Positions 1 through 64,000 of a stretch of DNA of 64,000 nucleotides are shown here, in pieces (the stretch's first letter is position 1; each line of letters starts with the position of its first letter). The stretch lies in assembly GCA_003194525.1 (NCBI GenBank), contig NBIV01000200.1, positions 51,731 through 115,730 on the forward strand, given 5' to 3'. The notes below the pieces were generated by a model that was not told where the DNA came from, searched no databases, and saw nothing but the letters and a program-made list of their open reading frames with translations. This DNA comes from Gracilariopsis chorda (taxonomy: Eukaryota; Rhodophyta; Florideophyceae; Gracilariales; Gracilariaceae). A program made the position numbers and the translations under genes.

Positions 1-2370
1 GCCAACCGCGTATCACGAAGCAAACACGTGTGGCTGACAGCATTCCCTTCTTTCTGCTCCCCAAGTCCGGTACTAGACGCTCTCGTTCATGATAACGATG
101 GCGAGATGGAGGCAGAGAACTTCTTGCGAGACGGTGAATGTATCGAGAATGCTCATGACTGGGCTGGCGGTACGATTCGGCGTATTAAGCTGAAGTCCAT
201 GGTTGTTTCGTAGGTCGTTGCCATTGGTATACAGCAAGGCAGTGGGCGCAAGACATGTGAAGTGGTGGACTCGAGCCCACATCCTATTCCAGTTGTTTGG
301 GATTGACTGCTCTTGAGGCCTTTATCATCAGAAGCCCAGAAAATTACCACAGCCTGTGGCAGTGTTTCAAAACGGAGCGTAAGAGGCCTGTGACCGAGTC
401 GGCGAACAGCATAACATGGCGGATCATCGTCATTCTGACGCGAAAGACAAGAGAGACATACACGTAGCGGTGCTCAGTTAACATGGGAGATGGCCCTCAG
501 TGAAGTGGGTGAATAACCTTGTTGTTCTGGTAGATATAGCTTAAGTCACTTCATCTCTTGTGCTGTCATATCAAAGTTGTTGTCGGCACGTCCAGGGATT
601 ACCCTAAGTGCCGATATATGTAAGAAAACCAAAAGGTATATTAGACGTGAAGAGCGCACGGGTGCCTTCTGTAGCGTGACAAAGGCGCGTTCGAAGACAA
701 AACCTAGGTGAGTTAACTCTCATCTAAAGCAGACATATCTCAAGTGCGGTAGGTGTATCTGACGAGCTATGACCAATGGCATAGCCAGTGTCACAGAACT
801 GGGACAAAGTGTAAATCGAACGGGAGGACATTATGCGAGAATTGGTTCGTGTTTGTTCTGACATTATCACCTGCCGTCAAGTTGCAGGACGACGATAAAC
901 AAAGCAGAAGTGCTTGACCTGAAACATAGCCGGTCGCACCGAAAATAGACGTCGCACACAACTGTACAAGAAGCGGCGTTGGCGGTGTGATGACAAAGAA
1001 GCGACGTTCTGTATGCCATTGCTAGCATATGAATAAACCACAATGTTTTCCTTTTGTTTGAAAGGGTGAGCATGTGTCAACGAAATATGCAAGGTGCTTG
1101 TTATACATCATGTCTGACGAGTTTGGCAGACATATCTACGAACATCTATGAATGGTTCCGGAGCGCTTCTTCCTGATGGATATTGCCGTGGGTTAAAATC
1201 GGGAACGAAAAGAGTTATGGGTGGAGGAGAATAGGTGAAAAATAGGCTCGTTAAAGTCGACAGGTTGGGCAAACACTGGTTAGTACAAGTGGTCGAAGCA
1301 GAAGTGGGGACAGTTTCTTGTCACGCGTGTCTGCCGTTGTAGAATCAAAACGAGTGGTGGAAAGCATCTCCGTGGTGAAGTGACATGGATTAGAAGCTTC
1401 TTGTGCCAGACGATCCTCAAAGGATTCCCAGGCCTGAGGTTGCGACGCTCGGCTGCACTCAGGCGTTGTCAAGAAGAAGCGAAGCAGCAATCAGCTGCAA
1501 CGTTATCTTTCTGGCAGATATCGCGGAGAGGAGGCCGTGTGAAGGCGAACCCGTGACTGACATGGTCGCGAAATCACGGGAGTACGTGATGACAGGCCGT
1601 CGACATTGTGTCTGGAAGCAACAGCTCGCTGTTGGTGTTGGACGAAGCTGAGGGGTGCGATGAGTTGCGTCTTCATGGGCTGGTTGCTAGTATGGCTGCT
1701 GCTACCGCATGCTGTGGCGCGGAAATATGGTGGTGCGGTTGTATTTTTAGCTTGTTCAAGAGACCGTCCAGCATGTGCAATACGAACCACGCATCTTTGC
1801 AAAGGTGAGGACGAGCTCGCGGGGCGAAAGTTACGAAAAGAATAATAATAACGCATGTGTTGCTCTAGGGAAACGTTTAGAGAAGTTGAAAAAGGAGCGC
1901 ATTGCGGCATGCACTGTGCGCTACAGGACTGTCGCGAAGGTTTTCGGACGAGGGTTGGAGGGCAACGTCGACGAAGCAAGTAGCGTCGGTATACTACTGT
2001 ACGTCGGAAGTACAGCGCGGTCACGAGCAAGGAATCACTCAAACCGGAGGCGAATTTTGACGGTTTACAGAAGGCGCATGCGTGCGCCTGCGTGTGCGTG
2101 TGCGTTCCAGCGCTTTTTCTGCGGCTGCGGCTGCTGCGTGTGTGGAGCCAATGTGAAGAAGTACAGTACCCTTCGTAACAACCTTCAGCTTCAGCGACAG
2201 CGGTGAACGCAGCGCCGGCTGCCGCGGGCTGCTGCGCTCTGGGCGCACGCTGTATGTGTGCATGTCGCTTGCTGCATTCTGCAGCGAGCGAGGGGCTTTC
2301 TTTGACGCTCCACTAGCGGATTTGTGGTTGCGCAGTCAGCACGTGCGCGCGCTGCTTGCCTTCGCCACGC
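1..2370. other. No recognisable gene
   Basis: Short open frames occur on both strands (the longest about 180 codons, at 1503-2042 on the minus strand) but they overlap one another, mostly lack an ATG start, and show no domain I recognise. The last few hundred bases probably contain the 5' flank of the TFIIIC gene that follows. Confidence 0.5.
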
Positions 2371-4284
2371 ATGGCTTCTCTTCCTTCTCTCTCTGTTATT
2401 GAGTTCCCGGGCGCGCTTCGCGACCCCCGCGACTCAAGCCGCGCTCTCTCCTGCCTCGGCGGCGAACACGCCGTGCGCGAGGCCCTGAGCGCCACCTATC
2501 ACGTCACTTCAGCCACCCCCACCCTCAACCTACGCCCCGCCGCGTACAGCAGTCCCTCCAACATTCAGCCTGAAAAGCCCGTGCACCTCACAAACCTCTT
2601 CGTGCTTGAGTACGACGTCGATGAGCACGAACACGAGCAGCAAGCGCACAGCGCACATGTGGACGCAGCACGCACTGACGGTCACGCGGTGCAAACAGCA
2701 CCGGCCCACGGCCGCATAATTGGTCGCGTAGATACCTTGTTACGATATCGCTCTCTTGCCGACTACGCGTATCACGCGAGAAAAGGAGTGCCCGCTCCAC
2801 TGAACCACGACGACACGTCCAACCAAACAGCGGCAAACTGCATCTTTCGAGCCATTTTTCTTCACAAACAAGCACAGCACCCTCCAGACTCGCTGTTAGA
2901 GAGGCTTCGGCCGCGACGCTTCGCTCGCACTGCGCCCGAATACGGCAATCTGGACTACTGGTTTCGACAGTATTCTTGCGGCGATTCCAAACTACCAACA
3001 ACAACTGAACTGATTCCCAACCGCCCGTTGGGAGATGACAGACGATCAGATGTTAATCGCATTGCACTACTGCACCACCGCGTTCCAATGGACGTGGAAA
3101 AGGTGCCAGACGGACCGGAGCTCGAATCTAACGCACCGTCGGTGCGGGGCAGATGCGAATACGATCAGTGTCTGGACTTGATGCGCAAGCTGTTTCGAAT
3201 ACGCCCCATTTGGGTGCGGCGAGCTCTGCAGGAAGGTATTCCTAAAGAATTGGCTAGACATTTCAAAAGAGTGATTCCGCAAGTAGCATACGCGTTTCAG
3301 GGCACGGGTCCGTTCTACCAGGCGTGGATTCGCTACGGATACGACCCTAGAAAGGACCCGAGCTCGAGAAAGTATCAAACGATGGACATTCGAATCACAA
3401 ATACAATCATTGTGGCGGCAAGAATGCAATGTGAACAAGATCATGATAACATGAAGGATGGGGTGCGATCTCAGGTGAACACTTACGTGACTGAGACGGG
3501 AAACAGCGTACAAGTACACGAGAGTGGAAATCGTTCCACGGGTACAAGAGCAGGGGTCGAGAGTTTCTCAGCGCGAGAAGGACGAGATGTTGGTACCGCG
3601 AAAGAGATGAAGCAGGACAGCACTGGTGATGAACATATAGAGACTGGGCCGGTACGGAGAGGTGTGGGTGAGGCAATGAATGCTTCACATACGGGGAGCA
3701 CAGCGAAAGCCGTAGGTAACGTAATTGCTAAACACGATGAGAGGGCTGTCGACGGTAAATTGCATACAGGGCGAAATGACGGACAACAAGGCGCAGGAGC
3801 ACACGAGATGATTGCGAGAAGAGGAACCAATGGGTGGGAAGGGCGGCCGCACACACTTGGCGAGAAAGAAGGAGATGAGGAGATGAAACTGCCGGCGCCT
3901 TTCCGCATGCCGGGTAGCTTCACGCTGTCGCAAATTCCGTGCAAACGCAACAACTTTATCCAGATATGTGACATTCGGTTGGCGGAAGTGGTCAAGTTCT
4001 GCGAGAAGGTGGAGAGGAGTGACAGATTTGATGCACGGTTTGGGTTCTTCACGCAGGCAGAACACGAGGGACTGATGCGAACAATCAAGGACACGTTGCT
4101 GGAGATGTCGAAGAAGCTGTTGGGAGAAGAACGCGTGCGACAAATCAAACGGGGGGATTATTCATCGGTGGGTCATTTGATGGTGAATCGAAAGAGACGA
4201 CTTTACCTGAAGGACGTTATACGTCCAAGAAAACGGGCTGCTAAGGGGCGTAGCGCAGGTGCGAAAGGGGGACGCACATGGTGA
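2371..4284 (+). CDS. GTF3C5: Transcription factor TFIIIC subunit 5 (Tau95/Tfc1 type)
   Basis: Subunit of TFIIIC, which binds the A box of tRNA genes and recruits TFIIIB for RNA polymerase III. The first ATG of the frame is at 2371, giving about 637 residues. The N-terminal part has the family's start (IEFPGALRD, a GG-containing helix, then LNLRP and NLFVLEYDV), the dimerisation region. The best signature is the central core at about 3160-3405: RIRPIWVRRAL, VAYAFQGTGPF, and WIRYGYDPRKDP, the hallmark of the family. A polar low-complexity insert (about 3420-3890) separates it from the C-terminal segment (FIQICDIRLAEVV and DARFGFFT), also family-like. The frame ends TGG-TGA inside a GTGAGT at 4281, a good splice-donor match, and an acidic run resembling the acidic tail of other GTF3C5 proteins follows in another frame; the true C-terminus may be spliced. 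Family call firm, last exon uncertain. Confidence 0.88.
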   Translation: MASLPSLSVIEFPGALRDPRDSSRALSCLGGEHAVREALSATYHVTSATPTLNLRPAAYSSPSNIQPEKPVHLTNLFVLEYDVDEHEHEQQAHSAHVDAARTDGHAVQTAPAHGRIIGRVDTLLRYRSLADYAYHARKGVPAPLNHDDTSNQTAANCIFRAIFLHKQAQHPPDSLLERLRPRRFARTAPEYGNLDYWFRQYSCGDSKLPTTTELIPNRPLGDDRRSDVNRIALLHHRVPMDVEKVPDGPELESNAPSVRGRCEYDQCLDLMRKLFRIRPIWVRRALQEGIPKELARHFKRVIPQVAYAFQGTGPFYQAWIRYGYDPRKDPSSRKYQTMDIRITNTIIVAARMQCEQDHDNMKDGVRSQVNTYVTETGNSVQVHESGNRSTGTRAGVESFSAREGRDVGTAKEMKQDSTGDEHIETGPVRRGVGEAMNASHTGSTAKAVGNVIAKHDERAVDGKLHTGRNDGQQGAGAHEMIARRGTNGWEGRPHTLGEKEGDEEMKLPAPFRMPGSFTLSQIPCKRNNFIQICDIRLAEVVKFCEKVERSDRFDARFGFFTQAEHEGLMRTIKDTLLEMSKKLLGEERVRQIKRGDYSSVGHLMVNRKRRLYLKDVIRPRKRAAKGRSAGAKGGRTW

Positions 4285-4424
4285 GTCGGTTTGATGGGAC
4301 GGATGCGGCGGAGGCGGTTGATGTTGTGAAGGACTTGGAGGTTGAGGGTGAAAGAAGCGAGGGGCGGGGGGTGGAAGCGGACGGAGAGGAGGAACTGGCG
4401 GAAGTGGCTGGGTTTGCTTTGCTT

Positions 4425-4513
4425 GACGAAGATGAGGAGGATGAGGAGGATGAGGATGAGGAGGATGAGGAGGATGAGGAGGATGAGGAGGAAGAGGAGG
4501 AGGAGGAAGAGGA
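4425..4513 (+). repeat. GAG/GAT trinucleotide run encoding Asp/Glu
   Basis: A run of GAGGAT and GAG units. In the frame open at 4278-4571 it encodes a long Asp/Glu stretch. It directly follows the TFIIIC gene and may be that gene's spliced acidic tail; read on its own it is simple sequence. Confidence 0.7.
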
Positions 4514-4632
4514 TGCAGAGGGTGGCGATGGCGCGACGCGGAGCGGGGGAAGGCAGTTGGGACAGCGCTGAGCGCAGAGCTGAGCAGCTGGACAAGTGGA
4601 GTGTGGCACGCGCGCCACGCGTAGCGATGTGA

Positions 4633-6144
4633 GGTTGGGGGGGTTATACAATACAGCTGTTAAAGAATTGACACTGTGTTCGGACATTGCGTGGGGCCTC
4701 TCTCGTATATCTTACAACAGTACTGCACTGGGTGGATGATTGACACGAAGGATAGATTGGAAGATGTTATGGGTTACAGGTTGAAAAGACTAGCGAATAA
4801 ATGACAGTTATGATGTTTTTTCCTTTTTGGTGCTGCGCAGTCTGCGTGGCATGGGCCGCGGCACCAAACTGCCACAGAGCAGACCAAGTGCATGATATTG
4901 AGCGAAGGCAGCTGTCAGTGGTGATTAGAGGTGGATTCTTTCCTTTTTTTTCCGGTTGAGATTGGTTTGGGAAGGCTGCTTGCGTGTGCGTGACGACGGG
5001 TTGGCGTCGTTGACAGGACGACAGTTGATTGTTGCAGCACAGAAGAAGATGCACATACAGCTGTGTGTGTGCGATGCGCGTGGTACAATGGATGGTGCCG
5101 CCAGCCAGTGGGCGTTCGAGAAGTGTTCCAAAAAATATCTTGCGAGGCAAGTTTTCAGCGTCGCTTTAATTGGGGCGGCCAATTCACAGATGTGCGTGGT
5201 CGTGCGCGAGGCGGTGGCGCTGTATCTCGGAAGGGGGGGTTGTGGGAATGGGCGCGCGTTTTGATTGGGCGTGAAGGACGTTGTGCGCACTTTTTGCGCC
5301 AACGTCTCTCGCTCGCAGACGAGCAAGTGATTGTGCAGTTGCGTAACTTGGGCTGCTGCGGATTTTACTGTTTATGAGTAGAATTGTTTCTCATAGAGCG
5401 CGGAGAAAGCTGCACACGTTTGTATTAATTGTGGCCAAACATGTGTATCACTATGCACAGTGATACACAAGCGGCGCGAGGCCATACGGATAAGTGTTGA
5501 TGAGCGTTAAAAAGGTCGCTCGTGCGTACTACTTGTAGATACGCTTGGTCGGGGGGGGGGGTGAAGGTGGGTTTGCACTTGACTGGAAGCGGCACAAGTT
5601 GCGGTGACGCAAAGCACCAGCGCACGGATGGGATGGATACAGGCGCGCGGCTGTACCTGTGGGCAGTATGACACGAGGCGCGGAAGCGCGGCGCCTCGTT
5701 CTGTGCGTTCGGGAATGGGGAGTCGGTTTCGGAGCGATTGTATTTTTTGGGGTTTTTAAGACGCCTCGCAGCGGCGCTCTGGGAGCAGTTTTTGTGTCAT
5801 GCCGTTTGTGGTGTAGTGTACCGTTGCTACCGTTGCACCGTTGTACTGTACCTGTGTACCGCTGGTAACCGCTTCGAGTAAAGTACTGTAACACAGCGCA
5901 CTAACAAACGTGCAACGCAACCTCAGCTGAACCGACGAAAAGTGCCAACACTCGAGAGCGCGGCGCTGGCCACAAAGAAGGTGTGAGCGGTCCAAAGCGC
6001 AAACGGCTCATTCGGGCGCCGGTACAACATACACGGCTGATACACATGCTTCCCCCAAGCGCAGGCGGCAGCGGAACGGAACAAATTTACAAAACCAAAA
6101 ACAAAAAAAAAAAAATAATAGAGCTGTGGGGCGAAAGGCAAAAG
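4633..6144. other. Intergenic, nothing recognised
   Basis: No frame here has a recognisable domain. It holds a G homopolymer (about 5551-5560) and an A-rich stretch near 6100-6118 just past the 3' end of the zinc-finger gene, which could contain that gene's 3' end on the minus strand. Confidence 0.45.
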
Positions 6145-7020
6145 CTAGAACAGAAGCGACTGGTACAGGGCGTCTAATTGAGGTGCGGCCATGGCCGCAT
6201 CGTCGAAGACGGACAGCAAAGGGGCGGGGTGCACTTTTGGTGCTTGCGGCAATGTGCGCACGGGGTCGACGATCACATCTGTTGGCGAGGGCAGTACGCC
6301 GACGGGAGAGGCAAATCCATCAGACCGACAGGCGGACAGGTCGAAGCACAGCGCCGTTCCATCGGGGTGCTCCAGCGCATGGTTGGTTGGCAGGAAGATG
6401 CATGGCGTGGTGGGCGGCGTTGAGGAGACGGTAGGGGAGCGTGATTGTTGCGTGTGCGGTTGTGGGAGTTGTTGGGGAGGGGGGGAGCGAGGTCGCGCCG
6501 GAGGGGGGTGTTGATTGGGAGTCGGTTGGGCGGCACGCGTCTGGCGACGACGTTTGAGACGTTCCAAACGCTCCTTCTTGGACGTGTGATCGAGGCTGAG
6601 CAGATGGTGGTTGAGCGAACTCTTCCAGCGGAAGCGCCGCGTGCAGTGCGAGTGTGTGCAGCGGTACGGCTTCTCGTCGGAGTGGATGCGGAGGTGACAC
6701 TTGAGGTTGTATTTGCGGTCGAACTGCTTGGTGCATCCGGGATGCGTGCAGCGATGCGGCGCACCCATGTCGAGGGGGGGGGGAGAGGGTGATGTGGAAG
6801 AGGGCGGGTAGAGAGACACTAGCAGTGTAGCGGAAGAGCAGTTGCTTGAGGGGGGAGACGGGAAGGGTGGAGCGGGATGGCGACTAGAGAGAAGGGGGGG
6901 GTCTATTATACACTGGTGGCGGCGACGGGCAGGCGCAGCGCGCGGGGAGTGCGGCGGAGTGACGGCGCGTGGAGCACGCACGCTGTCGTGACAGCTGAAC
7001 ACGGCGGGCTGCGTCAACAT
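6145..7020 (-). CDS. C2H2 zinc-finger protein, two fingers
   Basis: Probable nuclear DNA-binding protein. Two adjacent fingers are visible: C-x4-C-x12-H-x3-H and C-x4-C-x12-H-x5-H, joined by a SDEKPYR linker close to the classic TGEKPY linker. A basic helix (KKERLERLKRRR) follows the second finger, then a Pro/Gln-rich stretch and a tail with acidic and aromatic residues (SVFDDAAM, LYQSLLF). Two ATG starts are plausible. The one at 7020 gives 291 residues with a Pro/Ser-rich N-terminus. The one at 6768 gives 207 residues, begins right before finger 1 and has the better start context (G at -3, G at +4). TATA-like sequences lie upstream of each (7165-7173 and about 6902-6909, minus strand). Finger fold firm; target and start unknown. 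Confidence 0.75.
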   Translation of the reverse strand: MLTQPAVFSCHDSVRAPRAVTPPHSPRAAPARRRHQCIIDPPLLSSRHPAPPFPSPPSSNCSSATLLVSLYPPSSTSPSPPPLDMGAPHRCTHPGCTKQFDRKYNLKCHLRIHSDEKPYRCTHSHCTRRFRWKSSLNHHLLSLDHTSKKERLERLKRRRQTRAAQPTPNQHPPPARPRSPPPQQLPQPHTQQSRSPTVSSTPPTTPCIFLPTNHALEHPDGTALCFDLSACRSDGFASPVGVLPSPTDVIVDPVRTLPQAPKVHPAPLLSVFDDAAMAAPQLDALYQSLLF

Positions 7021-7164
7021 GACTGACCGCGCGCGGAAAGCGCTGTCCCAGGCAGCCAAACGGCGCCGAAAACAGAACGAATCGCGGCAGCTGGCCGCCA
7101 CCAATGGCAACGGCGCGCGGCGTGCGCCGCTTGTTGACGTCAGCGAACGCTCTGGTACGGGCCG

Positions 7165-7173
7165 CTTTTATAA
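7165..7173 (-). promoter_or_regulatory. TATA-like element
   Basis: Reads TTATAAAAG on the minus strand, about 145 bases before the ATG at 7020 of the zinc-finger gene. It is a good TATA-box match in an otherwise GC-rich stretch; use in vivo is not shown. Confidence 0.35.
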
Positions 7174-7339
7174 CGCGCGCCGTCGCGCCCGCCCGTCGCT
7201 CCTTAACTGGCGCCGCCCTGCTGACGCGCGCCAACGCGCGCTGCGCCCTACAAACGGCCCACGTGATCTCGGGAGCCACGCCGCAGCGCCTTGGACACCT
7301 CCGTCTTCCCGCCTCTCGTGGCTCCGCTCCTGTCGATAA

Positions 7340-9330
7340 CATTCCCCCTCCCCTACCTCCGCTTCGTATATTCGTACTACCGGATCTGTGGCTTAACTTT
7401 ACCTTCGCCGTCGTCCCCCACCCCTTCGCCTCCTCGAGACTCTTCTCCGCCGCCTGCGTCGCCCTCCGCCTTCAGTCCGCACTACGCTCTTCAATGTGAT
7501 TGTTGTAGTATCATAGCGTGTTCACAACCACCACTACTGCAGCTATACTGCCCATCACTTGCTTACCTCTTTTTTCCCGTCGCCGTCTCTCCGATCGTTT
7601 CCTCCGTTTTCAAAACTAAACCTCCCCCACCTCCTGGCCGCACTCTCCACGCTGCTCTCGTCTTCCTCCATTCCACCAACGCACCAAAGCCCCTCCTCTC
7701 TCATCACATCCGCCCCATACCGTTCCAATCCGCTCCCTACCGCACATACACAACTCAACGCACCCACGCCTGCACCACTCGCGCTCCACCTCATTCCCCT
7801 TCGTGACTACCGTCACCACACATGCGCATTCAGCGGTAGCACAACAGAAGCACGTGCTTCCTTCAGTCACACGCACACACCTCCGCTCCAAACACTCCTA
7901 TTGACCCATCGCGCGCCGAACCATCCTGCCCCAAAATATCCCTCTTCTCGATCACTGTCAAACATCGCCCGGAATAAACGCCCTTGCTGCCGTACCACAA
8001 TTTCGACGTCGCCGTCGCTCGCCGTTTGGCAATGCCAGCTCATCCAATCATCGCCTGCTCCATTTGAGTTACAAAAAACGTTGCCCTATTCCCACCACGA
8101 TTACACTTCCGTGCACAACCCCCACGGACGTTTTACAGGTACACAATACCCGCACCATCATCACACCTCGCCCCCACGAACAAGAACGGAGCATCATGCT
8201 CACGTCCGCGAACCGTACACTCATCACACCAATTACGACCCGTAGCGCAACAAAAATATCTCTCCCCTGCCTCGTTTCCAAACGCTCGAAGCGCTTCCGT
8301 TACACAACTCGCCACACTGCGGGGTTACAACGATTCCAGTACGACATGGCCACCGCGATTCCGTCATCCGCACAATGCGCCACCCCTGCGACACAATCCG
8401 CTTACAAGCAAAATGCTTTTCCCTTCAATTAACCGCTCATCACACCGCGCTCCCTAACCAACAGAACAACTCGTAGCAAATACAACTCTTCGCAGTCCTG
8501 TATGCACATTAACCTGAAACATCAAATCTGTTCGCCATGCACCTCCTGCACCGCACACAAGCACCAATCCTCCCTCGCGTCCGTCACGTGTATCCTCCAA
8601 AATCTCAGTGCCAGGCCCCTCGTTTCACTCACGCAGACGCACGCTCTGACACACACGCGCGCGCACACACACACACATACATACACACATACACACGCAG
8701 CACTGCGCCTTTGCGCACTAAAAACCCCAAATCTCACCATCTAACTCTCCAAGTCCTTAATGAACCAAACCCCCATTTCTCACCATCAACCGTTTCTCGC
8801 TAGCAAAAATAGCACAAATCTTCAACCCGTGAATAACCGCCCTCATCTCTCCACCACGTCGCTTCGCTCCCCTCGGCCTTCTCCACCCTCTGAGGTTCGT
8901 TACCGTAGTATCGTCTTACAGTGCGTATCCACAATACTCTCGGCAACATCCAATAAGCGGTCAAAGAAAGCAAAACGGAGCAATGTTACCCTTGTAACTG
9001 GTATCTCACAGCGTATTGCAAAAAAAAGTCCTTATCGCTTCTCATTCCCGCAATCCACGTCACTCAATGTTATTCCGCGACGTCCTTCACTCTATGTGCT
9101 TCGCGCTTCGCTTAGGCACGGTCCGAGTGCCAGCATGCGGAGAATACGGATACCGATAAGCCTTTTGAAAAATATTTATCTCCGATTTCACTGGCTGGAA
9201 TTTCCACCCGCCTCAGTCCTCATCAACCTCCTCCTTTATTGCTGGATTATGGCTCCCGAGAGAGTAGAGCCTAGCCCTCTAATACGAATACGAAGAGAGA
9301 GTATTGCTTCTGTATTTTCTTGATGCATCG
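7340..9330. other. C-rich, G-poor tract, no recognised gene
   Basis: The + strand is strikingly rich in C and A and poor in G over most of this stretch, so long frames stay open by composition alone (for example 7559-8245 and 8760-9323). They overlap in different frames and show no domain. I do not call genes here. Confidence 0.5.
8649..8698 (+). repeat. CA-type microsatellite
   Basis: An almost pure CA/CG/CATA dinucleotide run. Confidence 0.85.
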
Positions 9331-11189
9331 AATACGACATCATTCCAGGAGTTGAGACATAGCGAAGTTTGGATACACCCTGCAAAAGACAGGAAACTAG
9401 GCATTAGTCAAAGTTGAAAATCTGCACCTGCAGGTAAACCAGTAAAACTGGAAGAGGCGACAAAGCTGCAAAAAGCAAACCCCGCCATCAAGACACAAAC
9501 ATAGACAATGCATCTCGCGGCATATCTCCATGCCACTTGTCTGCCGCCTTTGAGTACTATACTGGGTTTATAACATGTAATGCAACATTACTGAATGTAT
9601 AGTAAGGAAAGATATATAAATAGAGCTTGCGATATATTGCCGATTTGAAAATTGCTTCCCCCCGTAAGTTTTGGTGCTACCTGAGTTGGCATGTTACCAA
9701 TTTACTTGCTAATATAGAGCTACAAAGCTAAACCAAGCATTATCTTCACAACTCTTTGAAACAACTTGATAAATTCTTGTTTTCCCCGTCTTTTGACTTC
9801 TTCTATGCGAAAGAACATTATAGCAGAAAGCTGTTCTTGAGAGCATGTGCAGTATGTCTCTAAAATTTTGTTACGAGAATATCCTTTTAGGGACACGAAA
9901 TATGGCGCATCAGAAGCAAAACCGAGTAGTCACATCTAAATCTGAAGGCCTGCGTACAAGTATACACTTTCGCGCATTAACATTAGATTCCAACTCTCTT
10001 TCTTCTATTTCTTCGATACACCATCCAAACCATCACTTCATCGACATTTTCTAGGCCCTGCCACACCTATTTTTCTATCATGGCAAGTCAAATGCTTTCT
10101 GAAGATAAATTCTGATCTTTATAACTACTTAGACCTTTTTAACCATTTTGAACCGGACTGCATATGTCTACTGACATAAACCTGGGCTGCTAGCGTCATT
10201 GGATGATAATCAAAGCGATTGCTACTACAACCACATTTCAGCCCGACAAGTACTCCATTTTCTTATGTGTAGTTTGGTAGACATAAATTATTGCAGCTGG
10301 CCAACGACTCCGGACAAAAAAATGCAAAACACGCAACCAAAACTCTCATACACCAGATAATATGACAATCATAACCAGGGAAAACAAGGGGATGCGGCCT
10401 TTGGCCACAGGCGGCGCTGCGCGCCGCGTTGGTTTAGTAGCGTTGTTTATTGAGCAGCTTTAGGAGGCTCTCCGGGCACTAGCTCGCTAACGCTCGCAAT
10501 AGCGCCCGTAGAGCCCCTGCGCTTGGAGTTTCTAGAGCCGTACAGGTTTGTGTGTAGGTGCGTGAATTGACTGTAGTGTAAGCTAATGAGGGTAAAGTAG
10601 AACACGGTGCTTTCTGTAGGTGGCCCGCACAACAGTCATTATGAGAGTGCAAACCACAAAATTGCACGCTTTGCTGCTACTGCTGCTGAACTGCATAGAC
10701 TGTAGGGAGATGTTGCGCCAAGTGGGAGTTGTTCATGCGCATAGAAGAGCATTCAAGGCAGTTTAATTGTACAACGTCTCTAATTCATCACAAACACCAC
10801 CCTTATAATTGAAAATTTCTCAAAAGTGGACAGAAAAGAAAAACTGGCTTTCAGCTGCGAGTGGTGCTGCGTGCCGCAGTGAAGGAGTGATAACAAGCGG
10901 CAAAAATAGTATGAAGTAAAAGGAACTAAGGATTAAAAGCACCTAGTCTACTTCAATGAATAATGAACGCAAGAAATATGATTAAAATTGTTGAAAAATG
11001 CAGAACTGAATTCTTGCACAAAAAACGTTCATCATAGCCACAAACCTGTGATAAATAAATGCAATACTAAACACGGATCCGTTCGCAAGCAACTCACTTA
11101 CAATCAAATTTTGTTAGTATGTTTCATACTAATGTCCGTTAAAACTACTTTCAGTTTTACACGAGCTCAAGTCGTAATCGATGAGCAGT
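9331..11189. other. AT-rich, no recognised gene
   Basis: Composition changes sharply to AT-rich. A GC-rich patch with short palindromes lies at about 10390-10430. I recognise no coding region. The right part abuts the decayed Helitron and may include its lost helicase end, but I could not find helicase motifs. Confidence 0.4.
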
Positions 11190-11449
11190 AAGTGGAGAGA
11201 AGAAGTTCAAATTGGGACATTGAAACACCTTTGATTCTTGCGACGCATTTCTTGTCGTCAGTGCGCTCTACCATGTATATAGACGGATCACAGTCGTTTT
11301 TGGCTACCAAAGTGCAGTCACACTCGTTTTGATTAAAAATAAGTGCAGATCACTTGCGGTACAGACGCACTTTTTCATAGTATGAAAGGTTGAGGCTTGC
11401 ATATCCTTGGAGCCTTGCGAAGTATATCTCCGATGTAGATAGCTGTGAT

Positions 11450-13480
11450 GCAAAATGGATCTGATTTGGGGCTCTCAGAAGAAACGTGCCCTCTTTTTCC
11501 AAGTGAATGGCCAGTGGCTATATTTTAGGTATGATTTTCACATGGAAACACTCAAAGATTCCCCAAGCAGCCTTTATCACGCCCACCACACGCGCAAGCA
11601 TGTACGCACGAATGTAGTCCCGCACTTGCCGCTGTTTTTGTTGCTCTTTCTGCGTCCTGTCTTATTAGCTCCACTCAGATTGGCACGACCTCCTGAGCTT
11701 TGGGCTTCTTAAAGGCGTACTTCATCGAATAGACCACTGCGCCCTCTCCTGGCGTGCGTTTTAAGTTTATATGAGAGCGGTTATTCTTGGTCAGAATTGG
11801 ATTTTACGGCACAATCTTGAAGTCTTGTGCTCTTCTCATGCCATTCATCACGCGATTCATGCCTTCTTCAATGTACATCTCCGGCACAACCATGTTGCTG
11901 TTGTATCCAAACTAGCACCGCCCAGCGCGATTTCGGCAATAGGGGGAGTGGCGATGCATTTGCGTGGAACGAATAAGGCCACGCAGCACGTCTTCTTAAC
12001 CAGGAGGAGAAACGTCTGCACGAATCAGTTCGTCGATCACGTCAAAGTTTTCAATCACGCCTCCTTTGAGGCACCCAAGGATGTGGTGATGAGGCCCATT
12101 GCGTTCTTGAAACTTAAGCTTTAGTGCAAGCCCCAATCATTTCATTCCAAAGGTGTACTCCGAGTTCTTCTCCGAGTCCTTTGTGAAAGCATTGGCGTAC
12201 TGGTTGTACACCCTCCCAATCAGGTCCGGTCTGTTAAACCGTCGAGGGCGGTTACTCTGTGTGGTAAATGCGTTACGATTGCTGGTATCAATCCCAAAGC
12301 GCTGGATGTGCTCTCGCCAGATGTGCATGGTTATTGTAATGAAAAGAGAGGGAAATTCTCTCCGCGCCACGGTTTCCTGTAGATCCATGCGCTTGTTCTC
12401 CCAGTACGCTGCTGAGGTGACCGATTCATCGGGCAGGAAGATACGTTCAATTTGCGCGGTATGGGATGGTGACAGTTGGCCAGTTTGCTGTTGTGCTTGC
12501 TGGATCTCCTGCTCCTGTACCATACGCGCCTGTTGGTCTCTACAAGAAGCGCAGTCGCATGTTCTCAATGTTTTTGTGCGTGCGGAGCACCCACATGGGC
12601 ATCAACGATCCACTGTTTAGAAGGATGTTGTATGAGGACAGATGTCGCTTTGCGTTTTTAGTCCAGGTGAGCTTCCGGAGCTTATAATCGTTAACGCTGA
12701 GACCTGAGCTTTGCTGTATGGAGTTCCTTTCCTCCAGAAACAGCCTGATGTCAAATGTTTCGTGCTGATCGCCATAAGGGTAGAGAACAGAGAGAGTGCC
12801 CTTCTTCGCAAGTTTGGATGCCAGTTTTAAAAATTGGTACCGCAATTGCGAATTGTTTGCGGCATTCGCAATCGCCTCTGCTCCAGCTGCAGCCGCAGTC
12901 GTGACTGCAGCCTGCTCTTCCGTTACGGTTCCATCTGCCAAGCGCGGTACTTGGGACTCCACTCGGTACAGGCCAATAGGATCAACTACAAGCGTTCTCA
13001 TCATGGCTGGGCCCCACCAAGAACATCTTCAGTAAGAGGACCTGCAGCTGCATGAGGAGCACTGATTGTGGCACTTCGGGTTTCTTCGTATCCACGTACA
13101 ACTACTCCCTGTTCCGCTGCTTGGAAGATTATTTCCACGGCAGTCTCCGGTTTCTGTTGTTGATGTTGCGTGCTAAGCATGGATCCTGAAATTCTTCTCA
13201 TTACACACCACACTCCGGTGGTCTCTTTGCCAAGCAAAACACAAACGCAATATTTGCAGCTATGAATTTTCAATTTCCAGTCCGGGTATGGGCAGGAGAA
13301 GAGCGTGTGTGAGTGCTCGCCGCATCTTCCGCATCACCTTTCACACGCAGTGGAAAGCCTCTCAAACTCTGGAACGCTTGCACGGATGGCTGGATCATTC
13401 CAAGCTTCAGCTGCCACGGGTCCCATGCTTCATACACCCAATACATTCCTTGATCTGAACGTCCAGTAGACTGCCTCATC
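11450..13480 (-). pseudogene. Helitron Rep (HUH endonuclease) pseudogene
   Basis: Longest intact pieces are at 12540-13004 and 12137-12568, in different frames. The HUH segment lies past a stop at 12137 in yet another frame. Helitron Rep nicks and joins single-stranded DNA during rolling-circle transposition. The identification rests on order and spacing of about eight family segments, not on one motif. The frame at 13270-13479 (WVYEAWDPWQLKLG) is probably N-terminal but I do not recognise it. Confidence 0.68.
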
Positions 13481-13557
13481 GTGGTATCAACCTGCTTCTG
13501 TAGCTGCTGTGGCTTCTGCGGTGGCGGGTGTAAGGAAGCAGGAGTGATCTCATCTTC

Positions 13558-14363
13558 CTAAACTTCCATGATACATGGCATCTGCTCTTGTTCTTGTTCC
13601 GCTTGTCTCAGAGCAGACTGCTGTGGAGGCTGTAAGGGAGCAGGATTGGTCTCATTCTCTTCCAAGTTTATGGTAACAGGCATTTGCTCTGCCTCTTGAG
13701 CTTGCGGAACAGCAGGCTGCTGCCGCAGATGTGAGGGAGCAGGAGTGATCTCATCCTCTTCCTCCTCCATTGGAACGGGCATCTTTTCTGCAGGCATCGG
13801 TGGTAGATTATAAGGCATAGAAGACGGAGTAATGTGAGAGGGAAGACCTCTCACGAACATGATAAATCCTGGTATCGGAGAGGGCGTTGGTAGGGCTGTG
13901 GGAATGGGACCACCCGCCCCAGCGACGTTTGCGATCTCCGCCGCTGCAACTGACGTAGGTGCAGGAGTAATTTCGTCTTCTTCCGCAGCTGAAACAATGG
14001 GTCTTTGCACGTGCGTGCCCCCCTCCTTAATCTCCGCTTCATCTGGAGTGGGAAGAACTGGTCATCGTCAAGGTCGTCCAGCCCATGGCCGTGCTCCTTT
14101 TCTGTTCACCCGATGTCCTCCATCCTTTTGCCTTGCGCCACCTGCTTTCACCATGGAACCTCCAGAATTGGTTCTGTACCCCCCAGAATTGGGTCTAGAC
14201 CCTCCAGAATTTTTGTTCTGGCACTTCCGGAACTGGCCCTTAAACCTCCAGAACTTGCCCTGGCATCTCCAGAATTCGCACTGGTACCTCCAGAATCTGC
14301 TCTGGCACATCCAGCCTTAGACGGGACCCCTCTAGAGTTCGGACGTTGCCCTTCTCTCGTCAT
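13558..14363 (-). pseudogene. Possible N-terminal region of the Helitron protein, repeat-rich
   Basis: On the minus strand an ATG at 14363 opens a frame with a 7-residue repeat, then a frame at 13558-14010 rich in Gln, Glu and Pro with the motif EEDEITPAP or close variants three times; a fourth copy (EDEITPA) lies just past its stop near 13540. It is on the same strand as, and directly upstream of, the Helitron Rep relic and may be its N-terminus, but it carries no conserved domain. Confidence 0.4.
14159..14318 (-). repeat. 21-nt coding minisatellite, eight degenerate units
   Basis: The core CCAGAA (+ strand, one unit CCGGAA) recurs at 14162, 14183, 14204, 14227, 14248, 14269, 14290 and 14311. 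Spacing is 21 nt except one 23-nt interval, which shifts the minus-strand frame. Units encode a Ser/Gly-rich heptapeptide on the minus strand. Direct repeats this short with diverged units are not a CRISPR array. Confidence 0.85.
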
Positions 14364-14409
14364 TTTAATTTACGAAAATAAGAAACTGTAATTCTAGGTT
14401 TTTAAACCG

Positions 14410-15216
14410 TGTAGTGCAACGCCCTCAGGGAGGGATTCCTGGTACTTGATTGTTTTCCCGATATTATCGGTTGTGTAGTGTGTATGTGAACTAAGCCCCA
14501 CAATGGTGGGTATGGACACGTGGGACACGGTTTTGGGTCAATTGGCGGTTGGCCACAGTAGTGGATGTTGCCACGAAATGTGGAGTATTTTAGTTGATTT
14601 TATTTATTATTTTCACACCCATTTCTGGGAAGCTAGTACTTAGTGCGACGGCGCACTGCCGTCGCACCAGTAAACCTTCCCCAACATGGGACCCCAACCT
14701 GGGGAATTGGCTCTGAGCTTTACCGCCTCCGCGTGTTCTCAACTCCTCCTTGGAGGGAAGCACCGTAGTGTACGGAAGTTCACCCCCCTTGCACATCTAA
14801 AGGAGACCCATCATTGGGAGTACTAATTGTTCCAATCATATTGGTGTTTCGCCCTGTATAGGGAGTCCTGTCCACCGGCATTGCCGTATCTACTCGTCGC
14901 TCTCGCGACCCACTTCGTCCTTCCTCTTTCCCCTTTTTAGGGTAGCACCTCCCGCTATCCGCGGCCCTCGTGTGCGCATCCGCTCACACACCCCCACTTA
15001 CGTGAAACATACCTCTACTGAGAATCACACCCCGCTCACGCGGATACCGATTCTTCGCCTTCACCTCCCTGCGCGAGTCGCGACAGGTGTCCCTGGTCTT
15101 ACAAACCGGCTTCGCCGTGACACCTCTGGGAGGGCTCTACCCAACTGGGTTCACCTCGTGAGAGGAAGATCCCGGACGTCTTTCGGTGTTTTTCCCCTTT
15201 GGGGCATTGCACCACA
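14410..15216 (+). repeat. 5' LTR of gypsy copy A
   Basis: 807 bases, TGTAGTGCAACG to GCACCACA, ending TG...CA. Boundaries agree with the solo LTR at 42906-43712, which is fixed by its target duplication. Its first 60 bases or so differ from the 3' LTR while the rest is nearly identical. Confidence 0.93.
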
Positions 15217-15219
15217 AAG

Positions 15220-15232
15220 TGGTCTCCCGACC
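15220..15232 (+). other. Primer binding site
   Basis: TGGTCTCCCGACC, three bases after the LTR. TGG pairs with the CCA end of a tRNA. The same 13 bases occur beside the LTR of copy C (34713-34725, minus strand). I cannot name the primer tRNA. Confidence 0.75.
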
Positions 15233-15321
15233 TAGAATCGGTTTTTGTTTTCCCTCTTACGAGGTTTGTTTTCATTCACCGGAAGTTCCGTGATCGTTTC
15301 TCGTCGTAACGGTATTTTCTC

Positions 15322-17496
15322 ATGTCGAGAAATCCCTCCGACGCGGAGCCAGTGGTTACGCGTAGTCGCTCCCGCGACAACGCGGACACTTCCGAAGTTC
15401 GGTTCGTACCCCGTGTCCCTATACGGACAAGTTCCAGCCGTGCTGGCGCCGCTTCATCGCGGAATGATACCCCCGACCGGGAACCCCGGAACCTCCTTTT
15501 GCCCTCGTTATCACCACCGCAGGGGAATGCAGCATCGACTCCGGCTGTTGCCGCAGTGCCCCAGGCACCCCGGCCTGCTCCCGCTGTCGCGGCTTCAAGC
15601 CCCCGTGGAACGGGCGATAACACCCCCCAGGGGACTTCCCTGGAATCCCAGGTCCGCGCTCTGTGGACCGCCCATGACACCCTTGTAGGGGAACTAAAAT
15701 CCCTCCAAGAGGTGGTCTCGGCAACCCCCGTAAAGGACGTCGCCGAGGAACTCCGTATTTTACGGTCTGACGTCAACTCCGTGTTGGAGAGTTTGGGACA
15801 ACCCGCCGCCTTCATCGAAGGAGTTGAAGCCCGATTTGATCGGATTGGTGCCCGCCTGGAGACGCTGGAGCAGTTCATCCTCATGGACAAACCATCCCCG
15901 GGTGATCCGGTAAACGAGGCATCGCACAACGACCAGGTTGCTGGGAAGAAGAAACGCCGTCACCGACGGAAACACCACCGAAAATATTCGGACTCCGATT
16001 CTTCGACATCGTCGGACTCATCCCGAAACCATTCGGTTAGCTCGAGCTCCTCGGACTCCGACTCGGAGGACGAGAAGCGAGGCTACTCCTCCCCCTCGAA
16101 GCGGTCATCGGCCACTGAAGGTGTGGTCCGAACCCGCCAGAAGGGGAGAAGACACCCCGGTCTCCCAGAATTGAAACCGACAAACCCGGATTACCGGAAG
16201 CGTTTATCATACCGGTACTACCGGCTTGAAGATTCGTCACTTGGACGTACGCCCCGTGGTACGGGAAAGGTGCGAGAATGCATTAAGCGAATGCAGCTCT
16301 CGCTCCGCAACCAGTATTTTACTGGAGAGGACCCAGTCCTAGTACTGGATTTCCTATCCCGCTTTGTAGCGGAGGCCGATATCCTCGGTATGAATGAGGG
16401 ACAAGCCTATTTGGCTTTACCGTATTTCTTACGGGGAGTGGCGGAGGACCAATACACCTCTGTCAGAGGATCTTCTCGCGCTTCCGAGGGAGGAGTTACT
16501 TGCTGGCCGGAGGCTGTGCAGTATCTTCTGCGCTCCTACGCCACCAACACCGCTATTCAGCAGGCTATCCTCGCGTTGCGAGATGCATGCCAGCGTGCTG
16601 GAGAGACCGAGACTGATTACTCGGTGCGCCTTAACAAGGCTTTCCACAGATGTGGTAACGTATACCCCGCTGGGGAGCGCAGTACCATGTTCATTGATGG
16701 TCTTGACCCGGCAATCCGGAGTTTAGTTACCCGTTATCGGGAGGACAAGCGAAGGATCACCTACCTCGAGCTGGTCCAACACGCTCGAGCGGAAGGGGAT
16801 GCACTTCGTGCAAGAACTCCGAACAATCGGTCTAAATCCGCCAAGGCGTTGTTGCTGGAAAGCGAAGCTTCCTCTCTCCCGCTCACCGCGGATGGGAACC
16901 CTGGACAGGGATTTGATACCGTGCATTTAGCGCAGGGGGATGGTGTGTCGATACCCACCAGTGAGTTACCGTCAACGACGGAGATGACCCATGATACGGG
17001 AACAGAAGATCCCGTTCTATACGGTGGTAACAGTCGGGTTTAACCCCAACGACTCCCGTTTTCAAACGGTCAATCCCGTTATCAACGGCCTGGATGGACT
17101 GACACCCGCTCTGCGGTTCGCTTCTCCGATACTCGGAATAATAATCCGCGTGTCGCGGTGCTGGCTCTCATTTGCCACCTGTGCTATGCCCATGGCCATA
17201 CCTCTCCTCAGTGTATTTGTTCACTGAAGGATATGGCCAAGGTGGTGGCAAATTATGAGGCCCTCACTCCAGAGGAGAAACGTTCCGTCCCGACGGCTTC
17301 CTACCTCCGTGCTAAAACGGACTTTTCCCACGCCCTACCACAGACCCCGCGTGCGCGGCAAGCTTCATACACCCCGATTCGGGAGATCACGCAACCATCC
17401 GTTGCAACCCCCGCTTATGCGGATAGAAACCCCCGTCAACGGGATGAAGCACTCGTTGTCGAGGAAACCAACCCACCGCCGAAGGCGGAAAACTAA
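15322..17496 (+). pseudogene. gag: Gag of gypsy copy A (one in-frame stop)
   Basis: Structural protein that assembles the particle and binds element RNA. It opens with ATG at 15322. The N-terminal third is Ser/Pro/Arg-rich with a predicted coiled region (near VEARFDRIGARLETLEQ) and a basic, Ser/Asp-rich patch. The Ty3-type capsid domain lies at about 16230-16820 (LVLDFLSRFVAEAD, LPYFLRGVAEDQY, NKAFHRCGNVY). An in-frame TAA at 17041-17043 interrupts the frame; copy C has a sense codon there. After it, in the same frame, comes a zinc knuckle C-x2-C-x4-H-x4-C (about 17167-17208). Gag ends TAA at 17494, directly after GGAAAAC, the likely -1 shift site into pol. Confidence 0.9.
17487..17493 (+). 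promoter_or_regulatory. Putative -1 ribosomal frameshift heptamer, gag/pol
   Basis: GGAAAAC sits immediately before the gag stop, and pol continues in the -1 frame. Copy B has the same bases (63862-63868, minus strand). Copy C has the canonical GGGAAAC at the same place. A stem (CTCCC/GGGAG, 17507-17520) follows 13 bases downstream and could act as the stimulator. Confidence 0.6.
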
Positions 17497-17498
17497 AT

Positions 17499-20400
17499 GA
17501 GGGAGTCTCCCCTTTGGGAGAGGCGTCCTCAAGAACGAGGCTGTTGGCGCCCGAGGCGTCCTCGCCTCGCTCCCCGGTGAAAGTCCTCTCGAGGAAAGAC
17601 ACCGCTGACGCGGACTCTGCGCACCTCGGTGTGTTGCGTCGCCCGTGGATACGGAGTAAAAATCCCCGGATTCCCGGTAGAGTCTTGGTCTTGGCCAAGC
17701 GCAATTATAAGGTCTATGCCGACCTTGGCCTTGACCCCCAGTTTATGGTGAGGTTTCTCACCGTCCTGGATACAGGTGCAGGCCCCAACTTTGTTGTGGA
17801 ATCATTGTTACCCCCGCTTGTGCGGTCGCATATCCGCTCTGACGCGGTCCCCGACATTTTGAATGCGAACAACAATCCGTTACAAACGGTGGGCACAGTG
17901 GACCTCGTCGTGTGACTTGGTACCTCTGTGGTGAAGTTGGACTTCATTGTTTGCCGTTCATTGGCAGCACCAGTCATACTGGGATGTGATTACTGCGACA
18001 GATTTGTCGACGCAATCAGGCCCCGCCTCAGGCGTGTAGAACTTGAAGACGGATCGTCGGTTCCGATTGTTCGCCGCCTGCTAAAGCGGTCCTCTCGGAA
18101 ACAAGTTCCGCTCCCTGCTGCGCAGGAACCACCGCCCGCGTCCCGCGAGTCCACCAAGCTCCGCGTCGCTGCCTCGGTTTCTATACCGGCTGAGTCCCAA
18201 GTCTGGGTGCAGGTAAATTCCCGTCAACACGGTCTTCGGGTTATACAACCCCTCGCCTCGTTGTACGAGAAATCCCAGCTGGCGCTGGCTAATGGAATTG
18301 TCTCCATTTCCCTGGATGTCCCTTTCCGGATATTGGTTGCCAACCTTGGCAAACACCCCCAGTATCTGGTCAAACACCAAGTAATTGGGAGTGTAGCCCC
18401 CCATCCTATGGGAATGCTGCCAACAAAGATGACAGCCGCCGATGTACTCGGAGTTACCACCTCTTCTGAGGAGTTCGCCCCGCCGCCCGAAGACGTCAAG
18501 TCTAAGGAGGGGGAGGAAACCGCTACTTCAGCGCCGAACATACCGAGTAACTCGGAATTGCGAACCACACCTGTTCCACAGGACAATGCTCCATCGAGCA
18601 ATGACCGGATTGATCCGGAAAAAGCACTTGAAGCGCTGGACTTCAGCCACGTGCCAGAGTCGCACCGCGACAAACTCCGTACTATGTTACGGGATTTCAC
18701 CACAATGTGGGATGGCTCGCTTGGCTCGCTTGATGCAACGGAACACCGGATCGATTTAATCCCCGGTGCGCGACCGGTTGCACAACCCCCTTACAGGGCA
18801 GGTCCGAAAGCTCGGGAAGAGGAGCAGTCCCAGGTGGACAAGATGCTCCGCGCAGGTGTGATTGAGCCCGCTCAATCACCCTGGGCATCCCCAGTTGTAC
18901 TCGCTTTAAAGGCCGACGGAACCTGGAGGTTCTGTGTCGACTACCGCCGGCTCAATGCCGTGACTGTTAGGGACACGTACCCCATCCCTCGTATGGACGA
19001 GTGCATTGACTCCCTTGGAAACGCCACCGTGTTCACGGCCCTTGATGCCAATTGGGGATATTGGCAAGTACCTGTCAGACAGGAGGATCGCGACAAAACC
19101 GCATTCACCTGCCATGCAGGAACGTACCGCTTCAAGCGGGTGCCATTTGGGTTAACAAACGCCCCCGCCACCTTTCAGCGTGCAGTAGATATTCTACTCA
19201 ACCGCTTTAAGTGGCGGAGTTGTCTGGTCTACCTTGATGATATCATCATCTTCTCCAACTCGTTGGACGACCATCTCACTCACGTCCGAGACGTGCTCAC
19301 CGTACTCCGCGATGCGGGAATTACCCTCAAGTTGAGGAAATGCGAGTTTTTCACAGATACTGTGAAGTATCTGGGTCACATTATCCGTCCTGGACGGTTA
19401 GCGATCGAGAAAACTCGAGTCAAATCCCTCGTTGAGGCGAAAGAACCCCGTACTCAAACGGAACTGCGCTCCTTTCTGGGGCTGGTCAACGTCTATCGAC
19501 GGTTTATCCCGAACTTTTCGGATACTGCAGCGCCCCTGAACGCGTTGTTGCGAAAGGGGAACCCCCCAAAACTGGGAACATTTACGCCCGAGCAATCGGA
19601 AGCTTTTAACTCCTTAAAGGAGGCTGTCACACCAGCACCAATCCTACATCTCCCAAAACTTGGGTTGCCATACTCCGTAGCTACGGACTCGAGCGACTAC
19701 CAAGTCGGGTGTGCTCTTTTTCAAACCACCCCCGAGGGGGAACGACATCCAATTGGTTATTGGTCACGTTCGCCCAATGTTCATGAGCGGAACTACTCCG
19801 TATCGGAGAAAGAGTGCCTCGCCGTCGTATGGGCGATGACCACTCTGCGCCCCTATCTTATGGGAATTCACTTCACCGTGTACACGGATCATTCCTCATT
19901 GAGGTGGTTGATGAATATCTCCGACCCGTCGGGACGCCTCATGCGCTGGAGACTCCGCCTCGCGGAATATGACTTTCAAGTCATTTATAAAAAGGGTGCG
20001 CAGAACACCCAGGCCGACGCTTTATCGCGGTTAACCACAAGTGGGGAAGCCCTCCCAACGGAGGATGATGAAGTCCCATGCTTCATGGCTATAGACCCGG
20101 ATGATCCGGAATATGCCGTCGAGGCTAGGCCAGAAACCTGGGACGAGGATGCTGATTTTGACGAACTACTCGCATCGCGAGATAAATCTGAGAACCCGTT
20201 ACCGGGAAACTTTGTACCGGTATCACCGGAAGAAATGATCCGGGAACAATTCGGCGACCGATTCTGTACGAGAATTCGTGCCCGTATCAACGGTGGTGAA
20301 GATCTCCCTTTCGGGGTAAACGACAAAGGCTACCTCGTAAGAAAGGTCGAAGCCCGCCCACAGATTGTGGTACCACATTCCCTGCAATCGCGGGTGTTAC

Positions 20401-23075
20401 ATCTATCACACTACGCCCCCATTGGAGGTCACCCAGGTGGGAGGAAACTCTACCTAACCCTGCGAAGGGATTTCTATTGGCCCGCAATGGCGGTGGATTG
20501 CTACGCAACTGTGCGGTTTTGTAGCGAATGCGCGAAGAATCGCGTCAAACTCCGCAAAAATGCGAAGAAGATGAAACTATTCCCCGCAAGGGCGCCGCTC
20601 GAGTTTATTGCGATCGATATTCTCGGACCATTACTCACCACGAAACGTGGAAACAAGTTTCTACTTGTCATTACCGACCGCTTTTCTAAGCTGGTAGGGA
20701 CTGTCCCTCTTCGGAGGATAACCGCTCTCACGGTGGCCCAGGCTCTGGTGACACACTAGATTTTTGTCTACGGTCCCCCTGTAGAGGTGCTCTCTGACAA
20801 CGGGAAGCAGTTCGTGAGCAAGTTCTTCCAGGATGTTTGTCGCATCCTCGATGTCAAGAACTTGTTCACGACTACCTACCACCCCCAGTGTAATGGGCAA
20901 GTTGAACGGTTTAACCGGACGTTACTCGCGGCGTTACGTTCCTACGTCGCTGACCACCCAACGAATTGGGATCTCTACGCTGATGCGGTAACCTACGCGT
21001 ACAATACGCAGGTACACCGGACTACCGGAGTTTCGCCATTCGAGTTAGTTCTATCTAGAACACCCCCGCCTGTGGCGCTGGAACCCCAAGCTACCTTGGA
21101 CAATTTCCCATCTGTGGGTATCTACCGGCAGCAATGGAAGCAATGGCTTTCCAAGCTGGTCCCCGCTGCGCGGAAGTCTATGGCACGGGCCCAAGCCGCT
21201 TACAAGCGGAATTTTGACGCTCGCGTGCGAGGAAAACCGTCCCCGATTCGGGCAAATAACTACGTCTTCATCAGGAAGGAATACTACAACCCGGAACGGG
21301 AGAAGCGTCACAAACTCTCGCCTGTGGCGGATGGACCCTTCAAGGTGATCTCTGTTAACACCGACACTGTTGTGGTAGAGATGGGGGACACGCACGAAAG
21401 GATTTCCCGTGATCGTGTTGTCCTTGCCCCTCCTCCCTCGTCAGAGGTAGTCCTGGATCCAGGCAACCCCGTTTCTACGGACTCCGCTACACCGGAATAA
21501 TCCGGGAGTACTAGACCTACGGTACTACCACACCCCAGCCGGGGACTCTCAGACCTACCGACTCTGTCGGACTCACCGGCTCAGCCGGGTAATTCGGGCC
21601 CCTCAGCGCCCGCCCCTACCACGTCTGCCCCACTGGCGCGCATCTATACCCGCCAGGCGGGGAATGTTATCCCTTATCCCGCCGCTGCGTCTAAGGAGGG
21701 GGAGGAGAACACTCGTTTTCGAGGAACGATATCACCGTCGCAACGGGAAACACACGGTAACATACGGAACACTGACCGTGGAGCACGGAGTATGTCATGC
21801 GACACTAATCCCCCGTTCCCGGGCAGTGCTGTGCAACAGGAACCAGACGCGCAGGCCCCGCAAAAGCGGCAAATACACCGTTTGTCACGGGAAAACGAGA
21901 AGCCTCACTCCAATACCGCAGCAGCGGAAAGGCAATCGCCCGATGCCTCGAAGCCGCCGTTGGCGGAAGTCCCCGCGGAAGCGGTTCAATCAGGTCGATC
22001 AGACCCGCGCCCTGCGGAGAAGGGGCGCCCAGATACGCCGGCCTCACAGGGGAATACTCACACCCCTCTTGGGGAAAAAGGCGGCCAAGCTGCAGTCGAA
22101 GCTTTAAGCCCTGGCTCGCAAGCACCGGAAACGTCTCCCGTCGTTGACGGAATCAAAGCCCCCGCTACGGGGAATAATTTGCGCCAACCCCCGCATCGCT
22201 GCGGCGAAGAACCGAGAAACTCGGGAATAACGCGCGCCATCGCACGCTCGAAACCGGTCGTACCGGACTCTGCTCCTCCTCACGGAGATGGTGCACTGTG
22301 CTCAGCGGCCATTCCCCTGAAAAGGGTGTCATCGGCACCTGCCCAGCACCCCCCAAAGGGGAATTTTGACCAAAATACCGGTGTACCGGAGTTAGCCCCA
22401 GGCAACCCGTCAGTAGCCGGGGACACCACGGCGTCGCCGGAACGTATGGTGCAGAGCGCTCGTGCGCCTGGCAGGGAGGCGGTTTGCCACCCAATCACCG
22501 TGTCGCACGGGACCCCCCAGGGGATTGTGGAAATGCCGATCCCGCAGGAGCGGTCATCTTCCAGCAAACTCGCGGTTCGTGAGCTCAACCGCGAAGGCGG
22601 AGCCCAAGTCCCCCGCCGACTGGCGGTTCGCCCGGCCTACCGTGAAGACGGGAACAACGACACCCCAATGGGGAACGACTTGCCGGTGAAAACCGTGACA
22701 CCACACACCCTCTTGAGGGATATTTTCCCGCATGAGCAGCGGCCACTAGGACAGCGCACGGCAACGTCGGAGTTATCGCCGAACAACCTGCTAAGGGACA
22801 TTATACCGCACAGTGGGCAGCCCCCGCAGGGAAGTACAACCACCACCCGGCACGGCCGGCAGGTCTACGAACGAGAGTTCGTAGTAGACCGACTTGTCGG
22901 ACACACCTGGGACCAGGATGGTATTCTACAATACCGCGTCCGCTGGTACGGGTACAACCCCAGTGGGGATACGTGGGAGCCAATCGAACACCTCCCACGG
23001 TCGCAGGTCGTGCGATACCACCGTCAAACGGGAACTGCAGCTCCAGCCACGCTGGTAAATGCCCAAGTTGGGTAA
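17499..23075 (+). pseudogene. pol: Pol of gypsy copy A with chromodomain (three in-frame stops)
   Basis: One continuous frame apart from stops TGA 17913, TAG 20757 and TAA 21498; copy B reads CGA, TGG and CAA at these codons. Order of domains: aspartic protease (VLDTGAGPN, near 17770); reverse transcriptase at about 18790-19400 with LDANWGYWQVPV and the catalytic YLDDIIIFS; RNase H at about 19660-20030 (ATDSSDYQVG, YTDHSSLRWL); integrase with the H/H and C-x2-C zinc site (FCSECAKN near 20520) and D, D, E residues (IAIDILGP, LSDNGKQF, GQVERFNR); a long polar linker; and a chromodomain at about 22866-23025 (VRWYGYNPSGDTWEP). The chromodomain places it among chromoviruses, whose integrase is thought to target modified histones. 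Expressed, if at all, by -1 frameshifting from gag. Confidence 0.93.
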
Positions 23076-23383
23076 CGTTGCCGCGCGAGCGGAGAGCGAA
23101 AGTAAAGGATAACAAGACAAGGTCCGTCGAAGACGTGGAACTCAAACGAGAATTACCGTTCTAAACGGGAAAGTTTATTCAAGGGAGCAGCTAGCTCCCC
23201 ACAACACTATACTACACTGCTGGCTATGCCAGGAGAGAAGAACTAGGAAACAACGGCTGGGGTATCAGGGGCTGGTGACTCTGATGCAGAGGAAATTACC
23301 GGAGAACCGGAGACGGCGCACGCGCTTTTATCACCCATTTTCGTCTGGGAACCCTCTGCGTCCGCGGTCGTTTTCCCGTCTTA

Positions 23384-23393
23384 GGGGGGGATA
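23384..23393 (+). other. Polypurine tract
   Basis: GGGGGGG followed by ATA directly before the 3' LTR. The same tract precedes the LTR in copy B (56245-56254, minus strand). It primes plus-strand synthesis. Confidence 0.75.
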
Positions 23394-24201
23394 TGAAGTG
23401 CAACGCCGTCAGGCAGGAATTCTGGGTACTTGAACGCTTTCCCGATATTATCGGTTGTGTAGTGTGTATATGAACTACGCCCCACTATGGTGGATATGGA
23501 CACGTGGGACACGGTTTTGGGTCAATTGGCGGTTGGCCACAGTAGTGGATGTTGCCACGGAATGTGGAGTATTTTAGTTGATTTTATTTATTATTTTCAC
23601 ACCCATTTCTGGGAAGCTAGTACTTAGTGCGACGGCGCACTGCCGTCGCACCAGTAAACCTTCCCCAACATGGGACCCCAACCTGGGGAATTGGCTCTGA
23701 GCTTTACCGCCTCCGCGTGTTCTCAACTCCTCCTTGGAGGGAAGCACCGTAGTGTACGGAAGTTCACCCCCCTTGCACATCTAAAGGAGACCCATCATTG
23801 GGAGTACTAATTGTTCCAATCATATTGGTGTTTCGCCCTGTATAGGGAGTCCTGTCCACCGGCATTGCCGTATCTACTCGTCGCTCTCGCGACCCACTTC
23901 GTCCTTCCTCTTTCCCCTTTTTAGGGTAGCACCTCCCGCTATCCGCGGCCCTCGTGTGCGCATCCGCTCACACAACCCCACTTACGTGGAAACATACCTC
24001 TACTGAGGATCACACCCCGCTCACGCGGATACCGATTCTTCGCCTTCACCTCCCTGCGCGAGTCGCGACAGGTGTCCCTGGTCTTACAAACCGGCTTCGC
24101 CGTGACACCTCTGGGAGGGCTCTACCCAACTGGGTTCACCTCGTGAGAGGAAGATCCCGGACGTCTTTCGGTGTTTTTCCCCTTTGGGGCATTGCACCAC
24201 A
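23394..24201 (+). repeat. 3' LTR of gypsy copy A
   Basis: 808 bases, TGAAGTGCAACG to GCACCACA. It contains the conserved 10-bp hairpin at 23627-23651. Confidence 0.93.
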
Positions 24202-24445
24202 GTCCTCTTGCAATAACGTGCCCTCTAAATCTTGAAAAAGAGCGTCATATGCATCCGCTAGATTCTCAACCGGCTCCTTTGCCTCAGCACCTGTGGTTCC
24301 AATTTTGATGCCAGACTTTGGCACATAGTCGAGAATCATTACAGTCGTGGCGTGCTTGCCCATCTGCTGAATGTCCACTTGAGACACAGCTTTGAGAACC
24401 TCTATTGAGTGTTTGTGAATCCACACTATTGCCGTGACATCTACT

Positions 24446-24514
24446 TAGTGTGGTCCACAGTAATAAACCCACCTCCTATTTAGTGTAGACAGCGAATTAT
24501 TGTGGACCACACTA
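24446..24514. repeat. Perfect-looking inverted repeat, about 19 bp arms
   Basis: Arms TAGTGTGGTCCACAGTAAT (24446-24464) and ATTATTGTGGACCACACTA (24496-24514) pair with one mismatch around a 31-base loop. It could be a small hairpin transposon end or a MITE scar; there is no transposase next to it. Confidence 0.7.
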
Positions 24515-24998
24515 CTTTCTGTGTCCTTCACAATTTTCGGGGATTCAAAACTAGCGCGGTTTACACTAATAACAGTGTTCACCTGTACTTCTGAAAAACG
24601 AAAAACAGTGACCAAAAAGAAAAGCAGCAAACTGTCAGAATGCTTTGCCAATTTCTAAGAGGAGAATAAGCAGACAGTTAATGTATAGTAGAAAGTATCG
24701 TATGTTAAAGGCAAACCCCATCGCTGCTACAAATTAACATACTCGTGTTCATAAAGGAGAGAAAACAGTACCTTGAACAATTGATCTTAAGCAGAATTTG
24801 GAAAGCGTTTGGAAATATATATAGCATAGTTTTATATTCGAAAATGAAAACAGGCAGCATAACTTTAAGTAGAAATCAAATACTGACAGTATTCTCTATC
24901 AAATTGTAAACTCCACCAATAATAATGGGTCATAAACACGCCTTTGCTAAGAACGAGTTAATTTAAAAGGCCAACCACGGGGAGTAAAAGTATTTATC

Positions 24999-26040
24999 GA
25001 TGCCTTTCAAGCGAATACGAAAGCATAGTTTTGATATGTATTTAGGGTTTCTAAAAACCCCTAAAAAACCCGGTAATGAGAAAAAGCGCTTAGTAATAGT
25101 ATCTGAATGGACATTTTTTCTGCAACCTAAACTTGTAAGTTAAATTTTATATTCAGTATACATAAGCAAATCATCGATCAGCATTGAAATATTTACCTGT
25201 TGGGGTTTTTCCAATAATAGCTATGTGAGTTGTATGGTGGGCCTTACTAGCCAAACAGAAACAATGTACATTTTTGATGCTTAACTACTCAAGAATATTA
25301 TACCTGGAAGTTATGCAGGACAGAAATTTTACTCCTGTACTTCGAAATGTATGAAAACAACTTGAAGATATCGTAAAACAGCTATGGTAGTCTTTTGAGA
25401 AATGAAATCTGCATTTAAAGTGATGAAGGCAACTGTAAATGAGTTTTATGATAACTTTGCCGTCTTTGTAGAAGCTGCCACAGATGTAAACGCTTAATTT
25501 GAATGACACAATATAGAAACTTTTAATGCGGATCAAGTACAGAAACGGCTAGACCTAGTTCGAAAAGAGATGCCAGTGAGCAATCAAAAGCCGTAGAATA
25601 AATAGATGAAACTGCAAACATCTCTTCAAAACCCATATTGGTGATGGATCTAGAAAGCGCATAGAATATTCAAGATACAACAACTATAAAACATTTCTGC
25701 TAGATTTTAAATATAGAAAAGTACCACTAATTATTTTTGAAGGAAAGCCGACGGAACGGCCTTTGTGTGTGAAATTAAATCTGAAGCCCACAAAAGTAAA
25801 CTTGATTCTCACAGGAAAATTGGGTGTTAAAACAATGCATAAGGCGTCGATAGTTGTTGAAATCGAGCCCATATAGTAAAGCATAGAAACGTTTGGATTC
25901 ATACCCTATGAATAAAAGAGTACATTACTGAGGCTGAACTGGAATTTGTAGAGACTCCTGCTGTAGTGAAATGTGAGCCAACTGAAGGGCATGCGACTAA
26001 TCGCATAATTTGTATCACACGACCGATACCATAAGTTCTT
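24999..26040 (+). pseudogene. Decayed coding region of unknown origin
   Basis: Several + strand stretches look like protein sequence rather than noise but sit in different frames with stops between: 24999-25142 (starts MPFKRIRKHSFDMYLGF), about 25404-25497 (starts MKSAFKVMKATVNEFYDNF), about 25646-25876 (contains KVPLIIFEGKPTERPLCV), and about 25928-26034 (contains EAELEFVETPAVVKCEPTE). I recognise no family. The AT-rich composition, unlike the host genes, fits a foreign insertion such as a red-algal plasmid or virus, but this is only a guess. Confidence 0.35.
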
Positions 26041-27190
26041 CTGCGTAAGGTGCACGTAGCCTTTTTTTGTTTTGCGATATCTCGTACGGTACGTGTGAGT
26101 CATGGCTACAAGATCTGCAACGACAATTTCTGCGGCGTTATTGGAACACTCCTGAAATCACAATTCAGAAATTGCAACCGCACAAATTGTGATTAAAGTA
26201 CTTTCAAAAGTGATTTTTGCACGCGCGAAGACGCTGTTCTCTTAGAAAGGGTACCCCCTTTGAAGTACACCTTTTCGACGTATCAAATCTGGCGCGTTGG
26301 GCGCTGGCGCCTGGTGCAGCGCTTTCCAGGCAGCCGATCGCCACGCCCGTCAATGCTCTCTCGCCTCTCCCAGCTATGGATTCGCGCTATAAGCTGCTCT
26401 CAGCCCTGTCATCCCTTCCGCCGTGCTTTCGCACCAAAAATGGCTCTGGGCGCTATCATTGCTCCCCTCGCTTTGATTCTGTAGCATTTCGTCTAGTAAT
26501 GGTTCAAATCGCTGAGAGTGGTTAGGTTATGGGGGTGCCACTCATAAATTGCACTGTAATCGTGCGACGGTCAAGCTGTTTATGAGAAGAACCCTTCACA
26601 GGTGGATTAATGATAGACACTGGTTGTGGACAGCCCCACGTGTGTGGCGGGCTGATGCCCAAATTTAGTATATTTCTAGATCTTTATATTGGGAATTCCC
26701 ACTACACCAATTAGTGCAGCTGGTGCAGCTGCTGGCGGCGGCTCACTCAGAAAAGGAGACAGGCACCCATTGCCCTCAACTTAGAGGATCCTTCTGACCA
26801 AGATGTCATAGGGCCCTGCCTTCACGGAGCCTTACCGGCATAGCGGGATTGCAGCATTGCTCGAGGTCTCCCCCTTTGATTGTGCCATGTTTTCCGCTAT
26901 TTCGGGTGTGTCGTTGTCCGTGGGTTGTTGTAGCACAGGTTCCCATGTGGATTCCCGCTCTCCGCCTCATCCCACATTGGGATCTGGATCTCATGACCGT
27001 GACACATTCCTCGTCACCCTCGTCGACCTCCACTCGTGCTCGTGTGATCTCTGACCCCCTCGGCCTCTAGGATAGTTGCCCGCAACGAAGTGCCCGTCTA
27101 GTATGGTTGCTACTGTGGATACTCCACTACCAAGCCTTTACAGTCGATGGGGTTTTTAGGGGAATTTAAATCTTTCTCCTCAGCATTGTT

Positions 27191-28129
27191 TGTGGTGCAA
27201 TACCACGTGCGGAAAGGATCCCGCGACAGCGTCAAAGTCACCAAAGGTGTCTGAGCCTTGCTCTCTTAGTAGGGGCGGCTCAGAGGTAGAGCCATCCGAA
27301 TGTGACCAACACGAGTCGGATGTAGGACCGAGCGGTCATTTCTCGCACAGCGCACGGAAGTGTGGGGATAATCGGATCTAGCGCTAGACGGACAGTCGAT
27401 TAGTGTGCAACCCGGTGTTGCCGTTGGTCTGGTGGAATCCACTGCATGCCTCAGGGTGGCGAGTGGAACACCCATGAATGAGGGAACGATCCATACAACG
27501 GTATCCTCTGGGACAAAGCAATGAGGTGTGGGGAACGAGCCACACTGCGGGCGCAGACTCGTGACGAGCAATAAATATCCCGAGACGTCGGGGCCAAACC
27601 TGGACACAGGGCGGAGTAGAAATAGTCCGTATGACGTTAAACAGAAACAAAAACAACAAAAGAAAACAGAAGATAATCCGTAAGTAACGGTGATATCACT
27701 CCTTGATGCGCAAGGGGGATGACGGAGCCGGATCGGTAGCAGCACTCCCCTTGATTGAGGTTGTAGCCGTATACCAACGGTCAAAGTCAGAGCCAAGACC
27801 CTTGTTAAGGTTTACTTCCGTCGGGTGGCGGCAAGTGCCGCCACCTAAGTACGGCCACTGCAGTGTGGATTACTAACTAAAAATAACTAACTACCCCGGG
27901 TGCACCGTCCCTGAAATCCACGTGTACGTGGTGGCCCACTTGGCATGAGCCGCCCGCTCAGGCGGTGTGCACTACACGTGTTACCCACAAGAACCCCCTT
28001 CGTAGGGGCACCTCCCATATAATGGGTTAGCCCAACATACCTCATGTATTCCGTATCCCAACGGCTAACCACGCATCTAATATGAAGAGCGATTTAATTC
28101 CCTCTACCTCCAGAGGCCATTGCACCACA
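27191..28129 (-). repeat. 3' LTR of gypsy copy C
   Basis: 939 bases, TGTGGTGCAATACC to TTGCACCACA on the + strand, sharing the terminal pattern of the A/B LTRs. The inner end abuts a C-rich tract (polypurine tract on the minus strand, 28130-28140). It carries a hairpin at 27824-27845 at the place of the A/B hairpin. Confidence 0.75.
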
Positions 28130-28184
28130 TCTCCCCCTCTTGCGTCGAAAACAACGGAACAGCTTCGGCGAATTCCATCCCAAG

Positions 28185-29550
28185 ATGGCCATACATAACC
28201 GAAAGGACTCGGGCGATGCAACCGACTCATCGAAGAGCCAACGCAAATTCGCGCTTGTTCCTTACCATCCCCTTCCACGCCATCCAACGACGGCTGCGAT
28301 GAGCTCCAACCAACCACCAAACAACCCGTCATCGGGTCCTTCCTCTCTGCGAATCCCGCAGTATCCGAGGCGCACTCCGACTGCTTGGCTGTATGTCCCC
28401 GTGCAGTCGCGGTTTCGTTCGGCTCCCTTGCCACCTCCGCTCGTGACGCCTCCACCATCGGTGGCTCCGAGTGATGACATCCCCGCAGGTGCGGGTCAAC
28501 CAAACCAACCTTGCTTCCACGATTGGAGCGACGTGCGTGGCGTGTCGATGTCTACCGCTTCCAGTGGATGGCCAACGTATGGCGCTTTGCGCATCCGGAC
28601 TCTGGCGATGCATTCCGAGTGGTTCGCTCGGGCTCCTTGATTCGATCCCGAGGCTGTTCGGGACACTCCGCTCATCGATTCCTACGCGGCGGACGGCATC
28701 CTACCCGGTAGGCTACCAGTAAGCGTTGTCCGGTCGTGGAACCGGTTGGCGCACGTTGCGCTCCCCACGCCACTACTGTGGTGGGCATCAAAAGAAACCG
28801 AACATCGGGCGAGAAGTGAGATGGCCCGATTGGGCTATCGCCGATACCATCGGTTGGCAAACGAAGTCCCCGTCTCGTCGGGTTATGGGTTCGACGTCGC
28901 GTATTACCGTACTTACGGAGAAGCTTCCCACGGAGACAGTTTATACGGGGCGATACCAGAGTTGGACCAGTACTCTGAAAGCGTTCAGCCGTACCAGGAC
29001 CTGGTTCTCTGGACACGACCGATTCTCTGTGCTGAGTTCCGGTACCTCCGCAATAGTTCACGCGGTGAGTTCTTCGAGATGGTCCGCTTTGGGCGGAAGC
29101 AACGTTCCCAACGGGGGCTCCTGGTACCATACCAGCACATCGACATCGAATGCCTCTCGTCGAGGGCCTGGAATCGATACGTTCCGCTGCCGTGCTTTTG
29201 GACTGCGGTGGAAGTCCCTCGAGGGTGCAACGTTGAGCTGCCTCCGTGTCTCACGTACGTGTACTCACGGGTCTTGCACAATCACCCTCGCGGTCTCTAA
29301 AGTCTTCTAGCGACGGAGTGGACCGTCCGAGTTGCAGCCTTCCTCCTGTGGGAGATGTACGACAAGTACTGGGTCTGGTTCATTCCAGAGTTGCTCCGCC
29401 ATTCCATTCGCAGTTTGGGTCTCCCCGAGGTACTCAGTTCTGAGCGTAATGCGCGACAAGCCACCGGATTGGTGGACGTGATCGACCAGGTCGACTGGGA
29501 CACTGTACCAGCAACTCAAGAGTCAGAAGGGATCCGCCGTCGGTGGGATA
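28185..29550 (+). pseudogene. Antisense ORF of gypsy copy C (decayed homologue of 56302-58089)
   Basis: One + strand frame, antisense to gag-pol, broken only by TGA at 28638 and TAA at 29298. It aligns along its length with the intact ORF in copy B: WPTY early on, GFDVAYYRTYGE against GFDVSYFRTRGE, AEFRYLR against AEFRYLP, VPYQHIDIE against IPYQNVEIE, VELPPCLTYV against IELPPVLTYL, and YDKYWVWF against YDQYRLWF. The acidic C-terminal tail is lost at the deletion junction. Function unknown. Homology along the protein shows the frame was kept as a protein-coding gene before this copy died. Confidence 0.75.
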
Positions 29551-32378
29551 AATCAATGTTGTTCACCTCGAAAGCGAGATTCTCCCCGCCATGGAGGAGC
29601 GCACGTATCTTTGTACAAAAGAGATCACTGAACTGTTCTCGAATCATCTCCTCCGTCTCAACCGGTACGTAATTTCCCGGTATGGGCTTCTCAGCCTCCT
29701 CGCTCGAGGGGATTAGTTTGTCCAATTCAGCGTCCATATCCAGATCTTCTGGCCATTCCGGATCTTCCGGTGTAGCTCCGTCCACGACTTAGCACGGTAT
29801 CTCATCGTGATCCGCATTGGCGAGGGCTTCGCCACTTGTGGGCAAACGCAACAGTGCGTCAGCTTAGGTGTTCTTAGTCCCCTTCTTGTAGATGACTTGG
29901 AATTCAAATTCCGCTAAGCAGAGCCTCCACCGCATCATGCGGCCAGATGCATCTGATATATTCATCAGCCACCTCAACGAGGATTGATCCGTGTAAACGG
30001 TAAATGAAACTCCCATGAGATATGGGCGAAGTGTCGACAGAGCCCAGAAAACTGCAAGACACTCCTTTTCAGAGACGGAGTAGTTCCTTTCATGCACGTT
30101 TTAGTGAACGTGACTAGTACCTGATGGGGGATCGTTCCCCGTCCGGGGTGGCTTGGAATAGAGCACATCCAACCTGATGGTCGCTTGCATCCGTGTCCAC
30201 GGAGTAGGGTAATCCCGGTTTGGGCAATGCCAAGATTAGTGCTGAAATGACAGCCTCCTTCAAGGAGTTGAAAGAAACTCTTTGAGGGGGGGTAAGGGGG
30301 CCCAGTTTTGGTGGCTCTCCCTTCCGCAGGAGCGCGTTCTGGGGAGTGGCGACGTCCAAAAAATTCGGGATGAAGCGTCGGTAGACGTTGACCAACCCTA
30401 CAACGGAGCACAGTTCCGTTTGAGTACGGGGTTCCTTCGCCTCGGTGAGAGACTTAACTCGAACTTCCTCGATTGACAACTGTCCTGGACGGATAATGTG
30501 CCAAAGATACTTGATAGTGTCAGTGAAAAACTCGCACTTCCTCAGCTTGAGGCTAATTCCTGCGTCACGCAGCACGGTCATCACGTCCTTGACGTGGTAG
30601 AGATGGTCGTCCAGGTTGTCGGAGAAGATGATGATGTCATCCAGGTAAACCAGGCACCTCCGCCACTGAAAGCAGCTCATCAAAATGTCGATGGCGCGCT
30701 GAAAGGTGGCGAGAGCGTCGGTTAAACCGAACGGCATCCGCTTGAAGCGGTACGATTCTGCATGGCAGAGAAAAGCCCTTTTGTCACGGTCTTCCTCCCG
30801 GACGGGGACTTGCCAATATCCACGATTGGCATCCAAAGCCGTGAACACGGTAGCGCTCCCCAGGGAGTATATGCATTCGTCCATACGAGGAATAGGGTAC
30901 GTATCCCGTACCGTCACGGCATTGAGCCGGCGATAGTCGATACAGAACCGCCAGGTTCCATCGATCTCCAAAGCCAGTACAACTGAAGATGCCCACGGCG
31001 AATGAACCGGTACAATAACTCCAGCTCGGAGCATCTTATCCACTTGAAACTGTTCTTCTTCCCGGGCCTTTGGTCTTGCCCTGTATGGGGGTTGCGAGAT
31101 TGATCGCGTGTTTGGCAACAAATCAATCCGATGTTCGGAAGCATTAATCTCTCCAAGAGAGCCATCCTACATCGTGTTTAACTCCCGTAACATGTCTCGC
31201 ACACGTTCACGGTGTGACTCCCGTACATGACCGAGGTCAAGTCCTCCAGAGCCTTGACAGGATAAATTCTATCATAGCTCGTGGGCCCATGCGTTCCTGT
31301 TTCAGGCGTTTATTCTGAGGTGCTCGGTGAATTGTCCGCTGCTGCGGTAGCCTCCTCCTCCTCCTCAGACACGACGACGTCGGAGTTCGAATCTTCTGTA
31401 GGGGCAACAATTCCAAGTACATCGGCAGCAGTAGTCTTCGTTGGAGGCATAGCCAACGGATGCCGGGTTACTTATCCAATCAATTTGTTCTTCACCAGAT
31501 ACTGGGTCTTCGTGCCAAGATTGGCGACAAGCAGCCGGAACGGGACATCCGGAGTCACATTGACAAAATCCGTTTGCAACGGCAAGTTGATACTTCTCGT
31601 ACAACGAGGCAGGGGGTTGTACAACCCCAAGACCGTGTTGACGGGAATTGACCTGCACCATAACCTGTGTCTCAGGCAGAATAGAAACCGATGCCGCAAC
31701 GCGAAGTTTTATGGACTCCCGTGCAGCGGGGGGTGGTTTCTGCGCAGCAGGTAACGGAACTTGCTTCTGCGATGCCCGTTTAAGCGGTTTGCGAACAATG
31801 GGGACGGTTGACCCGTCGTCCAGTTCACCCAGTTTCTGGCGGGGCCTGATGGCGTCGATGAACCTGTCACAGTAGTCACATCCCAGTATTACTGGCGCAG
31901 CGAGCGAGCGGCAAACAATAAAGTCGAGCTTCACCACCAAGGTGCCCAATCTCACGACCAATTCGATTGTTCCTACCGTTCTCAACGGATTTTATTTCGC
32001 GTCGGCGACGTCAGGAACCGCGTCGGTGCAGATGCGAGACCGCATTTGCGGGGACAGCGTGGATTCCACGATGAAGTTCGGACCAGCACCTGTATCCAGC
32101 ACAGTAAGATAACTTACCATAAACTGGTGGTTCAGGCCAAGGTCAGCGTAAAATTTATAGTTTTGCTTGGCCATAATCAGGACTCGATCCAGGATCCGGT
32201 TATTCTTCACCCGTATCCAAGGACGACGCAGATCATTGAAGTGTTCTGAGTTCGCGTCAGCGGTGTCTTTCCTCGAGAGAATTATCACCGGGGAGGGAGG
32301 TGGCGGCGCCTCGGGCGTCGTCAGCCTCAACTCTGAGGACGCCTCTCCCGTTGGGAAGACTCCCTCCACTAGTTTCCC
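29540..32378 (-). pseudogene. pol: Pol of gypsy copy C (truncated, broken)
   Basis: Pieces at 31992-32369 (protease, VLDTGAGPN), 31365-31985, 30114-31121 (RT with the catalytic YLDDIIIFS; RNase H begins VDTDASDHQVG), 29864-30097 (RNase H) and 29540-29785. Frames change and stops lie between pieces. The frame stops being pol just after a VNN that matches VND in copy A, where the zinc site of integrase should begin. Confidence 0.88.
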
Positions 32379-34623
32379 TGGGCAGGGTCAGCTGCGGGCT
32401 GCTGCCCAGGTTCCTCGACCACGAGAGCATTAGCCCTTTGATTGGGGGGTCCCGCGTGAGCGGTGTTTGGATCGCGCATCTGCGGATTGGAACGAACCTG
32501 CTGTGCCGCAGCATACCGCGCAGGCGTGACAGTCGGGAGAGCGTGAGCGAAGTCCGTCTTGGCGCGAAGATACGATGCTATCGGAACAGACTGCTTCTCC
32601 CGCGGATTGAGTGCCTCATAGTTTCCCATGACTTTGGGCATTTCTCTCAAATAGTGTAGACACTGCGGTGCAGTATGCCAATGCATGTAGTATAAGTGGC
32701 AAGTGAGTGCCAGCAACCCACGTTGGTTCACATTCGGAGCTTCGGCGATTCGTACCGCGGGGCGGTTATCAACCCAACCTGGAAGTTGCTGACGAGTCAG
32801 TCCAGTTGCATGGGGGAGCTGCGGTGGTGAAACGCGATTGTTCCCCATGTAGAACAGCGACCCGTCCTGTGCCGTTTCAAAAGAGGCATCCGTCGTCGAC
32901 GGCAAGTCCACAGTTGGAATTGAAACTCCATCACCATGGGAAAGCTGTACGTTATCGTACACCTGTGGGGGCTGGTCGTCCGCTAAAAGCGAGAGGGACT
33001 GAGAGCGGTCCTCCGCCATCACAGCCCGTGCGGGTTTCAACCTCGCCTGAGAATGCCTCGCACGAAGTGCGTCACCTTCCGCTTGTGCGGATTGGACAAT
33101 GTCGAGGTAAGGAGCCCCCGGCTTGTCTTCTCGGTGGTGAGCAACAAGCGTCCGTATGGCAGGATTGAGCCCACTGATGAACATCGTCGAGCGCTCCCTT
33201 TCGAGGTAGAAATTGCCACAACGGTGGAACGCCTTGTTCAGGCGAGTTGAGTATTCATTCTCAGTCTCGCATGAGCGCTGACACGTGTCTCGCAAAGCGA
33301 TTATAGCCGACCAGATGGCATCATTCGTCGCGTATGACCTGAACAGGTACTGCACTGCTTCTGGCCAGCATGTAACTATTCCGTCGGAGGCTCTAGATGA
33401 ACCTCTAACAGAGTTGTACTGATCTTCAGCAAGTCCCCGTAAGAAATATGGCAGCGTGATGAACGCCTGTCCTTCACTCATGTCCAAGACATCTGCTTCC
33501 GTGACAAAGCGGGAAAGGAAATCCAATACCAAGATTAGGTCCTCCCCTGAAAAGGTGTGATTGCACAGCGAGAGCTGCATTCGCTTGATGCAATCTCTAA
33601 CCTTCGCCGTACTGTAGGGCATGCGATCCAAAGAGGAATCGCCAAACCGATAACATCTGTACGAAAGTAGCTTCCGATACATCGGATCCGTCGGTTGAAT
33701 TTCCTTCAAACCAGAGTGCCATCTCCCCTTGGTGCGGGTAGTAATATCCACGTGCGTGGCTATAGACCGTTTAGAACGGGAAGAGCGCTCACGTGAGCGA
33801 GGGCGTTCCCGGAAACGGGCTCGTCGTCCGCGACTGCGGTCAGAACTGCGACCAGGTCAGTGACGTCCACGCCGAACACGGCAGTCCTCATCGCTAGATG
33901 AGTCCAAGGAATCGGAACCACCCGAGTGACGGGAAGATCTCGACAAAGACGAGCAGTCGGATTCGTAATTTTTACGTTCCGACTTCCGCCTGTGGCGGTT
34001 ACTTCCCCCAGCATCGTGCTGGTCGCGATGCAATGCAAATGGAGGCCGGTCTTTCGGAGGATTGTCCATTAAAATGGTTTGTTTCAACGTCTCGAGACGG
34101 GCTCTCACGCTACCAAAGCGGTCTTCCATTCCTTCCACGAAGGCAGCGGGTACTCCCAAACATTCCAACACTGAGTTCACGTCAGACCGTAATGTACGGA
34201 GGTCCTCGGTGATCAAATTTGCAGGAGTTTCCTAGACTACCTCACGTAGGCTTCGGAGTTCCCCTACAAGGGCGTTGTGAGCGGCTCGCAGAGCGCGAAC
34301 CTGGTCTTCCAGGGATATTCCTGGGGGGTGTCGGATCTCGTTGAACGAGATTGTCCAGCCACGGTAGCGGGACTTGAGTGAGCCAAGGGTAGCGCACCAG
34401 GCGCGACTGAAGCCGGGCTAGCAACGTCCTCCGGGACAGCCGACTGGGTCGGAACATTCCGGGTTTCCCGAGGTTGATCCGCAGGCTTTGCGACGGCTCT
34501 CGTGGCAAGCGAGGAGCCTCCGCGAATCGGTACCTTGGAAACGAACCAATCGTCGGAGGCCTCCTCATCACGTGAGCGACTGCGTGTTACGACAGGCTCT
34601 GTGTTGGAGGGCTTCCTCGACAT
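32369..34623 (-). pseudogene. gag: Gag of gypsy copy C (frameshifted)
   Basis: ATG at 34623 (MSRKPSNTEPVVTRSRSRD, matching copy A gag). The frame shifts near 34300 and again between 33857 and 33760. The capsid domain is intact at about 33000-33640 (LVLDFLSRFVTEAD, NKAFHRCGNFY). The zinc knuckle has Tyr in place of its second Cys. Gag ends TAG at 32369-32371 right after GGGAAAC (32372-32378), a canonical -1 shift heptamer. Confidence 0.85.
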
Positions 34624-34712
34624 CCTTTAAACCGTTACCATGTAAAATCACGGAGCTTCCGGAACCGAAACCTCAAAGAGGGAACAATACACGAAATTGG
34701 TAAAGGTTTCTA

Positions 34713-34725
34713 GGTCGGGAGACCA
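34713..34725 (-). other. Primer binding site of gypsy copy C
   Basis: TGGTCTCCCGACC on the minus strand, identical to that of copy A, three bases from the LTR edge at 34729. Confidence 0.72.
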
Positions 34726-34728
34726 CTT

Positions 34729-35370
34729 TGTAGTGAAATGCCCGCAAGCGGGAAAACACTCCGAAGATGTTCGGGATCTTCCTCTCACGAGGTGAACCCA
34801 GTGTAAGAGCCCTTCCACAGATGACACGGCGAGGCCGGTTGTAAATCGGGGTCACCCTTCGCGACAAGCGTAGGAAGGTAATTAGAGGCCGGTTTTCGGT
34901 AATGCTCCAAAGGAGGCAGGTGTCAACACGGTTTTGCACACACGACGGTAAGTCGGTATGAGCCACGACATTGGGAGCTGCCCAAAAAGGGAAAAGGAAA
35001 GGAAAAGGAAAGGGAAAAGGGGAGAGAATGGAGTAGGGGTGCGAGTCACGAGAAGGACTCGGGCGCGAAGCGGCAGGGCCGGACAAACCGTATAGATGGG
35101 CAAAAACCACAACAGTGGGTAATAGTATCCCAAATATGGGCTTTCTTAGGCGAGCAAGGGGTTTGAGTGACCATTTACAACGGGATACCTCTCCGCAATG
35201 GAGTTTAGTGCCGCGGAAGGTGAGAGCACTCAGAGCCAAGTTCTTGGAGTAGAAAAACCTTGTTGGGGAAGTGTACTGAGCGCTGCACTAAGTACAGTAG
35301 ACTACCCAGTGTAATAGCTAAATAAGTAAATAAGTTGTATCTAGCCCGCTATCCACTACTGTGGTGTACC
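34729..35370 (-). repeat. 5' LTR of gypsy copy C, outer end missing
   Basis: Inner end TGTAGTGAAATGCCC; similarity to the A/B LTR continues up to the CCACTACTGTGG at about 35352-35363. The last 140 bases expected at the LTR start are absent and copia gag sequence begins at once, so the outer end was lost. It includes a purine-rich run at about 34985-35030. Confidence 0.65.
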
Positions 35371-35375
35371 CGTGT

Positions 35376-36440
35376 AACACGCGCAGATTCTCTCCGAACA
35401 ATATTCTCTTTCCGCCCAAGCTTCGACATGATACTGATAAGGTCCAGTGGCGTGAAGCCGTCTTCGACTGGGCTATCAACCTGAAAGCTTGCGCATCAGC
35501 AGGCGACAAGAGGGCGAAAGGTGCTGCAGCTACACTCGGAATGACTCTGTATAGGTCACTCGAACTCTCGAAGAAGGAATTCGTGAAGAAAGCGGTTAGG
35601 ACAGGGGAAATTATTCTCTTCTCAAACGACGAAAATGATAAGATTGATCAGATGGATGTCGTACGCCAGATCGTACACCTTGTAGCACAAGACTCTACTG
35701 TTGACAGGCTTAAGAGGGTTGTCAAGCTCTACGAAGAAGTGAACAAGTGCAAGCGTAACAAAGGAGAATCAATCTTGGATTACCTCGAAAGATTTGCAGG
35801 ACCAGCTATGTCCTATTTCAACCTCACGAATGCAGACGACCAGTCTACCGAAAGTCAGAACTTTGCAATAATTTTGCTACTGAACGCTGGACTGACATTT
35901 CAAACCTTCAGCAACATCATCAACAATTTGGTTGTATCTGTGAAATCGAAGGATGTTTCTGTGTCGGGGACTACACTTCTAAGTACGGAAAGACTTATAA
36001 CTGTAATCGATACACTGAAGGATTTGCAGGGAGAGTCTTTGAATGAGGAGATCACGTCGAAAGTCAGGGAGTGTAAAAACAGCTTGAAAGCGGCAATTGA
36101 CCAACAATCGAAAGTGTCTGAAAGTAAAACGATGACGCATCGCATTGGACACACGGATGCAATCAGAGCCCTTGAAGAAGTTAATTTGGGGGAGCGCGAA
36201 CTGCGTAATACGCCCAAAGAAGACGAAGAAATGCAAACATCAAAGTCGTTCTACACCAATTCCAGAAACAAACGTGGCCGCCAGTCTTTGAGGAAAAGAA
36301 ATGAGAGGGTAGTCAATGAAGCAGAGAAGGATACGGAAAAATCAGATCACCCGCAGAATGAAGAGCAGCGAGAGAAGAAGCGTCCGAAATGGGAAAAGGC
36401 CTCACACACGAAGGAGAAAAAGAACTCTTTTTTTCAATAA
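35376..36440 (+). pseudogene. gag: Gag of copia copy D, 5' end missing
   Basis: About 350 codons open to the TAA at 36438. Helical, charged protein with a UBN2/gag-like middle part (YEEVNKCKRNKGESILDYLERFAGPAM) and a Lys/Glu-rich tail. The frame is open upstream into gypsy copy C and has no convincing ATG, so the N-terminus is lost. It ends at a run of seven T just before the stop. Confidence 0.65.
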
Positions 36441-39400
36441 GAAATTCGGGGATAGACCCGAATCCCGTACTCGATGAGGGAAACCCAGTATCATCTGGAG
36501 GCATATCGTCGGCAATTCTACTCTGCGAAGTCATGGGAATACCATCCAGACCTGAGAGAGCAAGACATAGATATCAAAGAGGCTGGGGACACCAAGGCTT
36601 AAACCCAGAGATCGTAGTCTGTTCATGGACTGCTTCTTTTCAGGACGAGAATAGCAACCCAACTGAAGTCCATTTCGACCTGTTTAATGACGACTCACCG
36701 CTTACACTAGGCATGGATGTGCAGCAGTATTGCACGACTGATTTCCTACGGAAACCGCCCACTCTCACTATCAAAAGACCATCAGACTCCGGACCGCGGG
36801 TGATTCGACTATACACATCTGGAGAGTCTCGATTTAAACTGCGAAGAAGGATTCTTATTGTACCTACAGTTAAGGCAATGATGACAAGAGCAGTAAGTCA
36901 ATTGAGACCCAGAACGCTTGCTAAGCGACTGCATAGGTTGACACATGCACCATCGGACGATTTGATCGACATGTGCGAAAGGGCTGGCAATTGCAGCAAC
37001 GAACTGAGAAAGGAGATACGAAAGATTACCTCAGAATGCATCGTATGCACTCGTAGCGGTCTGCCAGTCCCACCGAAAAATATATCCGTGTCGCACGTGA
37101 ATCAAGCATTTAACGTCGAAATACAGGTCGACTTCACGTTCGTAACAATAAGGGAGACAAAGTACACAGTAATGCATCTAGTCTATGCAGGGACAGGTTA
37201 TTCCGAAGGAGCAATTGTACCTAACCGCGATGCAAGAACGATGGTCCGTGTCCTGGAAATGGACTGGCTGAACAAACACGGCGAGCCACGTGCTCTTTCA
37301 GCGGATAACGAGTTCGATAATAGAACATTTTCTCGACATGTAAGGAGTAGAGGTATCCTTTTCAAACCGAGACCAGCACGTAGGCACAACAAAACAGGAA
37401 TCGTAGAAAGAAAGAACAGTGTCGTCAAGCGAATAATCGAGAAGCTACAGCTTGATAACACTGAAGCAACGGGTGCAGAGGTACTATCAAGGGTCGTCTT
37501 TCTTTCGAACATGTTCACAGGGTCAAAATTGCTAAGCTCATTCGAGTTAGCACGTGGCTACGATCCGTTGATACTGGGAGTTCCAACGCGAATAGTCACG
37601 GAGGAGTTAATGGAGGCGTACAGGAAACAATCAGCGACCAGAGCACTACAAAAACCTTTAAAGGGTGGCGACCATTCAAAGCTCGGATCGAACGCTATAA
37701 AACCAGGTGATGAAGTCTTCCTCTTTTACAGGAGCAGTAAGCAGAACGAGCCCGACGAGTGGAAGTAGGGGGTTTTTGCAGAGGTCTCCGATCACATCGT
37801 GGAGATCAGAACACCAGGGAGTCGTCTGGAGTCTAAGGTAGCGTTTGAGGATATCCGGCTTCGACCAAGCTCTGAACTGGCGCACGAACTTAGCGAAGGA
37901 GTCATGGAAGATTATATCGACTTGACTTTAGATTCAAACGCTTATGATGCGACAGACGGAGATGAAGGAATGTGCGAGGCGCTTATGGCCGACGTCGATA
38001 TTGAAGCGATAAGGAAAGACTTCGGAGAATGCACTGAGATGCTCTTAGCGAAAGAAGAACCAGAAGTTTCCCAATCGCTGACATCAAGCGAACAGGATGT
38101 TTTGAAAGACATTGCGAACAAAATCGGGCCACGTCAAGTTACAGCACGGGAAATGCAATTTGCCCCACCATGGGTACTGAACAAGGCCATCCAGAAGGAG
38201 CACGATGATAATTGGAGGAACGCATACACCGAGGTAAAAGAAGAAGACGTCCCCGATGAAGCAAATATAATCTCATCTCACACCGTGTTTAGGATCGAAG
38301 AAGATGAAGATCAACACCGCAAACTCAAAGCACGACTTGTAGCGCACGGAAATCGAGACGATATGAAGGACGAAGTCCGAAAGGACTGTTCAAACGCTGA
38401 CATGATCGTAGTCAGACTTCTATTAAGTGTTGCACTGTGCCTTGGATTCTCATTTGGTGTTGCCGACGTGAAAGGTGCATATCTACATAGTGGGGCGATT
38501 CAAAGAGATATTTACATTCGACCACCCAGAGAATTCGGAAGAAAGAAGGGCGTCCTGTGGAAGCTTACCAAACTACCGTACGGCATGGTTGAAGCCGGGA
38601 GGCAGTGGGCAAAGCGTATAAAAACATGGATGTTGGGTTTGGCCGGACTTTCTCGCGTTTTCGGAGTAAACCAGCTATTCATCGAACGATCACGGACAGG
38701 ACGGATAACGATGATAGTAGCGAAAGTAGTGGATGAACCCCTCGTAGCCGGGACCAGTCAGGCCATAGAATGCTTCATGCGGAAACTCCAAATGGAGTTC
38801 GAAGTCGGAAAGGTCAAGATTGGATCAAAGTTATCGTTTGCAGGATGGAGTATCGAACAACACGACGAGGGCAACGTTACCGTATCAATGGTTGATTATA
38901 TCAAACGACTGGTACCGATGGAACTGAGTAGAGCTCAAAGACGTGAAATGCAAGCCAGGGCTACAGAAGAGGAAGTTCACAATTATCGATCATTAGCAGG
39001 AACCCTCATGTATCTAGGATCTGCAGCATTGCCTCACGCCTCTTTCGTGACCTCAGAAATGCAGCAAGAGCCGGGCAACGTAAAAGTAGGACACATCATC
39101 GAGGCAAACGCCATGTTGGCAGAGATTCTACGTTCCAAACCGGTAATTCCCTTCAATCGACCGGTGGGCATATCTTCAATGTCATTAGTAAGCTTTTCCG
39201 ACGCGTCACATGGGACCAACTCGAACAGTTACGGACAGACTGGGATCATTTCAGGTCTTAAGGTTGAGACCTGCTTCGAAGACTACCCACTGTTCCACCC
39301 ATTGTACTAGGTAAGCAAGAAGCAACGACGAGTTACTTATTCATCATTTGGAGCCGAGATTTTGGCCTGCGCAGACGCCAAAGACAGAGGTATCGATATG

Positions 39401-39649
39401 AGACGCTCGCTTCAGAACATCTTTCCGACGGTTACGATCACACACGAGATTTATGTTGACTCCAAAGCGCTATTTGATACTATCAATACGCTGCACGAGC
39501 CGAAAGAATGTCGCTTGCGTAAAACGGTTACGCTACTTCGCGATGCGTTTGAAGCCTGAGAACTTAACCATTTAACTTGGATACCAGGCAAAAGGAACAT
39601 CACCGACGCACTAACAAAGAGGAGCATGGTTCATGCACGTACAATGAAT
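36389..39649 (+). pseudogene. pol: Pol of copia copy D (three in-frame stops)
   Basis: One frame with stops at 37766 (TAG), 39308 (TAG) and 39557 (TGA). Integrase: zinc site HRLTH ... C-x2-C (CIVC near 37040), then catalytic D, D, E (VDFTFV, SADNEF, GIVERKNS). RT at about 38150-38830: KARLVAHGNRDD, DVKGAYLHS, LPYGMVEAGRQW. The catalytic YVDD box reads VVDEP, so the second Asp is Glu in this copy. RNase H at about 39180-39640 (SFSDASHGT, SSFGAEILACADA, WIPGKRNITDALTKR). The protease region between gag and integrase is short and unclear. Confidence 0.85.
36428..36434 (+). promoter_or_regulatory. Putative -1 frameshift heptamer, copia gag/pol
   Basis: TTTTTTT phased as T TTT TTT in the gag frame, one codon (CAA) before the gag stop. 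Pol is open in the -1 frame across this point. U UUU UUU is an established slippery heptamer. Confidence 0.62.
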
Positions 39650-39760
39650 TAGATGATGATGAATGGACTTTGGATGATTGACACCACGACAGGAGTCTCC
39701 CATAATGCAAAGACATGGAAGTAGAGATGCTACAGCGACCGGGGGGTGTGTGAGAACACG

Positions 39761-40018
39761 TAAAAAAACGAACACCGACAGAGTACTGACAAAACGATGC
39801 TTAAATACATAGTACGTGTTCAATCGACTCACATAGCCGAAAGGTCACTTAGTATCTCTACTTAAGTCAACGCGACTCATAGGAGACTCGAGAGAGAACT
39901 CCCGGCAAGCAGATTGGGTGCTGATCAATATTTTTAATGCGACAGACCTCCCCCTACTGCAAAACGTTATGGACATCACACAGCGCAGGGACGTCCATCC
40001 CACAACTGTACGGTTCTA
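39761..40018. other. Possible remnant of the copia 3' LTR
   Basis: Follows the purine tract of copy D. No second LTR copy is present in the window for comparison, so its limits cannot be set. Confidence 0.3.
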
Positions 40019-40154
40019 GGGTTTTTTTAAAGTTTGTTGCAGCTGTTTTGGAGGGCTTGATGATTGCAGCAATCTCTTTGTGCTTCATGTTCTGTTGGCT
40101 GAGATCAACAATTGCTGTTTTTTAGTTTTTGGTAAGAGAGCGTCCACCAGGCAT
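40019..40154 (-). pseudogene. Tc1/mariner-like transposase N-terminus, relic
   Basis: From an ATG at 40154 the minus strand reads MPGGRSLTKN, a TAA, then in the same frame KTAIVDLSQQNMKHKEIAAI and SKTAATNFKKTL. This is the pattern of the helix-turn-helix DNA-binding domain at the start of Tc1/mariner transposases. The catalytic part is not found to the left. Confidence 0.45.
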
Positions 40155-40478
40155 AATGGACTCTTTTCACAGCTCTGCAGTGGAACTGGGAGAATGGGGG
40201 AGGTGGGTAGGAAGCAGTTTGGAGCGTTGGACTGTTTGCTATCGTTTCAATTTGGCGCGAACGTGAGCGGAACTGTTTTGGTCCTATGAAACAATGACTT
40301 TCTTTTATTATTATTATACTACCAGAATAGCCACCCCAGCTACGCTGGTTGCTTTGTAGTATATGGTAGTGGAACTAAATGTAGTGTGGCCGGAGGCTGG
40401 TCCTGAGACGGTACCATAAATCATCCTTACAAATGCATTCTTGCCGACGAGGAGCCTTTCGCTGTTGGATGTGGCATA

Positions 40479-40558
40479 GCCGGGTGGCGGAAGGGGAGTC
40501 CGGGCGCAGGGCGGGCGCGCGCGCCCGTTCTCGAGTTCAAATCCCGGTTTTGCCCGGC
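40479..40558 (+). other. tRNA-Leu-like sequence (tRNA pseudogene or SINE head)
   Basis: GCCGGGT at the start can pair with GCCCGGC at the end as a 7-bp acceptor stem. TGGCGGAAGGGG resembles an A box and GAGTTCAAATC a B box, and the 5' half resembles tRNA-Leu. The T arm is poorly paired with extra T residues before the acceptor strand, and I find no convincing anticodon arm. TTTT follows 9 bases on. It lies just left of element E. Confidence 0.4.
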
Positions 40559-40665
40559 TCGCCTATTCTTTTCCAGCTTCCGGCATCCACTGTAAGGCAT
40601 GCGTTTCTGTAAGCACCATTCAAAGAGAGAGGCAGGAGGCTTGCAAAGAAGGGAAGGTGGGTGGG

Positions 40666-40886
40666 AAGAGAGAGGCATACCCCAGGAGCAGCGCCGCTCC
40701 GGCAGGTACCGATCTCAAATACTTGTGCCACCCGGCGCCGGCGGCGGTGACTGCGGTTGATCCCATTCGGATTAATGATCTGATCATGACGAATTGCGTA
40801 CACGGCGTGTCATACCACCTGCGTGGCTATCCTTGCTATCCATGACGTCGTTATGTTTCATCCGCGAAAATAAGTCTTCACAAGAC
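40666..40886 (-). repeat. Direct repeat of element E, left copy
   Basis: AAGAGAGAGGCATACC to CTTCACAAGAC. Matches 45112-45332 except at four single bases. Confidence 0.9.
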
Positions 40887-40954
40887 GAAACCCCAAGGAA
40901 GTACAGTGTCAACAGTGATCCTCCGCGATGCGCGAAGCACATCAACGGCCACGC

Positions 40955-41443
40955 TTACCAAAGCGGGGTTGAAGCGGGCAGCGTCACACGAGACGCGACA
41001 GGCCCGAACACCCAGTACGACGCAGCACTCGACTGAATAGTGCGGTCAAAATAAGTGTTGGCCATATCCCCACTCCGCGGCCCCCACCCAAAGCGACTGA
41101 GCCTGACCTCCAACGGTATCCCAAGGAGCACTTGCTCCGTGTGTGCTCCGATACGCAAAGAATGCGATGTGAACTTGCCTTCCGTTGGGGCACCGAGCTG
41201 CAGGGCGCGCAAACAATTTTTCAATGCGTGCGTTAAGTGTCCAGATCGCCAGTTGGCGCTTTCACCCGGAAGCGCAAAGAAGCGATCATGCGTGCCACGA
41301 GACTGAGACCAGCGCAGAAGGACATCTAGCGGCAAAGAAAGACACTGCAGTCGGTAGTACTGTGCCAGGGGAACAGTGCTCGCTGCGCGTCCTTTAACGA
41401 CAGACAACCGAACGGTGACCAAGTCCGATGAAATCTCAGTCAA
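40955..41443 (-). pseudogene. Tyrosine recombinase C-terminal part, element E
   Basis: Contains the conserved block HSLRIGAHTEQVLLGIP, that is H-x-x-R with the following helix, and the catalytic tyrosine region (SGDMANTYFDR). The N-terminal part between 41443 and 41567 is broken by stops and there is no ATG. It would integrate the circular DNA form of the element. Confidence 0.75.
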
Positions 41444-41566
41444 TGCGGCGGGAGAGAAGCGACGGAGCTCTCACGCAGACCGTTCATGATGTAACTCAGG
41501 ACGCACATGCTGTGGTTGCCGACTGCAGACGGCGGGATGCGCGCGTAATTATGCGTCCAGATTGAT

Positions 41567-44322
41567 TTACAGCATCAACAGGCGCCACCGTGGGTTCAAC
41601 TTCCGATGCCCTTCCCATATTGCCTGAGGAGGCCCCTCCAACCGCTTCACTGCCTGGGCCAGACCTAAGGCCGCCGAGTGCCAGGGCTGACGGGGCCAGT
41701 CCGGGATCAGGAGCATTGCAAGGGCGCGTGTCGACCGCAACTTGTGCAATGTGGCCGCGATGAGTTGCACCGGCGGGCAAAGGAGCCGTACTTGGTCTGA
41801 CCACGGCGTTGCCAGCTCCTGATAGGCTTGTCGCTGGATATATGACGGATGCTCCCCGGTTTGCCGGAAGGGAAAAACGTCGATGGGAGCCTTCATTCCA
41901 GCCTGCACGGAATGCCGCAGCTGCCGTCTGATCTGGAAGTCGCCGCGTGGGAATCGTCGCGACAGCGCGTCCGCAAAGCGATTGGCCACGGAGGGAATCC
42001 ATTCCGAGCGTATCTGGAAACCCAGTCAATCGAGGACACACTTCAGACGACGGAGTTCGCGCATCATGGGGCGACTCGCTGACACCATGGCGTTTGTAAT
42101 ATGAACAACGGCCATATTGTCGACATGGAGCAACAAATGCTTGCGGCCCTGGTTGGCGAGTTCCGACCCGATAGACCCTGTCAGCAGCTTCCGTATGGCT
42201 TTTAACTCTCTGAAAGATATGCTCTCTGCGCGATCTTCCCAGCTCCAAATGCCCTGATCTTGCAACTGTCCATCGATCCCTGCCGTCAACTCTTTCGTGT
42301 TTAACGTGCCTCCAAAGCCGACATCCGCCGCGTCCGAATGCACCGAAGCGGTCGGGACAAATGGGTGCATAGATCTCCCGAGCAGCTCTTGGCGGGAGAG
42401 GCGTTTCCATGAAAGTAAATCTCGAACGCTCTGATGGCTGAGACGGACACGGCTCCGATGGTCGAGGCGACGCCCGGACGACATGTCCCAATATAAGGCA
42501 CGCGTGTAAAACCTTGCCCATGGCATCGCCAAGGTGAGCAAAACGCACAAACCGCAGAAGTGTGTCAGCTGCCTTCTTGAGACCCACCGCTTTCCATGGC
42601 GGACGCTTGTCAAAAGCTGAGCTGCCAATTGCCGCACTTTCGCAGCCTTACTCGGGGCGACGAAGAACTTCATCTCCACACTGTCTATGTGAACTCCAAG
42701 GTGCTCGATCGAAGTAGAACCTACCCATTCCCCTTTGGTTGGATGCCGTCTCAGCCCAAGCTGCATCATTAGTCGATCAATAGCGCGCCTTGCCGTGATG
42801 AAATGGCGTTCTTGGGCGACCACCCCGAAAGGAGACGGAAAGATGAGAAAATCGTCCAGATAGGCCAGCACTCTGTACCCCAAACTGCGCAACTCCGTTA
42901 GAAACTGTGGTGCAATGCCCCAAAGGGGAAAAACACCGAAAGACGTCCGGGATCTTCCTCTCACGAGGTGAACCCAGTTGGGTAGAGCCCTCCCAGAGGT
43001 GTCACGGCGAAGCCGGTTTGTAAGACCAGGGACACCTGTCGCGACTCGCGCAGGGAGGTGAAGGCGAAGAATCGGTATCCGCGTGAGCGGGGCGTGATCC
43101 TCAGTAGAGGTATGTTTCCACGTAAGTGGGGGTGTGTGAGCGGATGCGCACACGAGGGCCGCGGATAGCGGGAGGTGCTACCCTAAAAAGGGGAAAGAGG
43201 AAGGACGAGTGGGTCGCGAGAGCGACGAGTAGATACGGCAATGCCGGTGGACAGGACTCCCTATACAGGGCGAAACACCAATATGATTGGAACAATTAGT
43301 ACTCCCAATGATGGGTCTCCTTTAGATGTGCAAGGGGGGTGAACTTCCGTACACTACGGTGCTTCCCTCCAAGGAGGAGTTGAGAACACGCGGAGGCGGT
43401 AAAGCTCAGAGCCAATTCCCCAGGTTGGGGTCCCTTGTTGGGGAAGGTTTACTGGTGCGACGGCAGTGCGCCGTCGCACTAAGTACTAGCTTCCCAGAAA
43501 TGGGTGTGAAAATAATAAATAAAATTAACTAAAATACTCCACATTCCGTGGCAACATCCACTACTGTGGCCAACCGCCAATTGACCCAAAAACGTGTCCC
43601 ACGTGTCCATACCCACCATTGTGGGGCGTAGTTCATATACACACTACACAACCGATAATATCGGGAAACCGTTCAAGTACCCAGAATCCCTCCCTGAGGG
43701 CGTTGCACTTCAGAAACGGGACCATCAACTGAGTGAACCATAGCGGCGATCGACCCCACCCAAAGGGAAGTGCGACACATTGGTAATACCGGCCTCCATA
43801 CCGGAAAATGAACAATTCTCGCATCAGTGGATGGAGTCGAAAGTGCCGGTAGCCCTTCTGTATGTCCATCGACAAGAAATGGTCCCGCTTCTGAATCTCC
43901 ATCGCAAATTGCGAGAGAGACTCCATCCGAACTGTGCTTTTCTTCCAATGCTTCGACTGAACGCTCAGGTTGACGACAAACCTTCCCTTCCTTCCTTCAA
44001 CACCATCCTGCCATATCACAAAGGCTGATGATATCACTGCTCCTCGTGATCTCGACCGCTGTGCTTCTACTGGAAATATCTCGTGGTAGATGCCGCTTCG
44101 GCATCCCTCTTCCAGGTCTGCTTTCGCAAACAAGCGATCCTCGTCCGTTTGCGGAATATCTCCCAGCTCTACCCCCGTTCCTGTGAAAGGAACCGAGGGC
44201 TTCTCGTATATTCCGAACTGAATGGCACGGAATAGAAATTCCGAACCACCCTTCTGGCGCCATGCTTGGACTCGTCGTTGAGTTCCGATCCAAAAAGGGC
44301 GCCTCTGGACGATTGCTATCAC
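41567..44322 (-). pseudogene. Reverse transcriptase and RNase H of element E, split by an LTR
   Basis: Right part 43718-44322: RT start through MDIQKGYRHFRLHP (first catalytic Asp) and ALPFGWGRSPLWFTQLM. Left part from 42905: the YLDDFLIFPS catalytic box, thumb region, RNase H (SVHSDAADVGFGG, LLLHVDNMAVV). An in-frame TGA at 42026 precedes ANRFADALSRRFPRGD and LIPDWPRQPWHS, family motifs downstream of RNase H. If the solo LTR and one copy of GAAAC are ignored, the frame is continuous across the insertion. No ATG at the right end; the protein may be reached from the gag-like ORF. Confidence 0.85.
42906..43712 (-). repeat. Solo gypsy LTR inside the RT of element E
   Basis: 807 bases of the A/B LTR family in minus orientation, TGTGGTGCAATGCC to GCGTTGCACTTCA on the + strand. 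Flanked by GAAAC at 42901-42905 and 43713-43717, a 5-bp target duplication. No internal gypsy sequence, so the element was lost by LTR-LTR recombination. Confidence 0.95.
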
Positions 44323-44564
44323 TTCTCGCCGGTGGCACCCTTCCTGGCACGCTTTGTTGCGTTGCTAGCACTGAGGGTGGCCACCGCTTTCATGAGCTGA
44401 GTTGCCATGAGATTGTCCAACTTTTCGAGGGACTCATCCAGATCATCTGCCGCCGGAACTTCGCCCCGTTGTTTCAATGTCGGCATCACCAGCTTAGCAT
44501 GTACCGGATCCTGAGCTGCCATCCTGTAGAACTCTGTCCGCAGGCCTACAACCCGGAGCCCATA

Positions 44565-45002
44565 TCAAACTGCCATTAGGGACCATACATCGAATGGGAA
44601 AGCCTTTTCTTCGTCCTTGTCCTCGATAGCCTCCTGTCGGAGGCAAAGGGCAGCCTGGTGAAACGACATCCAGTAGCCAGACGAATTGATGTAGTTGGCT
44701 TCATATTCGTAGACAGCTCGCATGCTTGAATGTTTCTCGAGCTGCTTACGGGGAGGCCACTCACGGTGTTCAAAGAATCCACCTGTGAAAGCAGAAACCG
44801 AGTCTCCCTGCTCATATGGCCATCGAGTAAGGCGGAGTTCTCGGTCGTCCCTGCAGCGCCTTGCAACTGCCCCGTAAGCCATGAGCCAATCGGAGTCAAT
44901 CTCAGCTTCCTCGAGCGTCTTCCCCTTAGCCACAAGCTTGGCTTTTGCCAGCAGTTCTTCCAATTTCTTCCAGCTAGAAGAAAAACCAGACACGGACGTC
45001 AT
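44565..45002 (-). CDS. Gag-like ORF of element E
   Basis: 145 residues from ATG at 45002. Helical and charged (WKKLEELLAKAKLVAKGKTLEE near the start), no recognised domain. It takes the first-ORF place of the element, upstream of RT, so a gag-like role is inferred from position only. A further open stretch at 44319-44522 lies between it and RT. Confidence 0.5.
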   Translation of the reverse strand: MTSVSGFSSSWKKLEELLAKAKLVAKGKTLEEAEIDSDWLMAYGAVARRCRDDRELRLTRWPYEQGDSVSAFTGGFFEHREWPPRKQLEKHSSMRAVYEYEANYINSSGYWMSFHQAALCLRQEAIEDKDEEKAFPFDVWSLMAV

Positions 45003-45111
45003 GTTTGTTTAGTTCGAAACGTGGGCGCGATAGCGTTCGCGCTTGGCCTACTTCTTTTGGCCGTACTAGAAAGTCGCCTACCACCAGGATGTACTGGGGA
45101 AGCTCTTGGAA

Positions 45112-45332
45112 AAGAGAGAGGCATACCCCAGGAGCAGCACCGCTCCGGCAGGTACCGATCTCAAATACTTGTGCCACCCGGCGCCGGCGGCGGTGACTGC
45201 GGTTGATCCAATTCGGATTAATGATCTGATCATGACGAATTGCGTACACGGCGTGTCATACCACCTGCGTGGCTATCTTTGCTATCCATGACGTCGTTAT
45301 GTTTCATCCGCGAAAACAAGTCTTCACAAGAC
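45112..45332 (-). repeat. Direct repeat of element E, right copy
   Basis: 221 bases matching 40666-40886 with four substitutions. It marks the 5' end of the element on the minus strand. Confidence 0.9.
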
Positions 45333-45664
45333 ATATATGGCTTACTCTGTAATACTTTCTATACATTTCAGAGTAAGTACTTCTGATTTGTATACACTTT
45401 TTGTTCTATTAAACTAAGGTTCTAAACAGCTTCAAGTTAATGCCGGTTTGAGGTGTTTCCTCTATGCCTGTGGTTCTGAGTGGCTGGTCTTAAACTTTTG
45501 ACGCGCACTGTAGTTGGCAGGGTACAGTAGGACAGGCTATGCACGTGCAGTGATATTTTTCTGCTAGACATTCTAAGAGCTCGCGCTTGCCAGGTTTCAT
45601 TTGAAATCTTATCGGGCTCGGCGTAGTCATTTGACCGAGAAAGCGTGGTACGGTACATTTGCGA

Positions 45665-46569
45665 ATGGCTTCGGCCGAAAGAATCGTGAACAGAATGAGA
45701 ATGGCGTTCTGCCCGTCCGTTGTGTTGCATCCTATTGTGCAGCGCAGTTGGTCAAGCAGACGTGAGCGTACCGTTATTTCCTTATCTGCAAAGCCACCCC
45801 GTCGCGCTCGGGCGTTAGCGCAGGACGTTCAGCAAGCATTGCAAAGCGCGCTACAGTCTCGCCAGTCCCGTCTTTCTGTAGAACTTCCTACTGGAGCACA
45901 ACTTGGCTTGGAACCTCGAAAGCAACAGGAAAGTAAGAATGTAGCAAAAACTGTCGGAGATCGCGAAGTAGCTCGCTTGATGATCGCTTTATTCGAAGGA
46001 AAAGGCTTAAAGATGCATGTTTTCTTTTCCGGGAAGGCACAAGTCAAAGAAGCCGACCGCGTCTGGGGTCAGATGAATGATGTTACGTTAGGAGAATGGA
46101 GAGGCATAAGAGGGTTTGGTGCTGGAATGGCCGGCGGTGCGGATGTGCTTGTTTTCGTCGGAGATGATACTCGGTTGGTTCGTGCAGCAAGTGAAGTTGG
46201 TCAATCTTTAGGCATGGACAAACTGGTAATCATGGTGAATGCACGAGCTCCAGAACAGATGGATGAGCGGTTTATTGAAGTCTACCATTTCGATACGACT
46301 GCGAAGTGGAAGGGAGGGGTGGTGTTTCGAAAGCATCCACACGGTAAGTCGTAGCGAAGACGCTTCTTCCTGTCCTTGAATCTTGAATACCAACTACTAA
46401 TCACATCTATGACATCTGTGTAGAATGGGTTGTATGTCGCGTGACTCGATTTGGCTCGTACTCAACTGTGTTGCAAACAGAAGAAAGACCAAGCGGGGAG
46501 GACATCATAGCAGCGTTAGAGGGCGCAGACACTAATGCGATGATTGACGTGATGTCTCTCTTTCGATAA
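45665..46569 (+). CDS. DUF1995-family protein, probably plastid; one intron
   Basis: Two exons, 45665-46343 and 46424-46569, giving 274 residues. The 80-nt intron has a GTAAGT donor (46344), a TACTAAT branch-like site (46395-46401) and ends TGTAG. The split codon joins as GAA and the second exon carries on the domain to MSLFR-stop. DUF1995 features: LSVELPTGAQLGLEP, GDREVARLMIALFEGKGL, VFFSGKAQVKEADRVWGQ, GFGAGMAGGADVLVFVGDD, LGMDKLVIMVNAR. The N-terminus is rich in Arg, Ser and Ala with few acidic residues, like a plastid transit peptide. DUF1995 proteins are typical of plants, algae and cyanobacteria (LPA3 of photosystem II assembly carries the domain), but the exact role here is not known. 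The ATG at 45665 is the first of the frame. The stop lies 12 bases from the stop of the facing gene. Confidence 0.85.
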
Positions 46570-46581
46570 GTGCATCTAGCT

Positions 46582-47184
46582 TCAGGGATTCACAGCCTGA
46601 ATACACCACTCATTGACCCTTAAGATGTGCAGCTCTCGAGCAAACGGTGAAGGGGCAAGAAGACTTACATCGACAAAGTCAACATCTAAAGTGAGTATCG
46701 CAAAATCATCCGAGATATCTTCCGAAGGCTTGGCAGCCGCAAGCGCAGCTTCATCGCGGGGTGCAGCTGGAGTAGGCCATGCGAACCACAGCTTCTCATG
46801 TGGCCGCAACGAAGACCACCATTCTTGACGCATTTTCTCATCTTTGTTGATGCGTAACTTTCCAGACAATCGCATCTGCAGGTATACCTGGGGCAACCAG
46901 AAATGTAGTTCAGCCTCTGGAACCTGGCTTAGTATCTGAGCTTTTGCTGCGCGCTTATCGCTGCAGAAAGATAAGCCGTCCTTGTTGATAGAACGTATAT
47001 TGACGCTACGAACGGTGGGTCGATTACTGATAGGGGTGGAGTCAGTCGGCCGTAGAGTTGCAAGTTGTGCCACGTTCATAGATTGTGGTGGCGATGCCGC
47101 GATTGCACTTTGCAGGAGCTCATACCACAGACGTTTTCCGTTTGGAACATATGAAGGGGTGTTGTCCAGGGACTTCGGCTCCAT
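46582..47184 (-). CDS. Pyridoxamine 5'-phosphate oxidase-like FMN-binding protein (Alr4036 type)
   Basis: 200 residues from ATG at 47184. Starts with a helix (WYELLQSAIAAS), then the flavin-binding core RPTVRSVNIRSINKDGLSFCSDKRAAKAQ, followed by a strand pattern AELHFWLPQVYLQMRLSGKLRI and EWWSSLRPHEKLWFAWP, as in PNPOx-like proteins of the Alr4036 group. Expected to bind FMN; substrate not known, and it is shorter than true PNPO. A GTAAGT donor (46668-46663) and an AG at 46610-46609 could remove exactly 60 nt without changing frame, leaving FVDV then WCIQAVNP-stop, which would end like other PNPOx proteins. Whether this stretch is an intron or coding cannot be told from sequence. Convergent with the DUF1995 gene, 12 bases between stops. 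Confidence 0.7.
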   Translation of the reverse strand: MEPKSLDNTPSYVPNGKRLWYELLQSAIAASPPQSMNVAQLATLRPTDSTPISNRPTVRSVNIRSINKDGLSFCSDKRAAKAQILSQVPEAELHFWLPQVYLQMRLSGKLRINKDEKMRQEWWSSLRPHEKLWFAWPTPAAPRDEAALAAAKPSEDISDDFAILTLDVDFVDVSLLAPSPFARELHILRVNEWCIQAVNP

Positions 47185-47807
47185 CTTACGAGGAGGAGTT
47201 CAGACTGCCGCTAACGTTGACAAGGAAAACCTTGACTGTGACAATCTGAAAGAAGTTGGGTTAGTAACCCAATGGACTCAGAAAAACGTAGCCAGCGTGA
47301 ACGCAAATGATGCGGACCGGCAAACGCATGAAGGTGCTGCTTGCACGCAGACCAAAACGCAAGTCCTGCGAAAGTCGTGGAAACGAGAGCGACCTTTCTC
47401 GGACGTACTGTTGTTGTCAACTTGTGCGTGCTTGAGCGGTATCTACCCAGGACTTACCTTTTCGCTCAACCAGTTGGGAGACCGTAGATAAGGGTTAGCG
47501 GTCTAACCCTTTAACTCTTTAGCCTACCGTTTATTGTCCATAATCTGAATGGATTAGGCGGCGTGAAGATAACGGGTGATTTATTCTCCACATGAAAGGG
47601 ACAGATGACATTTACAATACCCAAACATCTCTGAAATCTAAAATCTTCTTCCACGTTGTCGTATCTATCCGATCCGGTGAAAGCGGAGCACTGACTTGTG
47701 AATCCGGTGATTGATTCACGTGGCTTCATTGGCCAGCCCTTTGACCAACTTCGGAGGCGTGATTGAATGGAATGCCCGAGACGCTTACCTTCGGCGGACC
47801 GAATTGC
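47185..47807. other. Intergenic, nothing recognised
   Basis: Lies between the PNPOx-like gene and tRNA-Gly. Open frames exist on both strands but none shows a domain. It probably holds the 5' region of the PNPOx-like gene on the minus strand. Confidence 0.4.
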
Positions 47808-47812
47808 AAAAA
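47808..47812 (-). terminator. RNA polymerase III terminator
   Basis: TTTTT on the minus strand, 7 bases past the 3' end of tRNA-Gly. Confidence 0.75.
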
Positions 47813-47819
47813 GAACAAG

Positions 47820-47890
47820 TACGCCGACCGGGAATTGAACCCGGGTCTCGCCCGTGGCAGGGGCGTATGCTACCACTATACCACCGGCGT
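47820..47890 (-). tRNA. tRNA-Gly(GCC)
   Basis: 71 bases including the discriminator A. Acceptor stem ACGCCGG with TCGGCGT (last pair G-U). Anticodon stem CGCCC/GGGCG around loop CTGCCAC, anticodon GCC. T arm CCGGG TTCAATT CCCGG. Internal promoter boxes TGGTATAGTGG (A) and GGTTCAATTCC (B). No intron and no encoded CCA, as expected for a nuclear gene. Confidence 0.97.
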
Positions 47891-48085
47891 CTCTGTAGAT
47901 GTTTGTCACTTGGAATCGTTGATTTTTCAACTCTCGCCTTGGCTTCAAAGGGAGAGGGACACCTGTAAGTTGTGGAGTGTGGCGGAGGATGAAAGAGCAT
48001 TGGTAGAGTTAAACGGTAGATATGTACCGTTGGTAGATCTGGAACGCAACGGGGTTTATAGCTTCCTGCAAAAGAAACGCAGTCC

Positions 48086-48907
48086 ATGCTTCGCCAAACT
48101 ACCACATTCCGCAGACCCTTACATGCTTCATCCTCAATGGAAGCACTACGTTTTCAGTCGATTCGTCTTCTTGCCCATCTTTCAAAATCACCCTTAAAGC
48201 TCCGGGCAAACCTCATTTGCACTCAATCACACCGCGAAGATACTTCCCCCCGACGTGCACGAGCATGGACCGCCGAAGAAGACTCGCTTCTTCTCAAGGC
48301 ATACAAAGAGCACGGTGCCGACTGGCATGAGGTCGCAAACGTCGTACATTCGAGAAGCGCCGCTGCATGTCGGCAGAGATATACCTTGAGTCTTTCGCCA
48401 CAAATCAATCGCCAACCACCCACAGCGGCCGAAATTGCGCGCTTGCAAAGCTTGCACCGTAGCCTTGGAAATCAGTGGTCCGTCATTTCGCAACGACTGC
48501 AAACTTCTCGTACCCCGGCACAGGTGTACGAATTGTTGAACAATCGTCTCAATCCAGCATATCGAAGTGCGACATGGAAGGAAGCCGAGGACGAGCTCCT
48601 ACGCGAGGCGATACTGTTGTACGGTGAAAGTCGTTGGACACTTGTCGCGCGCCACGTTGGTACACGCAGTGATGCACAATGCTATGAGCGATGGACATCA
48701 TGTCTCAAACCTTCACGACGCGGAAGTTGGACAGCTGACGAGGACACTCAACTTGTCAACATCGTGGAAAGACTATCGGCACGAGGCGAGTTTAACTTTG
48801 GAGATGTAGCTAGAGAGCTGGGTTTTACTCGCAGTCGAAAGAGTTGCTATACTCGATACAAACGTTTACAAAGCCCACAGGTCGACAGCCAAGGCGGCCA
48901 AGAGTGA
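48086..48907 (+). CDS. MYB-like protein with four repeats (SNAPC4-like)
   Basis: 273 residues from ATG at 48086, no intron seen. Four tandem MYB/SANT repeats by their tryptophans: RARAWTAEEDSLLLKAY with WHEVANVV and CRQRYTLSL; a degenerate repeat with NQWSVISQRL; ATWKEAEDELLREA with RWTLVARHVG and CYERWTSCLKP; RGSWTADEDTQLVNIV with FGDVARELG and CYTRYKRLQ. Several MYB repeats in a row recall the DNA-binding part of SNAPC4 and related proteins, which bind snRNA promoters. The first 50 residues are Arg/Ser/Leu-rich with almost no acidic residues, as in an organelle presequence, though the second ATG (codon 18) may be used instead. Its 3' end overlaps the facing LURP-one-like frame by 42 bases. 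Confidence 0.78.
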   Translation: MLRQTTTFRRPLHASSSMEALRFQSIRLLAHLSKSPLKLRANLICTQSHREDTSPRRARAWTAEEDSLLLKAYKEHGADWHEVANVVHSRSAAACRQRYTLSLSPQINRQPPTAAEIARLQSLHRSLGNQWSVISQRLQTSRTPAQVYELLNNRLNPAYRSATWKEAEDELLREAILLYGESRWTLVARHVGTRSDAQCYERWTSCLKPSRRGSWTADEDTQLVNIVERLSARGEFNFGDVARELGFTRSRKSCYTRYKRLQSPQVDSQGGQE

Positions 48908-50134
48908 AAAAAGAGCTGTGTCATACCCGGGGGCAATCAGAATCGAAAAGTTTCCATGTCTGGGAAAGACGCGAAATGCCTCCTTGCCTTCTCGGGCGAG
49001 ACATATGAAACCGCGTTTATCAGATATATGGCGAACTATAAGTTGATGCTTATGTCCGTCACTTCCATACACACGAAGTTCGCGACGGCGTTGTCCGGTG
49101 ACGCGTGCATAACGTATCAAGAAAATAAGACGTCGCGATGCATCCAAAACGTGTGTTGCACGACGAGCGGAAAGAACTTCTGTGAAGACGTGTGCGAGAG
49201 GTGTATCGGCGCGGTACAGAGTGGCGCGGTCATGTAGTGAGATGATGCTGCGACGGAGGTGAAAGGTGGGTAAGTCAGATGTGGAGGCGCACAGTACAGA
49301 GGTTCTTGAGGAGCGCACTTGGAGCTTGTAGTCGGCGGTGACGTCACTGAGATTGCGGGATGCCAAGACGCGGAATCCATTTCCACGCGGCAGAGGCTTT
49401 GGATAACCGCGAGGACGACGCGGAGGAGCGGATTCAACGGTGGCGGTTTCTCTGTCTGGAAGCGGTAAGCTGGTGTGTGCGCGCCGTTTGTCGGGGTGGG
49501 GAGGTTGAGATGGTAGGGATGATAGAGTTGTGGAAGAGGTGGAGGACTGCGTTCGTGAGGAGTGGGTGTAGCCCCATGGCGGTCGAAGAGAGGTGGCTGC
49601 ACCTGGAGAGGGTCGGGTAGATGCGCGAACTACGTGGGAGTACTTGTGGAGACGGGGGGGTGGAGAGGCGGACGAAGAGGATGATATGGTGGACGTGACG
49701 GAATGATTTGAGTGGCGACGGTGGTATGAAGAGGAATTCCGACGACGTGAAGACGGGTGATGCGGATGTAGCGGTCGAGAATGATTGTGAACGGGAGGAG
49801 AAGAGGCATTGGATTTGGGGGGGTGAGTGGATGGCGGCTTGGGTGGGGGAAAGTGTGTGCGTGCGGCGGCGGGGGGGCGGGGGCGGGACGGGGGGGTGGA
49901 GGCGATGAAAGAGGGGATGTGGTTGGCGGGGGAGCCCGTTTCACGGCGGCGGTGGCCCCCATGGTAGGCGGAGGGAGGAGCGGGCGAGGAAGTAGGCGCG
50001 AACGCGACGGGAGCGAAAGGGGTGCTGACTGCGCAGAGCGACGAATTTAAAGGAGCGGGCGCGGGGCTATTGCGCGTGCGCGTGCACGTGCACACCAAGT
50101 GACTGGCGGCGTCAGCCTTTTGCGTGGCGCTCAA
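48866..50134 (-). CDS. LURP-one-related (tubby-like fold) protein, start unresolved
   Basis: Open frame of about 422 codons. The last 160 residues look like the LOR/tubby C-terminal fold: DYKLQVRSS, TFHLRRSIISLHDRATLYRAD, THVLDASRRLIFLIRYA, RELRVYGSDGHKHQLIVRHI, AFRVFPRHGNFSILIAPG, ending in a hydrophobic helix (SLLAALAVDLWAL). Family members bind membranes or lipids or act in scaffolding; no precise role can be given. The first 250 residues are Pro/Ser/His-rich and low in complexity. There is no ATG anywhere in this frame, so translation must start in another exon or frame; an ATG at 49962 in a neighbouring frame (MGATAAVKRAPPP) is one candidate, which would need an intron or a sequence error. 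Only the C-terminal domain is well supported. Confidence 0.55.
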   Translation of the reverse strand: MSATQKADAASHLVCTCTRTRNSPAPAPLNSSLCAVSTPFAPVAFAPTSSPAPPSAYHGGHRRRETGSPANHIPSFIASTPPSRPRPPAAARTHFPPPKPPSTHPPKSNASSPPVHNHSRPLHPHHPSSRRRNSSSYHRRHSNHSVTSTISSSSSASPPPRLHKYSHVVRASTRPSPGAATSLRPPWGYTHSSRTQSSTSSTTLSSLPSQPPHPDKRRAHTSLPLPDRETATVESAPPRRPRGYPKPLPRGNGFRVLASRNLSDVTADYKLQVRSSRTSVLCASTSDLPTFHLRRSIISLHDRATLYRADTPLAHVFTEVLSARRATHVLDASRRLIFLIRYARVTGQRRRELRVYGSDGHKHQLIVRHISDKRGFICLAREGKEAFRVFPRHGNFSILIAPGYDTALFSLLAALAVDLWAL

Positions 50135-52203
50135 AGGCGCATTGCTGGCGTGTATGTATAACGCTCAGCCATTTGTTTTCCTTCCGCGCGCGCGCTGCAT
50201 GTTGGGCACTGGTGCGCGCTTGCTTTTGTAGTTTCACGAGCTGAAGGGCCTCTTTTGTAATGGAGCGCGTTTTGGTATTATACGGCGCCGATTATCGCGA
50301 GGCGGCGCGGTTGGCGTTCGGTAGTGGTGCGGCGCACAACGGTAGATGAAGTTAACTTGGCGTCTCGCGTTAGTGTTTGTGTTTTGCAAGCTCTTGTTCG
50401 CGTTTGCAGTTGTGGACTGGGCGGGCGGGCCGCGGGGGTTTTGATTTTGGGCTCGCGTGGATATTTTTGGACGGGGGGCAGTTTGGGAATGTTTGAATGC
50501 TGCTTCGGCGATGATGGTTTTGGTTCCTCAGGTGGCTTCGGCAGGAGCAGACTTAGCCGCACGTGATGTCGGAGTAGTTCCCTTGCTCACATCCGCGGGC
50601 GAGACGTACAGTACAGGGGATGTTTGAGGGAGCTTTTCTTCTGGTGCGTGATGGCGTCTTGAGCGCAGTTTGAGCTTGTAGATGAGCCTTGTATGATACT
50701 GTACGTGTGACGCAAGTTGGGCGGTTTTGGAGATACGGGCGGTTTGGTGAACAACCGCAATCAAAAAGTGTTCACCACTACGGCACTGCTGCAGAGCAGT
50801 GGCTGCTAGCGTGGCGCCATGCCGCGAGCAATGTTTTGCCCGAGCCACCACGGCATGAACCGTATCCGCTGCTTTGAACACAACGGGCAATGGCTTTGCA
50901 GCCTCGTTTTCGGTTAACGGTGCACGTGTGCGGGTGCAGTGCCGTTGTTATGCATAAACTCTTTTAAGCGCGCAAGTTTAATCTGACGCTTAGGGTTACG
51001 CCACCGTTTGCGTGCGGTCAGCAAGCACGCGGTCGCTGTTTTCAGCGCAACCTTGCGGCTCGCTGCACACGCGATACGTACCGCCGGGACAGCGAAGCTT
51101 GACGAATGGGCGCTACATCAGCGCGATGCGGACAGTTTCGACGGCGGTTCAACAAGTTGTGGCAGACACTCGACCCGCCGGCGAGTGCGGCGCCCCGTCC
51201 AAGCACTTGACGCGTTTGTCGAACTGTACCTTTGACCTGCCGCGCTTTCACCTCAAGCGATATATAGCGTTGTGTGGCGACTGGGAATGGGGGTGACGGG
51301 TGGTCACTCACGCACCTCCATTCCGCTGTAATTCTTTTTTGGTTGCGCCCCATACAGTACACTACATCGTCGTCGAGTGACTACGGGTCACGATGCCAAA
51401 ACCAATCGGTCGGCGGCACGTCTACCAACGGTACTGTACCGGTAGTCTACCAACGGAAGCTACACTAAACTTTACCTGCCACGTGAGCCCCGATTGTGTA
51501 CACGGCTCCCAACTGTTCCTTAGCCGCTTTCCCGCGCCCTTTGCTCTTGTCCGCTCCTTCACACAACAGCGCTCAGCCCGCAGCTCAACCCGGGCGTTGC
51601 GCGAAGCCGCAATTCCGAGCAACGCCAAGCTTGTCTTGCTACCAACGATACCGTACACGTTACTATCTCACATGCCGACTGCACATATCAAACCGTTGCC
51701 ATGATTTACCGGTGGTAACCTCGCTAAGATTCCAGCAGCGACAGTTATACCAGTAACACAGTCTCGTTCCAACTTTTGTGAGCCGTTGTTGACATAACTC
51801 CCGCAAATCTGCACCAGCACGTGCACGTGCACAACCTTCCAACACATTAAACCGCATTCTCTATTCACCGCCTACAACACCACGCCTACGCTGAGAGTTT
51901 GCCTCTCAGCCAATCCACACACCACGATTAAGTGACAATCGATGGCCGCCACCAGCACAATTGTATCATTCACCGCCTAGAACAGCACGCTTTCGTCAGT
52001 TTGCATCTCATGCAATCCACACACCACGATTAACTCTCTTCCCATCTTGCGACAGCATCCCACCCACTGTTTGTTCTTTAAAAGCACATTCCAGTGCACG
52101 TTGACAACTGTACTACAAGTAAACGGTACCCGTATCAAGTCATCTGCTTCCAGAAAATGCTTTTTACCGCTGCACTTGGAGAGCATGCAAAATCAATCCG
52201 CCT
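50135..52203. other. Intergenic, no recognised gene
   Basis: Pro-rich minus-strand frames at 50278-50562 and 50528-50890 lack an ATG and show no domain; they could be 5' exons of the facing LURP-one-like gene or noise. 51870-52040 holds two partly repeated segments (each with ATTC, ACCGCC and CCACACACCACGATTAA). Nothing else is clear. Confidence 0.4.
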
Positions 52204-54000
52204 TTACTTCATAAGTGCATTCACCAAAGATCTCGTGTTCACTTTCCTCAGATCGGTATACGTCTGTCCCACACCCACAAATACAATCGGTTGCCCGGTC
52301 GTGTACACCATCGACACAGCCGCGCCAACCTTGTCATCAATCGTGTCAAACTTGGTGAGCACGATACCGTCAATAAGTTGCGGTCTAGCCCCGCTTTGAT
52401 GATCCACAAGAGCTTGATTGAACTTTGTTAACTGGTCCACAGCATCATTTCCAACAAGTGCCTCCCCGACAAAGAACAGCCTGTCCGGTCGATTCACCTC
52501 AACAAGTTTAGCGAGCGCCCTCATCAACGGTTCGTTATCCTGCATTCGACCCGCTGTATCCACCAGTACCACATCGTATTGCAACTCCTTCGCACGTCGG
52601 ATTGCATCCGCCGCAACCGCGGCAGCATCTTTTCCATACCCTTTGTCAAATAACTCAACACCTTCTCCAAGACACTTCACATGCGTTCGTAACTGCTCCA
52701 CAGCGCCCGCTCGAAACGTATCACAAGCTGCAATCATCACTTTGAAACCGTGGTTCAGTAAGTAATAGCAAGTCTTAGCAAGCGAAGTACTCTTTCCGAC
52801 TCCGTTCACGCCGCAGTATGTGATGACATATGGAACCTTCATGTTTCTCTTCGCCGATATTTCGGCAACAATATCGGTGCTTTGTCTAGCAGTTAGAATT
52901 CTTGTGAGCGCTTCGTCCAGAGCTCGTCGAACTGTGCTGGTTAGTGAAGTTAAACTGTCCATTTTCTTTCCCGTCAAACTCGTTAATACAGATTCCATCA
53001 ACTTGTCTGCAATATCTTTCGCCACGTTCTTGCTGATAAGAAAGTCACGGAACTGCTGCATGACCGGTTCCAAGTCGGATCGCGTCAGTGTTCTCATTCC
53101 AGCAAGCGCCTTGAAATACGAAAATACACCGCCCTGAGCCTGTTCTTCCGCGTCATCATCCTCGCTCAGTGACGTACTAACGTTTCCGCGCTCGCCGTCA
53201 GCAGGAAGATACCGTTCTCGAAACTCTTTCAAATCGGCGTCTTCATCGTGTACGTAATCTTCGGGAGGGGGTGCGCTAAAGTCCAAGTTGGACACTTCCT
53301 CCTGTTGTGATTTTGTTGACGGTCTCATGAACTTTGTGCGCGGTTTGGACGACGCTGTTGCCTCGCTTTTATGCGTCTTTGTTTTTGGTTTTCGACTCCT
53401 ATGACTTGCGCCTTGTACACGGCGCGGCGCGGGTAGTCGCTTTCTTGTGATGTATTCCTCTGATGAAACCGTGTCTGGATGCTGATTCTCGTCGGGTATA
53501 GAGCGGGGTTGCTGGCCAGGTCGTTGTTCCGATTGTTTACCAGCATTCTTAATCCTCTCTGCTGATCTTCGTCGTGTTAGCGTTGATGATTTTCGGTCGC
53601 TGTCTTGCTTGGCACGCTTCTCCGCGACTGCGGTAACATCCTCGAATACGGTGCCGAAGGATGCATAATCAGAAGATGTGTCTATGCATTGCGCGCGTCC
53701 GTTTGCGCTCTTGGTGTACTGAAGTTGTCTGACGAATTCCTTTCGCACAAGTTGTAAGAGGTCGTTCGCGTAGGCGGGACGCAGTTTGCTTTGGAAGATG
53801 ACGAGGAATACTAGCCCTCTCTGATTATCCAGTTCCCACAGCAATGTGTACGAATCGTATGAGAATTCTTGGAGGGATAGCCGGTCTTGCAGTAGGACGG
53901 AGCGAACGAACACTGCCAGCGGGTCGCCCTTTAGCGGAACGTAAGAGCGACGCCACAGAACTGTGCCTCCGCGTTCGAAGATGCAAAATCCGTCAATCAT
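52204..54000 (-). CDS. SRPRA: Signal recognition particle receptor subunit alpha
   Basis: 598 residues from ATG at 54000, single exon. SR-alpha is the ER docking GTPase for the signal recognition particle, anchored through SR-beta. The N-terminal 130 residues form the SRX domain (MIDGFCIFERGGTVLWRRSY, TLLWELDNQRGLVFLVIFQS), which binds SR-beta. A charged linker rich in Lys, Arg, Ser and Pro follows. The C-terminal NG GTPase domain starts at about 300: G1 GVNGVGKST at 397-405, insertion box with CDTFRAGAVEQL, G3 DTAGR at 481-485, G4 TKFD at 549-552, and the closing VGVGQTYTDLRKV. All catalytic motifs are intact and the length fits the animal and fungal protein. The SRX domain and linker distinguish it from bacterial or plastid FtsY. 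Confidence 0.96.
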   Translation of the reverse strand: MIDGFCIFERGGTVLWRRSYVPLKGDPLAVFVRSVLLQDRLSLQEFSYDSYTLLWELDNQRGLVFLVIFQSKLRPAYANDLLQLVRKEFVRQLQYTKSANGRAQCIDTSSDYASFGTVFEDVTAVAEKRAKQDSDRKSSTLTRRRSAERIKNAGKQSEQRPGQQPRSIPDENQHPDTVSSEEYITRKRLPAPRRVQGASHRSRKPKTKTHKSEATASSKPRTKFMRPSTKSQQEEVSNLDFSAPPPEDYVHDEDADLKEFRERYLPADGERGNVSTSLSEDDDAEEQAQGGVFSYFKALAGMRTLTRSDLEPVMQQFRDFLISKNVAKDIADKLMESVLTSLTGKKMDSLTSLTSTVRRALDEALTRILTARQSTDIVAEISAKRNMKVPYVITYCGVNGVGKSTSLAKTCYYLLNHGFKVMIAACDTFRAGAVEQLRTHVKCLGEGVELFDKGYGKDAAAVAADAIRRAKELQYDVVLVDTAGRMQDNEPLMRALAKLVEVNRPDRLFFVGEALVGNDAVDQLTKFNQALVDHQSGARPQLIDGIVLTKFDTIDDKVGAAVSMVYTTGQPIVFVGVGQTYTDLRKVNTRSLVNALMK

Positions 54001-55437
54001 ACTGGGTCCGGTTTGAAAGCGTAGATAATGCTTTAGAGGGAAGCAGTCGGGAGGGAAGTGGGAGGAGGAAGAGGTCTTCAGACAATGGCGTAGGTTGCGC
54101 TCGTACCCCCATCGCTTCGATGAATTGAAGGTGGCAAATCAGTGACATATCGTTGACAGTGAACTCGGGGCGCAACTGCCAGGTCGGTGCGCAATCAACT
54201 CTGGTGCAGACCAGCCAGCAATGTTAAATCCCTCTTGAAGCTTTTCCTGTACCAAAGGGGGAAGTTTTTCGTTCAATAAATCACCGCAAAAGTTAAATTA
54301 AACGTAATCCAATCGTGCAATCCCTTTCGCGCTTCACCGTCCACACCACCGGTTGTACCTAGTATCTTCGTACATGAACGCGATCTTATGTATTCTTTAA
54401 CTCGCACAGGTTCTGTACTTCTTCGACAGATCTTTTATTCTTGGGTAGAAGGCGCCAGTAAAAACTGACCGGCCTAGACAGGGGTGAGCACCCACTGTCT
54501 GAAGAGGCTTAAAAGCCTGCTTAAAGTCGAAGGAACACCAGTGGGAATGGGAGGGATGGGAAAAAGAAATTGGTCAAGGAGCGGAGACAGCGACACACGA
54601 CGATGGCGAGAGCTGACGACCACGCGAGCGAACGGCGGCGGTGCTTTTACCGCTCACAGCGCTAGTCCATGCAACGTGTCAGTCGCAGTCCCCTGATAAA
54701 TCAACTTCTTCGTCCCTCGAAAACCCACAACATACGTATACAAAGCGTAGCGGTCTAGCCACTTTGGAATGCTTCTTCTTCTTCTTCATTGTGGACAACA
54801 GCTTTCTATTACTAAGCTGAAGGAGAGGAGTGCTTCTTCGAGAGAAACTCCTCTAGTATTTCTCGTAGAGCTCGTAGAGCACCATGACAAAACAAAAAGG
54901 CCCGAGCGGATGAACATACGACAGGTCAAAAGATAAGCGCGTGGAACTCCAGTGCTTCTACCATCGCACAAGGGAACAGAAGACTTGTGACAAGCTTGGC
55001 CTAGATTTTTTGCAGGTGCCGTTTTTGCAGTGTAGACCGCCAACCCTTTACCTGCACTCTGGGTCCGGAGCTGGACACATACCGTGAAGTGGACGTTTGC
55101 ATTTGCTGCTTCTTCGGAGTAGCTTGATCCGAGCAATGAAAACAGTCCCATAATAGTATTAGCATATGCAACGCACTTTCTGTGACTTCCAGATTCTTTT
55201 TTCTTCTTCACTATGGGTTCACCACTCATGACGAAGGAGAAGATCCTGGAAAGCAGTATATCCCCGCACAAAGTGAGGTATCTCAACGAAATGCCACATT
55301 CGGAGCCACTACAAAGGCCTTCAAGGGACGTTCACATCTTAAACATTCTTTGTTGTTGCTTTACGTGCGCGCCTCTACCCTTATACCTAACAGGCTGCAG
55401 GGCTTCCTTCTGAAGAAGCGCTCCCTCTCTCCATTAG
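54001..55437. other. Intergenic, no recognised gene
   Basis: 5' flank of SRPRA on its left part. A minus-strand frame at 54786-55286 (166 codons) has no recognised domain. The right end abuts the 3' LTR of gypsy copy B. Confidence 0.4.
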
Positions 55438-56244
55438 TGTGGTGCAATGCCCCAAAGGGGAAAAACACCGAAAGAAGTCCGGGATCTTCCTCTCACGAGG
55501 TGAACCCAGTTGGGTAGAGCCCTCCCAGAGGTGTCACGGCGAAGCCGGTTTGTAAGACCAGGGACACCTGTCGCGATTCGCGCAGGGAGGTGAAGGCGAA
55601 GAATCGGTATCCGCGTGAGCGGGGTGTGATCCTCAGTAGAGGTATGTTTCCACGTAAGTGGGGGTGTGTGAGCGGATGCGCACACGAGGGCCGCGGATAG
55701 CGGGAGGTGCTACCCTAAAAAGGGGAAAGAGGAAGGACGAGTGGGTCGCGAGAGCGACGAGTAGATACGGCAATGCCGGTGGACAGGACTCCCTATACAG
55801 GGCGAAACACCAATATGATTGGAACAATTAGTACTCCCAATGATGGGTCTCCTTTAGATGTGCAAGGGGGGTGAACTTCCGTACACTACGGTGCTTCCCT
55901 CCAAGGAGGAGTTGAGAACACGCGGAGGCGGTAAAGCTCAGAGCCAATTCCCCAGGTTGGGGTCCCTTGTTGGGGAAGGTTTACTGGTGCGACGGCAGTG
56001 CGCCGTCGCACTAAGTAATAGCTTCCCAGAAATGGGTGTGAAAATAATAAATAAAATTAACTAAAATACTCCACATTCCGTGGCAACATCCACTACTGTG
56101 GCCAACTGCCAATTGACCCAAAACCGTGTCCCACGTGTCCATACCCACCATTGTGGGGCGTAGTTCATATACACACTACACAACCGATAATATCGGGAAA
56201 ACGTTCAAGTACCCAGAATCCCTCCCTGAGGGCGTTGCACTTCA
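55438..56244 (-). repeat. 3' LTR of gypsy copy B
   Basis: 807 bases, TGTGGTGCAATGCC to GCGTTGCACTTCA on the + strand. Flank ATTAG at 55433-55437; the matching duplication, if any, lies outside the window. Hairpin at 55987-56011. Confidence 0.93.
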
Positions 56245-56247
56245 TAT

Positions 56248-56254
56248 CCCCCCC
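56248..56254 (-). other. Polypurine tract of copy B
   Basis: Seven C on the + strand (G on the minus strand) next to the LTR, as in copy A. Confidence 0.75.
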
Positions 56255-56301
56255 CTTAAGACGGGAAAACGACCGCGGGCGCGGAGGATTCCCAGACGAA
56301 A

Positions 56302-58089
56302 ATGGGTGATAAAAGCGCGTGCTTTGTCTCCGGTTCTCCGGTAAATCCCTCTGCACCAGAGTCATCAAGCACACAAACGACAACAACAGCCACCCTCCAA
56401 AAGGGACAAATGAACGACGACAACCATATCAACAGCCACAGCCAACCGCCGAGACTTCTCGGGCGGTACACCACCGGTTTCCGGTCAGTTCCCCTGCCTC
56501 AGGGCGATCGAAATCCGGTACAACCGGGGAATATGGCTGCTGCAGCCGACCATCCCTTCGCACTACCACCTTCGGTGGTGTCCTCCGGAACCACTCCGGT
56601 GTCCAACTGGCCAACCTACAACACCCTGGCGGGGCTCAACCCGATGAATCGGAATCACGCGTCGCGCCTGCGCCTTGCCCCGTGGTTTCACCCGGTCGCT
56701 GTCCTCAATGAGGGGTTGGTCACCGCTTATGCGGATGGTTCAGACACCCTTCCGGGGGATCTGCCCAGAGCAGTCACCACATCGTGGGATTGGCGTCACC
56801 GGATTGCGATTCCGCGTCACCACCTCCGAAGAAACTCGGGCGAGACCGTCGCTGCGGCGCAGACCGCGTTGACGCGGATGGCGTACCAACGGCAGAGCCG
56901 GGCTCCATTCGATGTACCGGTCCCACCGGAGTTTGGCTTCGACGTCAGCTACTTCCGCACTCGCGGGGAGATTGGGTACGGCGAGAACCTGTTCCGCCTC
57001 GAGACCCTCGCTTGGAGGAATTTCCCCGCAGCGCGGCAAGAGGCCCTTTGCTGGGAGCGACCGATTATTCGGGCGGAGTTCAGGTACCTTCCCCGGCAAT
57101 ACCGGTCCAACTTTCTCCAAAACTTCATCCGCTACGAGCGGCGTTGGCGATCCCGATTCGGGTACTTTATCCCGTATCAGAACGTGGAGATAGAGCGGAT
57201 TGCGCCGCCTCACCGACTAGGTCGGTATGTAGCACTCCCCGAGTGGTGGCGCTTCCATGAAGCCTGCCGGGGGTGCTACATAGAACTCCCGCCGGTACTT
57301 ACGTACCTCGGTTCGCTGCTCATGCAGGATCCCCGGTCGGGGTTGTGGTCCGTAGTGGTTAGGGAGTGGGCGGCCCGCAGTGCGGCTTATATCCTCAACG
57401 AGGCGTACGACCAGTATCGTCTCTGGTTCCTTCAACCGCGTGTGCGGGCAGCGATCCGAAACCTGGATCTTCGCATCCCCCTTGGGGGCCAGGCCAACAA
57501 TGAAGAGGTCCTCCAATTACTTGGGTACATCGACAGCGTTAGCTGGAGTGAGGTCCCGCTGGAGCAAAGCGGTCGTCTGGATGGCGGCAGCGGTAACACC
57601 GGTGGTCCGGGACTCGGTAGAAACACCGCCCTTGCGGGGGATTTTATCTACTTCGACCCCTGGGAGTTCCGGGAAATTTCCTCCGAGGAGGCGCGAGAGC
57701 TTCGCGATACGCCCCGGCATGTGCCGGAAGACCACCCGGTGGGGTACGTCGATTCTGACGACTACTACCGCGCATGCGGCGGGGATGACCCAATGGTCGA
57801 TAACGAACCGGAAGAACCCGGGGAGATGGACGTAGAGGAAACCGGCGCTAGCGCGGAAGCTTTCCCAGAGGGGGTATCTCCGGCCGAGCCGGCTGCTGAC
57901 CCTTCAACGGCAAGTGCCGGACCTTCTATCCCCAGCGGGGTGACGGCGAATGAAAACGAAATCATCGCACGTTTCCTCCGGGGTGCCGGTCTTAGCGCTG
58001 CCGAGGTATCGGGGGATGTCACCACCATGGCGGACGCGTTGGCCTACCGCCTTGCTGGGGGTTACGCCCCGAACGATGGGGGTGAGTGA
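56302..58089 (+). CDS. Antisense accessory ORF of the gypsy element, unknown function
   Basis: 595 codons from ATG at 56302 to TGA at 58087, on the strand opposite to gag-pol, between the end of pol and the 3' LTR. No known domain. The first 120 residues are Ser/Thr/Pro-rich. A folded-looking, aromatic- and Arg-rich middle part follows (about 150-420: GFDVSYFRTRGEIGYGENLF, AEFRYLPRQYRSNFLQNFI, RFGYFIPYQNVEIERI, CYIELPPVLTYLGSLL, YDQYRLWFLQPRVR). The C-terminal third is acidic (PEEPGEMDVEET). No signal peptide, membrane segment or zinc site is evident. Copy C holds a decayed homologue; copy A has lost the segment. The frame is open here although pol in the same copy is broken. Antisense ORFs near the 3' LTR are known in some plant gypsy elements, but I see no resemblance that would give a function. 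Its promoter may lie in or near the LTR on the + strand. Confidence 0.82.
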   Translation: MGDKSACFVSGSPVNPSAPESSSTQTTTTATLQKGQMNDDNHINSHSQPPRLLGRYTTGFRSVPLPQGDRNPVQPGNMAAAADHPFALPPSVVSSGTTPVSNWPTYNTLAGLNPMNRNHASRLRLAPWFHPVAVLNEGLVTAYADGSDTLPGDLPRAVTTSWDWRHRIAIPRHHLRRNSGETVAAAQTALTRMAYQRQSRAPFDVPVPPEFGFDVSYFRTRGEIGYGENLFRLETLAWRNFPAARQEALCWERPIIRAEFRYLPRQYRSNFLQNFIRYERRWRSRFGYFIPYQNVEIERIAPPHRLGRYVALPEWWRFHEACRGCYIELPPVLTYLGSLLMQDPRSGLWSVVVREWAARSAAYILNEAYDQYRLWFLQPRVRAAIRNLDLRIPLGGQANNEEVLQLLGYIDSVSWSEVPLEQSGRLDGGSGNTGGPGLGRNTALAGDFIYFDPWEFREISSEEARELRDTPRHVPEDHPVGYVDSDDYYRACGGDDPMVDNEPEEPGEMDVEETGASAEAFPEGVSPAEPAADPSTASAGPSIPSGVTANENEIIARFLRGAGLSAAEVSGDVTTMADALAYRLAGGYAPNDGGE

Positions 58090-58280
58090 AACCTCTAGTC
58101 CAGTTTCCTGGTTCTTCTTTCCCTGGCTATGCCAGTTAGTGTAGTGTAGTATCGTGGGGAGCTAGCTGCTCCCTTGAATAAACTTTCCCGTTTAGAACGG
58201 TGCTTCTCGGTTGAGTTCCCCGTCTTCGACGGACCTTGTCTTGTTATCCTTTCCTTTCGCTCTCCGCTCGCGCGGCAACG

Positions 58281-61200
58281 TTACCCAACTTGGGCATTTA
58301 CCAGCGTGGCTGGAGGTGCAGTTCCCGTTTGACGGTGGTATCGCACGACCTGCGACCGTGGGAGGTGTTCCATTGGCTCCCACGTATCCCCACTGGGGTC
58401 GTACCCGTACCAGCGGACGCGGTATTGTAGAATACCATCCTGGTCCCAGGTGTGTCCGACAAGTCGGTCTACTACGAACTCTCGTTCGTAGACCTGCCGG
58501 CCGTGCCGGGTGGTGGTTGTAATCCCTGGCGAGGGTTGCCCGCGGTGCGGTATAATGTCCCTTAGCAGGGTGTTCGGCGATAACTCCGACGTTGCCGTGC
58601 GCTGTCCTAGTGGCCGCTGCTCATGCGGGAAAATATCCCTCAAGAGGGTGTGTGGTGCCACGGTTTTCACCGGCAAGTCGTTCCCCAGAGGGGTGTCGTT
58701 GTTTCCGTCTTCACGGTAGGCCGGGCGAACCGCCAGTCGGCGGGGGACTTGGGTTCCGCCTTCGCGGTTGAGCGCACGAACCGCGAGTTTGCGGGAAGAT
58801 GACCGCTCCTGCGGGATCGGCATTTCCACAATCCCCTGGGGGGTCCCGTGCGACACGGTGATTGGGTGGCCAACCGCCTCCCTGCCAGGCGCACGAGCGC
58901 TCTGCACCATACGTTCCGGCGATGCCGTGGTGTCCCCGGCTACTGACGGGTTGCCTGGGGCTAACTCCGGTACACCGGTATTTTGGTCAAAATTCCTCTC
59001 TGGGGGGTTCCGGGCAGGTGCCGATGACACCCTTTTCAGGGGAATTGCCGCTGAGCGCAGTGCACCATCTCCGTGAGGAGGAGCAGCGTCCGGTACGACC
59101 GGTTTCGAGCGTGCGATGGCGCGCGTTATTCCCGAGTTCCTCGGTTCTTCGCCGCAGCGATGCGGGGGTTGGCGCAAATTATTCCCCGTAGCGGGGGCTT
59201 TGATTCCGTCAACGACGGGAGGCGTTTCCGGTGCTTGCGAGCCAGGGCTTAAAGCTTCGACTGCAGCTTGGCCGCCTTTTTCCCCAAGAGGGGTGTGGGT
59301 ATTCCCCTGTGAGGCCGGCGTATCTGGGCGCCCCTTCTCCGCAGGGCGCGGGTCTGATCGACCTGATTGAACCGCTTCCGCGGGGACTTCCGCCAACGGC
59401 GGCTTCGAGGCATCGGGCGATTGCCTTTCCGCTGCTGCGGTATTGGAGTGAGGCTTCTCGTTTTCCCGTGACAAACGGTGTATTTGCCGCTTTTGCGGGG
59501 CCTGCGCGTCTGGTTCCTGTTGCACAGCACTGCTCGGGAACGGGGGATTAGTGTCGCGTGACATACTCCGTGCTCCACGGTCAGTGTTCCGTATGTTACG
59601 GTGTGTTTCCCGTTGCGACGGTGATATCGTTCCTCGAAAACGAGTGTTCTCCTCCCCCTCCTTAGACGGAGCGGCGGGATAAGGGATAACATTCCCCGCC
59701 TGGCGGGTATAGATGCGCGCCAGTGGGGCAGACGTGGTAGGGGCGGGCGCTGAGGGGCCCGAATTACCCGGCTGAGCCGGTGAGTCCGACAGAGTCGGTA
59801 GGTCTGAGAGTCCCCGGCTGGGGTGTGGTAGTACCGTAGGTCTAGTACTCCCGGATTGTTCCGGTGTAGCGGAGTCCGTGGAAACGGGGTTGCCTGGATC
59901 CAGGACTACCTCTGACGAGGGAGGAGGGGCGAGGACAACACGATCACGGGAAATCCGTTCGTGCGTGTCCCCCATCTCTACCACGACAGTGTCGGTGTTA
60001 ACAGAGATCACCTTGAAGGGTCCATCCGCCACAGGTGAGAGTTTGTGACGCTTCTCCCGTTCCGGGTTGTATTATTCCTTCCTGATGAAGACGTAGTTAT
60101 TTGCCCGAATCGGGGATGGTTTTCCTCGCACGCGAGCGTCAAAATCCCGCTTGTAAGCGGCTTGGGCCCGTGCCATAGACTTCCGCGCAGCGGGGACCAG
60201 CTTGGAAAGCCATCGCTTCCATTGCTGCCGGTAGATACCCACAGATGGGAAATTGTCCAAGGTAGCTTGGGGTTCCAGCGCCACAGGCGGGGGTGTTCTA
60301 GATAGAACTAACTCGAATGGCGAAACTCCGGTAGTCCGGTGTACCTGCGTATTGTACGCGTAGGTTACCGCATCAGCGTAGAGATCCCAATTCGCTGGGT
60401 GGTCAGCGACGTAGGAACGTAACGCCGCGAGTAACGTCCGGTTAAACCGTTCAACTTGCCCATTACACTGGGGGTGGTAGGTAGTCGTGAACAAGTTCTT
60501 GACATCCAGGATGCGACAAACATCCTGGAAGAACTTGCTCACGAACTGCTTCCCGTTGTCAGAGAGCACCTCTACAGGGGGACCGTAGACAAAAATCCAG
60601 TGCGTCACCAGAGCCTGGGCCACCGTGAGAGCGGTTATCCTCCGAAGAGGGACAGTCCGTACCAGCTTAGAAAAGCGGTCGGTAATGACAAGTAGAAACT
60701 TTTTTCCACGTTTCGTGGTGAGTAATGGTCCGAGAATATCGATCGCAATAAACTCGAGCGGCGCCCTTGCGGGGAATAGTTTCATCTTCTTCGCATTTTT
60801 GCGGAGTTTGACGCGATTCTTCGCGCATTCGCTACAAAACCGCACAGTTGCGTAGCAATCCACCGCCATTGCGGGCCAATAGAAATCCCTTCGCAGGGTT
60901 AGGTAGAGTTTCCTCCCACCTGGGTGACCTCCAATGGGGGCGTAGTGTGATAGATGTAACACCCGCGATTGCAGGGAATGTGGTACCACAATCTGTGGGC
61001 GGGCTTCGACCTTTCTTACGAGGTAGCCTTTGTCGTTTACCCCGAAAGGGAGATCTTCACCACCGTTGATACGGGCACGAATTCTCGTACAGAATGGGTC
61101 GCCGAATTGTTCTCGGATCATTTCTTCCGGTGATACCGGTACAAAGTTTCCCGGTAACGGGTTCTCAGATTTATCTCGCGATGCGAGTAGTTCGTCAAAA

Positions 61201-63868
61201 TCAGCATCCTCGTCCCAGGTTTCTGGCCTAGCCTCGACGGCATGTTCCGGATCATCCGGGTCTATAGCCATGAAGCATGGGACTTCATCATCCTCCGTTG
61301 GGAGTGCTTCCCCACTTGTGGGTAACCGCGATAAAGCGTCGGCCTGAGTGTTCTGCGCACCCTTTTTATAAATGACTTGAAGGTCATATTCCGCGAGGCG
61401 GAGTCTCCAGCGCATGAGGCGTCCCGACGGGTCGGAGATATTCATCAACCACCTCAATGAGGAATGATCCGTGTACACGGTGAAGTGAATTCCCATAAGG
61501 TAAGGGCGCAGAGTGGTCATCGCCCATACGACGGCGAGGCACTCTTTCTCCGATACGGAGTAGTTCCGCTCATGAACATTGAGCGAACGTGACCAATAAC
61601 CAATTGGATGTCGTTCCCCCTCGGGGGTGGTTTGAAAAAGAGACCACCCGACTTGGTAGTCGCTCGAGTCCGTATCTACGGAGTATGGCAACCCAAGTTT
61701 TGGGAGATGTAGGATTGGTGCTGATGTGACAGCCTCCTTTAAGGAGTTAAAAGCTTCCGATTGCTCGGGCGTAAATGTTCCCAGTTTTGGGGGGTTCCCC
61801 TTTCGCAACAACGCGTTCAGGGGCGCTGCAGTATCCGAAAAGTTCGGGATAAACCGTCGATAGACGTTGACCAGCCCCAGAAAGGAGCGCAGTTCCGTTT
61901 GAGTACGGGGTTCTTTCGCCTCAACGAGGGATTTGACTCGAGCTTTCTCGATCGCTAACCGTCCAGGACGGATAATGTGACCCAGATACTTCACAGTATC
62001 TGTGAAAAACTCGCATTTCCTCAACTTGAGGGTAATTCCCGCATCGCGGAGTACGGTCAGCACGTCTCGGACGTGAGTGAGATGGTCGTCCAACGAGTTG
62101 GAGAAGATGATAATATCATCAAGGTAGACCAGACAACTCCGCCACTTAAAGCGGTTGAGTAGAATATCTACTGCACGCTGAAAGGTGGCGGGGGCGTTGG
62201 TTAACCCAAATGGCATCCGCTTGAAGCGGTACGTTCCTGCATGGCAGTTGAATGCGGTTTTGTCGCGATCCTCCTGTCTGACAGGTACTTGCCAATATCC
62301 CCAATTGGCATCAAGGGCCGTGAACACGGTGGCGTCTCCAAGGGAGTCAATGCACTCGTCCATACGAGGGATGGGGTACGTGTCCCTAACAGGCACGGCA
62401 TTGAGCCGGCGGTAGTCGACACAGAACCTCCAGGTTCCGTCAGCCTTTAAAGCCAGTACAACTGGGGATGCCCAGGGCGATTGAGCGGGCTCAATCACAC
62501 CTGCGCGGAGCATCTTGTCCACCTGGGACTGCTCCTCTTCCCGAGCTTTCGGACCTGCCCTGTAAGGGGGTTGTGCAACCGGTCGCGCACCGGGGATTAA
62601 ATCCATCCGGTGTTCTGTTGCATCAATCTCGCCAAGCGAGCCATCCCACATTGTGGTGAATTCCCGTAACATAGTACGTAGTTTGTTGCGGTGCGACTCT
62701 GGCACGTGGCTGAAGTCCAGCGCTTCAAGTGCTTTTTCCGGATCAATCCGGTCATTGCTCGATGGAGCATTGTCCTGTGGAACAGGTGTGGTTCGCAATT
62801 CCGAGTTACTCGGTATGTTCGACGCTGAAGTAGCGGTTTCCTCCCCCTCCTTAGACTTGACGTCTTCGGACGGCGGGGTGAACTCCTCAGAAGAGGTGGT
62901 AACTCCGAGTACATCGGCGGCTGTCATCTTCGTTGGCAGCATTCCCATAGGATGGGGGTTACACTCCCAATTACTTGGTGTTTGACCAGATACTGGGGGT
63001 GTTTGCCAAGGTTGGCAACCAATATCCGGAAAGGAACATCCGGGGAAATGGAGACAATTCCATTAGCCAGCGCCAGCTGGGATTTCTCGTACAACGAGGC
63101 GAGGGGTTGTATAACCCGAAGACCGTGTTGACGGGAATTTACCTGTACCCAGACTTGGGACTCCGCCGGTATAGAAACCGAGGCAGCGACGCGGAGCTTG
63201 GTGGACTCGCGGGACGCGGGCGGTGGTTCCTGCGCAGCAGGGAGCGGAACTTGTTTCCGAGAGGACCGCTTTAGCGGGCGGCGAACAATCGGAACCGACG
63301 ATCCGTCGTCAAGTTCTACACGCCTGAGGCGGGGCCTGATTGCGTCGACAAATCTGTCGCAGTAATCACATCCCAGTATGACTGGTGCTGCCAGTGAACG
63401 GCAAACGATGAAGTCCAACTTCACCACAGATGTACCAAGTCTCACGACGAGGTCCACTGTGCCCACCGTTTGTAACGGATTGTTGTTCGCATCCGAAATG
63501 TCGGGGACCGCGTCAGAGCGGATACGCGACCGCACAAGCGGGGGTAACAATGATTCCACGACAAAGTTGGGGCCTGCACCTGTATCCAGGACGGTGAGAA
63601 ACCTCACCATAAACTGGGGGTCAAGGCCAAGGTCGGCATAGACCTTATAATTGCGCTTGGCCAAGACCAAGACTCTACCGGGAATCCGGGGATTTTTACT
63701 CCGTATCCACGGGCGACGCAACACACCGAGGTGCGCAGAGTCCGCGTCAGCGGTGTCTTTCCTCGAGAGGACTTTCACCGGGGAGCGAGGCGAGGACGCC
63801 TCGGGCGCCAACAGCCTCGTTTTTGAGGACGCCTCTCCCAAAGGGGAGACTCCCTCAGTTAGTTTTCC
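58281..63868 (-). pseudogene. pol: Pol of gypsy copy B with chromodomain (one stop, one frameshift)
   Basis: Same domain order as copy A. Protease near 63570 (VLDTGAGPN); RT with YLDDIIIFS near 62130; RNase H; integrase with D, D, E and a complete IFVYGPP segment where copy A has a stop; chromodomain near 58320-58490 (VRWYGYDPSGDTWEP). Two breaks: a one-base deletion in a C run at about 62950-62962 (five C where A has six), which ends the upstream frame at 62924; and TAA at 60072-60074 where A has TAC. Elsewhere the frame is open. Confidence 0.93.
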
Positions 63869-64000
63869 GCCTTCGGCGGTGGGTTGGTTTCCTCGACAAC
63901 GAGTGCTTCATCCCGTTGACGGGGGTTTCTATCCGCATAAGCGGGGGTTGCAACGGATGGTTGCGTGATCTCCCGAATCGGGGTGTATGAAGCTTGCCGC
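63859..64000 (-). pseudogene. gag: 3' end of gag of gypsy copy B
   Basis: Last 46 codons of gag, matching the end of gag in copy A, up to the TAA at 63859-63861. GGAAAAC (63862-63868) precedes the stop. The rest lies outside the window, so whether this gag is intact is unknown. Confidence 0.85.

What the first reader, a model, noticed from the sequence alone, without database searches (positions are those of the whole stretch)
14410..24201. Gypsy elements are carpeted with short perfect inverted repeats, about one every 20 bases
Seen directly. In copy A, 17391-17564 holds eight consecutive hairpins: 17391-17405 (GCAAC/GTTGC), 17411-17422 (CCGC/GCGG), 17432-17443 (CCCGT/ACGGG), 17452-17463 (CTCG/CGAG), 17476-17488 (CCGCC/GGCGG), 17506-17521 (TCTCCC/GGGAGA), 17527-17540 (CCTC/GAGG), 17552-17564 (CGAGG/CCTCG). 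Longer ones: 18858-18879 (10 bp stem, 2-base loop), 19675-19686 (CCGTAGCTACGG), 22865-22884 (8 bp). The antisense ORF in B shows four in 75 bases (56473-56485, 56492-56504, 56515-56527, 56535-56547). LTRs show the same. Between A and B a loop can change while the stem stays (17531-17536 AAGAAC, B AAAAAC). Copia D, element E and the SRPRA gene do not look like this. It spans coding and non-coding parts, so protein sequence does not explain it. Possible causes: selection for a globally structured RNA genome (packaging, resistance to nucleases or to RNA silencing), or a mutational habit of the reverse transcriptase that perfects near-palindromes by template switching.
Basis: seen in the sequence. 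Interest (0 to 1): 0.87.

Follow-up and report, generated by a model that had tools for sequence, protein, structure and literature searches.

The report
Retrotransposon covered in matched mini-hairpins
A family of jumping genes in a red seaweed carries hundreds of tiny, perfectly paired hairpins of one particular shape along its whole length, and the pattern of mutations suggests they are kept by selection for an unknown job.

Summary
In copy A, stems of 4 bp or more with loops of 3-4 nt number 242 against 63.5 in dinucleotide shuffles; four element ORFs have 39-69 against 13-20 in codon-preserving shuffles. LTRs and an antisense ORF are covered too. Copia copies, eight other window ORFs and three distant gypsy loci lack it; 9 of 9 closer gypsy loci have it, and, weaker, one relative in a bacterial MAG.

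It is not a globally structured RNA. It is one motif: outermost pair 5'C-G3' (196 against 20.3; G-C 21 against 19.3), strictly Watson-Crick, centres often about 20 nt apart. Sense-strand hairpins of equal predicted energy with G-C outside are not enriched.

Positions turn over between families. Single-copy variants neither create nor avoid hairpins; variants shared by copies hit stems less (16 against 29.8; loops 3-4 alone 10 against 16.0); substitutions between families create hairpins at twice the blind rate (97 against 46.6). This favours selection over mutation bias. Best guess: a dispersed array of protein-recognition hairpins, possibly read by Gag.

The parts
14410..15216 (+). 5' LTR of element A, carpeted (22 hairpins with loop 3-4 against 3.7 in shuffles)
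15310..17043 (+). gag-like ORF of A (stop to stop; TAA at 17041-17043); no Pfam hit itself, several homologues carry PF03732; hairpins 39 against 14.2 in codon shuffles
17044..17493 (+). Continuation of the gag frame up to the next stop; holds a CCHC-like knuckle at 17173-17214 (motif label recalled)
17391..17564 (.).
17916..20759 (+). pol ORF of A, first part: RVT_1, RNase H, integrase zinc domain; hairpins 69 against 20.0 in codon shuffles
21501..23075 (+). Open stretch in the same frame as the pol ORF, taken as later pol; hairpins 40 against 13.2
23394..24201 (+). 3' LTR of A; density falls to background just past 24201
26000..35000 (-). Element C region (approximate limits), interrupted copy of a related family; weaker carpet (143 against 54.5)
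42906..43712 (-). Further LTR copy, carpeted
55438..64000 (-). Element B (runs off the window), carpeted (213 against 57.3)
56260..58089 (+). 609-aa ORF antisense to element B, mostly in a segment that A lacks; hairpins 39 against 15.8 in codon shuffles

Best explanation
One lineage of Ty3/Gypsy elements in this red alga carries a selected array of a specific short hairpin over its whole length: about 24 per kb in A with outer pair 5'C-G3' (stem 4 or more, loop 2-5; mostly stem 4-5, loop 3-4), linkers of about 5-13 nt, giving a spacing near 20 nt. SHOWN: the enrichment, the polarity, the strict Watson-Crick rule, the favoured linker, the clade limits in this genome, the turnover of positions, and the contrast of variant classes. 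INFERRED: the hairpin forms in single-stranded nucleic acid, because complementarity of freely varying inner pairs cannot be read from a duplex. INFERRED: it is recognised by a factor that reads the base of the stem and needs linkers, so fitness depends on how many sites are present more than on where. GUESS: the factor is the element's own Gag/nucleocapsid (a CCHC-like knuckle lies in the gag frame) coating genomic RNA or cDNA at about one unit per 20 nt.
For: Polarity in A: outer C-G 196/20.3, G-C 21/19.3, A-T 16/11.3, T-A 16/12.3; CC-N9-GG with three inner pairs 54/1.3, GG-N9-CC 0/0.8. In five sequences of four families at predicted RNA energies of -7 to -4 kcal/mol, C-G-outer hairpins are enriched 14-15-fold, G-C-outer 1.0-1.4-fold (sense strand). 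Codon-preserving z 6.2-14.3 in four element ORFs, -0.5 to 1.1 in 8 other ORFs. 30 of 30 A-family copies, the best 30 of 113 scored, 2.4-2.8x. Of 12 gypsy loci picked from 150 listed, the 9 with RT 67-81% identical to A show 2.7-3.4x. Variant classes, loops 2-6: singletons n=358 create 42 against 44.5 and hit 118 against 122.5; shared variants n=85 create 15 against 11.0 and hit 16 against 29.8 sd 5.0; between families n=388 create 97 against 46.6 sd 7.0, control loops 43 against 48.6. At 81% identity 53% of 49 loop 3-4 hairpins are kept against 11% of 35 control pseudo-stems. Spacing in A: centre distances 18-20 and 21-23 nt 28 and 27 pairs against 13.4; gaps 0-3 nt 6 pairs, 8-11 nt 45, against 21.2.
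Against: No binding partner is shown and Gag as reader is a guess. The depletion of shared variants rests on 85 variants; for loops 3-4 alone it is 10 against 16.0 (z -1.6), control loops also go slightly down (6 against 9.4), and shared variants create 7 against 4.3 there. A rotation null gives 7 against 13.3 sd 3.2 in A and 6 against 5.9 in Cx (L074 still included). Four LTR copies: 5 of 36 variable columns in stems, no clear depletion (10 of the 36 are overhang columns). At 69% identity hairpins are no better kept than controls, and stems change as fast as loops. The 388 substitutions come from five overlapping comparisons. Polarity is weak in F3 and absent in L081. Interior G.U is not tolerated (25/23.7), unusual for an RNA signal; in C general hairpins show a small G.U excess (54/39.1, A.C 51/42.2). 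In the antisense reading one G-C-outer bin reaches 3.2. The later spacing peaks (39, 63 nt) are single bins in A and not seen in the other families. The flanking A seen in A (3' flank 0.42-0.53) is not clear in the antisense segment.
Confidence: 0.5

Rival explanations
1. Mutational origin: reverse transcriptase (or replication) template switching copies one arm into the other and perfects near-palindromes, so hairpins accumulate at each cycle without function.
For: Perfect pairing without wobble, tight loops of 3-4 nt, coding and non-coding parts alike. Template switching has been proposed to create and repair hairpins (PMC8794818; abstract and found passages read). Copy C is weaker than its relatives, so upkeep seems tied to the active life of the element. 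Shared variants create slightly more than blind (15/11.0, 7/4.3 for loops 3-4).
Against: 358 singletons and 85 shared variants together create 57 against 55.5. Hairpins differing by two changes (loops 3-4): 42 in one arm, 51 in both; controls 45 and 75. Of 16 private clusters in A1 and A2, 1 raised the local hairpin count, 8 lowered it, 7 left it. G-C-outer hairpins are not enriched in A; the asymmetry that paper explains by switching is G-C and U-A, the opposite of C-G.
Confidence: 0.2
2. Selection for RNA structure as such (genome-scale ordered RNA structure, resistance to nucleases or to silencing).
For: Stems are depleted of shared variants; folding energy is better than shuffles (mean z -1.96 sense, -1.56 antisense in A).
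Against: Equal-energy G-C-outer hairpins are not enriched on the sense strand; interior G.U is not accepted; loops of 7 or more are not enriched in A; the global folding gain is modest.
Confidence: 0.1
3. Register with small-RNA silencing: a self-folding hairpin about every 20-21 nt spoils most small RNAs cut from either strand, since the hairpin is the same on both strands.
For: Favoured spacing about 20 nt, strand-symmetric strict Watson-Crick stems, carpet also in the antisense ORF.
Against: Does not explain the C-G polarity. No small-RNA data were available.
Confidence: 0.1
4. Palindromic binding sites read in double-stranded DNA by a dimeric protein.
For: The motif is palindromic with fixed ends.
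Against: CC-N9-GG without inner pairing is little enriched (0 inner pairs 41/28.9, 1 pair 43/32.2, 2 pairs 26/11.5, all three 54/1.3), so pairing itself is needed.
Confidence: 0.04
5. Chance, composition or codon usage.
For: None that survived controls.
Against: Dinucleotide and codon-preserving shuffles and same-genome controls.
Confidence: 0.01

Closest known systems
Dispersed packaging signals of single-stranded RNA viruses (reviewed in PMC6281560, abstract and outline seen; MS2, STNV, parechovirus and HBV papers seen in the listing only)
   Same: Many short stem-loops with a shared recognition motif scattered through the genome; presence matters more than place.
   Different: Here it is an LTR retrotransposon with hundreds of sites, motif in the base of the stem (in the HBV abstract it is in the loop), strict Watson-Crick, sites also in LTRs; no binding protein shown.
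Genome-scale ordered RNA structure of RNA viruses (recalled; term searched)
   Same: Excess base pairing along a whole genome, coding included.
   Different: The excess is confined to one small hairpin type of fixed polarity and favoured spacing; the global folding gain is modest.
Template-switch hairpins (PMC8794818)
   Same: Perfect local stems.
   Different: Variants among copies show no clear hairpin-creating bias; polarity is opposite.
Ty3/Gypsy elements with chromodomain relatives
   Same: RVT_1, RNase H and integrase zinc domains; relatives with PF00385.
   Different: No Gypsy with such a carpet is named in the listed titles and abstract starts (listings capped; most subscription papers not held).

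Membership tests
Ty3/Gypsy LTR retrotransposon | LTRs plus RT-RNase H-integrase order | tested here: met
   LTR pair of A; RVT_1, RT_RNaseH, Integrase_H2C2 in that order
Ty3/Gypsy LTR retrotransposon | Chromodomain at the end of pol (chromovirus) | not tested
   Present in many homologues; not searched in the window copy itself
Dispersed packaging signals | Multiple short stem-loops sharing a sequence motif beyond chance | tested here: met
Dispersed packaging signals | Evidence that the signals are under selection | tested here: inconclusive
   Contrast of variant classes favours selection; rotation null and LTR copies weaker
Dispersed packaging signals | Bound by the capsid or Gag protein | not testable with these tools
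   needs binding experiments
Genome-scale ordered RNA structure | Folding energy well below shuffles, wobble pairs used | tested here: not met
   mean z -1.96 in A, -0.79 in C; interior G.U 25 against 23.7
Template-switch mutation product | New variants copy one arm into the other | tested here: not met
   limited by variants that probably arose after insertion

The most novel reading that the evidence does not exclude
A retrotransposon lineage has evolved a genome-wide hairpin code: a hairpin-linker unit of about 20 nt recurring over the entire element, in coding, antisense and LTR sequence, selected for number and spacing more than position, and read by a cognate protein whose preference has shifted between families. 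To my knowledge it would be the first LTR retrotransposon seen to format its whole genome as a nucleoprotein scaffold.
Probability: 0.33. Interest if true: 0.92.

Novelty: new variant of a known kind. Interest (0 to 1): 0.82.

Why it matters
If selected, it is a very dense set of structured signals in a retroelement and shows a second code laid over protein-coding sequence that evolves by turnover. It makes testable how Ty3/Gypsy Gag chooses and packs its RNA, and warns that codon choice in such elements is not neutral. If mutational, it would reveal a reverse transcriptase or repair process with a strong, polarised palindrome habit.

Tried and rejected
Global RNA folding: modest, rejected as the main trait. 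Wobble tests on general and motif hairpins: no G.U acceptance in A or in the motif set; a small excess in C (54/39.1 against A.C 51/42.2). Duplex palindrome reading: rejected. One-arm copying test: no sign. Search of IMG/VR for DNA of close relatives: none with a single protein, one distant locus with an alignment (L077, loops 3-4 at 0.71). Genome contigs: 19 loci. Of these 20 distant loci only L081 shows the carpet clearly (57 against 26.0 for loops 3-4; codon shuffles 37 against 16.4 and 20 against 10.6). L085, L089, L092 and L093 show a weaker loop 3-4 excess (1.46-1.70), against a dinucleotide null only; unexplained. Cx copy L074 has non-homologous flanks that inflated singleton counts; dropped. 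One search also dropped sites with a gap within six columns, with more than two alleles, or with more than one copy missing. L029 was left out of the A1/A2 variant counts, and B of all of these but. F3 was left out of the pooled sets. One search's printout was cut in the middle. Structure of the antisense ORF product: queue full, not obtained.
Full report
The window lies in a 91.3-Mb genome. It is most likely Gracilariopsis chorda: a homologue of the antisense ORF is named from that species and sits on a contig of 445,473 bases, the length of contig C30 here.

Check of the observation. 15 of 15 named inverted repeats are present, and the loop change between A and B is as stated. The per-kb excess over dinucleotide shuffles holds for each kb of A and B in the window and more weakly in C, and falls to background at the right LTR edge of A. 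In A the stems with loops of 3-4 number 242 against 63.5, in B 213 against 57.3, in C 143 against 54.5. In A loops of 1-6 are enriched, 3 and 4 most, and 7 is not. Codon-preserving shuffles give z 7.4 (gag), 14.3 and 8.9 (pol) and 6.2 (antisense ORF of B); 8 other ORFs in the window, two of them copia and six not identified here, give -0.5 to 1.1. The hairpins are not copies of one sequence: 290 of 291 outside the 3' LTR are distinct.

Where it occurs. 30 of 30 A-family copies (the best 30 of 113 scored; A is one of them) show 2.36-2.84 times the shuffle density; 20 of 20 copia loci (best 20 of 150 scored) 0.92-1.20; four loci around other matches of one 12-base palindrome 0.92-1.30. Of 12 other gypsy loci, picked from 150 listed, the 9 with RT 67-81% identical to A show 2.7-3.4 and the 3 with RT 36-42% identical show 0.8-1.3. 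The nine fall into three groups, which with A and C make five families. Among 20 loci outside this genome one, L081, on a contig titled as a Robiginitomaculum MAG (probably stray algal DNA, inference), has a weaker carpet; four more have a small excess against a dinucleotide null.

What the hairpin is. In A the outermost pair is C-G in 196 cases against 20.3 expected; the other three pair types stay near expectation. The second pair is mostly C-G, the inner pairs vary freely but must be complementary: CC-N9-GG with no inner pair 41 against 28.9, with all three 54 against 1.3. In the motif set an interior G.U is no better than an A.C (25/23.7 and 29/27.1 against 420/40.7 for full pairing; five sequences, F3 not included). 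At predicted sense-RNA energies of -7 to -4 kcal/mol the C-G-outer class is enriched 14-15-fold and the G-C-outer class 1.0-1.4-fold; read as antisense, one G-C bin reaches 3.2 (9 against 2.8). So stability alone is not the selected trait. The same polarity is seen in Cx, L060 and F2; in F3 it sits mostly one pair further in; L081 shows none. In A, hairpins with C-G ends avoid abutting and favour linkers of about 5-13 nt; centre distances of 18-23 nt are twice expectation, with two later single-bin rises at 39 and 63 nt (19 and 22 against 13.4) that other families do not repeat; those show 12 and 11 against 7.3 at 18-23.

How it evolves. Families 69% identical share loop 3-4 hairpins no more than control pseudo-stems (11% and 11%); at 72% 21% against 9%, at 75% 24% against 11%, at 81% 53% against 11%. 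So positions turn over while density is kept. Among copies, 358 single-copy variants create and hit hairpins at the blind rate; 85 shared variants hit stems about half as often as blind (16 against 29.8 sd 5.0 for loops 2-6; 10 against 16.0 for loops 3-4; control loops 6 against 9.4) and create them near the blind rate (15 against 11.0); 388 substitutions from five overlapping family comparisons create them at twice the blind rate, with no effect for control loops. The gradient from new to old is what selection would give. Limits: single-copy variants are probably mostly post-insertion host mutations, so an RT-specific bias is not excluded; a rotation null gives a weaker depletion; four LTR copies show no clear depletion (5 of 36 variable columns in stems). 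Copy C has fewer loop 3-4 hairpins in the RT piece than eight Cx copies (16 against 19-23), as expected if upkeep stops after insertion.

Mechanism. Free inner complementarity requires a single strand folding on itself. Fixed polarity, narrow size, linkers and family-specific drift of the motif suggest recognition by a protein, about one per 20 nt. The element's Gag, with a CCHC-like knuckle in the gag frame, is the obvious but unproven candidate. Whether RNA or cDNA is folded is open: the lack of wobble fits DNA, or a need on both strands, while the A flanking the hairpins in A on the sense strand (flank pairs A-A 56, T-T 17) fits sense RNA.

Literature. The titles and abstract starts listed name no such carpet in a retroelement; some listings were capped (15 of 68) and most subscription papers are not held. 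PMC8794818 was read in abstract and found passages, PMC6281560 in abstract and outline.

Noticed in passing
56260-58089 (+), inside element B (-): A 609-aa ORF antisense to the element, mostly in a segment of about 1.8 kb that A lacks; three homologues found (59%, 51% in Gracilariopsis chorda, 38%), no Pfam family above cut-off; conserved but unknown.
   Followed up: partly
L005-L034, locus position about 2950: A-family subfamilies A1 and A2 are nearly identical for 2.9 kb (24 fixed differences) and then differ at roughly a quarter of positions for the last 1.1 kb: mosaic elements.
   Followed up: partly
14410-14510 versus 23394-23494: Of 17 differing columns between the two LTRs of A, 13 lie in the first 101 and 4 in the remaining ~700, as if the start were patched from another copy.
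   Followed up: partly
14643-14667 (LTR): A 10-bp stem with a 5-base loop in the LTR, unchanged in all four LTR copies aligned; much longer than the carpet hairpins.
   Followed up: no
L085, L089, L092, L093: Distant gypsy-like loci in bacterial assemblies show a weak excess of loop 3-4 stems (1.46-1.70).
   Followed up: no
17041-17043: The gag frame of A has a TAA stop before the CCHC-like knuckle; other copies were not checked.
   Followed up: no
45001-46000: A moderate hairpin excess outside A, B and C (33 against 22.0, z 3.4); not identified.
   Followed up: no
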